DNA of 64,000 nucleotides from Pelagophyceae sp. CCMP2097 (lineage: Eukaryota > Sar > Pelagophyceae). Location: NCBI GenBank assembly GCA_026770575.1, contig MU657195.1, positions 339,680-403,679 on the forward strand, given 5' to 3'. Position numbers and translations under genes: made by a program. Positions 1 through 64,000 of this stretch are shown in pieces. The first letter of the stretch is position 1; each line of letters opens with the position of its first letter. Below the pieces are notes generated by a model. It saw only the letters and a program-made list of their open reading frames with translations. It was not told the origin of the DNA and searched no databases.

Positions 1-722
1 GAGCGACCGTCCGAGGGATCATCCAAGCGACCGTCCGAGGGCCCGTCTGAGGGACCATCCAAGCGACCGTCCGAGGGCCCGTCTGAGGGACCGCCCAGAG
101 GGACGCAGAGGGGCTGCAGCGAGAAGATGGCAGCCGAGCGACCGCCCAAGGGACCGTCCGAGGGACCCTCCACGGGACTGCCGCAAAGGGACCGCAAAGG
201 GACCGTCGAGGGACCGTCCAAGGCATCGGTCGAAGGGATCGTCGAAAGGACCGTCAAAGGGACCGTCCACGGAACCGTCGCAGATGGACCGTCCGAGGGA
301 CCGTCCAAGGAACAGTCCAAAGGAAGTGTCCAAAGGATGGCCCAAGGGACCGTCCGAGGGACCGTCCGAGGAACCATCCAAGCGACCGTCCGAGGGACCG
401 TCGCAGAGGACCGACCCGTCGAGGACCCGCAGCGTCCGCCCGAGGGTCCGCCCGCGGGACCGTCCAGGGGGCGTCGCAGAGGGGCTGCAGTCGAGCGTCA
501 AAGCGACCGTCAGGGCCCGTCGAGCGACCCTTAAAGGAACTGCCAAAAGGAATTGTCCAAGGGACCGCCCAAGCGACCGTCCGAGGGACCATCCGAGCCT
601 CTCTAGGTGGCCGTCCCAAGGCGCCGTTTCGAACGGCCATCGAAAGGGCCGTTTTGAGGGGTCGTTTCGAGGGGCCGTCTCAAGGAGCTGTCTCAAGGGG
701 CCGTCTCGAGGAGCCGGAGATC
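1..722 (-). repeat. Minisatellite array A plus short array C (composite repeat, reverse orientation)
   Basis: Bases 1 to about 590 are tandem variants of a 12 bp unit, GACCGTCCGAGG. About 600-722 switches to units like GGGGCCGTCTCGAG. The switch passes through GTCCGAGCCTCTC, a junction also seen near 50.91 kb and, inverted, near 35.88 and 53.50 kb. The array abuts the inverted-repeat element at 723-918. Because the period is a multiple of three, all frames stay open and several 130-225 codon ORFs appear. I do not regard them as genes. Confidence 0.85.
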
Positions 723-918
723 GAAGCAGGGACGGGATCGGGTTTGCCCTTCAACCCGCGGGTTGGGTTTGCCGGGTTTGTGCGTTTTGGCCTTCCCCGT
801 CTTTGAGTGGGTTTGGTCGTGGCCCGAACCCGACCATTCGAAGACGGATTTGGCCGCTCGACAAACCCGCGACCCGAGGGTTAATTGAAACCCGAACCGA
901 AAACACCGTCCCTGCTTC
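723..918 (-). mobile_element. ~200 bp inverted-repeat element, full-length copy
   Basis: It starts GAAGCAGGGACGG and ends CCGTCCCTGCTTC, a perfect 13 bp terminal inverted repeat. The inside is built of CGGGT/ACCCG words (ACCCGCGGGTTGGG, AACCCGCGACCC) and has no coding potential. At least fourteen related copies lie in this window. Size, terminal inverted repeats and lack of genes resemble a MITE, but no clean short target duplication was seen. Confidence 0.75.
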
Positions 919-992
919 CAGAAACCCGAAAGTCGAAAAGAGGCTTCCTTAAAACGCACAAGGACGCCTCCCTCTGGCAAAAGCCCCGGGGG

Positions 993-1050
993 TAGGCTTA
1001 CGCGACGCGTGTCGTGGACGAGCAGGGCGTGGACGAGCAGTGACAAAGAG
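993..1050. repeat. Short dispersed repeat, inverted relative to 18062-18112
   Basis: The sequence from CTTACGCGACGCGTGTCGTG through GAGCAGGGCGTGGACGAGC occurs in reverse complement at about 18062-18112. Both copies lie just beyond an inverted-repeat element (723-918 and 17815-18017), so element and flank were duplicated together. The rest of 919-1308 shows no gene and is taken as upstream region of the C1q/LNR gene. Confidence 0.65.
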
Positions 1051-1308
1051 AGCTCCAAAGATTTCCGTAGAAAGAGGACACCGAGTATACCTGGCGGATG
1101 GGACGCGCCCGACGAGCCCCGGGGGAATCGCGCCCGACGCACCTTGCGGCGCATACGACCCAGAGCCGAAACCCGCGCCCGAAACTCGCGCAGGAAAAAT
1201 CGATGTCGGAAAAACAAAAGTTGAAACATTTTTCAAAAAAAGATCAGAGAGTTTCGGACTTCGGCACGACGCACACACAACCTCCAAAGCGCCCACCCTT
1301 CTACGACC

Positions 1309-4300
1309 ATGCTCTCGACGCTCCTCCGCGCGGCGGCGCTCCTCGGCATGGCCGGCGCGGTTTGCGAAGACGACGCGAACTGGCACACGAATGGCAAGAC
1401 GTCTAAAGACTGTGAGCCTTTCTGTGCACTCTTTCGCCTACGGCCGCGCCGCCTACGGCCGCGCCGCCCGCGCCGCCTTCGCCGACGCCGTTCTAGGCTC
1501 GTGGGTCTTCGAGAAGCCCGGCGACCGCTGCGCGGCGCTGGATGCGTCTGGCGTGCCGGGGTACCTCGCGTGCCGAGCGGCCTGCCTCTCTTGCCCTCAG
1601 CCCTGCGCCGACGTCACCGACGACGCTACCTGGAACGACGGCGGCTGCGCGGACGTGCGCGGGGACCGCGGCGAGATGTGCGGCGACTCTGACGCCGACG
1701 GTGCGCCCCTTAAACCTTTTTGCTTTTGCCGTTTCTTGCGTCTCGCGTGCCCCGAAAAAAACATCCACCAAAGCTGCCCGCCCCGCCCCACGCCGCGCCA
1801 CCCTAGGCATGTTTGCCTTCCAGGCGTGCCCCGGGTCTTGTTTGACTTGCGAGGGTGACTCTTGGTGTAGCGACTCTGAGGAGTGGCGGGGCGACATGAA
1901 GGGCACGTCGTCGGACAAGCAGACTTGTCAATGGGTCTCGCTCAACGCAGACGACCGCTGCGGCATCGTGGACGACGAGGGCATGTATGCGTACCAGGCG
2001 TGCAAGACTGCGTGTTTCTCCTGCGACTCTGCCGTGGACTGCGAGGCCCCCGACGCGGCTTCTTGCTCTTCCGAGTGCGGTTCAATGAACAGCAACATGT
2101 TCACCTACCAAACCTGCCCGCACGCCTGTGGCCTCTGCACCTACGACCCCACGGCGGCGCCGACGGGCGCGCCTTCGACTGGAATGCCGTCGTACGCGCC
2201 TTCTACTTTCGCGCCGACGACTGCCGTCCCTTCCTACGCCCCGACGACTGTGGCCCCGACGCTGGCCCCGACGCTATTGGGTGAAGGCAAGGCGCGGTTC
2301 ATGGCTTATGCGTCGGAATCGATGATGGTCAACGTTTCCGACGTGGTGACGTTCGACATGGTGCCCATCAACGCTGGAAAGGGCTTCGACGCCAACGCTT
2401 CCGCTTTCGTCGCCCCGAACTCTGGCACGTACGTCGTCTCGCTGACCGTGCTCGGTTCGCCTTCGGCGGGGCGCGGCGTTGGGAGCGGCGTCGAGGTGCG
2501 CGTGGACATGGAGGGCACCGGCTTCGGGCTCCTTTTCGCAAAGTGAGTCCATTTTTGATCCTTTTTGTTCTCCGCGATGGCGGCGGGGGGCGGCTGGGTT
2601 GCGGATGGGGTTTGCAAACCACACTGAGAGCATGCCGTCTGAGAGACCGCATCAAAGCGAGAGGCCGAGCGGGGCCGTCGAAGGCACGCTAAACGTGGCC
2701 TCGACAGTCGGACCGTCGTGGGTACGCCTTTCGAGAGTCGGATCGTCATTGCCACGTTTTACGCACCTTCGACCGAGAGACCGTAATCTGTCAATCACTG
2801 AGAGGGCGCATCACGTCGAACCAAGAGACCGGGTGGGACCCGAGAGACCGTCTCTTCGACCGTTCTTCCGTCCTTGCCACGCTCAACGTGGCCTCGACTG
2901 TCGGACCGGCGTTGCCACGCTATACGTGCCTTTCGACGCTTTCGTGCCTTCGACCGAGAGGCCGCATCCCGTCGAACGCTGAGAGGGCGCATTCTGTAAA
3001 ACCAAGAGGCCGGGCGGGATCGTCCCCCCGTCGTTGCCACTTTCGACCTTCACGGGCGCGCTGCTACACGTGTCTTTCGACAGTCAGACCGTCGAGCGCT
3101 GAGAGGCCGCATGCTGTCGAACCGAGAGCCGGGCGGGACCGTCGGACTGTCGTTGCGACGCTCAACGTGGCTTTGACTGTTGGACCGTCGTGGCCACGTT
3201 TTAATTGCCTTTGGATTGACGGATTGTGAGTGCCACGCGAAGCGTGCCTTTGGACCGTAAGACCGTCGTGGCTACGCGAAGCATGCCTTTGGACCGCGTC
3301 GTTGCCACGTTATACGTGGCTTCGACCGTCGGACCTTTACGGGCACGATCGACGTGCCTTTGACCGTTCAACCGGCATAGGCGCGCGACACGTGCCTTTG
3401 AGACTGGGTGGGACCTTTGAGACTGGGCGGGACCATCGGCCTGGCATTGGCTTGCGAGACGTGCCTTCGACCGACCTACCGTTTTCGCCACGCTCGACGC
3501 GCCTTTGCCCGTCGGACCGTCGAAGGCTCGCTATGCGTGCCTTCGACCGTCGGACCGTCGTGGGCACGCTATACATGCCTTCGACCGTCGGACCGTCGGA
3601 CCGTCCTTGCCACGCTACTAGTGGCTTCGGTCGTCGGACCGGCGTGGCCACGCGATGCGCGCCTTGGACCGTCGAGTCGTCGAAGGCACGCTATACGTGC
3701 CTTTCGACTGTCGGACCGTCCTTGAAATGCGAAGCGTGCCTTTGACCGTCGAAGCTTCACGGGCACGTGCCTTTGACCGTCCAACCGTCGTTGCCACGCG
3801 AACGCGTCGACCGTCGCCACTCCCCGCATGCCTTTGATCGTCCTCCCGTCGTTGCCACCCTCAACGTGCGGACCGCGATGCCCGGCCCAAGTGCAAGCAC
3901 CCCGAACGCATGCGTCTCGAGGAGCCGCGCTGTGTGGCGCACCGCATCGAAATCCCGATGGATGACTTTCCGTCGTATAGGCACGAGTCCAAGAGTATCA
4001 CGGTTCCTATCAAGCTCAACCGCGGCCAGTCCCTCGACGTCGCCGTCGTCAACGGCCCTTTGGAAGTCGACGGCTCGCCGGCGGTGGAAGTGGAGACGGC
4101 GGATGGTGGAATGATCACTTTAGAGAAGACTTCAGTGTTCTCCAGTGTCTTTTCGGCTTATTTGCTCCCAGACGTTGAAGACAAATCCTTTTACGCCGCC
4201 TACGTCGGCGATTCGAAGGCGCAGTCTTCGAAGCAGATGGAGATGGTGATCGATTTCGACGAGCCCATCACGGGGGACCGTTACTTGGAGTACGCGTACG

Positions 4301-5449
4301 AGGAAACGGACACGGGCACCCTTTACTATCCCGAGCTCAAGGGCATGTATTTATTCGCGGCATCCATCTCGGCGGAGATGCAAAAGGGCGACGCGGCCGT
4401 GGTCAACGTCTTTGTCGACGGGGAGAATTCCAAGTTTGGCGTGGAAATTCCTCTCTTTCAAGGGATGACCGAGTCTCAGAACTTCGCACTCGTTCTGCAA
4501 GTCGGCGAAAACGATGCCATCGCTTTACAAGCAAAGGGCGACGAGTTCCTGCTCGTGGGCGCGGAATCGCTGTACAATTCTTACTCCACGGCACTCAAGC
4601 TTGGTGACGCCGCATCGAGGCAAGTGTTTTCAGCCGTCTCCGATTCGTACAACGTCCCCGCGACGGGCAACGCCCTCGTGTTCGGCAAGGAGGCGGCGTT
4701 TGAGGTCCGTCTCTGCCTGGCGGGCGGGGACGCCCTTTCCGACAAGACCCCTTTTGACGAGACGCGGTGTCTTTCACCCTCGGCTTTCTAGGTGCCCGCG
4801 TCGGGGACGTACCTCGTCTCGTTGAAGGTGACGCTCGCCGACGCCTTTGGCGTTTCGGAGTTTGAAGTCTTTGTCGACGGAATTGGCTCGTGCCACGTTT
4901 TGCGCGTCGAAAGTGGCATGAAAAACTCGACGATGTTCACCACTTCCGCCTTCACCGCAGTCGTGCTGCGCCTCGACGCCGGGAGCGTGGTGGAGGTGGT
5001 GGTGGCGCAGACGGTGGACGCGATGGTCGCTGAACGTTCCAAGTCGCAGTACACAACCTACTTCCAGATGACCGCGCTCGACCTGCTTCAAGACTACGAG
5101 CCCCAGGTCAGTCCTCGCGGTCCTTCGAAACGGTTTCTCTCGACAGTTGGGAATTCCTCTATAGGAATTACTTACGCTCAAAAATTAGGCGTGCCTCATC
5201 CCCGACACCAAGTTCCAATCTCTCGGCGACGGCTTTTGCGACGCCTCGTTCAACACGCCCGAATGCGGCTACGACGGCGGCGACTGCTGCTCGGCGACGT
5301 GCATGGCCAACGCGACGTATACGTGCGGCTCCGGCACGCGCGGCGAATGCAAGGACCCTTCTGCGTACCTCGACGAAGTGCCCTACCCGGTCATCTGCGA
5401 AAAAGGCGACTGCGACTGCGACGATAATGCAGAGGGGTGCCCCGTCTGA
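1309..5449 (+). CDS. Secreted cysteine-rich / C1q-like / LNR multidomain protein
   Basis: Predicted secreted or cell-surface protein. Exons: 1309-1411, 1497-1700, 1807-2542, ~3892-4704, 4792-5106, 5189-5449. All junctions agree in phase except the acceptor of the ~1.35 kb third intron, which I could not place. The start MLSTLLRAAALLGMAGAVC is a signal peptide. Exons 1-3 carry repeated cysteine units (DC-WV--RC---ACK-AC-SC type), then a Pro/Thr linker. Three segments resemble C1q/TNF jelly-roll strands: FVAPNSGTYVVSLTV, YYPELKGMYLFAASIS and VPASGTYLVSLKV. The last exon is a Notch/LNR calcium-binding repeat with GDGFCD and ECGYDGGDCC. Binding or adhesion is likely; no enzyme motif is seen. The alternative is two genes split at the large intron, but C1q-like strands on both sides favour one. 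Confidence 0.68.
2560..3880 (+). repeat. Minisatellite filling intron 3 of the C1q/LNR gene
   Basis: Irregular tandem units built on GACCGTCGTTGCCACGCT followed by ATACGTGCCTTCGACCGTCG, period roughly 35-50 bp. They occupy nearly the whole intron between 2543 and ~3890. The family differs from the 12 bp arrays elsewhere. Apparent ORFs here are repeat artefacts. Confidence 0.8.
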
Positions 5450-5489
5450 GAGACTTTCCTGCATGACACGCTCACTTCCCTACGTGACA

Positions 5490-5590
5490 CGCTCCGCACG
5501 ACATATGCCGCGCGCCCCCTATATGACACGCCATGCCGTGCGCCCCCCTATGACACGCCATGCCGCGAGTCCCCCTATATGACACAAAAG
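5490..5590 (+). repeat. Short tandem repeat, ~30 bp unit
   Basis: Three to four copies of a unit like ATATGACACGCCATGCCGCG followed by CCCCCT lie just downstream of the C1q/LNR stop codon. Confidence 0.6.
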
Positions 5591-5639
5591 CTACTAAACA
5601 TCCATGATCCCGAGACGCATGAGCATTCGATGGGACTCA

Positions 5640-6780
5640 CGCCCTGCGAGGGAGCAGGTCGTCGGCTTGCCTTGACCCGTGACCCGAACCCGCGCGGGCG
5701 TCCGACTCGGACCCGGTCCGGCTCAAGCCGCACCCGCCAAAAGTGACCGGACCCGACCCTTGTCGCTGTATTGTAAAGAATACCGAACCTTCAAGCGGGG
5801 TGCTCGTGATCAAGCCGATTGCCGACACGTTGGCGCGCTTGACGCGCCCGGCCGCCGTTTGGCCGGACCGCCAGAAGGCCCGCGCGCCAGAGGGCCCGCG
5901 TGTTTTGGAACAGGCTTTCGACGCGGCTGCCGACATTGCCGACGCTGCGCTGGCGCAGAGCGGCGACAGGTTCAGGCTCATTTTCGAGACGCTCGGCATG
6001 GCGGCCGAGAAGTGGATCCCTGAGAACGCAAAACGGGCTGGTGCACTTTGCACCTCGAAAGGCATTCGAGAGCCTCGGCATTGTATTAGCGCAACAACCT
6101 TGCTTATCCTCGTTCGGCCTCGTTCGGGCCGGGGGCATTTGCGAGATGCGCTTCGCCTTCCGTTCGCGCCTCGAAAGGCGGTCCTTCGGATCGTCAACGA
6201 CGCAAAGGACGGCAGGATCCAGAGGTGGTGCACCGCACTTCACGCATCGGAAGCAAAAGTCTTCCGACAAGGGCCCTAGTAACGGCAGTCTATTACGAGT
6301 GAGGTGTGATACGGTGCTCACCAGGATTTCGCGTACGACGATCACGATTCGGTCTTCTCCGGCGCCTCTGAGCATCTGATGCCGTTTGCACCTCGGGTCT
6401 TCACCGAGTTGACTGTGACGGTTCGGGTTTTCCAACCGTATTCGCCGAAGCAATGCCTAGGCGACCGGGGCGTCGTGACCCCATAGATGCGACTGAGGCG
6501 CTGGAGAACGGCCTCGATTCTTCCAGGCCGGGCGCGGACCGAGTCCTCAAACGCAGCGACGCTGTGTTGGAGAGCGGTCGACGTCTGCTTCCCGCGGGAG
6601 GCGGCTTCGGTCCATTTTATCCGGTCAGCGTCGGTCTCGGTACTCGTTCGGGCCGGACCCGGACGGAAAGGACCGCCGTGCCCACAGCCCGAACGTCGAT
6701 GCCATTGACAGGGTCGCCGTACGGGGCCCCATGAGCCCATATTGGATAGGCTGGACCCCATACGGCCATACGCCACGCGG
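5640..6780. repeat. Intergenic dispersed-repeat segment, inverted partner near 63 kb
   Basis: No convincing gene. About 5655-5760 and 6625-6690 are degenerate CGGGT-type element fragments. About 6320-6620 is similar, in reverse complement, to about 62995-63260, for example the words for TTTCGCGTACGACG and CCCGCGGGAGGCGGCTTCGG. The block CCTATCCAATATGGGCTCATG (reverse strand, ~6728-6750) recurs at ~58185-58205. The 178-codon ORF at 5743-6279 has no recognisable domain and overlaps repeat sequence. About 6780-7048 holds nothing I can identify. Confidence 0.5.
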
Positions 6781-7048
6781 CGACCCTGATAGAGACGCAC
6801 TACAGCCCCACCCATGGTGGATTTTAACTTTTAAGCAAGCAAGCGCGTTGTTATTATACAAGGTCTGTCCACTAAAAAAGGCGGGCCCGGACTGGGCAAA
6901 ATGCGCGGATGGCGGGCGCTCTTTGTGTATGTGTGCGGCCCGCAGCGTCGTCTTGCGGTAAAAGCGCCGTCTGCGGTAGAATGATGCTTGCAAGCGTGTC
7001 TCCGCGCGGCCTCTGCGTGGTATCGCGCGAAGTGCCGTCGGTGTGCGC

Positions 7049-10000
7049 CTAGGCGGCGTCGGCGCCGCGGAATTCTTCGGGGGGCGCGAAGTCGTTGGTC
7101 GATCGGAAAGAGCCGGACTTTTCCTCGCGAAGCTGGAAATGCGCCTTGCCGTAATCCGCGCTTGGTTCGATCTTCGCTGAACGGCCGCGCGGTAAAACTA
7201 ACGGCGGCAGACCCTTCTTCGCGAAATCATCAGCCTGCACCGCGTTCGCCAAACGCTGCCGCGCCTGCGCCGAGCCCTTGCGCTTCGTCGAAGAGTCGTC
7301 TCGAAGTTTATCAGTCGGAGGGCCGTTGTTCTGGTGAAGCACGTGGAACCCGAGCACGCCCGAAACTTCCCGAGCGACTAAAACACCGCGAGTCGAGTTG
7401 CCGTTTGCATCTAATCTAGGCGAAAAAGCCGCAAAGCCGCAAACGCCCGGCACGACGCACATAATAATACCCCCCACGCCCGATTTAGCAGGGATGCCGA
7501 CGTCGACCATCCAGGCGCCGGCGCCGTTGTACCTAAGGAGGCGGTTCAACGGCATGTATGAAAAGGTTTGATCATATTCAACGTACATGCCACACGTCAT
7601 CATGGTCGAAACAGTTTGGTTGACGACCCACGGCGGCAGAACCTCTTCCCCGGTTCGCGGGTTCACGCCGCCGTTTGCTAAAGTCGCCGCGACGCAAGCG
7701 ACTTCCGCACAGTCGACGGAGATTGAGCAGGCCATGGTGTAAGACTCTAAAGCGATAACTCCTTCTTTTTCGTTGTCGATTAAGCGTCTCTTCACGCTTT
7801 CTGCGACGATGGTCCGATTGTTGCCGTTGGTTCCCATCTCGCTGTCGTAAACGCACTCGTCGAGCGAAGAAGTGGCCTCTTTGCCGAGGGACATGCCGTC
7901 GAACAACTGTTTGAAGCGGTTGAAGCGTTCGGCGGATGTGGTGCCCTTGACGAGCGAGGCTGTAGAAATCGCGCCCGCGTTGACGTACGGGTTAAACGGG
8001 CGGCCCTTTGAATCGAAGGAGATGACGTCGAACGGTCCTCCCGTGGGCTCGGAGCCGACCTAGAGGCGCTGCATGAGAGCTTTACTTTCCGGAATATAAA
8101 TCACTTGCCTTCTCATCGACTGCCTCTTGGTCGTGGTCGCCCAGCGCCAAAGCATAGAGCAGAGGCTTGCACGCCGACTGCAGCGTGAATCTCTTCGAAG
8201 AGTCGCCCGCGGTGTGCAGGTTGCCCTTGAGGTCGGAGAGCACGATGGCGAACGGGGTCGGGTCGGCGGAGGCGAGCTACAGGGAAACGCGGTTACAGCG
8301 TTTGTACACAAAATTCTGCATCCGTTGAGTTTGACCGTCTCGAGGGGCCGTCTCCAGGGGCCGTCGTCTCGAGAGGCCGGAGAGAGGAGCTTTCCCGAGG
8401 CGCCGTTTCGTGGGGCCGTCTCGAGGGTTCGTCTCGAGGGGCCGTCCGTCTCCAGGAGCCTTCTCGAAGCGCCATCGAAAGTGGTCGTCTCGAGGCGCCT
8501 TCTCGAGGGGCCGTCTTAAGGCACCGTCTCGAATGGCCGTCTCCAGGGGCCATCTCCAGGGCCCGTTTCGAGGTACCGTCTCAAAGGGCCGGCGCCGTTT
8601 CGAATGGCCATCGAAAAGGGCCGTCTCGAATGGCCTTCTCGAGAAGCCGGAGTCTGGAGCTCGGAGCAGCGACGGGTCTGGCCGTGGCACAAACCCGATC
8701 CTTCGAAGACGGGTTTGGTCTTTTGACAAACCCGCGACCCTTTGGGCTCGGCGCAAATTTCCGCAACCCGAACACACCATGAGGCATGAGGGTGTTTATT
8801 GATATCCCGGCAAGAGAAAACTGGAGAGCACCATCGAAGCTCCCGCCTTTGGAATCATCCAATGGAACTGCCGCAGAGGGGCGCGCACCTCTGGAATGTA
8901 GTCGGCCACCTTGCCGCCGTCGTCCGGTTGCACTCGCTCGAAGACCTCCTGCAAGATCTCGTCGACGTTGGACGGTAGACGGACCTATCGGAGCGTGCAA
9001 CCAAGGCAATGGAGACGTTTTCGCTTTGCTTGCTTAGAATCCACCCGCTTTAATAAGAGTTCTCTTGACTCGGAATTCCTAGGAATTCCTCTTGAATGTA
9101 GGGGAACAACTACTGAGTGCATAAGAAGCCAAATTCGAGACCAAACAGACAAAATGGTGCTCACCTGCGCCCGGTCCAGCATGGCCTTGAGCCGGCGGCG
9201 CTGCAGGCGCATGTAGAGGCAGCCGCCGACGGCGCACAGAATGAGCAGAGCGGCGCCGACCGACGCGACGAGGATTAAAAGGCCGCTCTTCACGCCGGAG
9301 GAGGAAGGGTCGCATCTGTTAAGAGGCCATTCGTCTAAAATGTCTAAGACGCGCTGGCGGTCCGCCATCGAAGGCGAATCGAAAAAAGAGGCCTCGATGG
9401 AATCGAACACCCGTTCGGAATAGATCCACCGCATGAGCTGCAAGGCTTGCGAAGGCCCGCCCTCGGATTCGCACTGCGACGGTCCGAGGAGGTCTTCGGC
9501 AATCGTCATCGCGTAGGACCGCGCGTAAGGCCAGCAGCCCGCACCGCTGCCGAAAGATAAGTCATAGACGAGACTCTGGAACCCAAAAGTTTGCGAAGCG
9601 AATCGGACCTACGACTATACCCTCAAGAGCGCATTCAAGCTGCCTCCAAAGGCGCGCGACGGCCCCCGAAGCACAAATCGAAGAATGGCATTCTCCCGAG
9701 GCCCTCCAAAGGCGCTGTCGAATGGCCCTCGAAAGGGGTCTCTCGAGGGGCCGTCTCGAATGGCCCTCTAAAGGGGCCGTCTCGAGGGGCCGTCCAAAGG
9801 CGTCATCCAATGCCACGGTCTCGAGGTGCCGTTTCGTATGGCCGTTGTAACCGTTTCGTATGGCCGTTGTAATGGGCCTCTCGAAGGGCCGTCTAAAGTC
9901 ACCGTCTAACAGCGTCGTCTCGAAGCACCGTTTCGAATGGCCGTCGAATGGCACCGTCCCGGGGGGGCGGAGAGAGGAGCCTTGCCGAGGCGCCGTTTCG

Positions 10001-13000
10001 AATGGCCGCCTCAAAGCTCCGTCCGACGGCGCCGTTTCGAATGGCCCTCTAAAAGGGGCCGTCAAAAAGGCACCGTACAAAGGCGCCTCCGGGGTCCGTC
10101 TCAAGGCGCTGTTTCGGATGGCCATCGAAAGGCGCCTTCTAAAGGCGCCTTTTCGAATGGCTATCGAAAGGGAACTCTCGAGGGGCCGGAGTCGAGGGGC
10201 CGTCTAAAGGCACCGTCTTGAACGGCCCTCTAAAGGGGTCGTCTAAAGTCGCCGTCTTCTTGGCGCCGTCTTGGCCGTCGATTGGGGTGCCGAACGGCGG
10301 CTTCAAAATGAGGATATCCTGCCTTTCGGGGCTGTTCTTCACCAGCCCCCGCTTCGGGAAACGCACCTGTTGCTCGTCGTTGTTCACACAAGCGCGTAAC
10401 GATTCGCGATTGAGATGGAAAGGTTGGGAGTTTGGCGAGGATCGGAACCCTGCGAGATTCGCAGACGGGACACTTCCGAGGGTCCACATGCCCAGTGAAA
10501 AGTCGTGGAAGTTGATAGAGGCCTCGACTTGCGGATCCGAAAAGACATCGCCCACGACCAAACATCCGAGTTGGGTCAGATAAGTAGAGTTGAGAACTCG
10601 AGTGCGACCGATGACATCGTCGAAGCCTTCCACATGAATCACCAAACTCGCAGTAAACACATCATTGACGTTGGATGGAGACGGGGCGTCGTCGTAGTTC
10701 GTCTCGTCGCTCCGAACCACCAAGCCGATTTTTTCATCGGGTAAATCGGATCGTAGTTGCTTCCAAGTCAGAGTCTTGCACGTGTAGATATCTGCGAGTT
10801 CTTGGTGCGTCAGAGACAAATCTGAGAGCGACCCGACGTGGTACATGGCCGCCACCCCTGCGGCACTGAACGGTGCGGCGAAGAACCCTGGCTTTAAAAC
10901 ACCTTCGTCCGTCTGTCCCTCTTTTAAAAGTGGCTGGCCGTTCTCGCCGAAGATGGCCGCCACTCCTAAACCACGGTCATTCCGATTCACTGCAAAGTCG
11001 TTTGAGGCGACTTCGACGTTCCAGACGACCTTTTCGTCGACGAGCTCGTAAACGGCCGTCACTAAAAGCATGCTCCGAAAGGCCGGTTCGATGGCGAAGA
11101 GAGTTTGTTCCTGCTTCTGGAACCGTTTCTTGATCTGGCGGGGTTGGCCGTTTTCGAGGCAGAAATTGTCAGTGACAAGGTCGTCTACAATGCTCGAGGA
11201 GAGGAAGGTTGGAAGGTTCGTAAATCCGAGCTTGTTGCTCAGGCCACTCAGAGTGTCTGAGGTGTAAAACCATTCCAAAAAAGCCAAAGTCTTTAAGCGA
11301 GTACCTACAATCAAACTGAGGCGGACCGGGGTGGTGAACGAGGCCCCCGGCGGCGCGCCTCCGCAACGCGCCGCCGACAATCGCAAAGACGGTCGCTCGG
11401 ACAGACCCTCGGACTCTCGCGTGGATGGTCCCTCGACGGTCTTTCGGACGATCCCCTTGGCGGTCCTTAGTTCCTTTGGACAGTTCCATTCGAGGGCCCC
11501 TTGGAGGGTCCTTCGAGGGCCCCTCTGCGACGGTCCCGTGGACGTTCCATGGAACGGTCGTTTGGACGGCCGCAGAGACTGCGGCCCCTCTGTGACGTCC
11601 CGAGGGCGGACCCTCGGACGGACCCTGCGACGGTCCCTTGGGCGGGCCTTTGGACAGTCCCTTGAGCTATCTCTCGACGGGCCCTCGGCGGGTCCTCTGC
11701 GACGGTCCCCCGGACAGTCGTTTGGATTGTCCCTCGAAGGGTCCCTCAGCGCCCCTCTGGGCGATCCCTCGGACGGGCCCTCGGTCTGTCACTTGGAATG
11801 GCCCCTCGATGTCGCTGCCTCGGATGGTCGCTTGGGCGGTCCCTTGGATGGTCCCTCAGTCGCTTTACAATTGTAAGGGCGGCCCCTTGGAGGGTCACTC
11901 GGCTGCCGGCCCCTCTCGAAGGCCCCTCTCGTTGGCCCCTCGAAACGGCCTCCCGGAACGGCGCCTTTGGACGGCCCCTCGAAGGCCTTTCTCGCAGGCC
12001 TCTTGAAGGGCCCCTCGATACGGTCCCTTTAGACCAACCTTCGCCTCTCAAACGACCCTTCGAGATGTCCCATCTAGACCTTCATTCGAAACGACCCCTT
12101 TAGACCGTCCTTCGAGATGGCCCCTCGAAACGGCACCTTTGGACGGCCCCTCGAGAGGGCCCCTCGTGCCGAACGCTCGAGACGGCGCCTCGAAACGGTC
12201 CCATCAAACAACCCTTCTCGATCGAATTGAAAGAGGCATTGCGGGGGGCTGTCCGGCGGGCTTTTCAAGGGCTCCTCACAGAGGCCTCGCGAGCGACCGC
12301 GCAGCAGAAGCCGTGTCAAGGCGTCTTCGGGTCTGGTTTTCAATCTTTGCCAAACCCGAAGAAAGGGTCATTTTGAGACCGCCTCGAGGGCCGTCAAGAG
12401 ACTTTCTAGAGAGACTGTCTAGAGGGTCCCGGGAACGGCTCGAGGGCCGTCTCAAAAGCTGTCTAAAGATCCATCTGAATGACCGTCTCGAGGGGCCGTC
12501 TCGAGGGCCGTCTTCAGGGTCGTCTCGAGGCCGTCTCGACGACCCTCAAGACCGCCTGAAGATCGTTTTGAGGCCGTCAAGAGTGCCGTCAAGAGACCGC
12601 CTCGAAGACTATCCAGTGGACCGTCTCGAAGCCGTCTCGAGGGCCGTCTTGAAGACCGTCTTAAAAGCCGTCCTAAGAGCCGTCTCGAGGGCTGTCTCAA
12701 GGACCGTCTTCAGGAGTGCCTCGAGGACCGTCTCAAGGCCATATGAAGGCCCGTCTCGGTATCGTCTCGAGGACCGTCTTCATGCCGTCAAGAGGGTTGT
12801 CAAGAGACCGTCTCGAGGGCCTTCTCGAAGGCCTTCTCGAGGACCGTCTTCAGCGCCGTCTCAAGATCGTCCAAAGGACGTCTCGACGTCGAAAGGGTCG
12901 TCGAGAGACCGTCAATGTCGTTTTGAGACCGGTTTGAGGCCGTCTCGAAGAACGTCTTGAGGTTCATCTCGAAGCCGTCTCAGGGTTCGTCTCGAGGACC

Positions 13001-15910
13001 GTCTTCAAAGCCGTCTGAAGGGCTGTCTGAAGAGCTGTTTCACGGGCCGCTTTTGGGCCTTCTATAGTCCGTCTTTAGGGCCGTCTTCGGGACCGTCTCA
13101 AGGTCGTTTTAAGGCCGTCTTCGGGACCGTCTCAAGGTCGTTTTAGGGCCGTCTTCGGGACCGTCTTCAGGACCGTCATGATTGCCGTTAAGAGGGCCGT
13201 CTCAAGGACACCGTCCCGAGGTCGTTTTGAGACCGTTTTGAGGGCCGTTACGAGGACCGTTCTTCGGGACCGGCTCGATGCCGTCAAGGGGGGGCGTCGT
13301 GAGGGCCGTCAAGAGAAAGTCTAGAGGACTGTCTTGAGGACCTTCTTCAAGCCGCCTGAAAATCCATCTGAACGGCCGGCTGGAGACTGAGATCGACTCG
13401 CGGGCCGACTCGAAGACCGCTGTCTCGAGGGCCGTCGGAAGAGCCGTCTCGAGGGCCGTCTCGAGGGCCGCACGAGGACCGTCTCGATTCCGTCAAGAGG
13501 GCCGTCTCGAAGCCGTCTTCAAGCCGTCTGAGAAGCTGAAGAGCCGTCTTCAGGGCCGTCTCGAGGTCGGTACTGAGGTCGGTTTGAGACCGTCACGAGG
13601 GCGTCTTCTCGGACCGTCTTCAGAACCGCATCGGTGCCGTCTCGAGGGCCATCTTAATGCCGTCCCGAGGACCGTCCCGAGGCCGTCTTCAGGGCCGTCT
13701 CAAGACCATCTCAAAGTCGCTTTGAGGCCGCCTCGATGCCGTCAAGAGACTAGAGGGCCGTCAGAAAGCCGTCTCGAGACCGTGCGTAGGGTCGTCTTCT
13801 CGGGCCGTCTGGAGACCGTCGAAAAGGGCTGTCTTCTCGGACCGTCATCAAAAAGAGGTCCGTCTCGACGACCTTCTTAAAAGAGGTCCGTCTCGAGGGT
13901 CGTTTCGATGCCGTCAAGAGGGCCGTCTTGAGACCGTTTGAAAGGCCGTCTTCGAGGACCGTCGAGAAGGGCTGTCTCGAGGACCGTCTCAAGGTCGTTT
14001 TGGGACCGTTTCGAGGACCGTCTCAAGGTCGTTTTGAGACCGTTTCGAGGACCGACAAGAGACCGTTTCGAGCGACGTCTTCAAAGCCAGACGAAGGGCC
14101 GTCTCGAGGGCGGCCTCTTTAAGACCGTCTTGAAGGCCGTCTTACGGACCGTCCCAAGACATTTCGGAGGGCCGTCTCTTCAGCCGGTTTTCCGACCGCA
14201 GAGAGGTGTTGCATAAGAAGGAATGACACGGCATCGTACCGCAGTCGAACATTTCAGCAGCGTTGTCCATGTAGTTGACGCCGTCGTGGAAGCCCTTGCG
14301 CACCACAAAGTACGTAAAGCCCACGATGGGGTACCTACCCGTGGTGCGGTGGGCCTGCCGAAGCTCGGCACAAAAGAGCGAACCAAACAAGAACACCACA
14401 AGAATAAGGGCCCATTGGTGTGTCGGCCCCAGGCAGGGTGAATCACAAAGACGCACGCCCGGAACCCAGACGCGTCGATGAGGTTCCCGATGCCTCTTTC
14501 GTCGAGGAACCCGCCGAGCTCCAAGAGCGTAAAGTCGACGGAATCTCCGTTCGCCAAAACGGGGAAACCCGCCTTGTTGATCAGCAGAGCCTGAACCAGC
14601 AACGCTTGGTTGGCGTCCGCGACGCCAAAGTACCCGATCGACCCGGGTAACGATAAAACAGCAGCTACAGCACCGACGGACCCGTTTTCTCGAGTGTACG
14701 ACCATTGCCGGCCTTGGTGCACCGGTTTCTGGCAAGTCACAGTTCCCGAAGTTGCGAAGCCCGAGTCAAAGACCCACGAAATACCTTCACATTCGCCTTC
14801 CCCACCGAAGCAATTCTTCTTCGACGGATTGGAATCACACGTACCGTCCGTATAAACCCCCCCCGGGCACTCCAACTCTTCCATGCCGTCCTCGCACCAG
14901 TCCTGGACGTCATGCCCTCCTAACCTGGTCGAAAAGTCGCCGGAAAACGCCGACAACGCATTGGTGAAGATCTCGGTGGTGCCGGACCCGTCGTCTCGGA
15001 CGACCACTCGGATAGTCACATCAGGCATTTTTAAAAGCAAGCCCCGCGTCTGACTGTTCTGCAGATCCAGAATGCGAGGGTCGGTCCACTCGAAGATGTC
15101 CCCCAAGAAGATCATCGGTAAAGTCTCACGATCTAAAACTAAAGATGCACCCACTTTCGCGAGAGCCTCTAGATTGTAGGCGGGCACCACTGCCGACGCA
15201 GTAGCAACGTACATCTGCGCGTCCGGGTGCTCAGCGTACTGTGAAGCGGATAACGCGGAATCGCTGCCTGCGAAATCGACGAGCCCGAGTAAAACGCTGT
15301 CCTTGCCAACCGTTGACCCCGTAGGGTAGTAGTCCACCGCGTCAAACGTCGCAAAAGCATCGGTGGCGATCTGGTATAGTTGATCAGGCAAACCGGAGCC
15401 GCAGGCGCAGACGTCGTCGGAGGCGTATAAGCGGCGGACCTAGTCGTCTGGTAAAACCGCTTCCGCAGGCTTTCTTGTCGCTTCGACGGCGGCCCCTAAA
15501 CGGGCCCTCTGTCGCTTTGAATGCGGTTTCTATACGGGCCCTCGGAATGCCACTCGGCTGCCGCTGCCGCTCCCGCTGCCGCTATATGCGACGTCCCCCG
15601 GGCGAGCCCTCGGACGGACGGGTCCTCTCTCAAACCATCTGGCAATCCGCAGGCGTCTTTCACGGCACGCCCCCGCTTCCGCCGCACACGCGTCTCTGAC
15701 AAGGAACCCTGCGTTGCTAGGGCCCTTCAAAGAGGCCTTGCAAGTGAAGCCTTGATCGCCAAAGAGGCCTTGGAGGGGGCCGCCCGGAGTTGGTTATCCC
15801 GCTCTCTCGGCGTTGCGGCGCACCGTGCCGTTGACCAACGTCGCGCACTGGTCGAAGAGGACCTGCGCGCGCGCCGTAGCCGCGAGCAGGAGGAGACGCC
15901 GGACAACCAT
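7049..15910 (-). CDS. Signal peptide - two PstS-like domains - TM - glutaminase fusion protein
   Basis: Converts glutamine to glutamate plus ammonia at the C-terminus. Exons in transcript order: 15824-15910, 14457-15439, 14240-14334, 10367-11304, 9165-9608, 8889-8984, 8109-8276, 7049-8059. Together they give 3822 nt, 1273 aa, with every junction phase-consistent. Signal peptide MVVRRLLLLAATARA. PstS-like domain 1 has GSTVGK (70-75), VDFAGSD with D89 and RDDGSGT (177-183), matching PstS phosphate ligands. Domain 2 (~390-720) keeps the fold words but lacks GSGT (RSDETN, 586-591). The membrane helix is ~810-833, followed by RLQRRR. The glutaminase domain is ~854-1190, with DYIPE, the catalytic S915-A-C-K918 (Ser-x-x-Lys), YVNAGAIS and PAKSGVGG. 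A charged tail follows. The intron at 8060-8108 is GC-AG. A split into two genes is unlikely because introns 5, 6 and 7 join at phase 0 without a stop or a start codon. Confidence 0.85.
8325..8780 (-). repeat. Array C and inverted-repeat element fragment in intron 6 of the fusion gene
   Basis: About 8325-8650 is tandem GGGGCCGTCTCGAG-type units. About 8660-8775 is a shortened element copy starting GGAGCAGCGACGGGT and containing AAACCCGCGACCCTTTGGG. The junction with CTCGAGAAGCCGGAG parallels those at 697-722 and 35728-35760. No coding exon is seen between 8277 and 8888. Confidence 0.75.
9640..10360 (-). repeat. Minisatellite in intron 4 of the fusion gene
   Basis: Tandem units such as GGGGCCGTCTCGAATGGCC and AAAGGGGCCGTCTAAAG fill the intron from 9609 to 10366. 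Its donor is CAACAG followed by GTGCGT and its acceptor TCGTAG. An ORF reads from exon 4 through this intron, but joining at the donor restores the PstS-like frame with VRFASQTFGFQ. Confidence 0.8.
11340..14235. repeat. ~2.9 kb minisatellite intron (intron 3 of the fusion gene)
   Basis: The intron from 11305 to 14239 is almost wholly repetitive. About 11390-11990 is array A (CGGACGGTCCCTTGG words). About 11990-12300 is CCCCTCGAAACGGC units. About 12360-14180 is a distinct family of GGGCCGTCTCGAG / GACCGTCTTCAAG units. The flanking exons join at phase 1 to read FDCG-TRLKTLAFLEWF. ORFs up to 270 codons inside are repeat shadows. Confidence 0.85.
15440..15823 (-). repeat. Intron 1 of the fusion gene with module M of the composite repeat
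   Basis: The 384 bp intron lies between the signal-peptide exon and the first PstS-like exon, phase 0. About 15690-15790 holds the words AAGGAACCCTGCGTTGCTAG and AGAGGCCTTGCAAG. They recur at ~35455-35560, 36130-36230, 43690-43810 and (inverted) 49920-50010. About 15530-15640 is array-A-like. Confidence 0.7.
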
Positions 15911-16485
15911 TCGTCAAACGTAGTATGGTCAGTGTTTTTGGGTTTTTCATTACTTTTGGTCTCAACTTGAATGGTAGGATTCCTAGTTTTTGTGTGGCCA
16001 GTAGTCGTCTGAGCCAACTTTGACCTCTAAAAGAACGCAAGAAATATGCTTTGTATTTTTGGAAAATTGAACTGAAAAGTGAAATGTTAGTTATCTCTCT
16101 TTTGTCCTGAACAAATCCAGATAAGAGATATTTGACTACTTTCCGGAAGTTCTTGTTGACATTTAATGTGTCGTTGGAAGTTTGCTTTCGCTTCGAATGC
16201 GTGCCGGTTTCACTGGTGAGCGTCGAATGATTTTACGACGGGGAACTGATACTTCAGTTGCTGTCGAGTTTTGCTATCGGCGTTGTGGTCCACCTCCTGA
16301 GTCCCCCTTAAAGCTGGGTTTCCATGAGGATCCGCAGCCGCTCGTGGATCCGCAGCCGCTCACCGAGATGCTTCGGCGACGTCCACTTTTATCAATCAAA
16401 CAGACGAAGCGGCGGGGAGCGAGGGGCAGGACATGGCGCAGGGAGCCGAGAAACGGGAGAGCGCGAAGAGAAGCGGCGGGTGGTG

Positions 16486-17472
16486 TCAGTCAACTAGCAG
16501 TGCCGGCCGTTGGGCCGCTGGACGCAAGGCCCCTGTTGGAAGACGTAGGCCTGCGGCGTATTGGCACCGAGCCTGGGCGGCAAAGAAACAGCTCGACGGC
16601 GCGTGGCGCGGCTCGCCGACGGCGTCGAGTTGCGCGTGCTTGTTGTACTCGTCGGGGACCTTAGCCGCGCGGATGTCGACCGGCTTGCCGGCGCCGAGGG
16701 CTCGCGCTCGGCCGTAGTTCGTGACGTTGTTCGCGATCGTCTTAACGTCCCCAAGGCTTTCCGCTCCGGACAAGTCTTGCCACTTTAAGTCGGGGACCAT
16801 CCTGCGGCAGTCGCGGTACCCGCGATACGTGTTGCATGCCGCCGCGCCGCCGCCGGCGCAGACGTTCGCAAAGAGGCCGAAGACTTCGGTGCTGCATGGC
16901 ACGTTGGCCTCGGCGAGGCCGGCGGCCAGGCGCTCCAGGTTCGCGTCGTGATATTCGCCGCGCGCGTTCTTGTGGTTGACGAAGTGGGGGTAGCTCTTGA
17001 GCTTGTGCCCAAACTTGTCGAGCTCGACGTCCAGGATCCGGCGCCCCACGAAGGGCGCGCACGCCGGGCTCGGGAGGCCGTACCTCCCGGCCACCATCTT
17101 GGCCCATTCCTCGTTCGAGATGGCGCACAGGAACGTCGGGAGGGCCGTGACCAGGCTGGACGAGAAGCGGTCCGCGAATTTTGGCGACTGTCGCCGCAGG
17201 TCGAGCGGGTCCAGGAGCGCGAGGTTGCGGTTGAGCAGCTCAAGAGCGGCCTCCTCGCGCTGAGCGGTGATGGCCTTCTGGAGCTTGACGACGGGTCCGT
17301 CGGGAGACGTGCCGATGGTCTCAGCGTGCGCCGAGAATGACCCCGCCTCGATGCGGTTTGCGAGGGAAAAATCGACGACGGAGTCACTCGGAAGCACGGA
17401 CCGCGCATCCGACTTTTTCGGCCCTTGCGGCTCACCACGGACGAGCATGCTGTGCACGACAACTCGATGCAC
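16486..17472 (-). CDS. Hypothetical protein, 328 aa
   Basis: One long open frame with ordinary composition and no tandem repeat, so it is probably a real or recently real gene. I recognise no domain. The middle contains GRRILDVELDKFGHKLKSYP and a Cys-containing stretch CNTYRGYRDCRRMVPDLKWQ. The last ~35 residues turn arginine/proline-rich and may be read-through past an unseen donor. The start is uncertain: the first Met lies in MHRVVVHSMLVRGEP, and the piece encoding HSMLVR recurs near 20.5 kb. It sits head-on behind the fusion gene (start at 15910). About 15911-16485 shows only AT-richer sequence and no gene. Confidence 0.4.
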   Translation of the reverse strand: MHRVVVHSMLVRGEPQGPKKSDARSVLPSDSVVDFSLANRIEAGSFSAHAETIGTSPDGPVVKLQKAITAQREEAALELLNRNLALLDPLDLRRQSPKFADRFSSSLVTALPTFLCAISNEEWAKMVAGRYGLPSPACAPFVGRRILDVELDKFGHKLKSYPHFVNHKNARGEYHDANLERLAAGLAEANVPCSTEVFGLFANVCAGGGAAACNTYRGYRDCRRMVPDLKWQDLSGAESLGDVKTIANNVTNYGRARALGAGKPVDIRAAKVPDEYNKHAQLDAVGEPRHAPSSCFFAAQARCQYAAGLRLPTGALRPAAQRPALLVD

Positions 17473-17814
17473 ACGTGGGCGTCGTTGCCCGCCGCGTGCG
17501 AACGGACCGCAGAAGCACCGTCCAAAGACCCGTCGGAACGTCTACGCACTCTGCCGCAGCGCAGCGACCCGGCGCACGATGGTGCATCCGTCCTTCCCTC
17601 CGGAAGGCGCGAGCGCCGGAATTTGGATGACGGACGCCGAAAAGATACGGCATCGCACCGGGTTTCCTCCACAGTTTGTCGCGTTTTCTCTATTCGCCGC
17701 GTGTATTATCATAATAGGAATCAATAGTCACCAGTAGGAATTTCTAATATTGGGATTCGAGTCGCGCGGTCGCGAGCGGCGTCGACGTCACGGGTACGCT
17801 GGCTCTCCGGAAGG

Positions 17815-18017
17815 GGCTTTTAAGTGCGGGTGCGACCCGAACCCGACCCGACCCGGATTCTGTGTGTGTCGACCCGACCGACCCGCGACCCGTGGGTCAG
17901 CCGACCCGTGACTCGGCTGGAGAATGGGGCTGGTCGTTCGACCGACCGGCGATCCGAGGGGTCGGGCGGGACACATGAAATACCCGACCCGACCCGAAAA
18001 CACCGTCCCTACTCCTG
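17815..18017 (-). mobile_element. ~200 bp inverted-repeat element copy
   Basis: CGGGT/ACCCG-word element ending CCGTCCCTACTCCTG; the other end is eroded (TAAGTGCGGGTGCG). The flank at 18062-18112 is shared with 993-1050. Between 17473 and 17815 no gene is recognised. Confidence 0.6.
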
Positions 18018-18174
18018 GTCGGAGAGGCTCCCCCGCCCTTGAAAACCATTCTGCGGCTCCTTGTCTGTCTTAGCTCGTCCACGCCCTGCTCTTCCACGAC
18101 ACGCGTCGCGTAAGTCTTCCCCCCGCTTCGTGGCGATACGTGATTAGGAATTCCTATTCTTTACAATCCCAAAT

Positions 18175-20116
18175 GGCCGCCGCGCTCGAGGCCGCGCGTT
18201 GCGCGGCCATGGCGCACGCCGCCGCAGTCGACGCCCTCGAGCGGGCCTTTGATGCCGGCATGATACGCAGCCTGCGACATTGAAGCGGGCTGCCTTTCGA
18301 GCAAACCTCCTAGGCTCCTAGGCCCAGCTCGCGATCGACCGCCTAGCGCTCGAGGGCGATCGCGCGGCCTTTATCGCAGAAACGGAGGAGAAGCTCGCGC
18401 GCGACGAAGAGCTACAGGAGCGCGTGCGGGCAGCAGCGCCGCCGCCCGGCGAGAAGATCAAGCTCAACGTTGGCAGCGCTTAGCAGCGCGCGCTTCGAGA
18501 CTTCGCGGGGCGTCCTCACAAAGGTACTCGATGCTCGGCCGCATGTTTGGGCGCTGCGACGCGATGCTGCAGCCCGATCCCTTCAGATGGGTCCATCTTC
18601 ATCGACCTTTAAAGGCGAGCGGTTCACTCCTCGACTTCCTCCGCGACCTCGACGGCGCGCACATGCAGAGGACGATCGGTCACTAGCCGAGGCTGCTCAA
18701 GAATCCAAAAGGAGCTGGATTACTTTGGCCTCTCCAAAAGCCGTGTTCGGCGCGCGGCCGTGGACCGACGACGCGGCGTTCCAACCGATGCATTGAGCTC
18801 AAAACGTTCTGATAGTGCTGTCGTGTTCGCTGGAGGGCGCATCGTCGTGTTTGGCGGTTTAACTTCGGAAGGTATTTTAAACACGACGGAAGTGCTTGAC
18901 ACGCAGACAATTGCCTTCGCGGCTGGGCCGAACCTGCTTACGGCACGAATGGGATGCGCGGCCGTCTTCACCGACGCGGACCGCGTGCTTGTGATAGGCG
19001 GCTTCAGTGGTCGATATTTGAATACTACGACGGAGATCTTCCACCTCTCGACGCTCACGGTCACGCCGGGGCCGTCCACGCTCGCGCCGCTGCTCTCCGC
19101 GCGTCCATCGCGCTCGCCGTCGGGTTGGGATGCCGATCAACCGCCGCCATCGAGGCCGTCCGCCAGCGCGCTCACCGCGCGCGCCAAGCCCACTACACCA
19201 CGGCCGCCACCGGCTTCGCCGGGGGCTGGCCCTGAGCACTGCCGTGCTCTTGCTCTGAGACGTCTCCTTTCCGTGTGACCCGCCGAGTTATCTCCCTCTG
19301 ATCCCTCGATCCTTCTATCTTAGTAAGTTATAACGGGGCCGAACTTGCTGCAGAGGTTTCGCCGCGCTCAAGAGCCACCTTTCCGTGTGACCTGCTGAGC
19401 TCCCCACCTCTGATCCCTCGATCTTTCTATCTTAGTAGGAATCCTAAGTTATAACGGGGCCGAACTTGCAATCGGCAGTTTTGCTGCTATCACACTCGAC
19501 GGTCGCAGGATCATCGTCATCGGCGGCTACGATGGCGAGTTATTATCGACTACCGAGATTCCCAGCCTGGACACGATGTCCTTTTCGCTGGGGCCCAGCA
19601 TGGCCACTCGACGCTACGGTTGCGCGGCAGTTGCGCTCGACGAGCACCGCATCCAAGTGGCTGGTGGCATTTTAGATTCAGGACAATCTTTGGCTACGAC
19701 GGAGGTCCTCGACATCCGAACCATGGCGTTTGCGCCCGGTCTATCCATGAGCTCGGCGCGCTCCTCTTGTGCGGCCGTGCCTGTCGATGCTCGCCACGTC
19801 CTCGTTATCGGCGGAAAGAACGCATCCGGTAATGCGGTGGCCACAACTCCTCGACGTGGCGATGATGGAGTTCGCGCCCGGGCTGGCGATACGGACTGCG
19901 CGCTGCAGATGTGCAGCCGTTCGAGTCGACTTGACGAACGCACAGCCACGGGTCGTCGTCATCGGTGGAGAAACTCTGACGACGCGCGACAGCGACGAGG
20001 ATGACGACAACGACGAGGAGGAGGAGGAGGAGGACGAGACCATCTACTTTTCGAGCACGGAGGTGCTCGCCGTCGAGCGGCACCGTGGCGCACCGGCGGC
20101 GCGGTGCCGGCGGTGA
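18175..20116 (+). pseudogene. KCTD-type BTB / kelch protein, broken
   Basis: About 18175-18430 encodes a helical Ala/Glu-rich stretch (ALEAARCAAMAHAAAVDALE). A T1/BTB domain of the potassium-channel-tetramerisation type follows: GEKIKLNVG, RFETSRGVLTK, SMLGRMFGR and LLDFLRDLDG, spread over shifted frames with an in-frame TAG near 18480. Kelch repeats follow: GGRIVVFGG, DRVLVIGG, RRIIVIGG, HRIQVAGG, RHVLVIGG, each with TTEVLD and PGPSM words. Near 19845 the frame shifts at ATT-PRRG. The paralogue at 56.8-57.4 kb reads TTTELLDVATMEFAPG there, which implies about five bases lost. BTB-kelch proteins often serve as Cullin-3 adaptors. Assembly errors could mimic some breaks. Confidence 0.6.
19270..19470 (+). 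repeat. Duplicated intron segment inside the kelch pseudogene
   Basis: CTGATCCCTCGATCCTTCTA followed by TCTTAGTAAGTTATAACGGG and GCCGAACTTGC occurs at ~19299-19350 and again at ~19412-19470, the second copy with a short insertion (GGAATCCT). It looks like a local tandem duplication of roughly 110 bp. Confidence 0.7.
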
Positions 20117-20311
20117 CCCTTGGACGGGCCGTGGCCTCGAGCCTCTCCGCGACAAAGCCGCGACCGCCGACGCCGGCGCCGACGCCGTCCGCGCGTCGAT
20201 GTAATCGTACTCACTCAGTCTCACTTTAGCTAGCCTACTCCCCCCCCCCCGCTCGCTGCAGACAGCCCGAGGACCGGCGGCGCGCGGCTGGGGATAGGAG
20301 CAGGTCAGGAC

Positions 20312-20475
20312 TCAATGACAGGAGCAGGGACAGGGACGGTTTGTCCGCCACCCGCGGATCGGGATCGACGGGTTTGCGCGATTCCGGAAACCCGCCGCCG
20401 GCGGGTCTGGTCGTGGCCCCGACTCGCGACCTAGTGGAGGCGAAACCCGCGGATAACCCGGCTATCCGCAGGTTC
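20312..20475. mobile_element. Degenerate inverted-repeat element copy
   Basis: Begins CAGGAGCAGGGACAGGGACGG and contains AACCCGCCGCCGGCGGGTCTGG and AACCCGCGGATAACCCGG words. The far terminal repeat is not clear. About 20117-20311 holds no recognisable gene. Confidence 0.5.
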
Positions 20476-22606
20476 AGCCGTATAATTCTACGGACGAGCA
20501 TGCTGTGCAATACGGCTGGCCGCGGCGCACGCGTTGGCCTCGACGGCCGTGGAGGCTGATGCACGGCGAGGGCGTCGGTCTGGAGCGCCACCCGGACCTC
20601 TGTCTGCATCTGCCCCCAGCATTCGACGAGCACCGTCCCGACGGGCCGGGCGCCGGGCTCGCGATCAGGCCTGCGAAATAGTCCGACGAGTCGTCGTCGA
20701 AAGCGCCCGGTCGGAAGATGGCCGCGAGGTGCGGCGCGAATTCCTTGTCGACTGCGCCGCCGCGCGTGGTTCGGTCCGGGAGTCGCGACGCGAGACAGGC
20801 GAAGGTTGAGACAAAAGCGGCCAGTGCGAGCGCGGGAAGTTGGAGCCAAGCGTTGGCGAAGTCGTCCGAAACGACGCTAGCGCCGGCGCCGCCCAGGGCG
20901 GCGACGACGGCGCGTTCGATTGCGGCGTCAAAGGCGAGCAAGTGGGCCGAGTCCTCCAGAAACTGGTTCGCCATCAAAAAGTCCGCGCGCTGCTGGAGGC
21001 AGTGGTTGACGAGCGCGTGGAGCGACTGCGAGTGGTGGGACTGGAGCTTTGATGTAATGCTTTTTATGTAGCTATGCTGTTCCGCCAAAGAGTCGACGAG
21101 TGCCGTCCGCACATCCGCAATGGTTTCAACGAATACGCAGGTGATCTTGACGCCGTCCTCGACGACCTTGATGCCGTCGATGCGCGCGACGGCGAAGCCG
21201 TCCTCGACGGAGCGCGATACGCGGTTGACGAAGAGCGGATGATCAGCCAGGGCGAGCTTCGAACAGGCCTGCGTAGTAGTAGTATTTCTGGTTGCCGACG
21301 GTCTCGTCGACGAGGCGCACCGAGCCGCCTTCGGCCTTTGTCCGCGCCGCCGTCCGCAGGAGCGGTAGCGGCGACGCGCGCCGGACGCGCAAAGTGTCGT
21401 CGTCCGTGACCTTGACGACGACGACCGAGGTGGCCGCGTGGCCGCGGAATGCGTGGCTCGAGGGTGCGGTAGTACACGATCGCGTCCGCGATCGTCGTCG
21501 ACGCGATGCCGCCAAAAATGCCGCCGGCGAGGAACGCGGCACCAACCAAGGCGCTCATCGCGAGGAAAGCGCCCCAGCCGACCCAGCGGCGAGCGCTCAT
21601 TTTCGGGTCCTCTCGTTTGAGGCGATCGCGCGCCTTTTGCTGGCGTACCGTCGGAGGCAGGCCCGGCGGCGAGTCCAGCGACGGCCGTGGCGAGCCCAAC
21701 GTCCACAGAGGCAGCCCGGCGCCCGCGTAGACATGCCCAATGACAGTCCCAGCGGCGGTCGCGGCGTGTCCGCGCCGCCGACAGGCTTGAAAATCTCCTT
21801 CACGTTCCACGGTGACGGGCTCTGCCGCGCTGCCACGACGTAGCCGTTAGGCCCGTACATGACGCCGGAGAGACCCGAAAAATCGTTGCCCACCGAGTCG
21901 AGCTGCAGTTGCGGCCCCCACATGTCCTGCTGCTCCAGCGGCGGCAGCTGCACTGCTTCAAACCCCGCAGGCTGCTGCGGCTGCTGCTGCCGCTGCTGCT
22001 GCTACTGCTGCCGCCGCTGCTGCTACGACCACTGTTGCGGCGCTGCTGCTGCTGCTGCTGCTGCCGCGACTGCGAGTGCTACGACGGTGACGGCGACGGC
22101 GCGTGTGGGCAGTCGCGGCGGCGGTGCCCGAACTTGCCGCAGCCGAAGCAGTCTCCTGCAAACGACGAAGGTGCAGCGGAGCGGCCGCACTTGCCGCGCC
22201 CGCCGCGCCCGCTGAGCGGGTCGTACTCCAGTGACCACTGCTGCTGTTGCGGCGGCGACGGCGGTGTCGGCCCTTGCCCGACGAGCATGCCGTGTGCGCC
22301 CTGTTGCAGCCGCTTGAGCTCGTCGCAAAGGCCGCTGAGCGTCTGCGTGCCCAGCATGTTCGTGCAGAGCGTGACGACCGTCTCTATGTCGGGAGGCAGG
22401 TGGTCCACGCCCCCCCCTGGGTCCGGAGATGCCAACGGCATGGACGCCACGAGCTTGCCTCCCAGACCCTTTGTAAAGTCCCTTTGTAAAGACCCCTTGT
22501 AAAGAGGTCGGGATTTGGGCGTATTTCGCCCGGATGCTGACCGCGTAGTCCGGACCCTTGGCGCGGTCCGACGCCGGGTGAGGGTTGGTGCGACGATGCG
22601 ACCCAA
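20474..22606 (-). pseudogene. CCHC zinc-knuckle and membrane-helix locus, broken
   Basis: The upstream part (~22606-22080) encodes one CCHC knuckle, CFGCGKFGHRRRDC (C-x2-C-x4-H-x4-C), as in nucleic-acid-binding or Gag-like proteins. Next is a CAG/CTG-rich stretch holding an in-frame TAG. Then come coding-like pieces in changing frames: DMWGPQLQLDSVGNDFSG, a hydrophobic segment WGAFLAMSALVGAAFLAGG (~21590), VVVVKVTDDDTLRVRRA (~21410) and DHPLFVNRVSRSVEDGFAV (~21240). At ~21265 one extra base shifts YYYYAGLFE out of frame with LALADHPLF. It is either a decayed element-derived gene or a host gene with several breaks. No family is assigned beyond the knuckle. Confidence 0.4.
21957..22075 (+). repeat. 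CTG/CAG-rich trinucleotide tract
   Basis: An imperfect run of CTG, CCG and CTA triplets with pure CTG stretches up to about seven units. On the minus strand it reads as Gln, Ser or Ala runs depending on frame, and the Gln frame holds a TAG stop. Confidence 0.8.
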
Positions 22607-22627
22607 AATTGGCCGCGCCGTTGCATT

Positions 22628-23885
22628 TTAATTTTGGTGGCACATCGGCAAAAGTGCGACGGGCTCTACCTGACCTCCTCGGCGCGACTGCAATCGCGTC
22701 GTCACGTGGAACAAGGTCTGGCGAGGGCGCTCCGGGAGAGCGCACAATGATGGGGAGGACTCGCCATAGCTGAGCTGCAAAGACTGACGCGCGGCGATTG
22801 CCAAGACGAGACGAGCACCGTCTCCGTCTTCCCTGTGCGCGGCTGAGACGAGGGGGGTGTATTGGACAGGGATGCGCGTCCTTACGTGGTCGGGCGCATT
22901 GGCATCGACTGGGCGATGTGGCGGAAGGCGAATGGCCTCGGGGGGCACGGTCCCGACACGTTGCCGCCGTCGTCTTTGGGCTCGTCGCCCTCGATTTCCA
23001 GGCGGATCAAGTCCGGGGAAGAGGCAGAGGTAGTGCACGACGAGATGTGCGAAGAAGGTCGTCGTCTCCGGGTACATTGCGAAGACGACGGTGCCCGGTA
23101 CGAGCACGGGTCGACTCGTTTCTGAGTAGAGTCGAAGGACGTCGGACTCCTGCCCGGGCTGCCTCAAGCCGCAGGTCGTCCTGTGCACGCCTGCCGCGTC
23201 GCCGACGTCTGCCGCCTGCGCCTGCGTTGTCTGCTACCTCTGCGTGCACTGGATGAACGAGCAAAACTCCTTCGCCCCCGCGGTGACGTGCCCGACGTGC
23301 GACGCTCTGACCTGCGGCCTCCTCACCGGCGACGACGACGGAGACGTCGCCTCGCTCACGCGGCGCATCGAGCCGTGTCCGACGCCCGCCGTCGCTTCGA
23401 CCAACCACGCTGCGCCGGTCGCGGCGAAGAGCCGTAAGCAGCCCCACTGCAGCTCCTGCAACGGCGCTGACGACCATCCACTCGAAACCGCACTGCCCGC
23501 TCAACTCCGAGTCGCGGCGGATCTGATCCAAAGCACACTCTGATCCACACCGCAGGACGGAGACATCCGACGGGGCTTTGGGGGGCAGGGCTTTTGCGGT
23601 GCTTTCGAGTCCCGAGCAGACGACGATGATGCTACTCTTCGGCATGGATGGGCTCCAAGCATCGACGAAAGCATGCACCGTCGCGAGGCGCGTGTTTCGA
23701 TAGTAATATGCGCCCTTGAGTAGGCGCCCTTGAGTAGGCGCCCTTGAGTAGGAGCCCTTGAGTAGGCGCCCTTCAGAGGGCGTACCCCCTACGGGGGCCC
23801 CTGTGGCTTCGACGTCTGGCCCTTGGCCGTCGGCGCCGTCGCGTACGGCGCCCGCGTGAACCGACTTCACGAAGAGTCCCCACAA
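22628..23885 (-). pseudogene. SGF29-like tudor protein locus, model unresolved
   Basis: On the minus strand ~23110-23030 encodes GTVVFAMYPETTTFFAHLVV. It closely resembles the second tudor repeat of SGF29, the SAGA subunit that reads H3K4 methylation (VLALYPxTTxFYxA). The expected acidic tail (LEIEGDEPKDDGGNV, ~23005-22960) is in another frame, and an in-frame TAG lies near 23230 upstream. The N-terminal part (23885-23460) has a hydrophobic segment WMVVSAVAGAAVGLL, which would be odd for SGF29, so two loci may be mixed. A Cys-rich plus-strand frame (23125-23543) overlaps. A broken gene or an undetected intron are both possible. Confidence 0.35.
23705..23780 (+). repeat. 15 bp tandem repeat
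   Basis: About five copies of GCGCCCTTGAGTAGG in tandem, one with AG in place of CG. Confidence 0.85.
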
Positions 23886-23891
23886 AACGTG

Positions 23892-25829
23892 TTATAGGGA
23901 TGACGCGGCGGCGTCGCGTGCGTCGTCGTTTCGTGCCGCGTCGTCGAGCGCCGCGAGCGCTTGCCAATGGTCCAAAACCAGAGCGAGGACCGCGCGGACG
24001 CCGAAGCCCGTGGCCCCGCCGGCCCGGACGTGCGCGAGGCCGCCGTCGTTGCTCGCGGCGGCCACGTCGAGATGGAGCCAGGGGACTTTGTCGGAGACGA
24101 ACTTCTGTAGGAAAGCGGCCGCATAAATGTGGTCCGCTTCGGAGGCGACTCTGCACTGTAAAACATCCGCGACGTCAGACTCCAACGCCTTTAGAAACCC
24201 AGAACCCTCGTCGACGGGCGGACACGGCCAGAGGCGCTCGCCCGACTCGTTGCCCGCGTCGACGATTGCATTGAAAACCCGGTGGTCGCCCCTGTTTGTG
24301 AACACTGCACCGTACGAGTTCGACACGGCGCCAATCGCCGAACCCGTCAGCGTCGCCACGTCTACGAGCAGCGCCGGCGGCTCGACGGCGTCGCGGAAGG
24401 CGGGCTTCGGGGCCTTGCCCGACGCCAAAGCGAGTGTATCCGCCAGAACCATGCGCCCTTCGGCATCCGTGTGCACCACCTCAATCGTCGTGCCGCAAAC
24501 GGCCGTGACTACGTCGTCGGGCCGCGACGATTCGGGGCCGAGTAGGTTGTCTGTCACGGCGAACCAAGCCTCGACTGGGCGGTTCGCAAGGTGCGGCGCC
24601 GTAGGGGCGAGGCGCGTTAAAGCGACGAACGCCCCGAGGACGGATGCGGCCCCTGCCATGTCGCGCTTCATGCCTCGCATGCCGGCCGCGCCCTTGACGT
24701 TGACGCCTCCAGTGTCAAACGTGACGCCCTTGCCGACGAGCACGACGGGCCGCAGCGTCGCGCCCGCCGGCTTGAACGTTAAACGCACCATCGCACAGTC
24801 CCTCCGCGGCGAAGCTTGCGCGACGGATACGAACGCGCCGGCGCCGGCCTCTTGTAGAGCGTCGAAGTCGAGTTCGTCGTACGTTGCGCCGCAGTCCTCC
24901 GCGACGGCGCGCAAAGCGCCGCGCAGCGCTCCCGGCGAAAGAAAGTTCGGCGGCAAGTGCGCGAGTCGGCGGCAGAGCTGCGACGCGATTGCAGTCTCTT
25001 CCGACCTCTTCATCTTCGCTTGGCAAGTACCGAGCCCGACGAACGTCACAACGAGCGGTGCCTTCGCCGCAGCGGGCTTGGCGAACGACGGCAGCACGTC
25101 TGCGTTTGCGTACGCGGCGGCGACGAACGCGTCTCGAAACGCATCTTTCGCGTCTTGATTTACAAGTCCGCCACCGTAGACAAGTACATTTCGACCTCCA
25201 ACACCGTCCAGCGCCTGGTGGAGCGCGAGACCGGCGTGGGTGAGCGATGCAAACGTCGATGCGCCCTGGCGCACACCTATTGTCGCACGCCGCCGTGATC
25301 TCGGGTCGTAGCGAGTGTCGACCACCGTATGTCGTCGCCCGGTGCCCCCTCGGGGCCTCGGATGTCCAAAGCGCCCCCGGGATGCCGGCTCCGTCTGTCC
25401 TGTCTTTCCGAGCGTCATCCTCGACGCAGTCTGGAAACCGACGACTCGCGTCCCTCGTTCGTTCGGCAGCTCCGTCGCCAGCGCGACCGCGCCGTCGCCG
25501 CCGCGCTGCCGCATGCGCGCTGCGCAGGCGTCGGCGTACGGCAGGCCTTCGGGCCACGGTGCGTCCTTGCCGAGGAGCACGACGACCGCGTCCGCGCTAT
25601 TGTCGAACGCGTAGCGCAGATAACCGGTATCTGTAGACTCCACGTCCTTCAGCAAAACGTGCCGCGCCGCCGGCAGCACGATGGCGCGGACGTCGGCGCA
25701 GGTGGCAGCACCGCCGGCAGATGCGATGGAGCGCCTCCGCGTCGCCGACGGGCCCAAAGGCGGCCCCGCAAACGCGAGGCCGCGCCGCGCGCTCAGGAGC
25801 AGCGCGAGGCACCTGCTGCGAGACACCAT
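23892..25829 (-). CDS. M17 leucyl aminopeptidase
   Basis: Two-metal exopeptidase that removes N-terminal residues, usually a hexamer. Reading from ATG at 25829 gives 645 aa. The frame stays open further upstream, but that part is low-complexity and this Met opens a plausible targeting sequence (MVSRSRCLALLLSARRGLAF). The C-terminal catalytic domain is intact: VGKGVTFDTGG with K367 and D372, NVK with K379, MKRDMAG with D390, and HTDAEGR with D455, E457 and R459. Spacing matches E. coli PepA. The signature is HTDAEGRM where the family normally has NTDAEGRL. Residues ~150-200 look odd (PASRGRFGHPRPRGG) and may hide a short intron or frame error. The N-terminal domain is otherwise normal (GRNVLVYGGGLVNQ). 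Confidence 0.85.
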   Translation of the reverse strand: MVSRSRCLALLLSARRGLAFAGPPLGPSATRRRSIASAGGAATCADVRAIVLPAARHVLLKDVESTDTGYLRYAFDNSADAVVVLLGKDAPWPEGLPYADACAARMRQRGGDGAVALATELPNERGTRVVGFQTASRMTLGKTGQTEPASRGRFGHPRPRGGTGRRHTVVDTRYDPRSRRRATIGVRQGASTFASLTHAGLALHQALDGVGGRNVLVYGGGLVNQDAKDAFRDAFVAAAYANADVLPSFAKPAAAKAPLVVTFVGLGTCQAKMKRSEETAIASQLCRRLAHLPPNFLSPGALRGALRAVAEDCGATYDELDFDALQEAGAGAFVSVAQASPRRDCAMVRLTFKPAGATLRPVVLVGKGVTFDTGGVNVKGAAGMRGMKRDMAGAASVLGAFVALTRLAPTAPHLANRPVEAWFAVTDNLLGPESSRPDDVVTAVCGTTIEVVHTDAEGRMVLADTLALASGKAPKPAFRDAVEPPALLVDVATLTGSAIGAVSNSYGAVFTNRGDHRVFNAIVDAGNESGERLWPCPPVDEGSGFLKALESDVADVLQCRVASEADHIYAAAFLQKFVSDKVPWLHLDVAAASNDGGLAHVRAGGATGFGVRAVLALVLDHWQALAALDDAARNDDARDAAASSL

Positions 25830-25962
25830 CGATCGCACGGCCCCTCGCTGAGGTAAATTGGCCCGGCTTCTAGGGTCTCCGTGGCAGCCCTGGGGCCCGC
25901 GGCGTACGGCGCTTGAGCGATCCACCGAGACACTGCCGGCCACGGAGCGCAAATCCTCGCCG

Positions 25963-27310
25963 AATGAAAACCCGCACCGTCGAGACGTGCGCCAGCACCG
26001 CGCCGGCGCCGCCGCGCCGCGCCGCCGCCGCCACCGCCGCGCCGCTGCCCCCGGACGAGGCTTGCGACGACGACATACCATCGCCCATCGACGAGGACGA
26101 AGCCGAGCGCGAGGACGACTGCCTTGGGGCCCTGGCCGCCATGAAACTCGTCGTCGACTTTGAGAACGGCACCGATGCGCACGCCTGGGCGCTGTCGTGG
26201 TATTTGATGCCTCCGGTGGTGCAGGGAAACGGTGCAATACTTACAGTTACCGTCTAGACGAGCGTACGACTTGGAGACCCGCCGGACGAAGAAATGTGGC
26301 CTCGACGGCGACAAGGTGAGGCCCGCCGACGACAAGGCGCTGCTGCAGCACGAGGTACGCCTCCACCCCACGTCTTCTTGAGCGCCCGTCCCAGTGGAGA
26401 TCGGCTCCGTGCGCGGTCCGACCATCCTTTAGAAATCCTTTGGAAATCCTTTGGAAATCCTTATTTTCTCCTCGCAGGGCACCGAATGCGGAAAGGAGGC
26501 GTCCGCCGACGGTCGCTGCTTCTACTGGTTGCTCATGTCGCTTCTGATCCAATGGGCTGCGAGCCCGCGCCCCCGCCGGGCGTCGAATTTTGTGTGGCCG
26601 CAACCGCAAGACGCGCGCGGTCGTACAACATACGCCGGCGCCAGAAGATCCTGCAGCTCTTGTGGACGAAGCGCGCGAGCCTGGTGGTTGTCGAGTTCGA
26701 CTCCCGCGTCTGCCGGCTTGGCGGAAGGCGGCTTAGTGGTCACAGATGAGAAGCGGACGTACCGGTACCTCTCGAGCCAGGACGAGCGCGGCAAAGAGTG
26801 AGGACGCTCGCCTGGGACAAAGAGGTGGCGCACAAGGACACGCTGGGCTTTTACGCCACCAACGACGCCTTGGCCGAGTCAGTCTTCGGCGGCGTCGGCC
26901 AGGTCCTCAAGGAAAGCGGCACGATCGGCATTGCGGCGGCGTCGGCAGTCGCTAAGGCGCGCCCCAACGGCGACTTCGAGCGGGGCTTCGTGCACCATCA
27001 AACGCCAACGGCGAGGCCGCGCGGCGGCGTAAGGGCGCACTCTGCAGTCCTTGACGGCGGCGCGGGGCGGCGCGTTCTACGGCCTGGAGCGGAACATGAT
27101 CATATCTCTGGTCGAGTGGGCCCGCCGCGACGTCGAGGACTCGCGCAAAGTACGCCGGGCAGGTTGTTGGCGTGGCCGCGGGCACGGCCGTTGGCGCAGC
27201 GGTCGGCGCGGTCGTGGTCGCGGCCGTAGGCATGGCTGTGGTCACGGCGCGGCCGTCGGCGTCGTTGCCGTCGGCGTCGTTGCGAGCCACTTGTGGTACT
27301 TTGTGATATA
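25963..27310 (+). CDS. Unrecognised multi-exon locus
   Basis: Several coding-like pieces in series: an acidic start (CDDDIPSPIDEDEAEREDD, ~26065), then ETRRTKKCGLDGDKVRPADD (~26275), GTECGKEASADGRCFYWLL (~26480), KILQLLWTKRASLVVVEFDS (~26645), VVTDEKRTYRYLSSQDERG (~26740), DTLGFYATNDALAESVFGG (~26845), and a glycine-zipper hydrophobic tail GVAAGTAVGAAVGAVVVAA (~27170). They lie in different frames. Some joins look like introns (donor GAG/GTACGC, acceptor CTCGCAG/GGC), while others may be breaks. A short AATCCTTTGGA tandem repeat (~26425-26462) sits in one intron. No function is assigned. Multi-copy or element origin is possible but unproven. Confidence 0.35.
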
Positions 27311-27690
27311 GTTTGATATTTTATGTGGTATTTCGAGGTAAACAAGGTAAATACGTAGTTTGTCGAGTATTTTCATACTAGCGTGCGCGTCCGTCGTCCA
27401 GAATAATTAATTATTTAATTAATGATTTAATGATTTTGGAAATATCCCCAGGCTTTTTGGTTGGTTTCGGCACTGGACTTAACTCCGAAGGCCGCACGCG
27501 CTTGAAAAAGGTTTGATGAAATCTAGCCTTAACGGCCCTTTGCAATCCTTCCCGCTTTCTGGCCCATCTCGTCCGAGAGCCGGCGGCCTTTTGACCCGGA
27601 GGCGCGCCACGGTCCAACCAATTGGTCTGTGGCACGAGGCTTCTGATGCAGAGTCGGAACAACGCCGTTCAGTCAAATTCCTTTAAAGAC
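27311..27690. other. Intergenic, AT-richer, no gene seen
   Basis: Contains the AT-rich stretch AATAATTAATTATTTAATTA near 27400 and no recognisable coding or structural feature. The short ORFs on either strand lack domain content. Confidence 0.5.
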
Positions 27691-27691
27691 C

Positions 27692-27860
27692 TTATCCCAC
27701 TGCCGACGGCATCGTCGGCGCGCCATCCTGCAGATATTCGTCGCCGGTGTGCACGTCGTACACGTGCGCGTCGTCGTCGGCGGCGTACTCGTCGTGCTCG
27801 TCGTGGTCACCGCGAACGGAGGAAAGGTGCAGTTTAGAATAAGCAACGCCGGAGCGCCGG
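27692..27860 (-). pseudogene. Relic of the Asp/Tyr-rich secreted repeat
   Basis: The minus strand encodes DEHDEYAADDDAHVYDVHTG followed by DEYLQDGAPT. This parallels DEYDAYVADDDDARMYYYTV ... DMHTDNEREDGPPT of the gene at 28343-29275. Only part of one repeat remains, with no signal peptide. From 27860 to 28342 the sequence has TGAAGTGA-type words (~28030-28330) and no gene. Confidence 0.5.
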
Positions 27861-28342
27861 AGGGCGATCCGCGAGGTTCCGTGAGGATATCGCCAAAGGC
27901 GATTGCGACCCAGGGCGGAGCAGCAGAGGGAATTCACTTGAAATTCAAAGTGAGTGAACGTTCACGCGAGCCCCCAAATGACTGGGCCCAGTGAAGTGAC
28001 GAGTGGAGCGACCTTCACTACGACTGAAAATTATGGTGAAGTGAAGTAAACGAGTGAATCCGCGGGTTCCTAGGCATTCCATCCACAGTTCGCAAGGTTC
28101 GTCCGCGGCTGTATGCGCCACCCACGACCCCAGGACGTCTGATCCAGGGCAGTACGACCCCGACTCCCTCCAGTGAACCCCGCAGCGACGGTAGGACCCC
28201 CTCCGGAATGCGAAGTTCGACGGTGTCCAGCGAACGGGGTTGGTGAAGTGATAATGAAGTCTTCACAAATGTTCGGCGGTAGTGGCAACTTGGTGAAGTG
28301 GAGTGAAGGCGGTGCAATGATTTGCTTCATTGAAGCTTCATT

Positions 28343-29275
28343 TCACCCCCGAATATATTCCCACCGCTGGGGCGGATGCCCTGTGGGTCTCGTGGTTGAG
28401 TCGTCGTAGGCACCTAAGATGCCGTCCGAAGACGACTCGGCCGCCGCGGCCTTTGTTGGAGGGCCGTCCTCGCGTTCGTTGTCGGTGTGCATGTCGACGG
28501 TGTAGTAGTACATGCGCGCGTCGTCGTCGTCGGCCACGTACGCATCGTACTCGTCGGTGGAGACGTCGTCGTACATGTACAAGTAGGCGGCGTCGTCATT
28601 GTACGCGTACGCGTCGTCACCGGCGTAGGCTGCGTCTTCGCCGGCCGAGGCGGCGTCGCCGTAGTAGGCGGCGCCTGCGCCGTCGTGCGAGACGGGGGCC
28701 GCGCCGAAGATGCCGTCCGACGAAGACTCGGCCGTCGCGGCGTTTGTTGGATGCGCGTTCGGTGGAGGGCCGTCCTCGCGTTCGTTTTCGGTGTGCATGT
28801 CGTCGGTGTTGTCGTACATGCGCGCGTCGTCGTCGTCGGCCATGTACGCGTCGTACTCGTCGGCGGAGACGTCGTCGTACATGTACAAGTAGGCGGCGTC
28901 GTCATTGTACGCGTACGCGTCGTCGCCGGCGTAGGCGGCGCCGGCGCCGTCGTGCGAGACGGTGGCCGCGCCGAAGATGCCGTCCGACAAAGACTCGGCC
29001 GCCGCGGCCGCTGTCGTTTGGGCGTTTGGTGGATGCACCGGACCGTCCGCGCGTTTGTCGGCGCCGTTTTCGCCGCGCGGGTTTCGGCCGCCGCGCGGGA
29101 AGAAGAGGTTGAAGAAGTCGCAGTCAAAGGCGCGGGCGACGAGGGCCCAGGGCGACGGCGTGGGCGCGGGCGTGTTCAGCGGTTCCGTGGGCTTGTTTAC
29201 CATCTTCTCGCCCCGCAGCCGCGCCCCAAACGAAACGGCGAAGAGCGCCAGCAGGCGCAGCGCAGCGGCGACCAT
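28343..29275 (-). CDS. Secreted acidic Asp/Tyr/Ala-rich repeat protein
   Basis: A 310 aa single-exon frame. The N-terminus MVAAALRLLALFAVSFGA is a clear signal peptide. After a short proline-containing stretch come two long, nearly identical repeats of ~85-95 residues. Each has SDGIFGAA, VSHDGAGAAY, AGDDAYAYNDDAAYLYMYDD, DEYDAY, ADDDDARMY, a DMHT word and EREDGPP. The second copy holds an extra YGDAASAGEDAAYA insertion. High Asp with regularly spaced Tyr suggests an extracellular, possibly calcium-binding or cross-linked coat or matrix protein. No known family is recognised. The repeats also keep plus-strand frames open; the signal peptide and composition favour the minus strand. A degraded third unit lies at 27692-27860. 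Confidence 0.65.
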   Translation of the reverse strand: MVAAALRLLALFAVSFGARLRGEKMVNKPTEPLNTPAPTPSPWALVARAFDCDFFNLFFPRGGRNPRGENGADKRADGPVHPPNAQTTAAAAAESLSDGIFGAATVSHDGAGAAYAGDDAYAYNDDAAYLYMYDDVSADEYDAYMADDDDARMYDNTDDMHTENEREDGPPPNAHPTNAATAESSSDGIFGAAPVSHDGAGAAYYGDAASAGEDAAYAGDDAYAYNDDAAYLYMYDDVSTDEYDAYVADDDDARMYYYTVDMHTDNEREDGPPTKAAAAESSSDGILGAYDDSTTRPTGHPPQRWEYIRG

Positions 29276-29551
29276 GCTGCCCTGCGGCCGTGCGCGGAGT
29301 GGGCTTTTTGCTGAAACAGGATCCTGTTGGAACCGCGTTCCAGAAAATGTTGTGATTTGTTCCGACCAACCCGAAAATCAAATTTCAAACGCCGTCCCGG
29401 CGGCGCCGGCGGCGTCGGCGCGGAGCGAGGAGAGCGACAGGCCGTGCCAGGAGCCTCTAAAGATCACGCCGACTCGGACCCATCCGGAAAGCGGCGATAG
29501 GCATTTTCGGCGACACCCGACGCAAAAAAGACCCGGACGCCGCACGCCACC

Positions 29552-29714
29552 ATGTGAGCGCGCGCCCGACCCGCGTGGCGGCATCTCCGGCGCGCCGTCC
29601 CTTTCGGCCGCGCGGGGCGCCGGAGCGGCCACCGGAATAGAGGTCCTCTCTCTCTCGAGCGCCGCGGCGGGGGACGGCGAGAGCGCCGCCCGCTTCACCG
29701 CAGCGCGCTAGGCC
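29552..29714 (+). other. TRM11: TRM11 start codon split by an intron
   Basis: CGCCACCAT is followed at once by donor GTGAGCG (29554). The acceptor CGCTAG ends at 29711 and the next exon begins G-CCG-CAA-TAC-TTG. Splicing creates ATG from AT plus G and gives MPQYLLRF, which aligns with the normal TRM11 N-terminus. No other in-frame ATG precedes YLLRF in that exon. Confidence 0.7.
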
Positions 29715-32700
29715 GCAATACTTGCTGCGCTTCATCACCGAGCGTCGCGGGCCGCGTCTGCCAACTTTGGAGAGACTGGATCCTCTGCGGCTGCTCATCT
29801 TGGGGACTCAGGAGGCTCAGCGCCTTTGCAGCTTCTGGAACCCTGCAGCCCTTTTCGACCCGCCCTTGCATTTCGGCGGCCGGACGCGCTCCGCAGGCAA
29901 GACGGCGAGCTTTCGTTTTGCGGAGCTGGACGCTTTACTGGAGCTGCACGGCGTGCGTATTGCAAGTTTTCAACAAAGGCCTCCACTGCAAACGCAGGTC
30001 ACGGGGCGGCCCTACGACACGGACTTGATCTCGTCTTTGGAGGACTGTCCTTATTTGGTCGTCTCGCTTGCCAACGACGATTTGGCGAGGGCGATATGCG
30101 AGGACGCGATCCTTTTGCGCGACGTCATGGAGATTTGGGGCGACGGTACCACACCTGCGCCAGCGACGGGCCGAGAAGGACGCTCGAAAACGCAGAGGCG
30201 GGCCCGACGACGACGCCGATGCGAAGACGGGCGGAGATGCGGACCCTCTGGAGGCCCGGAGGAAGAGACGAAGACGAGACGGGCCTTTTACGGGCCGCCG
30301 AGGACCCTCGTAAGGCCCTCTACGGTCCCGACAGGACCCTCGTACGGACCGGAGGCGGGCCTTCGACAGGCCTAGAGGACCTTGGAGAGCCCTCGACGCG
30401 CGGACCCTCGAAAGGCCCTCTACGGTCCCTCGAGACGGTTCCTCTGGACTGTCATCTCGACAGACACTCGACGGGCCCTCGAAATAGTCCTCGAGACGGC
30501 CCTTGTACACGGTCCCTCGAGATGGCAAATCGAGGCGGCCCCTCGGATCTCGAAACGGTCGCTCGAGACAATCCCTTGAGACGGTTCCTCGAGGCGCCCC
30601 CCCTGGACAATCCACGGTCCCTCTCCAAGGCCCCTCGCGACGGTCCCTCTCAACGGTGGCGGACCGAGCGACGGCAGAGGGGCCTCTACGGCCCTTTCCG
30701 ACGGTGCCTCGAACCGGTCTCTCTCGAAGGCCCTTCTCCACGGCCCCTTTGCGGTCCCTGTGGAAGGTCCCTCGGGACGGGCCACTCAGCAGCCGCGTCG
30801 GACCTTGCCGAGGGAGCTGAGCGTGGGACGTTGCATGATGGGATGCATCCCATACGGGCTCATGCCGTCTGGGATGCCTTGTCTCAGGGATCTTGTCTCA
30901 CCAGGGTCTTGTTTCACCGGGACCTTGTCTCTTTGACTTTTGTCTCGCAGCGACCGTGTCACAGTGATGTTGTGGACCGTGTCGTGGGGCGTCGTCACGG
31001 GGCTCTTGTCACGGGGGCCTAGTCACGGGGACATCACAGGGACCCTGTCACGGGACGTTGCCACAGCGTGTTCTTCCCACGGAGCCGTGCCACGGTCCTT
31101 GTCGCGGGTCCTTGTCACTGGGACGTCGTCACAGGGACCTTGTCACGGGATTCTTGTCACAGGGACCTTTTTCCATTGGAACTTTCTCACGGGGACCTTG
31201 ACATGCGAACTTTGTCACAGGGTCCTTGTCACAGGGCCGTGTCACGGGACCTTGCTAGGGATCTTGCTATAGGGACCTCGCCCTGGGAACTTGTAACGGG
31301 AGCCCTGTCTTGGGACCTTGCCACGGGACCTCTTGACGGGGACCTTGTCACCACAGGGACCTTGTCACAGGGACTTGTCACGGGGACTTTTGTCACGGTG
31401 TCACAGGGACATGTCACGATGACTTGTGTCCCGGGGACTTGTCACTTTAACGTGTCACACAGGGTCCTTGTCACGGGGTCCGTGTCACGGGGCCCGTGTC
31501 GCGGGGTCCGTGTCACGAGGTTGTTGTCACGGGACCCTGTCACGGGCCTTCGCCGCAGGGCCTTGTCACGGGGGCCTTGTCATGGGGATTTCGTCACAGG
31601 GACCTTGTCGCAAAGACCTTTTATCAGGGACCTTGTCTCACAGGGACCAAGTCTCACAAAAGCATTGTCAGACGTGCCATACGGCCCTCGACGACCCTCT
31701 GCGAGCCCTACACGGTTCTCGACGCCCCCTAGACGACCCTCGACGAGCCCTACACGGTTTTCGACGCCCCCTAGACGACCCTCGACGAGCCCTACACGGT
31801 TTTCGACGCCCCCNNNNNNNNNNNNNNNNNNNNNNNNNNNNNNNNNNNNNNNNNNNNNNNNNNNNNNNNNNNNNNNNNNNNNNNNNNNNNNNNNNNNNNN
31901 NNNNNNNNNNNNNNNNNNNNNNNNNNNNNNNNNNNNNNGACCCTCGACGAGCCCTACACGGTTTTCGACGCCCCCTAGACGACCCTCGACGAGCCCTACA
32001 CGGTTTTCGACGCCCCCTAGACGACCCTCGACGCCCCCGAGACGTCCCTCGACGATGGCCCTCGACTGGCCCGGCTAGGCGAGACGCACGCCGCTTGCGC
32101 GCAGCGCGTCGTGGAGTACGACGACGCTCGGAAAGTCCAATACTTTGACCCAAAATACACCTGGTCATGCGGTGTCGAGGCCTACGGCTTCAGCCTCACC
32201 TTCCAAGAGCAGCACGTGCGATGCGAGGCGGGGGGGGATTCTCCTGAACCTTTTTCCTTTTGTAGGCCGTGCGACTCCCCTACGAAAGTGCCGCGCCGTT
32301 CGAGGGCAAGGTCCAGCTCAAGGACCCGCAGCTCAGCTTCCGCGTCGTCGAGCGCTACCAGGCGCGTTTGATCCCGTGCGAAATCCCATATGAGATCCCG
32401 TGCGGCCTTGAACTTTGGTGCATACTGCGAGAGGGCTCTTCAGGGCGCGTACAGGATGGCCTCGCACCCGTACGAGGAACCTTGCGAGGGCCCTTTTCGA
32501 GGGATGCCCACAAGGGAACGGACCGTCCCTCCGGCCTCTTGCACGGCCCCGTCCAAGGCTCCTTTTCGAGGGGCCTTGCAAGGGACCGTGCTTCAAGGAC
32601 CGAGCGAGGAGCATTGGAAGAGACCACAGAGACGCAGAGGAGAAGGCCTTGTGCGAGAGGCCTTGAAAAGACCGTTGCGAGGCGGCTTGCGAGGCCCTGT

Positions 32701-35700
32701 CCAAGGGGTTCGTCAAGGCCTGCACGAGGAGCCTTGCGAGGGATATCGCGAGGAACAATCTACAAGGTCTCTTGGAACGGACCGTCTTTCTGGCCTCTTG
32801 CACGGGCCCGTGCACGGGCCCTTTTCGAGGGCCCTTGCAAGGGACCGTATGGAGTGCCTTACAGGGAACCGTGCGAGGAAGAGACCGTGCTTCAAGGCCC
32901 GCCCTCGGACCGAACTTTGGAGCCGTTGAAGAAGCCACAGAGACGCAGAGGAGAAGGGCGAGGGGCCTTGAAAAGACGGTGCGAGGCGCCTTGCAAGGGC
33001 CCCTTCGAGGGGTCTTCTCAGGGCCCGCACGAGGAACCTTGCGAGGGCCCTTTTCGGGGCCTATCCAGTAGGGGTCTTGGAAAAACTTGAAACGGACCGC
33101 CTCATCGGGGCCCGTGCGCGGGTTTTGCAAGGCACCCTTAGGCCAAGGCCCGTACGAGGGAGCACTTTTTACGAGAGGCCCGCCCTCCGACCGAACGAGT
33201 GGCATCAGAGGCCGCAGAGAGGGGCCGTACAAAAGGCCCTTGGGAGGGACTTGCAAAGGCCCGTCCGAGGAGCCTTGGAGGGCCCCTGTAAGAGCAAGGC
33301 ACCGTGCGTGGCACAAGGGTCCTTGAAAGGGGCCTCGCAAGCGACCGCGCAGAGGCCTTGACCGCCAACGAGGCAAGGGCCCGTCCCTCCGGGCTTTCCA
33401 AGGACCCGGGGAAGGAAGCACCGACGAGCGTACATGGCATCCCGTGCGGCATCATTGGAATGCATCCCGCTTCGATGGGCTCCGTTTGGGCCTCGCCAAC
33501 TCGTCTTGCCTCTCACGCTACGGTGTTGTAGGCCCCATTTGAGAAGATGCGCCCAGCGGCGCCGGTGTGGACTTACTTTGGGCGCGTCGTCGCGACGACG
33601 CAGCGGCGCCATTTAGTCTACGAATACGACCTCAAAAAAAGGATCTTCCTCGGGCCGACGGCGCTGGACAACGAACTTGCCTTGCTGATGGCGTCGGTGA
33701 GCCTCTGCCGCCGGCGGTCCGTCGTGCTCGATCCCTTCGTCGGCACCGGGTCGATCCTCGTCGCGTGCGCTTTGGTCGGCGCGTTTTGCTTCGGCGCCGA
33801 CATCGACTGGAAGGTGCGGGGCGTTGTCGTGCAACGGTGCAAGGCAGCAACTCTTGAAACGGCCAACCTTTTCTTGCAACGGGGAACGTTTTTGAAACGT
33901 TTTTTTTTAAACGGTGCCTTTTGAAACATCCGTCCGCCGCAGCGATGGAGCAGGGCCCGCCCGGAGGTGGCACGGTCTGAGGCGCGGCCCTCGGGATGTC
34001 CGACCCGATAAAGTCAAAAGCCGCGCGGAGAATTCAAAGCACGACTTTTGTTGCCCAATTTGTGTCAAACCGAGAGCGTCACGGGTGTGTCGAGATCCCA
34101 AACCCATCTTCGAGAGGTTTGGGCCACGGCCAGACCCGCTCAAAGACGGGGAAGGCCAACACGCTCCAACCCGGCAAACCCGACGCGCGGGTCCAAGGGC
34201 ACACCCAAACCCGTCGCTGCTCCGACACGGACGGTCCCTTGGACGGTTCCTCTGGACGATCCCTTGGGGCGGTCCTTTGGACAGTTCCATCGGAGGGTCC
34301 CTTGGAGGGCCCCTCTGCGACGGTCCCTTGGAGGGTCCCTCGACGGTCCCTTTGCGACGGCCCCGTGGACGGTCCATGGGACTGTCGTTTGGACGGCCGC
34401 ATAGACTGCGGCCCCTCTGCGACGTCCCGCGAGCGGACCCTCGGTCGGACCCTGCGACGGTTCCTTGGAGAGTCCTTTTGGACAGTTCCTTGGGCGGTTC
34501 CTTGAGCGATCTCTCGACGGGTCCTCTGCGACGGCCCCTCAGACGGTCCCTTGGACGGTCGCTTGGACGATTCGTTGGGGCGATCCCTTGGACAGTTCCT
34601 TTGGACAGTTCTCTCGGAGAGTCCCTTGGAGGGTCCCTCGACAGTCCCTTTGCGACGGCCCCGTGGAAGGTCCGCGGGGCGGTCGTTTGGACGGCCGCAG
34701 AGACTGCGACCCCTCTGCGAAGTCCCCGCGGTCGGACCCTCGGACGGACCCTGCGACGGTCCCTTGGACAGTCCTTTGGACAATTCCTTGGGCGGTCCCT
34801 TGAGCTATCTCTCGACGGGTCGGTCCTCTGCGACGGTCCCGTGGACAGTCCCTCAGACGGTCGTTTGGACGGTCCCTCGAACGGTCCCTCGGACGATCGC
34901 CCGGATGTCCCTCGACGGTCCCTCGGACGGTCCCTCGGGCGGTCCTTTGGACACTACCTTTGGACTGTTCCTTGGACGGTCCCTTGAGCGATCCCTCTGC
35001 GGGTGTTCCGTGGACGGTCACTTTGAATGTCCTTTCGACGGTCCCTCGACGGCCCCTCGTCGGTCCTTTTGTGGCAGTCCCGTGTAGATTCCCTCGGACG
35101 GCCCCTTGGGCGGTCGCTCGGCTGCCGCCTCCTCGACTGCGGCCCTCTGCGTCCCTCTGGGCGGTTCCTTGGACGGGCCCTCGGAATGTCGCTCGGATGG
35201 TCCCTCGGACGGTCGCTTGGGCGGTCCCTTGGACGCTTCCTTTGGACAGTTCCTTTGAGAGTCCCTCGACGGGCCCTCAATGACCGTCGCTTTGACGGCG
35301 GTTTCTCGACGGTCCCTTGGACGCTGCCCTCGACTGCAGCCCCTCTGCGACGTCCCCTGGGCGGGCCCTCGGACGGTCGCTTGGACGGGCCCTCAATCCC
35401 ACCATATGGCGTCCCATGCGAGCAACGGCGAAGGGACCCCGTAGAGGCCCGAACACGCGTCTCTGGCGAGGAACCCTGCGCGGGGACTTGATAGGGCCCT
35501 TCAACGAGGCCTTGCGAGCGACCGCAAAAGAGGCCTTGCAGGGGCCCGTCCGGAGAGCAGATTGTGCCGCACCCAAAGGGTCGCGGCTTTGTCAAACCCG
35601 TCTTCTCGGCTCGGGTTTGGGTTTGGGCCACGGCCAGACCCACTCAAAGATGGGTCGGCCGAAACGCACAAACCCGGCAAGACCGACCCGCGGGTTGAAG

Positions 35701-38700
35701 GGCAAACCCAAACCCGTCGCTGCTCCTATCTCCGGCTCCTCGAGACGGCCCCTGGAGACGGTTCCTGGAGACGACCCCTCGAGACATGCCGTCGAGACGG
35801 CCTCTGGAGACGACCACTCGAAACGGCCCCTGGAGACGGCCACTCGAAACGGCGCCTTGAGACAGCCCCTCGAGAGGCTCGGATGGTCGCTTGGATGGTC
35901 GCTTGGGCGGTTCCTTTGGACAGTTCCCTTTCGAAAGGTCCCGGAGACGGGCCCTCTGTGACCGTCGCTTTGACGGCGGCCCCAAAGACGGTCCCTTGGA
36001 CGGTCACTCGGCTACCGGCCCCGCGACTCCGGCCTCTTCGCGACGTCACCTGGGCGAGCCCTCGGAAAGTCGCTTGGACGGGCCCTCTATCAAACCATAT
36101 GGCGTCCCGTGCGAGCAAGGGTGAAGGGACCTCGAACCCGCGTCTCTGGCAAGGAACCCTGCGTTGCTAGGGCCCTTCAAAAAGGCCGAAGCAAGCGACC
36201 GCGCAGAGGACCGCCAAAGAGGCCGGAGAGCAATTTGTGCCGCGGGTTTGTCGAACCCGTCTTCTCGCGTCGGGGTTGTGCCACGGCCAGACCGCGGGTC
36301 GGCGGCCACCACGCTCTAACCCGGCAGACCCGACGCGCGGGTTGAAGGGCGAACCCGAACCCGTCGCTGCTTGTGGTCCGAACCCAGAGGGCGCAACGTT
36401 TCGAAAAAGGCGGCTAGGTGCTGCGCGGAAAAGACTTGGACGCCGACGACGGCGCCATGCGGCGGCGGGCCGGTAAGAGCGCCGCGCGAATTCTTTTTTG
36501 GGAAGCGGAAAGTAGCGGAAAGTTCAACCTTGTGTCCTTTTTAGGCCTCGCGCGCGGGACGCAGGCGGCCCCCGTGGAGACCGAGGCCTCGGACTCGAAG
36601 AAGACGCTCTTTAGCAATTTCCAGCAATATGGGCTGCCCGCACCCGAGATTGCACCAAGCCGCGTCAAAAGGCGCAAAAGTGGCAAGGGCAAAAGTGACA
36701 AGCCCAAAACCCAGACGCACCAAAGCGGTCGCGGGGGTGCCTTGCTCAATTGGGGCGGCCAGCAAGCGCGGTGCTTTCGGGCATATAATGCGGCTTCGTC
36801 GAGGGCCTTTTTGGGGAGCCAAAAGAGATAATCAGTCCTTATTGGATATCCAAGAGTCCTACGCAACATAGTAATATCCTATAGTAATATCCTACGCAAA
36901 TAGGTCCGTCTGGACGCGAGCCGCTTCTTCGAGTCGTGGGCCCCCGCAAACGAGGAAGTCTTTGACGCAATCGTGACGGTGAGTAGGATATAACTATACG
37001 AGATTACTATACGATAGTAATATCGGATGGAAATATTCTTATCGGATCGAATCCCCGACGCTCTTCGTAGGACCCGCCCTACGGCATCCGCGCCGGCGCG
37101 CGGTGCACCGGTGAGCGCGGAGCCCTTCTCGCCCGGCCGAGAAGACTGGGGGCCTTTCTCCCTCGAGATTGGGCGCCCCTCGAGACTCGCTTTCGAGGCG
37201 AGGGCGCTCCTCTGGCCTTGACCGGGAGTGGTCCCTCCCTCGCGGCTGATGGGCTCGAGGGCTCTCGAAGGTTCGTGGCATGGGCGACGGACCCGCCGCC
37301 CCGTAGAGAGCCGGAAACGGTCCTGCGCGCCGACGGGGGGCGAAGCCCGCCCACGCGGAAACCGGAGACGGTCCGACGACGGCCCCGTAGACGGCCCCGT
37401 AGACGGTCCGACGACGGCCCCGTAGACGGTCCGAGGCGGCCCCTAGACGGTCATTTGCGGCCCCTGGACGGTCCGAGGACGGCCCCTCGAATGTACGAGA
37501 CGGCCCCTGGACAGTCCGGCAGGGCCCCTTTACGGACAGTCCCGAGCGGTCCTTTCGGGAACCGCTCCAGGTAGGAATCCCTATGTGTCTTTGTCCGGGC
37601 TTTCCGGTCCTTGGCGGCCCCGGACGGTCCTTTCGGAGGCGCCCTGCAAACCTCGGCGGTTGTTGCCCCAGGCGGCCTTGAGGCTGCCCCGGGAACAGTC
37701 TCAAGACGGCCCCTCTCGACGGGAAAACGGTCGGGGGCTCTGTCGACGACGCGCTTCATCCGCATCGGCGACTGCCATCTCCCCAGAGGCGCCGCCAGAG
37801 GGCTCTCGAGGCGAGGAGCCCTCTGTAGAAGGATCCCTCCCTCTTCTCGAGACCGGGCGGAGACACGGCATCGTCCTCTAGACTGGGTTTCGCCATCTAG
37901 ACCAGCGGAGGCCCCGGAGACGGCCGAGGCCCGCAAAGGGCCCCTCGAGGCGCCCTCAAAGGCCCCGGAGACGACCGAGGTCCGCACAATTCAGAGCCAC
38001 CCCGGAGCCGGACGGCGCCGCCGCGTGCTCCCGGCCGGCATGCGGGGGGCGGTGCAGCATCGCCGGGGGCCTCGGAATCTCCAGAGGTTGCGCTCGAAAG
38101 AGTATTTTTCGAGACGTTGTAGAATTCCCTCGAGAGTCTTTCCTCTAGGTTCCGCCGCCGGCGAGCTCGTGAAAGTCGTGCCCGAGCATTTGCGCGCGGA
38201 CCACGTGCCCGCGACGCAGCCGTACCCCGTCGCGGACGTCATCGCCGACCTCCTTACTATTGCCGCGCGGACGCTGAAGACGGGCAGCGGTGCGTGGTGC
38301 ATCTTTCCAAAGGGGAAAACCCGATTTTTTTCGAAAGACAAAAGCCGCCATCTTGCGGCGGGAAACCCGGAAATTAGGCCGTTTGGCGTATCTGCTGCCT
38401 GCCACGACGGACTTCGACCCGGCCAACGACACGCCGCGGCACCCGCGCGGGACCGCGCCGGGCGATTTGGAAAACCCGTCATCTTTTGTTATATTATTTA
38501 TTATTTATTATTTTTTTGGACTTTCGAAAGGGACCCCGCCATCTTGCGGCACCGCGCGGGGCGATATGAAAACGTCGCAGAGTCGGGAAGCCACGCTTCG
38601 TGACGCGGGCTCCAACCAGGAGCAGGGACGGTGTATTCGGGTCGGGTCGGGTTGCTCAATTTGTGCCGCACCGTCGGGTCGCGGGGCTTTGTCAAACGAC

Positions 38701-40515
38701 CAAACCCGTCTTCTCGGGTCGGGTTCGGGTTAGGGCCACGGCTAAACCCGCGGGTATACGGGTCTCACCAAAACGTTTCAACCCGGCAAATTTCGACGCG
38801 CGGGTCTTCAGGGCAAACCCAAACCCGTCGCTGCTTCCGACACGGTCGCTTGGGCGGTCCCTTAGGTGATTCCTTTGGACATTTCCTTAGACGGTCCCTC
38901 GACGGGCCCTCCGGACGGGCCCCCGCAAGGCCTCTTTTCGATTGGATCGCACAGCTCCGGAACCGCACGTCATTCGAGTGGCGCCCTCCGAAAGGCGCCC
39001 GCGGCGCGGATCGGGCCTCGGGAGCCACAGTCCACGCGAGGGGCCATCTCGAGTGATCGTCTCGAAATGCCGTTTGAAGGGACCGTTCCGAGGGGCTGGC
39101 GAAAGTGGCCTTCTTGAGTAACCGTCTCGAGTGGTCGTCTCGAGGAACCGTATAAATGGACCGTTTCGAGGGGGGCTCTCGAGTGTTTTTCTCGAGTGGC
39201 CGTCTCGAGGGGCGTTCAAGGGCCCTAGAAAGAGGCCAGGCGAGCGACCGCGCAGAGGCCGGGCAAGTGACTTCCAAAGTAGCTCTCCGGACGGACTCCC
39301 GCATGGCCTCTTTGGCAGCCACTTGCAAGGCATCTACTTTGCAAGGCCTCTTTTAAGGGCCGTTGAAGAGCACTCCGGGCGGGCCCCTGCTGAGGCCTCT
39401 TTGGCGGCCACTTGCCCGGCCTTTGCGCGGTCACTTACGAGGCCTCTTGGACGGCCCCTTGAAAAGCTATCCGGGTTCCCTGGAAGGCCTCCTTTGCGAC
39501 CACCTACAAGGCCTTTGCACGGTCGCTTGCAAGTTGAAGGGCCCGCCCGAGCGACTGTCCGAGCGACTGTCCAGGGGACGTCGCAGAGGGTGCGCAGTCG
39601 AGGGGCTGGAGTGACCGTCCAAGGGACCGTATAGAAACCGCATTCAAAGCGACGGCCGCAGAGGGCCCGTCGAGGGCCCCTCAAAGGAACCGTCCAAAAG
39701 AACCGTCCAAGGGACCGCCCAAGCGGCCGTGTCGGAAGCAACGACGGGTTCGGGTTTGCCTTGAAGACCCGCGGGTCGGGGTTGCCGGGTTATATTGGCG
39801 ACCCGTCTTTGGGTTTGGCACACACCCGACCTCTCGAAGTCTGGTTTGGTACCGAACCAGCGACCCTTTGGGTTTGGCACAAATTGAGCGACCCGAGCCG
39901 AAGACGCCGTCCCTGCTCCAGAGGGGATGGCTACGCCGTTTGAGGACCGACGGGCGCGGCGCGGCCCGTCCTTCGCAAAGGGCGTTTTGGCCCGTCCTCC
40001 GGCCGTCGAATCCTCGCGGGGAGCGCCTCTTGACGGATTTCGACTGGCGTCAACCCCTCGAACGCCGCTTTGCAGGTGCCTCGAGCTCGTCAACGCGTGC
40101 CCGCAGCCCATCTCCGCGAAATACGCGCGCTGGCTCATCGTGCGTTGCAATTCATACGTTTCGTTGTCCGACGTTTCCCGACGGGCAGCTGTCGGGGCCT
40201 CGAAAGCCTTGTACGTAGGTCATGCGCAAAGTTCAACCGTGGGCGCCAGAGTTCGCGTCGCCGGAGACGCGCGCCATGGTCAAGGCGTCGGCCGACGCCC
40301 CTTGGGTCACACGCCCGCGTCGAGACGTCGGCATACGGTCGATTCCGAAAGGCCGAGGCAAAGCGAGTCGCGAATCCCCAGAGGCGCCCGGCGCCGTCGA
40401 TGACGAGGGCGCGTTTTGCGCGGGGCACCGAGGTGCCCGCGACCGCCGTTGGACGGAACCAAGGTGCCGTTGGACGGTCGAGAGGTGGCTTTTGAACGGA
40501 CACAAAATGCCTTGA
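29552..40515 (+). CDS. TRM11: tRNA (guanine-N2-)-methyltransferase catalytic subunit TRM11
   Basis: Acts with Trm112 to form N2-methylguanosine at position 10 of tRNAs, using SAM. Exons: 29552-29553 (coding part), 29712-29743, 29897-30145, 32079-32215, 32266-32361, 33532-33813, 36418-36472, 36545-~36663, 36904-36978, 37071-37110, 38149-38289, 38378-38444, 40076-40139, 40219-40515; 1656 nt, 551 aa, all phases consistent. Landmarks: YLLRF and FRFAELDALLELHGV, RDVMEIWGDG, PFEGKVQLKDPQ, YFGRVV, DLKKRIFLGPT, SAM motif DPFVGTGS (239-246), catalytic DPPYG (350-354), YPVADVIADLL, RLAYLLPATTDF, LELVNACPQPIS. Introns at 32362-33531 and 38445-40075 are GC-AG. Large introns hold minisatellites and one holds an N gap. 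The C-terminal ~70 residues after VMRKVQPW are low-complexity, so the true end may differ. The donor at 36663 was chosen by phase. Confidence 0.88.
30180..30885. repeat. Array of CCCTCGAGACGG / CCCTCGAAAGG units (TRM11 intron 3)
   Basis: Degenerate short tandem units. About 30630-30885 includes a unique-looking block (TCGGACCTTGCCGAGGGAGC, GGGATGCATCCCATACGGGC, CATGCCGTCTGGGATGCC). It recurs inverted at ~46745-46990. Confidence 0.75.
30886..31680 (+). repeat. GGGACCTTGTCACA minisatellite (TRM11 intron 3)
   Basis: About fifty variants of a ~14-18 bp unit, consensus near GGGACCTTGTCACA. The reverse-complement family fills ~46060-46750, with the same flanking block, so the two are inverted copies about 15 kb apart. 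Confidence 0.85.
31690..32060 (+). repeat. 42 bp perfect tandem array with assembly gap
   Basis: Unit GACCCTCGACGAGCCCTACA followed by CGGTTTTCGACGCCCCCTAG and AC, 42 bp, near-identical copies on both sides of 125 undetermined bases (31814-31938). As 14 codons it translates to LDDPRRALHGFRRP repeats, but it lies inside a TRM11 intron. There are no spacers, so it is not a CRISPR array. Confidence 0.85.
31814..31938. other. Assembly gap (125 N)
   Basis: Run of N within the 42 bp array. Actual length is unknown because the array is near-perfect and prone to collapse. Confidence 0.99.
32440..33480 (+). repeat. CCTTGCGAGGGACC-type minisatellite (TRM11 intron 5)
   Basis: Variants of CTTGCAAGGGACCGTG, CTTGCACGGGCCCG and GAGGAACCTTGCGAGGGCCC fill the 1.17 kb GC-AG intron 32362-33531. 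A related set lies at 57440-57735. ORFs of up to 360 codons here are artefacts. Confidence 0.8.
33990..36370 (+). mobile_element. Chain of composite repeats: element, array A, module M, element, array C, array A, module M, element
   Basis: Fills the 2.6 kb TRM11 intron 33814-36417. Three same-orientation inverted-repeat elements lie at ~34005-34222, 35553-35728 and 36228-36367, each ending CCCGTCGCTGCT. Between the first two are array A (34225-35395, GGACGGTCCCTTGG units) and module M (35395-35553, words CCATATGGCGTCCCATGCGA and GAGGAACCCTGCGC). Between the last two are array C (35729-35880), array A (35880-36080) and module M (36085-36228). The same order recurs at 42.96-43.99, 52.37-54.14 and, inverted, 49.73-51.1 kb. 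Confidence 0.75.
37370..37570 (+). repeat. GACGGCCCCGTAGACGGTCC tandem array (TRM11 intron 10)
   Basis: Units of ~18-30 bp around GACGGTCCGACGACGGCCCC. The rest of intron 10 (37111-38148) is degenerate repeat with no coding content. Confidence 0.75.
38630..39740 (+). mobile_element. Inverted-repeat element plus arrays (TRM11 intron 12)
   Basis: Element 38622-38832 starts CCAGGAGCAGGGACGGTG and ends CCCGTCGCTGCTTCC, followed by array A remnants, a CTCGAGTGGCCGTCTCGAG array (~39040-39220) and CCTTGCAAGGCCTC words (~39220-39540). Array A then reappears inverted (39540-39730). The array edge CGGCCGTGTCGGAAGCA touches the next element at 39737. Confidence 0.7.
39737..39918 (-). mobile_element. 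~180 bp inverted-repeat element copy
   Basis: Starts AAGCAACGACGGGTTCGGG, ends CCGTCCCTGCTCCAG, with internal GACCCGCGGGTCGGGG and CGACCCTTTGGG. Orientation is opposite to the copy at 38.63 kb. Confidence 0.7.
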
Positions 40516-42083
40516 GACGACAAAAGGTGCATTGAGACGACCATCGCCGCCTTGCGACGGACTCCGGCCGCATGCTGCACCACGGAAGCGCCGGCAGCTG
40601 GCCGCGCGACTCGAGCCCTAGAGGATTGCATCATCGTGCTCGGATCACGATTCCGATGTTTTTTACACCGACGCAAGTGCGCCGTAGGCCCGCCTCAAGG
40701 AGAAGCTGCAGGAGCCGGCGCGTGGCCGCGTCGGGCAAAGGCCGCAAACGACGTTTCGAGAAACGGTTTGAAGCGGCAGAGAAGCGGCAGAGGAGCGGCA
40801 GAGGATTACTTTGGGCGACCAGAGGCGTGCTTCGGCTCTTAAACGGCAAAGCTGCATTTTGGGGGCGCGCCCTCCCCGCCGGGCCGAGTCGATGCGGGCA
40901 CGCGCCGACCGGGAGGCGGGCGAAAGTCCGAGGGACGCACGGCCAGAGAGGCGGACAACATTCCCAGCTCCCAGGGATACGACCGGGGCTCTTCAGGGCC
41001 CCGCGGGCTCACCGAGCCCGCACCGGCTCGAATGGACTCCGTGCGGGCGCCCTTGGCGACTCTGAGGAACGACTGTCCGATGGCGGGGACGGACTCGGAA
41101 TGCCCGTCGGGGACTCGGAAGCGACTTGGGCACACCCCGCGCCTCCGCTCGCCGAACGTCGCCCTTTAGGCGCGCGGCGAGCGCAACAACCAGCCCTTCC
41201 GGCCGCCGGCGCCGGCGGACGGTGAAGCGCGCTGAGGCCGCTTTGAGTGACGGCGCGGCCTGGTCGACGTGCTTCATTAATGAAACGCTCGTGATCTCTT
41301 CAGGGGGGCGTACCGTCGGAGATCCGACGGCCGTATTCGAGCCGCGCGACGGCGCGGGCCGCTCCAGGCCCGGAGGAAGCGGCGCTCGGAGGCCGAGGCG
41401 ACTCGGAATCACTCAGAATGCCCAAGGGCAAAAGTTCCGAATCGACCAACATCTCCCGACGAGGATGTGGAGCAGCCTCGTCTTGCGATCCCAACCCACA
41501 TCCAGGCTCGTCGATGCACTCTTCCTCCATCTTGCAAGTGGGCCCCGCACCACGGCCCCGTGAGCGCGGGCCACCGCCCCCAGGTGCACGCGGGCCGTCC
41601 CGAAAAACGCCGCCCGGTTGGGGTTCCTGGTCCTTTCATCGAATTCGACTAGCGGGGCGGTGCGCGTCGAGGCCGAGCCCGGAATCGGCAAAGCTGCACG
41701 ACCGTTCAATGGCCGCCTTGAAACACACGGAACCTCCACGTCACTTATCGCTTCCAGTGAGCGTCGGCCCACAGTGTCAGTCAAAGCGCCACTCCCTGAA
41801 GCAGCGAGTCTCGACCTGCTCGTCCCATCGCCAAATCGGATGTGTCTTTGGGTGTTATCGGCCGTCGCCAAAGTCGCCAAATCAATTTTCTCGGTTCATT
41901 TAAGACGCGCCAAAGTCCATCCTCCGGTGCTGGAGGCCCCTCGGCGCCCCGCATACGACCCCAGTAACTATACCTCCCTTTGAAAGACCTCAAAATTCCG
42001 CCAAAGAATCAGAACCTTCTTCGGCGAAACATCTTGTAACCCAGAGCCGGAGCCAGGTCCGAATGTGACTTTATGCTGACCAC
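40516..42083. other. Intergenic between convergent TRM11 and kelch gene
   Basis: About 1.6 kb. Moderately long ORFs exist on both strands (for example 41126-41563 and 41413-41880), but none shows a domain, signal peptide or splice-consistent continuation. I see no RNA gene. Confidence 0.45.
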
Positions 42084-45000
42084 TTATTCTCCTTCTTCTT
42101 CGTTCTTATTCTTCTTCGCTATCCACTTTTTCTTCTTCTTCTTCGTCAAATTGGAATGCGGCGGCCTCGCCTCGTCCCAGCCGTCCCAGCACCGCTCGCG
42201 GTTGTGCGACTTGCGCGGCTTGCCCGGCAGCAGCGGCGGATCCCCGCGGCGGGGCCGGCCGTCCCACGACGGCAGCTTGAGCTAGTGGCAGAAGAAGCGT
42301 GGGACGAGAATATTATGATAAACAATGCAATGCAATACATACAATATAATTCAATTCAATGCATGTATAATACTTATATATGATATTAATATTAATATAT
42401 TATAACATTTTAATATTAATTTATATGAATATTTGTGTGCGTGTATGTGTGTTTAATGTTAATGATAATGAAATATTTAAAATATTTAAAAAAGGAGTCA
42501 CCTGGGCGTTTTGGTAGAACGGGTCCTCCCTTTCGGGCTCGTAGTCCTCCTCGCACCAGCCGGGCACGTACCTAGCCAACGGCATTCAATCGCCAAAACG
42601 CGAAAAGCGCGAAACACGCGAAAAACGCAAAAAAACGCACGGCTGCACGACCCAGGCGTCGTCGCCCGTGCCGTTTGCCAGGGCGGGGTCGTGGTCCTTC
42701 GCCAAGATTTCCGTGTTCTGTGTTTCGTCTCTTTTTTTATTCCGGCCCCCAAGGACCAAGATGCGCGGGTCTGCGTCGTCGACGCGCAGCGCCGCGTGGC
42801 CGTAGCGCTCCTTGCGCATCGTCGGGCCGACGAAGATGCTCATAGTCTGCACGTCGACGAGGTCCGTCGTCGCGATCTAAAGGCGGGGGTTCTGGTGCGG
42901 CCAAAACGCCTCTTCGGAGACGGCCAGAGGCATCAGAGCGCCCTTTGGCGGTCGCGTGTAGGAGCAGGGACGGTGTATTCGGGTCGGGTCGGGTTGCTCA
43001 ATTTGTGCCGCACCCAAAGGGTCGCGGGTGTGTCGAGCGACCAAACCCGTCTTCGAAGGTTCGGGTTCGGGTTCGAGCCACGGCCAGACCCGCGGGTCGA
43101 ACGGACCCTCGAACGGTCCCACGAACGGTCCTTTGGGTGGTCCTTTGGACACTTCCTTTGGACTGTTCCTTGGACGGTCCCTTGGGCAGTCCCTCGGACG
43201 GTCCCACTGCGACGGTTCCGTGGACGATCCCTTTGACGGTTCTAAGGACGACCCCTTGGACCGTTCCTCGACGGTCCCTCGTCGGTCCCTTTGCGGCAGT
43301 CCCGTGCAGGGTCCATCGGACAGTTCCTTGGGCGGTCGCTCGGCTGCCGTCTCGTCGACTGCGGCCCCTCTGCGTCATTCTGGGCGGTCCCTCGGACGGG
43401 CCCTCGGAATGTCGCTTGGATGGTCCCTCGAATGGTCGCTTGGGCGGTCCCTTGGACGGTACCTTTTGATAGTTCCTTGGACGGTCCCTCGAGGTGCCCT
43501 CTGTGACCGTCGCTTCGACGTCGGCCCCTCGACGGTCCCTTGGACCGGTCACTCGGCTGCCCTCTCCTCGACAGCGGCCTCTCTGCGACGTCCCCTGGGC
43601 GGGCCCTCGGACGGTCGCTTGGACGGGCCCTCTATCAAACCATATGGCAATCCATGCGAGGAACAATAAAGGGGCCCCGTAGGGGCCCGAACACGCGCCT
43701 CTGACAAGGAACACTGTGTGGGGGCTTGAGAGGGGGCTTCGAAGAGGACTCGCAAGTGACCATGCAGAGGCCTTGCCGCCAAAGAGGCCTTTTGCAGGGG
43801 TCCGTCCGGAGAGCTTTTCAATTTGTGCCGCACCATCGGGTCGCGGGTTGTCGAGCGACGAAACCCGCCCTCTCGGGTCGGGCTCTGGTTCGGGCCACGG
43901 CCAGACCCGCGGGTCGACAGGTTGGCGAAAACGCACACACCCGGCAAACCCGACCCGCGGGTTTCGGGCAAACCCGAACCCGTCGTTGCTCCTGGGCAGG
44001 TTGCTCTTTCGCCCGAGGCCACGCGCCTTTTCGGAGACGGCCTCCGCTTCAGAGCCGCTCGAGGCGGGCACTTGGGTCCCGAATGGGCTGAGAAGAAGAC
44101 ATGGGGGCCCTCGGCGCCGTCCCATATGCGACTGACCAGGAGCAGGGACGGGTTCAGGATTGCCCGAAACCCGCGGGTCGGGTTTGCCGGGTTTGCGCGT
44201 TTTGGTCGACACCCGCCGACCCGCGGGTCTGGCCGTGGCCCGAACTCGAACCCGACCCGAAAAGACGAGTTTGATCGCACGACAAACCCGCGTCCGAGGG
44301 TGCGGCATAAAAATTGAAACCCGACCCGACCCGAATACACCGTCCCTGCTCCTGACATGGAGGCCCTCCGCGTCGTCCCGTATGCGACTGACCCGCGTCG
44401 GACCGTGCAAGGGGCGCGTCGGGCCGTCGAGGGATCGCCTCCGGCCCCACTGTGGGGGGCCAATGCGCGGGTCCGACAAAGGGTCAGTCAACGACCGCAG
44501 GGGGGGGCATAGGACTGTCCGTGTCGGCTGTCGAGGGTCTACATCGGACCGTCGAGGGACCGCATCGGACCGTCTACAGGGACCGTCGAGGATCGTCGAG
44601 GTGTCGCATCGGACCGTCGAGGGGGCGTCTCGGGGCTGTCGAGAGGACCGTATCGGGCCGACGAGGGGCCACAGCGGGCCGTCTAGAGGGCCGTCGAGGG
44701 GCCGCCTTCGCACCGTCTCCGGCCCCGTCGGACCGTTGGCACGTAGGACCTTCTCTGGCCCGCCACGGAGTCCCAGCGGCACAAGGACCGTATAGATTCG
44801 TAGAGGGCCGTAGAGGGTCTCAATAAAGGATCGTAGAGGACCCTAGCGGGTTACTCTAGGACTGTCCGTATATGGGTCGTATGGGACCGTCGAAGGGCCC
44901 CGTAGGACCGTCGAGGGGCGTCGAGGGGCCCATCGGACCGTCTAGAGGAGCCGTCGAGGACCGTCGAGGTGCCGCAGCGGACCGTCCAGTGACCGTCTAG

Positions 45001-48000
45001 AGAATTGTCCAGGGGCCGTCTAAGACCGTCGAGGTGCCGCCGTACCGTCGAGAGGGCCGTCGAGAGGCCGCCTTGGGATCGTATCCGGCCCCCGTCGGAC
45101 CGCGGGGGGGCGCACGCTTGGGTCTGTCTTTGGTCCGACAAGGACCGTAGAGGATCGTAGAGGGTCTCCGTAAACCCTTGAGGATCGTAGGGTCCCTCTG
45201 GACTGTCCGTAAAGGGGTCGTATGTGTTCGTCGAGGGGCCACACACAAAAAACGCTAGGGTCGTCGAGGGGCCGTCGAGGGACCGTTTCGAGGACTGTCT
45301 AGGGGCCGTCTAGGACCATCGAGGGTTCGCAGAGGACCATCTACACCCACCCCCCCTCGAACCGTGGTGGGGTGCATGGGACCGACAAAGGGCCCGCCCC
45401 GGGTCCGTCTCTGGACCGACAAGGACCATAGAGGACCGTAGAGGGCCTCTATAGGACTGTTCGTATAGGGTCCGTATGGGCCCGTCGAGGGTCCACATGG
45501 GGCCGTATGGGGATTTTATGGGACCGTCTCGAGGACCGTCGAGGTGCCGCAGCAGACCGTCGAGGGGCCGTCTCGAGGACTGTCGAGGGCCGCCGAGGGG
45601 CCGCCTTCGGACCGCCTCCGGGCCACTCGGAATTGCATGGGTCAATTGTCTGCGGCCTCTCGAGGGGCCTTTTGTTTGTTGCCGACGCTGCTTCCACCGG
45701 TTTCCGCAGGTGGTTTTGCCCCCCAGTGACAAGGACAAACCGGTCGTCCACCGAAACGCAGGCGCAGCAATCTCGCGCGCCGGGTAAGTCCGGGCCCTTT
45801 CGGAATCGGTGCGTCGCCACGCAAAAGATTTCTGTGGTCTCGAGTTGGCCGTAGTTGTCGCCTATTTTTAAATTTTTAAATTTTAAATTTTAAACCAAAC
45901 GCCGCATACACGCCCCGAGCTGCGCTCACGACGCCCCGTGTCGCGCAAAGCGACGCAGATGCCTCAGGGCGCCGTGGGTCGGCGGAAGAGGGAATGCTAG
46001 TGAATACATGCGGAAGAAATCACAGTGGCGTCTCAAAAGTCCCTCTGGCAAGGCCCCCCTGTGACAAGTCCAGAGGTCCCGAGGTTTTTGTGCCAAAGTT
46101 TTTGCGACGAGGTGACAAGAGCGAGGCACCGTGACACGGTCCCTGTGACTACGGTCCCTGACAAGATCCCTGTGCGACACGGTCGCTGAGACACGGTCTT
46201 TGTGCCCCTGTTACAAGGCCCCCGTGACAAGGTCCCCGTGTGTGACATGGCCCCCGCGGCAAGGCCCCGTGACAAATGCCCGTGGCAGGGTCCCGTGACG
46301 ACAACCCCGTGACACGAATCCCGCGACACGGTCCTCGCGACAAACACGGTCCAAGTGACAGGGCCCTTTGGCAAGTCCCCGTGACGCGTGTCAAGGTCCC
46401 TGTGACAAATTCCCTATGGCAAGTCCCTGTGACATGGTCCCTGTGGTGACAAGGTCCCCGTCACGAGGTCCCGTGGCAAGGTCCCAAGGCAAGCCTCCCG
46501 TGGCGAGTTCCCTGGAAGAGGTCCTTATGGCAAGGTCCCTATGGTAAGGTCCATATGGCAAGGTCCCTAGGACGAGGTCCCTATGGCAAGGGGCCTATGG
46601 TAAGGTCCCTATGGCAAGGTCCCATGACACGGCCTGTGGCGACGTCCCCGTTTCGTGTGACAAGAACCCCAAGACGGCGCCCCGTGGTCTCTGACAACAT
46701 GCCTGTGACGACGCCCCCGCGAGCAAAAGTCACCGGGTCCCTGTGAGACGAGGCATCCCAGACGGCATGAGCCCGTTTGGAATCGTTATGTCCCACTTTG
46801 GCGGCTCAGCTCCCTCGGTAAGGTCCGACGCGGCCGCTGAGCGCCCTGTCCAGAGGAGGCCTTGCAGAGGGACCGCAAAAAGGACCGTGGAGAGGGGCCC
46901 TCGAGAGAGGCCGGTTCGAGGAGCCGTCGAAAAGGGCCGTCTACCGTCGTTCGGTCCGCCACCTTTGAGAGGGACCGTCGCGAGGGGCCTTGTAGAGGGA
47001 CCGTCCAGACAGATTGTCCAGGGGTCGCCTCAACCGTTTCCAGGGACCGTCGACCTTCGCGAGGGACAATCCGACGAGGCCGTTTCGAGGGACCGTTTCG
47101 AGTCGTTTTGAGGAAGTCTCGAGGATACTCCCAGAGGGGCCGTCTCGAAGGGTCTTGCAGAGGGACTTTTCGAGACCTGACTCTCTCGAGGCCTAAACGG
47201 ACGCGCTGCCTACGCCAGGCCGCCGCACAACGACGGCGGCCCCGAGCCGCGAATCGACGCCCCGAGCCGCGCCAATCGACGCAGCGGCCGTACTCTCCGG
47301 TTCCGACGCGACGCGAGGCCGCGGCAACGGGCGAAACCCCGCTTTGTATATTTTGGGTTTTCCACGACGTTTCCGGGTTTTCCAGTTTGCCACCACCCGA
47401 CGCGGTTTTTGCAGCCGCTGACGACGAGTATGCGCTGGTCGTCCAGGCGGACGGCGGCGCAGCCCTCTCTTGCGTTTCGCAGGCGCGGGCCGGGCGAGAA
47501 CCGCATCGTGTCGACATTGAAAATTTCAGTAGTGTCCTAAATCAAATCCTCGTGGTTGAATTCAAATCCTCAGGGTGCAAAGCCGAGATTCAATCCTGTG
47601 TCCGTGGGACACCCACTCGGCCCCGGGGGCGGCCGCGACGAGGCGCGGGGCATTCGAGGACGTTGGAGGCTCCTTTGGGCGTGCGTCGTCGGGTCCATTT
47701 TCGAGGCCCGCCGAGCGGTCGTCGGAGCGTCGAGGCGTTGCTCAGCGGGTTCGTCCGCCCCCCCTCGTGCAAAGGCCGAGCGTCGCAGAGGCTCGTCGAG
47801 GGCATTCAATGCGCGTTTCGAGGCCCGTTTTCGAGGCCCGTTTTCGAGGCCCGTTTTCAAGGCCCGTTTTCGAGGCCCGCAGAGGCTTTTCCTCCTCGGC
47901 TTTCGTGCCTCCCCTTTGCCGACTCTCGAGCGTTGAAGATCGTCGAAGAGGCTCGTCGAGGCCGTCAAGGGTCGCCGAGGGCCGTTGAGAGCCGCCGAGG

Positions 48001-51000
48001 GCCGTATAGAGGGTCACCGAAGAGGCCCGTCGAAGCTCGCACTCGTCCAAACGAGCCAAAGTCCAAGGTCGTCGTCGAGCCCCGCCTCGAGCGTTGTGAA
48101 AGCCACGACTTTCGGACGGGCCGCCGGAGGCCTCCTCAGGGCCGTCCTGAACCCTCTGTCCTCTTCAAGCGTCGAGCGTCGTCGAGGGTCGCCGAGGGCA
48201 TTCGAGGCCCGTCGTCGAGACCAATCCTCGGGCTGTCGAGGGTCGTCGAGGCCCGTCGTCGAGGCTTTCCCTCGTCGGGTTTTCCCTCGCCGCGGCCTTT
48301 CTCCTGCCGACCTCTTTCCGAGTTCGCCCTTGTCACGGCCTTTGGTGCCGGTCCTTTCCGAGCATCGAGCGTCGAAGAACGTCGTCGAGGACATTCAAAG
48401 GCCGCCAAGGGCCGACAAGGGCCGTCGAAGCCCGTCTTGAGGCCGTCAGGAAGGGTCGCCAAGCCCGTCGAAGCCCATCGAGGCCCGTCCTCGGCCTGCC
48501 GAGCCTCGTCGAAGGCTGTCGTCGTGCCCCGTGGCAGCGTCGTGATAGCCATACCCACGATTCTCAAAAGGGCCTCCTCGGGGCCAACCGCCCCCCCCTC
48601 TTCAAGCGTCGAGCGTCGAGGCTCGAGGCTATTCGAAGCCTCCCGAGGGCATTCAAAGCCCGTCGCCGAGGGCCGTCGAGGCCCGTCGAGGCCCGTCGGG
48701 AGTCGCCAAGACCCGTCGAAGCTGAGCCTGAGTCGTCGCGTAGGGCCCTACGTAGGGCCCTACGACCCTACGAAGGGTAGGCTGGACCCTACGCGGCCCG
48801 TAGGGTCCCATACGGAAGGCTTTGTGGAATTTTGGCGACACCAAGGCTCGGCGGGCCATTCGACGAAGACGAAGACGACGGGCCCCCGAGCCCGTAGACG
48901 CCGAGCTCCCCGGATGACGCCGAAGTGGTGCTAACAAGGAGCCCGACGTGGATCCTGGCTCAAGGTTGAGCGGCCCGGGAACGCCGGCTGGAACCCTGTC
49001 GTCTCACGGTACCCTACGTGGGACCCTACGTAGGGCCCTACGACCCTGCGTAGGTTAGGCTGGACCCTACGACCCTAACACCTACGCGACGACTCAGCGA
49101 AGCTCGCCGAGGGCATTCCAAGACCGTCTAGGGTCGAAGAGCGTCGCCTCCGGCCATTTCGAACCAAAGTGCGCCGAGCTTCGTCGCAGAGATGCCTTCT
49201 TCCCGGAATAGCCCTTTTTCACGCCCCTCGCCGAGCTTCGAGGCCGACGGGGTCGCCGAGCGGCGCCGCTCGGCCCGTCGCCGAGCGGCGGCGAGGCCCG
49301 CCGTCGTTCCTCCCTCGAGCTTCGCGGCCTCGCGCCTTTGTCCGCTCCATCCCCGGGACTTCTTCGCCTCCCTCTAAAGCGTTCCGGCCGCGGGTCCGCA
49401 CGAGCGCGTTGCCGAGTTGCCTCTCCGACGGGTTTTCCCTCAGGGTGTGTTCCAGACGCGGGTCTTCGCGAGCGGGTCTACGGCCTTGCAACGGCCGCCG
49501 ATTACAAGGAAATTGCGTTCGTCGATTTGAGCACTAGCGCAATGGAACCTGTCCTGCTTCATCAGCGGCCCGGGTATCACCGTCTGCGTCGAGACGTCGA
49601 CCTACGTCCGCCTTAAACACCCACTCGGACCCTGTTGGCATCCAAAAGGCCTCCAAAAAGGGCATTAGGCCAAAGGCCAAAGGCCAAAGGCCAAAATGCA
49701 AAAGGCCTCGGCAACCCAAACGCCGTCCCTATTAAACAGAGGCCCGCGCGCGCCGCTCCGGAGCAGAAGCGGGTTGGGGTTCGTCCGAACGACCCGTGCG
49801 TCGGGTTCGCCGCGCGTTTCGGCCGACCCGTCTTTGAGCGGGTCTGGCCGTGGCACAGACGCGAGAAGACGGGTTCGACAAACCCGCGACCCTTTCGGTT
49901 TGGCACAAATTTCTCTCCGGACGGGCCTATGCAAGGCCTCTTTGGCGGTCAAGGCTTCTGCAATGTCACTTGCTTCGGCCTCTTTTGAGATGCCCTATCA
50001 ACGCAGGGTTCCTTGCCAGAGGCGCGTGTTCGGGGTCCCTTTACCGTTGCTCGCACGGGATGCCACATGGTTTGATAGAGGGTCCGTCCATTCGACCGTC
50101 CGAGCGACCGCCCGAGGGGACGTCGCGTCGAGGCCGCAGTCGAGGGAGCCGACTTCAAAGGAGCGTCTCAAAGGGCCGCCGTCGAAGTGACGGTGGGCCC
50201 GTCGAGGGACCGTCCAAGGAACTGTCCAAAGGGACCGTCCAAACGACCAAGCCCAAGCGATCATCCGAGGGACCATCCAAGCGACAGTCCGAGGGCCCAT
50301 CCGAGGGACCTTTCTCAGAGGGAGACAGAATGAATGCAGTCGAGGAGACGGCAGCCGATCGACCACCCAAGGGACCGTCCGAGGGACCTTACACGGGACT
50401 GCCGCAGAGGGACCGTCCGAGGGACAGCCCAATGGACCGTCCAAGGACCAAGATAGTGTCCAAGGACCGTCCAAGGGACCATCCAAGGGACCATCCGTGG
50501 GACCGTCCACGGGGCCGTCGCAGAGGGGCCATCGAGGCACCGTGGAGGGACTCTCCAAGGGACCCTCCAATGCAACTGTCCAAAGGAACTGTCCAAAGGA
50601 ACTGTCCAAAGGACCGCCCAAGGGATCGTCCGAGGGACCGTCGAGGGACCATCCAAGCGATCGTTCGAGGGACCGTCCGAGGGACCGTCAGAGCGACCGT
50701 TCGAGCGACTGTTCGAGCGACGTCACAGAGGGGACGTCATAGAGGGGATATAGTCGAGGGGCCGACAGCCGAGTGACATTCCAAGGGACCGTCGAGAAAC
50801 CGCCGTCAAAGCGACCGTCACAGAGGGCCCGTCGAGGGATCCTCAAAGGAACTGTCCAAAGGAATTGTCCAAGGGGCCGCCCAAGCGACCGTCCGAGGGA
50901 CCGTCCGAGCCTCTCGAGGAGCCGTCTCAAGGCGCCGTTTCGAACGGTCATCGAAAGGGCCGTCTCGAAGGGTCGTTTCGAATAGCCGCGTCTCCAGGGG

Positions 51001-54000
51001 TCATTTCGACGCACTGTCTCGAGGGGTCGTCTCCACGGCGCCGTTTCGAGTGACCGTCTCAAGGGGCCGTTTCGAGGGGCCGTCTAAAGGCGCTGTTTCG
51101 AATGGCCGTCGAAAGGGGCTGTCTCGGCGGCCGTCTGGAGAGGCTGTCTCCAGGGGCCGTCCCGAGGGGCCGTCTCAAAGGTCGGCGAAGAGCCGTCTCG
51201 AGGGGGCCCTCGAGAATGGCCCCTCGAGACGACGGTCCCTCGAGAGCACGCCTCGGGAGGGCGCCTCGAGACGGGCGTCGAAGACGGGCCTTGGAGACGG
51301 GCCTCGGAGACGGCCTTTCTCGCGGGGCGGTCTGAAGGCGCCGTCAAGAGGGGTTGTCTCAAAAGTCGGAGAAGGGCCGCCTCGAGGGCACTCGGGAGTG
51401 TCCTCTCGAGACGCCGGCTCCTCGAGAGGACGCCTCGAGACGGGCCTTGGAGACGGCGACTCGAAAGGGCGGTCTCATGGTGAGGGGGGGCGTCTCGAGG
51501 CGCCGGCGAGAGGGGCTTTCTTTTTTCGAGAGGTGGGGCGGGGCACACACGGCCCATTTCCCAAGGCGTTGTCGGTCTCCGGGACCGCCTCCGGGACCGC
51601 CTCCGGGACTGTCGACAGGAATGTCGACGAACCGTTGACCAACAGTCTCTGGGCCCGTCTCCGTGGCCGTCTCCGAACCGCCGACGGCTGCAGAGGGCCG
51701 TTTCCTGGCCCACCACCAGACTCATCTGCGCCCCGCCTCGCGAGCCTCTTTCAGCTTCTTGGAAACCCGTTTGGCGGACCTTGGAAACCCGTTTGATGGT
51801 TATTGGAAATGACGCGGTTTTTGGCGATGTCGGTGGAGTCCATTGACTTCTGGCGCCGTTTCGAATGGCTGTCTCCAGGGGCTGTCTCGAGAGGCCTTTT
51901 AAGGAGCAGCGACGGGTTTCCTTGGACCCGTGACGCGGCTTTTACGATGTCGGTGGAGTTCAGCGATTTTTGGCCAGTGCCGCCGCCAACGAGGATGCGG
52001 GTTTTATCGATCGCAAACGCAAAGGCCCTATATAAGAAGGAAAGGTGTATTCTTCCTGGATTTGCTCTAAACCCTGTTGTTTTCACAAAAACAATTTTTT
52101 CTTTCTTTCACCACCAACAAATACCATCTAAGACGCCCCTCCTGCTCGTCGCCTCGCGTTCCAGACGTTGCTAGGTCCGGACCACGTCCCCGGTTAACAA
52201 ATAAACACACGCACACAGACCGCCTGTCCCTCCAGGGATCGTCTGGGGTCTCCGAGGATCGCATGACCCTCCGGGGACCGTCTGGTGCCTCCAGGGATCG
52301 TCTGGGGCCTCCGAGGACCGTTTGGGCCCTCGATTTGCCGCGCGGGACCCTCCAGGGACCGTCTGGGGCAGGAGCAGAGACGGTGTCTTCGGGTTGGGTC
52401 GGGGTGCTCAATTTGTGACAAACCCAGAGGGTCACGAGATACCAAACCCATCTTCGAAGGGTCAGGTTCGGGTTCGGGCCACGGCCAAACACGTCGGTCG
52501 ACGGGTCGACCAAAACGCTAATACCCGGCAATCCCGACCCGCGGGTTGAAGGGCAAACCCAAACCCGTCGCTGCTCCTATCTCTGGCTCCTCGCGACGGC
52601 CCCTGGAGACGACCCTCGAAACGGCCCCTGGAGGCATGCCGTCGAGACGGCCCCTGGAGACGACCACTCGAAACGGCCCCTTGAGACGCCCACTCGAAAC
52701 GGCGCCTTGAGACGGCCCCTCGAGAAGGCCCATCGAGACGGCCCCTTTCGATGGCCATTCGAAACGGCGCCTTGATAGGCCCCTCGAGACGGTGCCTCGA
52801 AACGGCCACTTGAGACGGCCCCTGGAGATGGCCCCCGGAGACGGCCCCTGGAGACGGTGATTCGAAACGGTGCCATAAGACGTCCCCTCGAGACGGCCCC
52901 TGGAGACGGTGCCTCGAGACGGTCCCTTTCGATGGCCATTCGACACGATGCCTTGATAGCCCCCTCGAGACGGTGCCTCGAAACCGCCACTTGAGACGGC
53001 CCCTGGAGATGGCCCCCGGAGACGGCCCCGGGAGACGGCCATTCGAAACGGCGCATTAAGTCGGCCCCTCGAGGCGGTGCCTCAAGACCACTCCTCGAGG
53101 CGGCCCCTTTCGATGGCCATTCGAAACGGCGCCTTGAGACGGCCCATCGAAATGGCGCCTCGGGAAGGCTCCTCTCTTCGGCCCATCGAGACGGCCCCTG
53201 GAGACGGCCCCTGGAGATGGACATTCGAAATGGCGTCTTGAGACGGCACCTCTAGACGGCCTATCGAAATGGCGCCTCGGGGGAAGGCTCCTCTCTCCGG
53301 CCCCTGGAGAAGGCCCCTCGGGACAGCCCCTGGAGACGGTCATTCGAAACGGCGTCTTGAGACGACCCCTCGAGACGGTGCCTCGAAATGACCCCTGGAG
53401 ACGGACGAACCCTCGAGACGACCCCTCGAGACGACCCTCGAGACGGCCCTTTCGATGGCCGTTCGAAAAGGCGCCCTGAGACGGCGCCTCGAGAGGCTAG
53501 GACGGTCCCTCGGATGGTCGCTTGGGAAGTCCCTTGGACGGTTCCTTTGGACATTTACTTTGACGGTCCCTCGACGAGCTGACAATCGCTTTGATTGGTG
53601 GGCCCTATACTGTCCCTTGGACGGTCATTTGGCTGCCGGCCCCTCGACTGCGGCCCTGCGACGTCCCCTGGAAGGGCCCTCGGACGGTCGCTCGGACGGG
53701 CCCTCGGAGTCGCGGCGGCGGCCCGGTCTCTTGCAGGAACCCTGCGTGGGGGCTTGAGAGGGGCCGTGAAAAGGCCTCGCTAGTGACCGCGCAGAGGCCG
53801 TTCAAGTGGCCACAAAAGAGGCCTTGGAGGGGCCAGTCCGGAGGAGGGCCCTTGAAAGAGGCCGCCCAAGAGGCCTTGTAAGTGACCGTGCAGAGGCCGG
53901 GCAAGTGGCCGCTTAAGAGCGGGGCCCGTACTGTCGAACGCCCGGTGGCGAGCAGGGACGGTGGTTTCGAGTTGCTCAATTTGTGCCGAACCTCGCGGGT

Positions 54001-54379
54001 TTGACAAACGACCAAACCTGTCTTTGAAGGGTCGGGTTCGGGCCGCGGCCAGACCCCCCACTCAAAGACGGGTCGGCCAAAACGCTCAAACCCGGCAAAC
54101 CCGACCCGTGGGTTGCAAACCCGAAGCCGTCCCTGCTCCTGGACAGCGGCACCTTTGGCCCGTATAGGTGCCGCGCGCGCGCCCTCTCGGGACCGCCTGG
54201 GGCAAATCCGAACCGTCTCAGGACCTCTCGGGACCTCTCGGGACCGTCGCGGCCGTCGCTTCAAACGATTGCGCTTCTAAACAAAACGCACCCGTATCTT
54301 CCTTTCGTCAAGTTCGGCCCCGGCGCAAACTCCATCGAGGCGACGTCGAGGATGCGATTCGTGAACAGTTTGCCGGTGC
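42084..54379 (-). CDS. Kelch-repeat protein dispersed over repeat-filled introns
   Basis: Predicted beta-propeller scaffold, partner unknown. Exons in transcript order: 54292-54379 (RILDVASMEFAPGP), 51946-52027 (AFAIDKTRILVGGG), ~47415-47536 (TTEIFNVDTMRFSPGPRL, DDQRILVVSG), 45698-45861 (LETTEIF, DRFVLVTGG), 42641-42876 (TMSIFVGPTM, PRILVLGG), 42502-42571 (PGWCEEDYEPEREDPFYQ), 42084-42281. Junction phases agree for 54292/52027, 45698/42876, 42641/42571 and 42502/42281. The join 47.4-45.86 kb is not resolved and an exon may be missing. An upstream kelch-like piece (ATFARGPRLSPPIISVAAV, ~54830-54760) suggests the gene starts further right. The tail is Lys-rich (KKKKKKWIAKKNKNEEEGE). The short intron 42282-42501 is strikingly AT-rich. 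No membrane helix is seen. Confidence 0.65.
42958..43992 (+). mobile_element. Composite repeat: element, array A, module M, element
   Basis: Element ~42962-43100 (GGAGCAGGGACGGTGTATTC), array A 43100-43640 (GGACGGTCCCTTGG), module M 43645-43812 (CCATATGGCAATCCATGCGA, AGGAACACTGTGTGGGGG), element 43813-43990 (ends CCCGTCGTTGCTCC). Lies inside a kelch-gene intron. Confidence 0.75.
44137..44354 (-). mobile_element. Best-preserved inverted-repeat element, flanked by 38 bp direct repeats
   Basis: CAGGAGCAGGGACGG at 44137-44151 and CCGTCCCTGCTCCTG at 44340-44354 form a perfect 15 bp terminal inverted repeat. Immediately outside both ends lie 38 bp direct repeats (44099-44136 and 44355-44392; both start ACATGG and end TATGCGACTGAC), differing at four positions. 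Confidence 0.8.
44400..45650 (+). repeat. GACCGTCGAGGGGCCGTCG minisatellite (kelch intron)
   Basis: Degenerate tandem units with embedded unique words (GGGGGGCGCACGCTTGG, GACAAGGACCGTAGAGG). Three similar sub-blocks of ~400 bp are visible, each ending near CCGCCTTCGGACCG. No exon is seen between 42877 and 45697. Confidence 0.75.
46060..47200 (-). repeat. Inverted copy of the 30.6-31.7 kb repeat block
   Basis: About 46060-46750 is AAGGTCCCTGTGACAAGG units, reverse complement of 30886-31680. About 46745-46990 (CGAGGCATCCCAGACGGCAT, GAGCCCGTTTGGAATC, GCTCAGCTCCCTCGGTAAGG) matches 30640-30885 inverted. Arrays of the GAGGGACCGTTTCGAGG type continue to ~47200. Confidence 0.75.
47560..48725 (+). 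repeat. CGAGGCCCGTTTTCGAGG / GTCGAGGGCCGTCGAGG minisatellite (kelch intron)
   Basis: Tandem units with five consecutive copies of CGAGGCCCGTTTT near 47818-47876. Two sub-blocks are similar (47700-48000 and 48180-48480). No coding exon is recognised between 47537 and 51945. Confidence 0.75.
48728..49097. mobile_element. 370 bp element with 17 bp terminal inverted repeats
   Basis: CTGAGTCGTCGCGTAGG (48728-48744) and CCTACGCGACGACTCAG (49081-49097) are exact inverted repeats. Inside each end lies a CCCTACGTAGGGCCCTACGA block followed by TAGGCTGGACCCTAC, and the ~200 bp centre matches the centre of the element at 57744-58134. A CGAAGCT word abuts the right end and lies four bases from the left end. 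No long frame. Confidence 0.75.
49728..51130 (-). mobile_element. Composite repeat in reverse orientation
   Basis: Element remnant ~49728-49915 (ACGCCGTCCCTATTAAACAG, AACCCGCGACCCTTTCGG), inverted module M 49915-50085 (GGTTCCTTGCCAGAGGCGCG, CCACATGGTTTGATAGAGGG), array A 50090-50905 (GGGACCGTCCGAGGGACC), junction GTCCGAGCCTCTCGAGGAG, array C 50925-51130. About 49098-49727 holds no recognised gene. Confidence 0.7.
51130..51520 (+). repeat. GGGCCGTCTCGAG / CTCGAGACGGGC minisatellite
   Basis: Continuation of array-C-like units with mixed orientation; no coding content. Near 51806-51860 and 51930-51980 a ~50 bp segment (TGTCGGTGGAGT core) is duplicated around the kelch exon at 51946-52027. Confidence 0.65.
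52369..54140 (+). mobile_element. Composite repeat: element, long array C, array A, module M, element
   Basis: Element 52369-52578 (CAGGAGCAGAGACGGTGTC to CCCGTCGCTGCTCC), then TATCTCTGGCTCCTCGCGAC leading into array C (52590-53490, CCCCTCGAGACGGCCCCTGG), junction CGAGAGGCTAGGACGGTCCC, array A 53505-53710, module M 53720-53940 (AGGAACCCTGCGTGGGGGCT), element 53949-54140 (GAGCAGGGACGGTGG to CCGTCCCTGCTCCTG). Both elements have the same orientation. Compared with 35553-36367 only array C differs much in length. Confidence 0.75.
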
Positions 54380-54434
54380 CTAGAGTATTTCCTAGAGTAT
54401 TTCCTAGAGTATGCCCTAGAGTATGCCCTAGAGC
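54374..54434 (+). repeat. 12 bp tandem repeat at a kelch exon acceptor
   Basis: CCTAGAGTATTT / CCTAGAGTATGC repeated about five times, directly upstream (minus strand) of the exon at 54292-54379. Each unit supplies a CTAG acceptor-like word. Confidence 0.8.
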
Positions 54435-54859
54435 ATCCCCCGGGGCGTCGCAGGCGGCCCCGCGCGTTTGCGCTCCGGTGAAAGCGCCCGCGGTGCTTCG
54501 ACGCGCTTCGGCGCCTTTACAGGTCTCGGCCCGAATCTGGGTTGCGGGGTTTTGCTCGGGCGCGGGGCTGTGCGAGGCTTGCAGACCTCACTTCCAAACA
54601 CCCACACCTTGCCATCGACCGGCACCTAACCGCGATTCACGGGACGACGCGGCGTGGAAGCCCGCGCGTGAGTTCATCGACCATTTCGTGGTTTCATCGA
54701 CCCATTTGTGGTTTCATAGACTCATCATTTCATCGACGCCGGTTTCAACCGCCGCCACGCTGATGATCGGCGGGCTGAGCCGCGGCCCGCGCGCAAACGT
54801 CGCGTCCAGCGCCCACGGCACGTCCGCAACCGGCGGCGGCCGCAGGTGAGAGCGGCGCG

Positions 54860-55590
54860 GCGAGGAAAGTGAAGGCGTCGACGAAGAGCGTCGCTTCAAC
54901 GGCCGTCCAAACGGCCCCGCGGCGCCCCAACGCCGCGCGATTAGCGCGATCCGCACCGCGGGCATGGCGGCTTCGAAAAACCGCGCAGGGCCGGCGGACA
55001 CTGGCCGGATGACCGAGGGCTCGAGTCGCAATGTTCGGCCTTTTTTGCAAATTCCGGAAAATTCCGGAAACTTTCCGAGGAACGACCCAGGTTGTAAAAG
55101 GAGCTCACGGATCTGATCTGTCGTGGCTCGCGGATTACATCTGCCTCTACTCGAGTCTCATCTATGGTGGTGTGCGGATGCAAACAGGGTGCGGACGTTC
55201 CGTGGGAGCGAACGCCACATGGACGCGGACGCGGCGCGGACGCGGACGCGGCACAGACGCGGACCCTCCACGGACGCAGACGACCTGCAGACACATCCGC
55301 TCGACAGACGCGGACCCTCCATTGACGCAGATGCCCGACGGTTGCGGGCGCCCGACGGACGCGAACGCCCGACGGATTCAGACTTTGCACGGATGCGAGC
55401 ATACTGTGACGATTGAGATTCTACGGACCAAACCGCGAGGTCCGTATACGCTTCCTGGCTCTCGTCACCAGATCACGGCTGGCCATTCTCGAGCAGCGTG
55501 ACGATCTGGATATAAAGTCTTTACAGCACTTGTTTGCAGAACAAAGAAGGGTCCATGGGCTTGGCTTGATGATGGTCCCTCTGCGATCCA
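54860..55590. other. Intergenic or 5-prime region of the kelch gene
   Basis: A minus-strand stretch at ~54850-55030 may hold a first exon (LFVDAFTFLAAPLS) but no start could be fixed. About 55190-55400 has loose GGACGCGGACGCGG and CCGACGGACGCG repeats. No other gene seen. Confidence 0.35.
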
Positions 55591-56470
55591 GAGACGACCC
55601 GTCAAAGGTCTTAGAGACGGTCCCAGCGGGCCCGGCGACGGCCCCTCGACGGGCCCGGAGACGGCCTGGGTCCTCTGCGGTCCGGAGACGGGATTCTCAG
55701 GCTCGACGGTCCGTCGACGGTCCCAGAGAAGGTCCCGAAGACGGCCTCTGAGACGATCTGTCGACGGTCCGTTGACGGTTCCAGAGATGGGCCTAGAGAC
55801 GGGTTTAGAGACGGGTCTAGAGTAGGTTTTTGAAACGCTGCGACGGACCCGGAGACTGCCAGGCGTGCCCCAGAGACGGCCCCTCTGCTTGCCCCCCCCG
55901 CTGCCTGCCACGCCCTCCTCGCGTCGAAAACGCGCCGGTTTGAGGGTCCGGTGTGTCGATTTCCAGACGGGGTTCAAGGGCTCGAGACCGAATTGGAGTC
56001 CGTGTCGGTCCAGACAGGGTCCATAGACAGCGGCCGGAGAAAGGCCTCGTACTGGAGACGCCCCACGCGGCCCGAAGACGGCCCTGGAGACGGTCCTGGA
56101 GACGCCAACCACGGTCCCGGAGACGGGGCCGGAGACAGTCCCAGAGACGGCCTCTCTGCGGTCCCTCGATGGTTTGTCGACGGTCCCGGAGACTGCTCCG
56201 GAGGCGGCCCCGGAGACGGCCCCTCTGCGGCCTTTGACGGAGATGGTCCCTCTGCGGCCTTTTACGGCCCCGGAGACAGTCCCAGAGACGGTCTCTCTGC
56301 GGTCCCTCGACGGTTTGTCGACGGTCCCGGAGACTGCTCCGGAGGCGGCCCCGGAGACGGTCTCTCTGCAGCCCGGAGACAGTCCGCAGACGGCCCCTCT
56401 GGGGTCCGTCGACGGTCTATCGACGGTCCCGAAGATGGGGACGGGCCATCCTCAGTCTGTTGACTGTCCT
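55590..56470 (+). repeat. GACGGTCCCGGAGACGG minisatellite
   Basis: Units near GGTCCCGGAGACGGCC. A ~115 bp block (GTCGACGGTCCCGGAGACTG, CTCCGGAGGCGGCCCCGGAG) is repeated at ~56175-56220 and 56318-56360. Confidence 0.8.
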
Positions 56471-56829
56471 GTCCAACGTCTCGAATGCGGGCCCTGAGGC
56501 GGATGTAAAGAGGGCACGTTCACTCCGACGTTTCGCCGCGTCGAAAAGGGGCCTCGTCGGGGTCCGGTTTGCGGGCCCCCGGGCCGGAGAAATAAAAAAA
56601 TGCCTTGCGACGGAGAAAAAGTTGCGCAGGTCCCGGAGACGGCCTCTGCAGCCGTCGACGGTGCAGAGACGGTGATGGACGGCGTCGCGGTGTACAACGG
56701 CCAGAGCACCACGTCCATCGACCGCATCATGCACCAGGGAGAGGGCGGGCCCTGGCTCCGACAGTCTCTGTGCCACCGGCCCGGGGCCCGGGCGCGTTGA
56801 GAAAACCGCTACCCCGATCTCGCCTTCTT

Positions 56830-57374
56830 GCGGGCTGCGAAGATGTGGTTCGTTGCGTATGGCACCGACTTCGGTCCCAGATAAATCTTGCGCACGTCAA
56901 TGCCGGTGGCGTGTCGCTCGCGCGCCCCCCCCTTTCAGCATCGACGGCGAGCACCTCTGTCGAAGTTAAACCGCCCCCGAGCACGAGGATCCGCGGCGCT
57001 TCATCTGCAGCGTCGAGTCGAAAGTCTGCGATGCCATTGCGCCCAGCCTGCACGGTTGGCCCGGGCGCAAACTCCATCGTCGCCACGTCCAGGAGCTCGG
57101 TGGTGGTCAATGCTATGCTTGCCGAGTCCCGTCCGCCGATGACGAAGACGTGTCGAGTATCGACGGGCACAGCCGCGCAGCGGAAGCGTGCCGAACTCAT
57201 CGACGGATCGGGTGCGAACGCCATAGTAGTCCGGATGTCGAGGATCTCCGTCGTTTGCAAATATTGTCCTGCACCTGATTTGCCACCAGCCACCATGATG
57301 TGGTGCTCGTCGAGCGCGACGGCCGCGCATCCACACCGTGGAGAGGCCATGGCGGGCCCGGGCGTGAAGACCAT
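56830..57374 (-). CDS. Kelch-repeat protein, fragment or one exon
   Basis: Open frame with three to four kelch units: MVFTPGPAMASPRCGCAAVA, HHIMVAGG, TTEILDI, RHVFVIGG, TTTELLDVATMEFAPGP, PRILVLGG, STEVLAVDAERG. It is a close paralogue of the plus-strand pseudogene at 19.5-20.1 kb, which also ends in STEVLAVERHRG. Upstream (57440-57735) the frame runs into minisatellite, so the 5-prime exon is not identified, and downstream the frame continues into sequence of doubtful coding nature to 56727. BTB and N-terminal parts are not found nearby, so this may be a gene fragment. Confidence 0.5.
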
Positions 57375-57439
57375 CGTCACGGCAAGGCCCCTTCCGTGTT
57401 TCTGCAAGGCCCAGATGAACCCCTGGAGGCAAAGGCCAG

Positions 57440-57735
57440 AGAAGGCGCCCCTTGGAAACGCGGATCCTCGGAAGGCGCCTCGCACGGGCCCTCGCATGAA
57501 GGCCCCTCGCACGGGCTTTTGCAAGGCCCCTCGCAGGGTCCCTCGCACGGCCTTTTCAAGCCCCTCGCACGGGTCGGCCTCTTCAACGGCTCCTTGTTTG
57601 GTCCGAGGGTGGGCCTTGAAGCAGGGTCCCTTGCAAGGCCCCTCGAAAAGGGCCCGTGCAAAAGGCCTCTGGAAAGTCCGTTCCACTAAGTTTTTCTGTA
57701 AGTGCCTCGAAAAGGGCCCTCGCAAGGCTCCTCGT
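57440..57735 (-). repeat. CCCCTCGCACGGGC / CTTGCAAGGCCC minisatellite
   Basis: Same family as 32440-33480 in TRM11 intron 5, opposite orientation (CCTCGCACGGGCTTTTGCAA). Confidence 0.75.
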
Positions 57736-57743
57736 ACGGGCTG

Positions 57744-58134
57744 GGTTGCCGCGTAGGGCCCTACGTAGGGCCCTACGACCCTACGTAGGGTAGGCTGGAC
57801 CCTACATACCCTACGTAGGGTCGTAGGGCCCCATATGGAAGGCTTTGTGGGATTTGGGCGACACCAAGGGCTCGGCGGGCCATCCGACGACGACGAAGAC
57901 GACGAGCCGCCAAGCCCGAGGCTGTCGACGCCGAGCCGCCCGGACGATGCCCAAATGGTGCTCACAAGGACCCCGACGTGGACTTTGGCTCAAGATTGGG
58001 CAACCCGCGGGCGGCGACGCGCGCCGACTGGAACTCCGTCGTCTCACGGGACCCTACGTGGGACTCTACGTAGGGCCCTACGACCCTACGTAGGGTAGGC
58101 TGGACCCTACGACCCTAAACCCTACGCGGCAACC
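57744..58134. mobile_element. 391 bp element with 15 bp terminal inverted repeats, second copy
   Basis: GGTTGCCGCGTAGGG (57744-57758) and CCCTACGCGGCAACC (58120-58134) are exact inverted repeats. CCCTACGTAGGG-rich sub-terminal blocks and the central ~200 bp match 48728-49097. CGTACGGGC flanks it at 57733-57741 and 58138-58146, two and three bases outside the inverted repeats, compatible with a ~9 bp target duplication. Confidence 0.8.
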
Positions 58135-58760
58135 TAGCGTACGGGCCTGTGCTGGGTCCCATACGGCCGTCTGAGACTCAACCTATCCAATACGGGCTCA
58201 TGGGATGCCATATCGATCCAATTTGCATCCAAAATGGCCAAGGAGTCAGACTCGGAGTCAATGTCCCTTGACCGCGCGCCCGAGCTGCGACCGCGCCACA
58301 GCGCGACCCAATTGCTCCTGCGGCCGACCCTCGGCATCATACGGAAGTCGCTGCAGAGCGGGCACTCGAAAGGTCGTGTCGCCGGCCCTTGAGCCGGCCG
58401 TGCAGCCTTGCGGCACCTGTCGTCGAAAGCACCAATCGTCGAAAGTGAATTTCGCCTCCGACGCGCAGCACAGGCAGACGCGTGCCGCGCCACGCCGGCG
58501 TGTCGGCTGACTGGCCTTTCCGAGGCCCGTGGCGTTTCTCGAGGCGCGGCCCGTGATTGATGTTTCGAAGAACTTGAAGGGCCCACGTGCGAGCCGTTTC
58601 GAAAAAGTACGCCGTCGCATGGAAGCCGGACCTTTATATGCCGCGACTCGCGCTGTTGCTCGAGATGGCTCTTATGGTGTGAGCACTGACACGGGGGCCG
58701 GTCGTTCAAAGTGCACCGATATCACGCCCATTCTGATTATTTAATCATTCTGATTTTTTT
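58135..58760. other. No gene assigned
   Basis: Minus-strand ORFs of 120-191 codons contain scattered Cys pairs (CLCCASEAKF, FECPLCSDF) in different frames but no recognisable domain. A short block near 58185-58205 is shared, inverted, with ~6728-6750. Confidence 0.4.
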
Positions 58761-58882
58761 CACCCCTGCGCCGAGGCGCGACGACGGCACCGCCCGCCGC
58801 ATCCTCTTCTTGAGACCCGACAGCGGTAGTATCGCCAAGCGCATCAGGGATCATCCGTTATGGAACTTAACGCTCTTCCGCC

Positions 58883-59877
58883 TCACGCGGCGCGCGCCGA
58901 CGCTCTCAGCGCGAGACGTTCGACCGCCGCCGCAGCGTCGGCGTGCCCCTTGGCCGCCGCGCGCTTGAAGAGGCGCAGCGCCTCGCAGTCGTCCTGCGGC
59001 ACGCCCTGGGCGTTTGCGTAACATATGCCGAGGTTGAAGAGCGCGTTTTCGCCGCGGCAAGCTGGGACCACTTCATGGTCATACGACTGTGCGACGCCCT
59101 TGCGTAACATGCTGCCGAGATTTTTCTGCGCGGGTGGATAGCCTTGCTCGGCTGCCGGTACCATAGCGCGGCGGCCTCGTGGTCGATCTCGACACCTTTG
59201 CATGTAACAAGACCCCAGACAATGCTGAGCGCTCGCGTTGCCTTGCGCCGCAGCGAGCTCTTATAACTGGAACGCCCGCTTAAAAGCCTGCTGGAGTCCC
59301 GTACCACCAAGACGGTACTCGGCTCCGAGCACGATCTGTGCCTCGGTGTTGCCCTTGTCCACGTGCTTCTGCACCCGGCGCACCCACTCGCCAGCCGACT
59401 CAAAGGCCGGTATGCGACAGAGCAGGCAGCGCGTGTCGTGCTGCCGACACTTGTCGGAGCATGCCGTGCAAATGCTCTTGCAGCAGCATTCGTAGAATGT
59501 TACGCCAACGAATGGAAGTCGGTCCAGGCAGATGGCGCAAGTGCCGCGCCAGGACGGCGCGTCGTCGGTCAGCGCACTAGTCTCTATCGTCTTTGCCGCC
59601 CGCACATCCGATACGCGTGCCCTGGAACCGCCCACCGGCGAAACGCCCTCGACGATGGGCGGCTCCTCCTTGGGCTTCTTCTCCGGCATAAGCTCGTCGA
59701 GGAGCCGGTCCTGGAATTCGGCTGCGAGCTGCCTGCACTGCGCCTTGTGCCCTCGTTGCCAGTGACGAGCTGGCACTTTTTGGGGCAATAATGCCTCGAC
59801 TTGCACTTGGCGCAGTGCTTGCCGTTCGGCGCGTGGCAGACGCGGCAGGGCGGCGGGGAAGCGGCCGGCTCGGCCAT
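58883..59877 (-). pseudogene. MYND - RING - Sel1 repeat protein, broken
   Basis: Starts MAEPAASPPPCRVC. The MYND zinc finger reads CHAPNGKHCAKCKSRHYCPK, then loses one base before HWQRGHKAQC. A RING-like finger follows: CAICLDRLPF, CCCKSICTAC, CRQHDTRCLLCR. Sel1 helices follow: GNTEAQIVLGAEYRLG, then an in-frame TAA where Tyr is expected (FQL-stop-ELAAAQGNASAQ), then paired shifts around GVEIDHEAAALWYRQ and YDHE/LAAA, ending GVPQDDCEALRLFKRAAAKG and ARAA-stop at 58883. Such proteins are usually adaptor or ubiquitin-ligase-like. At least four lesions make function unlikely unless the assembly is wrong. It is divergent from the neighbour at 60097. Confidence 0.65.
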
Positions 59878-60096
59878 CGGCCTGGTCGGCGATGCGATCG
59901 GACCTGCGAGCTCGAGCCTCGAGGCGCACCGTGCAAATCGTGCTCACTGGCACCTCAGTCTTCCGAGTCGGAGACACCGCCGTCACACGAAGGGCCTCCA
60001 GGGCAAACCGGAACCGGTTAATATGCGATTAGCGATCGCAACCGATATAGTATCCCTGGAGACGCGGCCTCGCGCGGTGCGTCTGGGCGCGGCGAT

Positions 60097-61455
60097 ATGC
60101 TGCGGCTCCTCGCGGTGTGGCTGGCCGTATGCGGCAACGCGCTGGCGCCGCAGCGGAAACGCGCGCCGCAGCGGCCACGGGGGCAAGGCACCGACGCCAC
60201 GCAAACGCAAGCCTCTGCCGACGCTGCGCAAACGCAAGCGCTTACCGACGCCGCGCGCCCTCGCGCCCGGGCCGCTTTGAGCCGAAAGGCCGCGCCGCCG
60301 GCTGTGCCGCGTCGGGTCTGGCTGCGTTCCGTTGCGGGCTTGGCGGTCGCGTCTAGCGGGCCTGCTTTTGCCAACGATGAGTATTTCGACGACCGGCCGG
60401 ATCTCCAGGAAGTCAGCGGCCTCGTCGTTTTACGAGTCGCCGAGGTCGCCGCCTTCCAGGAGCAGCTGCTTCGCGAGGTGGCCAAGGGCACGGACTTAGG
60501 CGTCCCCGTGCGTTTCCAGCGTTTCGCCGTCGCTGTCGAGAGCGCTGCTGCGGTCCTTCGGGACCCCCGCATAGGTGACGCCGCAGCAGTTTATGTTCGG
60601 GACGGAGCTGCTCCTTCGGAATAGTAATCTGGATGGGAATATGAAGCTCATGATTGCAACTGAAATCCCAAAAGCAAAACGAGAAGCAGCAATCAAACAA
60701 GCGCCCCGCGTGATGAACGCCCTCCTCGCCATCTCCGCCGAAGCGGCGAAAGTCGAGACGCCTCAGCTCCGGCCCAAAGACGCGTGAGTTTGCGGCCGCG
60801 TTCCCTGGTCTCTCCCGGCCTTACAAGTGAGACAATTCCGGCCGCACACGCGCAATCAGGTCTGCACTGGCGGACCTGTACCGCCAGCTCCGCGGCGAGC
60901 TGCTGGCCATGTTTGCCTTCCTTCCGGAGGATTTACAGTCCAAGTACCAAGGGTACGCTACCGTCCTTTCGAAATACGAAAAGGACATTTCGTGCACGCA
61001 GCGTCTAAGAAAGGGGACATCTCAAAGCGACCGCCGCCTCCAAAGACCCCGCCCCCGCCGCGAGGCCGAAAAGGGGTCCCAAGGCAGTCTTCCAAAAGGC
61101 CACTTTCGGGGCTGGTCCACGGGGGCCGACTCTGCAGTTTCTGGGACAACTGTTGCGGGTTTCCTTGGAAAACTTTTGCGGTTGCCGTAGTTGCTTTTTG
61201 GCGTCTTTGCCGCGCTCAATCGCGTTCTCTAGGCGCAACTGCGAAGGCGGCGTCAGCGGCGGCTGCGTCGACTTGCCCGCGGCGGCCGCCGAAAAAGAAA
61301 GCGGCCCTACGGCGGGAAGGGCGCCCCAGGCGTTGCGCGACGCGCTCGAGGCCGAAAAGCGATCGCCGCCCGCGCCGCCCGCGCCGCCCGCTTCAAGCTT
61401 TGGCGCGGCCAAGCCTGCGCGGGGGTCCTTTGCAGAAATGGCTTCGCGGTATTAA
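60097..61455 (+). CDS. Predicted plastid thylakoid-lumen protein, unknown function
   Basis: Exons 60097-60507, 60575-60783, 60860-60952, 61233-61455 give 936 nt and 311 aa, all phases consistent. The N-terminus has three parts. MLRLLAVWLAVCGNALAP is an ER signal with an A-L-A-P border resembling the stramenopile ASAFAP motif. Next is a basic, Ala-rich transit-like stretch. Last is a twin-arginine-type segment RRVWLRSVAGLAVASSGPAF ending AFA-ND, typical of lumen import. The mature protein is helical (FQEQLLREVAKG, TELLLRNSNLDGNMKLMIA, LADLYRQLRGELLAMFAFLP) with a Pro/Ala-rich tail ending EMASRY. A small helical lumen protein near a photosystem is possible. No family recognised. The last exon is the least certain. 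Confidence 0.6.
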
Positions 61456-61554
61456 TCATCGTCTGGGTCGTCTTTGCCGCGGGGCCGGATCACTCCGACT
61501 GGGCATGTGACCAAAGTTGCTCTGGGCGTCTTTGCCGCGCTCACGCTTCTTGGC

Positions 61555-61830
61555 TCTACAGACAACTTTGAAGACGGCCCGGTCCTCGAGACGGTCCTCG
61601 ATACGGTCTTCGAGACGGTCTTCGAGACGGCCCTTGACGGCCCTCTTGATGGCATCGTGGCGGCCTCAAAACGACCTTGTGACGGTTTTGACGGTCCTCG
61701 AGACGGTCTTCAAGACGGTCTTCGAGACTGCCTTTCAGATGGCTCTCCAGACGGCCGTCGAGGCGGCTCTCCAGACGGCCCTCGAGATCGCCCTGAAGAC
61801 GGCCTCGAATCGGCCCTCTGGCGGAAAAGA
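61555..61830 (+). repeat. GAGACGGTCTTC / GACGGCCCTCGAG minisatellite
   Basis: Tandem units such as CTCGAGACGGTCTTCAAGAC; same general family as 12360-14180 and not coding. Confidence 0.75.
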
Positions 61831-61839
61831 GAGTGTTCG

Positions 61840-62990
61840 CCTTTCGGCGTCGCTACCTGCGTCGCATATCTACACGCGCGCCGTATAAATCATTTCGCAA
61901 TACAAGGGGTATCGGCGATGAAACCGGTCTCAAGTGACGCAAAGTTTTGGCTCTCATAGGCCGCCCGCGGGCGTGGGCGTGGTCGCTATGAGCTTCCCTA
62001 CCCCCCGGGATGTCCGTGAAATGATCAGCCGCGTGGAGGGCGCCTTGCAAGGGCGTGAACAAGCGTTTCCTCCAATATTATGGACTCGATTAAATCTTTA
62101 TTTGCCTCCTTACCTTGATTTTGACTTGATTTTGCCTTCTTATCGGGAAGGTTCGGGCCCGGCTGTCAACTGCAGGACCACAGGGATCGAAATTCTGGCT
62201 ATGTGACGGGGCGGGTCCATACGCACTGGGGTGGTATATGACCGGCCCCGTACGAGTGCCGCGAGTGGCGCCTCAGACGAGCCAAAACTGACGTTTGGAT
62301 TTCCAGTTTGAGCGTTTTTAACAAAAGATTTTTGTGGGACCGGGCATCACTGGACTCAGCGCGGCGTCCTCTACCACCCCCAACAGGAGCGAAACAGCCC
62401 CCGACGAAAGCTGCAGTTGACAGTAAGTCCTTGGTGTTATAAGCGATACCCCTTGTACGGCCCGCCGCGACAAGGCAGCGCCGCCGTTAAGATTTTCAAG
62501 GCACCAAGCCGGATGCCCGAGGCGTGGCTGGGAGACTTTTTCCCAACGGGTGCACGCCCGTGGCGTCGTTGGGCGACGGCTAAAAGATTTGCGTCTTTCC
62601 TTGCTTCGCGCCGTGCGCGCGCTGCGACAGAGCAGCGGGACCGGCTGATTTGCACGGACTGCAGGGTCCAAAGCCAGTGGGGCTCCGCGGGTCCATCTGC
62701 TATCTGGTCGAAGCTGGGCTCAATCGGGGAGCATCGGGCCGACGCGGCGAGGGATTCGTTTCGCGGCGTTTCGCGACGAACGAGGCGAAGTGTCGTGCCG
62801 CGCGGCTTCCGCGGTGGGTCGCGGGCACGTGGGTCGCCGCGCCAGACCCGGCGTTGATTGACTGGAAGACGCACCCGTATTGTGCGGATATCACACTTTT
62901 CACGACTTCGCGTTAAGGGACCGCTGCAAGATAACCATACCACCGTCTGGCACACCTTGACGATCTGGAACCCGGTCCCCACGTAGACGC
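61840..62990. other. No gene assigned
   Basis: A plus-strand frame at 62417-62857 contains RLICTDCRVQSQWGSAGPS but no known domain. ATAAGCGATACCCCTTGTAC (~62440-62460) recurs inverted as CAATACAAGGGGTATCGG near 61900. Otherwise featureless. Confidence 0.4.
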
Positions 62991-62994
62991 CCTA

Positions 62995-63265
62995 AAAATG
63001 AACCGAAGCCGCCTCCCGCGGGAAGGAGACCGCTCTCGAACACAGCACCGCTGCGTCGGAGGGCTCGGCCCTCGCTCCGGAAGAATCGAGGCCGTCCGGC
63101 CTCCGGCGCCCCAGTCGCATCTATGGATCACGACGCGTCAGTCGTGGGCTAGGCGAATCCGGTTAGAAAACCCGGACCGTCGCAGTAACCTCGATTAAGA
63201 GGTGCGAGCAACATCAGAGGCTCGGGGCACCGGAGAAGACCGTCGTACGCGAAACCCGAGTGATT
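62995..63265 (-). repeat. Dispersed repeat, inverted partner of 6320-6620
   Basis: Contains GAACCGAAGCCGCCTCCCGC, AGAATCGAGGCCGTCC, CAGTCGCATCTATGG and GAGAAGACCGTCGTACGCGA, each matching the reverse complement of words at 6320-6620 with scattered differences. Confidence 0.6.
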
Positions 63266-63460
63266 GCCAAGTGAATGTTGCCTGTGACGAACCGGAACGC
63301 CTCCCCAGCGTGATAAGTCGCCACAACCAAAAATATGATTCTCGCAGCCGACTGAGGCCCGTGTGGGTCCCGCGCCTCGGCGGTACCCGTGCAGTCTCCC
63401 ATGTCGAACGACCATGCGCATCGGGGATCATCCGTTATGGGAACGGGGCGCTCTTCCGCG

Positions 63461-63799
63461 TTACGCGGCGCGCGCCGACACGAGGACCGCCGCGAGCTGT
63501 TCGACCGCCGCCGCGGCGCCGGCGAACCCCTTGGCCGCGGCGCGCTTGAAGAAGCGCAGCGCCTCGTCGAAATCCTGCGGCACGCCGTGGCCGTTTGCGT
63601 GACACACAGCGAGGTTGTAGAGCGCTTCGGCGTGGACCTGCGCAATGGCGAGCCGGTACCGCTTCACGGCTTCGTCGTACGACTGCGACACGCTGAGGCC
63701 GTGTGTGTGACACACGCCGAGGTTGAAGAGCGCGTATGGATGGCCTTGCGCCGCGGCGAGCTTGATCCACTTCACGGCTTCGTTGATCGACTGCGCCAC
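63461..63799 (-). CDS. Sel1-repeat protein, C-terminal exon
   Basis: About three Sel1 units: INEAVKWIKLAAAQGHPYAL, YDEAVKRYRLAIAQVHAEAL and FDEALRFFKRAAAKGFAGAA, with FNLGVCHTHG and YNLAVCHANG between them, then VSARAA and stop. An acceptor (GATACAG/GGGCGTGG, ~63807) fits as the start of a last exon. The preceding sequence is a separate Sel1 C-terminus with its own stop at 63839, so this could also be a duplicated tail. Sel1 repeats form alpha-solenoids for protein binding. The 3-prime flank (GGGATCATCCGTTATGG) is shared with the MYND-RING-Sel1 pseudogene at 58.85 kb. Confidence 0.5.
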   Translation of the reverse strand: MAQSINEAVKWIKLAAAQGHPYALFNLGVCHTHGLSVSQSYDEAVKRYRLAIAQVHAEALYNLAVCHANGHGVPQDFDEALRFFKRAAAKGFAGAAAAVEQLAAVLVSARAA

Positions 63800-63838
63800 G
63801 CCCCTGTATCTGTTATTGAAACGAAGCGCTCTTCCGCG

Positions 63839-64000
63839 TCACGCGGCGTGCGCCGCAGCGAGGTCCGCCAGGAGCATGTCGACCACTTGCGCAGCATCGG
63901 CGTGCCCCTTGGCCGCGGCGCGCTTGAAAAGACGCAGCGCCTCGTGGTCGTCCTGCGGCACGCCGAGGCCGTGTGCGTGACACGCGCCGAGGTTGAAGAT
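63839..64000 (-). CDS. Sel1-repeat protein, 3-prime end (runs off window)
   Basis: Reads IFNLGACHAHGLGVPQDDHE, ALRLFKRAAAKGHADAAQVV, then DLAAAHAA and stop at 63839. Same terminal layout as the copies at 58883 and 63461. The 5-prime part lies beyond base 64000. Confidence 0.6.
   Translation of the reverse strand: MFNLGACHAHGLGVPQDDHEALRLFKRAAAKGHADAAQVVDMLLADLAAAHAA

Follow-up and report, generated by a model that had tools for sequence, protein, structure and literature searches.

Gene Structure at the Locus

The window analyzed here is a stretch of 64,000 nucleotides on contig C32 (433,572 bases) of the 66.2 Mb genome assembly of Pelagophyceae sp. CCMP2097, a stramenopile alga. It contains a nine-exon gene on the minus strand, with a start codon at position 15910, a stop at position 7049, and a predicted product of 1255 residues.

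Exon 1 (15824-15910) contains the start codon, a short signal-peptide-like stretch identified by hydropathy, and the start of a PstS-like domain (domain 1). Most of domain 1 lies in exon 2 (14457-15439), including the pocket words GSTVGK, DFAGSDS, and VVRDDGSGT. Exon 3 (14240-14334) is near the end of domain 1, and its junctions are present in transcript P0003. It is followed by intron 3 (11305-14239), which is 2935 nucleotides in length and, by eye, full of degenerate repeats. Exon 4 (10367-11304) encodes the final helix of domain 1 along with most of a second, degenerate PstS-like domain (domain 2). Exon 5 (9165-9608) contains the end of domain 2, a candidate transmembrane (TM) helix at residues 811-829, and the basic stretch RLQRRR. 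Exon 6 (8889-8984) encodes a linker, predicted to be cytosolic, and the start of a glutaminase domain at DYIPE. Exon 7 (8109-8276) carries the glutaminase S915-x-x-K918 pair, and the identity of P0003 to the window copy ends here at residue 922. Exon 8 (7587-8059) encodes the glutaminase core, and exon 9 (7049-7532) its end (CGMY, KSGV) together with a C-terminal tail containing GRSAKIEPSADY.

The preliminary description of this DNA gave the same start and stop and the junctions 14457/14334, 9165/8984, and 8889/8276, all of which are present with GT..AG borders. It also joined eight exons into a chain of 1273 residues, and this part does not stand. The longer version was rejected as it retained bases 7586-7533 (intron 8, 7533-7586 on the minus strand), an in-frame intron of 54 nucleotides that contains no in-frame stop. 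The 1255-residue product is preferred because this insert has GT..AG borders and is absent from the paralogs. At this site the copies on contigs C536 and C6 read CGMYNGAGAW in an uninterrupted frame, and the models of the remaining four have the same reading. Intron 7 (8108-8060) is 49 nucleotides long with a GC..AG border. Introns 7 and 8 of the window copy lie outside the coverage of its own transcript and are supported by the paralogs. Support for intron 1 comes from the deposited model P0008 and not from P0003.

Degenerate GACGGCCCTCGAGAC-like repeats, identified by eye, fill introns 3, 4, and 6 (11305-14239, 9609-10366, and 8277-8888). Repetitive open frames similar to these intron repeats occur elsewhere in the window, for example at 33910-34953.

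The Fusion as a Single Gene

The deposited model of the window gene, P0008, is 599 amino acids in length. It has a different upstream first exon, contains domain 1, and stops in intron 3. It is without domain 2, the TM helix, and the glutaminase, so the deposited annotation misses the fusion. Such a model would fit two neighboring genes wrongly joined in the longer prediction. This explanation is given next to no weight, since P0003 spans domain 1 into the glutaminase of the window copy and two paralogs are without any intron between the parts.

P0003, an MMETSP transcript, is identical to the predicted protein at every residue from 105 to 922. The identity crosses exon junctions 2/3, 3/4, 4/5, 5/6, and 6/7, running from domain 1 over the TM helix and 50 residues into the glutaminase, after which the transcript switches to C74, C536/C17, and C6. 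The public assemblies P0001 (JGI), P0002, and P0003 (both MMETSP) are mosaics of several paralogs, as short-read assembly of near-identical paralogs produces such sequences. Public transcripts of this glutaminase-fusion family call for piece-by-piece checking.

In both C536 and C6, a single open frame of 832 codons runs from domain 2 through the TM helix and the glutaminase. These uninterrupted frames refute the two-gene artefact for the family. The deposited protein P0004 likewise joins domain 2, the TM helix, and the glutaminase in C74. A search of the genome with the glutaminase profile yielded at least 14 exon-level matches at at least seven loci. At least 12 PF12849 matches and at least 21 domain 1 matches were also found, all at the seven glutaminase loci; these searches scored the best candidates, and the counts are lower bounds. 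The order of PstS-like pair, TM helix, and glutaminase is the same at all seven loci found. The fusion of the three parts is real, and the single protein first predicted from the window is borne out by the continuity of P0003, the paralog frames, and the constant domain order.

The metagenome protein P0005, 38% identical, contains PF12849 followed by the first 91 positions of PF04960, where P0005 ends. Because it has the same domain order, the fusion probably occurs in more than one species.

One of the seven copies, on C39 (C39:232566-236939), has two in-frame stops in its spliced model, and the deposited model of this copy (P0009) ends at the first. These stops may point to a pseudogene or to an error in the assembly.

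Glutaminase Domain

Residues 873-1159 match PF04960 with an E-value of 1.2e-90 and 304 bits against a curated cut-off of 27, covering positions 1-285 of the 286 in the profile. The domain had been described as full, and the profile search agrees. The Ser915-x-x-Lys918 dyad noted earlier is likewise present, with S915 and K918 in QSACKPLLY beginning at residue 914. The E-value is 3.3e-60 against a salt-tolerant glutaminase from a bacterium and 2.2e-55 against human kidney glutaminase.

All seven paralogs keep the Tyr of DYIP, the Ser and Lys of QSA[C/S]KP, the Asn of NP[YF][VI]NAG, and the Glu and Asn of SEM..N.NN. The Tyr of YTMAC, the Tyr of CGMY, and the Val of KSGV are also kept in seven of seven. 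We take this set of Tyr, Ser, Lys, Asn, Glu, and Val residues to be the nine active-site positions of KGA. A glutaminase domain serving as a glutamine sensor, or as an amidase on another amide, paired with the ectodomain would fit the deposited name of P0004, which is only "beta-lactamase/transpeptidase-like". The full-length PF04960 match, the similarity to the bacterial and human enzymes, and the nine presumed active-site positions make this reading very improbable.

Known glutaminases are soluble or mitochondrial. The window enzyme resembles the serine-dependent glutaminases (PF04960; YbaS, YbgJ, and the animal kidney and liver enzymes) in its complete domain, the S-x-x-K pair, and the presumed active-site positions. 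It differs from them in being preceded by two binding domains and a TM helix. Animal kidney-type glutaminase has ankyrin repeats, and no ankyrin family was matched in the window protein in the Pfam scan at E ≤ 1. In the phosphate-activated kidney enzyme, phosphate acts on the enzyme itself. Given this direct action and the lack of an ankyrin match, the analogy drawn earlier with the phosphate-activated kidney glutaminase carries little weight.

PstS-like Domains

The Pfam scan matched PF12849 (PBP_like_2) in two stretches with an E-value of 1.2e-19. The motif RDDGSGT is found in domain 1 and GSGT is missing from domain 2, as first described. Domain 1 of the window copy matches a bacterial PstS profile in two pieces, of 149.6 and 62.1 bits. 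Domain 2 scores 4.6 bits against the same profile in the window copy and 20.5-31.0 bits in the other six paralogs. It aligns with five of the six other paralogs at 42-51% identity, and a solved-structure sequence search with domain 2 alone returned no chain at E ≤ 1. Domain 2 is a degenerate PstS relative that probably serves as a scaffold or dimer part.

Domain 1 has a PstS fold, and its best solved-structure matches are phosphate binders; this fold comparison covers domain 1 only. The PstS phosphate pocket residues are presumably T10, F11, S38, D56, R135, S139, G140, and T141. The window copy keeps S38, D56, R135, S139, G140, and T141, and has G at T10 and L at F11. S38, R135, S139, and G140 are kept in all seven paralogs, F11 is replaced by Leu in all seven, and D56 is Glu in three (C536, C74, and C39). 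The T10 position is G in C32 and N in C6. C23 and C17 retain the same six residues as the window copy, with Ser at T10 and Leu at F11. From these features, domain 1 is predicted to be a PstS-fold phosphate-binding domain with most pocket residues kept. The ligand or affinity may differ because of the Gly at T10 in the window copy, the Leu at F11, and the Glu at D56 in three of seven.

The likeness to the PstS of bacterial ABC importers (PF12849) is found in the domain 1 fold, most pocket residues, and the best solved matches. Unlike PstS, the window protein has this domain in tandem with a degenerate second copy and attached to a membrane helix and an enzyme. No match to PstC (TIGR02138) was found in the genome in a search that was positive in 14 of 14 control genomes. 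This speaks against an uptake role, and an ABC uptake function was rejected on these grounds.

In a second fold model, the glutaminase part has too low a confidence for the coupling or orientation of the parts to be read, and the P0004 model made without an alignment has a pLDDT of 33.

Membrane Topology

The strongest TM candidate by hydropathy in the window copy is at residues 811-829, close to the helix first placed at about 810-833. Across the seven paralogs the strongest candidate begins at positions 799-826, with Kyte-Doolittle values of 2.54-2.97. Within the glutaminase, every paralog has a further hydrophobic stretch of 1.98-2.03, taken here as a core strand; a few weaker stretches also occur. 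Each paralog also has a signal-peptide-like hydrophobic stretch at the N-terminus with a 10-residue maximum of 1.83-2.98, and the window copy has the lowest value (1.83).

The 15 residues after the TM helix contain four to five Lys/Arg in six of seven paralogs and two in C17, with zero to three before the helix. By the positive-inside rule, these residues following the helix would place the glutaminase in the cytosol. The release of products across one membrane suggested in the preliminary description is thus unlikely. The membrane would be the plasma membrane.

Divergence among the Paralogs

The six intact copies are under purifying selection. Nei-Gojobori dN/dS was calculated for their 15 pairs, with C39 left out. 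Values are 0.15-0.51 for domain 1 and 0.16-0.64 for domain 2 (14 pairs each, one of the 15 having saturated dS and lying outside the range), 0.11-0.31 for the glutaminase (15 pairs), and 0.62-2.26 for the C-terminal tail, with synonymous sites near saturation in many pairs. The TM helix and linker are 30-71% identical among paralogs. The tail word [GT]R[SP].[RK][IV]EP..[ND][YF] is present in five of the seven (C32, C536, C6, C17, and C23), and the rest of the tail has diverged.

Tandem PstS Ectodomains on Other Outputs

Relatives were searched with the tandem ectodomains of Heterosigma, Prymnesium, and two paralogs, and the best 120 of 806 matches were considered. Most of these 120 are single-domain PstS of bacterial type, and 18 carry PF12849 together with the class C GPCR domain PF00003 (precomputed Pfam). 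Class C GPCR tandem relatives include P0014 of Heterosigma akashiwo and P0042 of Hondaea fermentalgiana. Other named relatives are P0020 of Prymnesium parvum and P0064 of Palpitomonas bilix, the latter with only 3.2 bits for domain 2. Many members of the tandem family are metagenome proteins. The Cymbomonas and Hanusia matches span only about half of the query. P0045 and P0052 each contain a tandem PstS and one strong TM candidate, followed by PDEase_I (E 1.5e-55) in P0045 and by PARP and WWE in P0052. P0049 has a guanylate cyclase match below the cut-off (19.3 against 21.9 bits), and Ephrin_rec_like is found in P0006, P0063, and P0064.

Pocket residues were counted in 29 of the 36 long tandem-type non-pelagophyte proteins. 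The other seven (P0037, P0057, P0061, P0089, P0099, P0100, and P0116) were omitted because they are partial or truncated within domain 1. S38, R135, S139, G140, and T141 are present in all 29, and D56 in 28. At the T10 position 21 have Ser and eight Thr, at F11 22 have Phe and seven Leu, and Asp is found at D137 in 22.

A quick tree of domain 1 was constructed from six of the seven paralogs (C39 excluded for its stops), the 29 tandem proteins, 26 of 78 bacterial single PstS, and six others. A branch with SH-aLRT 86 (not starred) has the tandem proteins and the six paralogs together on one side. All members of the glutaminase group fall into a single clade (100, starred), next to which stands P0063, a GPCR that carries Ephrin_rec_like (95, starred). 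Among the best 120 of 806 matches, the single-domain bacterial proteins near the top that carry a name come from Anaerolineales or Anaerolineae. In a locus search with P0015, two of the five loci found are Anaerolineaceae or Anaerolineales at 68-70%, and the other three are at 28-39%.

The tandem-PstS class C GPCRs (P0014 and P0042) share with the window protein the two-domain ectodomain, the kept domain 1 pocket, and the joint grouping in the tree. Their output is seven helices, whereas the window protein has one strong TM candidate and a glutaminase, with no 7tm_3 (PF00003) match in the Pfam scan. P0045 and P0052 have the same layout of two PstS-like domains, one strong TM candidate, and an enzyme domain; their enzymes act on a second messenger or in ADP-ribosylation, whereas that of the window protein would act on a primary metabolite. 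The natriuretic-peptide receptor guanylyl cyclases are similar in having an external flytrap, one TM helix, and a cytosolic catalytic domain. The window protein differs from these in its flytrap family and its amidase output. Flytrap receptor-enzymes are already known; the glutaminase output and the PstS tandem input set the window protein apart from them.

One class C GPCR (7tm_3) match was found in the CCMP2097 genome, in a frame with a different ectodomain. Because of this difference, the tandem module is found on the glutaminase alone in CCMP2097, within the searches made.

PMC3727952 describes seven diatom class C GPCRs with PBP-like N-termini. Four of these are closest to class C receptors, and the other three to sugar ABC components. 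No mention of "phosphate-binding" was found there.

Proposed Function

With moderate confidence, we favor a single-pass receptor-enzyme in which external phosphate is sensed by domain 1 and alters the cytosolic glutaminase. The signal peptide would direct both Venus-flytrap domains to the non-cytosolic side. Domain 1 would bind inorganic phosphate, or a closely related oxyanion, and close. Closure would be relayed via domain 2, the TM helix, and the short linker to the glutaminase, altering the rate at which glutamine is converted to glutamate and NH4+. The glutamine pool, a nitrogen-status signal, would then be set by external phosphate. We infer phosphate as the ligand, the coupling, and its sign.

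The sensing idea gains indirect support from domain 1 keeping most of the PstS phosphate pocket. The strongest argument, likewise indirect, is an analogy: in other proteins this tandem ectodomain is joined to class C GPCR, PDE, and PARP outputs, so it is one input module on several, mostly signalling, outputs and may be a sensor in the window protein too.

A membrane-tethered, constitutive glutaminase is an unlikely alternative in which the PstS-like pair would hold or concentrate phosphate, or make surface contact, with no signal crossing the membrane. No known coupling element was identified, and the divergence of the TM helix and linker among paralogs would agree with it. The occurrence of the ectodomain on GPCR, PDE, and PARP modules fits signal input better than storage, and the absence of a PstC match in the genome also counts against tethering.

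If the protein is a receptor-enzyme, phosphate is the most likely ligand of domain 1. The ligand could instead be another oxyanion or a phosphorylated metabolite, perhaps differing per paralog, as the changes at T10 (C32 and C6), D56 (C536, C74, and C39), and F11 (all seven) would allow. We give this a minor share of our belief, since S38, R135, S139, and G140 are constant in the paralogs, the fold matches are to phosphate binders, and D56 is kept in 28 of the 29 other tandem proteins counted.

A phosphate-sensing receptor-enzyme would set the pelagophyte glutamine level by external phosphate without a second messenger and could serve phosphorus-nitrogen coupling in one protein. A receptor that makes a primary metabolite and not a second messenger would, to our knowledge, be rare. 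In diatoms, nitrogen uptake and assimilation pathways rise soon after phosphate resupply, and the means of phosphate sensing is stated to be unknown (PMC11448323).

A broader and more tentative reading, which we consider slightly more likely to fail than to hold, is that the tandem proteins form an undescribed protist family of cell-surface phosphate receptors. A bacterial PstS (nearest named relatives Anaerolineales) would have been captured, doubled, and placed on interchangeable outputs, namely class C GPCR, PDE, PARP, perhaps cyclase, and glutaminase, with the pelagophyte output being a metabolic enzyme. Such a family-wide reading would be new, its basis being fold and pocket conservation. 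In the open-licence PMC literature, no paper was recognized that treats PstS-glutaminase fusions, tandem-PstS receptors, or membrane glutaminases. The tandem-PstS proteins are candidates ready for cloning and assay, and the glutaminase version would physically link both nutrients.

Other Features of the Window and Genome

A viral source was considered and set aside. A scan of viral contigs based on the tandem alignment, a weak one using two short peptide patterns only, found no relative.

The 351-amino-acid open frame at 16489-17541 on the minus strand of the window has no Pfam match. P0008 splices part of it onto domain 1 as its first exon, and it is probably a separate gene. A cytosol (leucyl) aminopeptidase domain (Peptidase_M17, E 1e-83) is located at 23895-26240 on the minus strand, and a Kelch-repeat frame at 56730-57989 on the same strand. 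On the plus strand, 1497-2543 has a C1q match below the cut-off (21.8 against 23.7 bits), and 5189-5449 contains a cysteine-rich stretch that we take to resemble a Notch LNR repeat. These two regions are perhaps one gene.

The lone 7tm_3 match found in the genome (C483:6000-12500, ORF 2616-5807) is in a long frame that starts with a repeat-like sequence of beta-helix type. By eye, the helices are followed by histidine-kinase-like words, with receiver-like words in another frame. This frame may be a GPCR joined to two-component parts.
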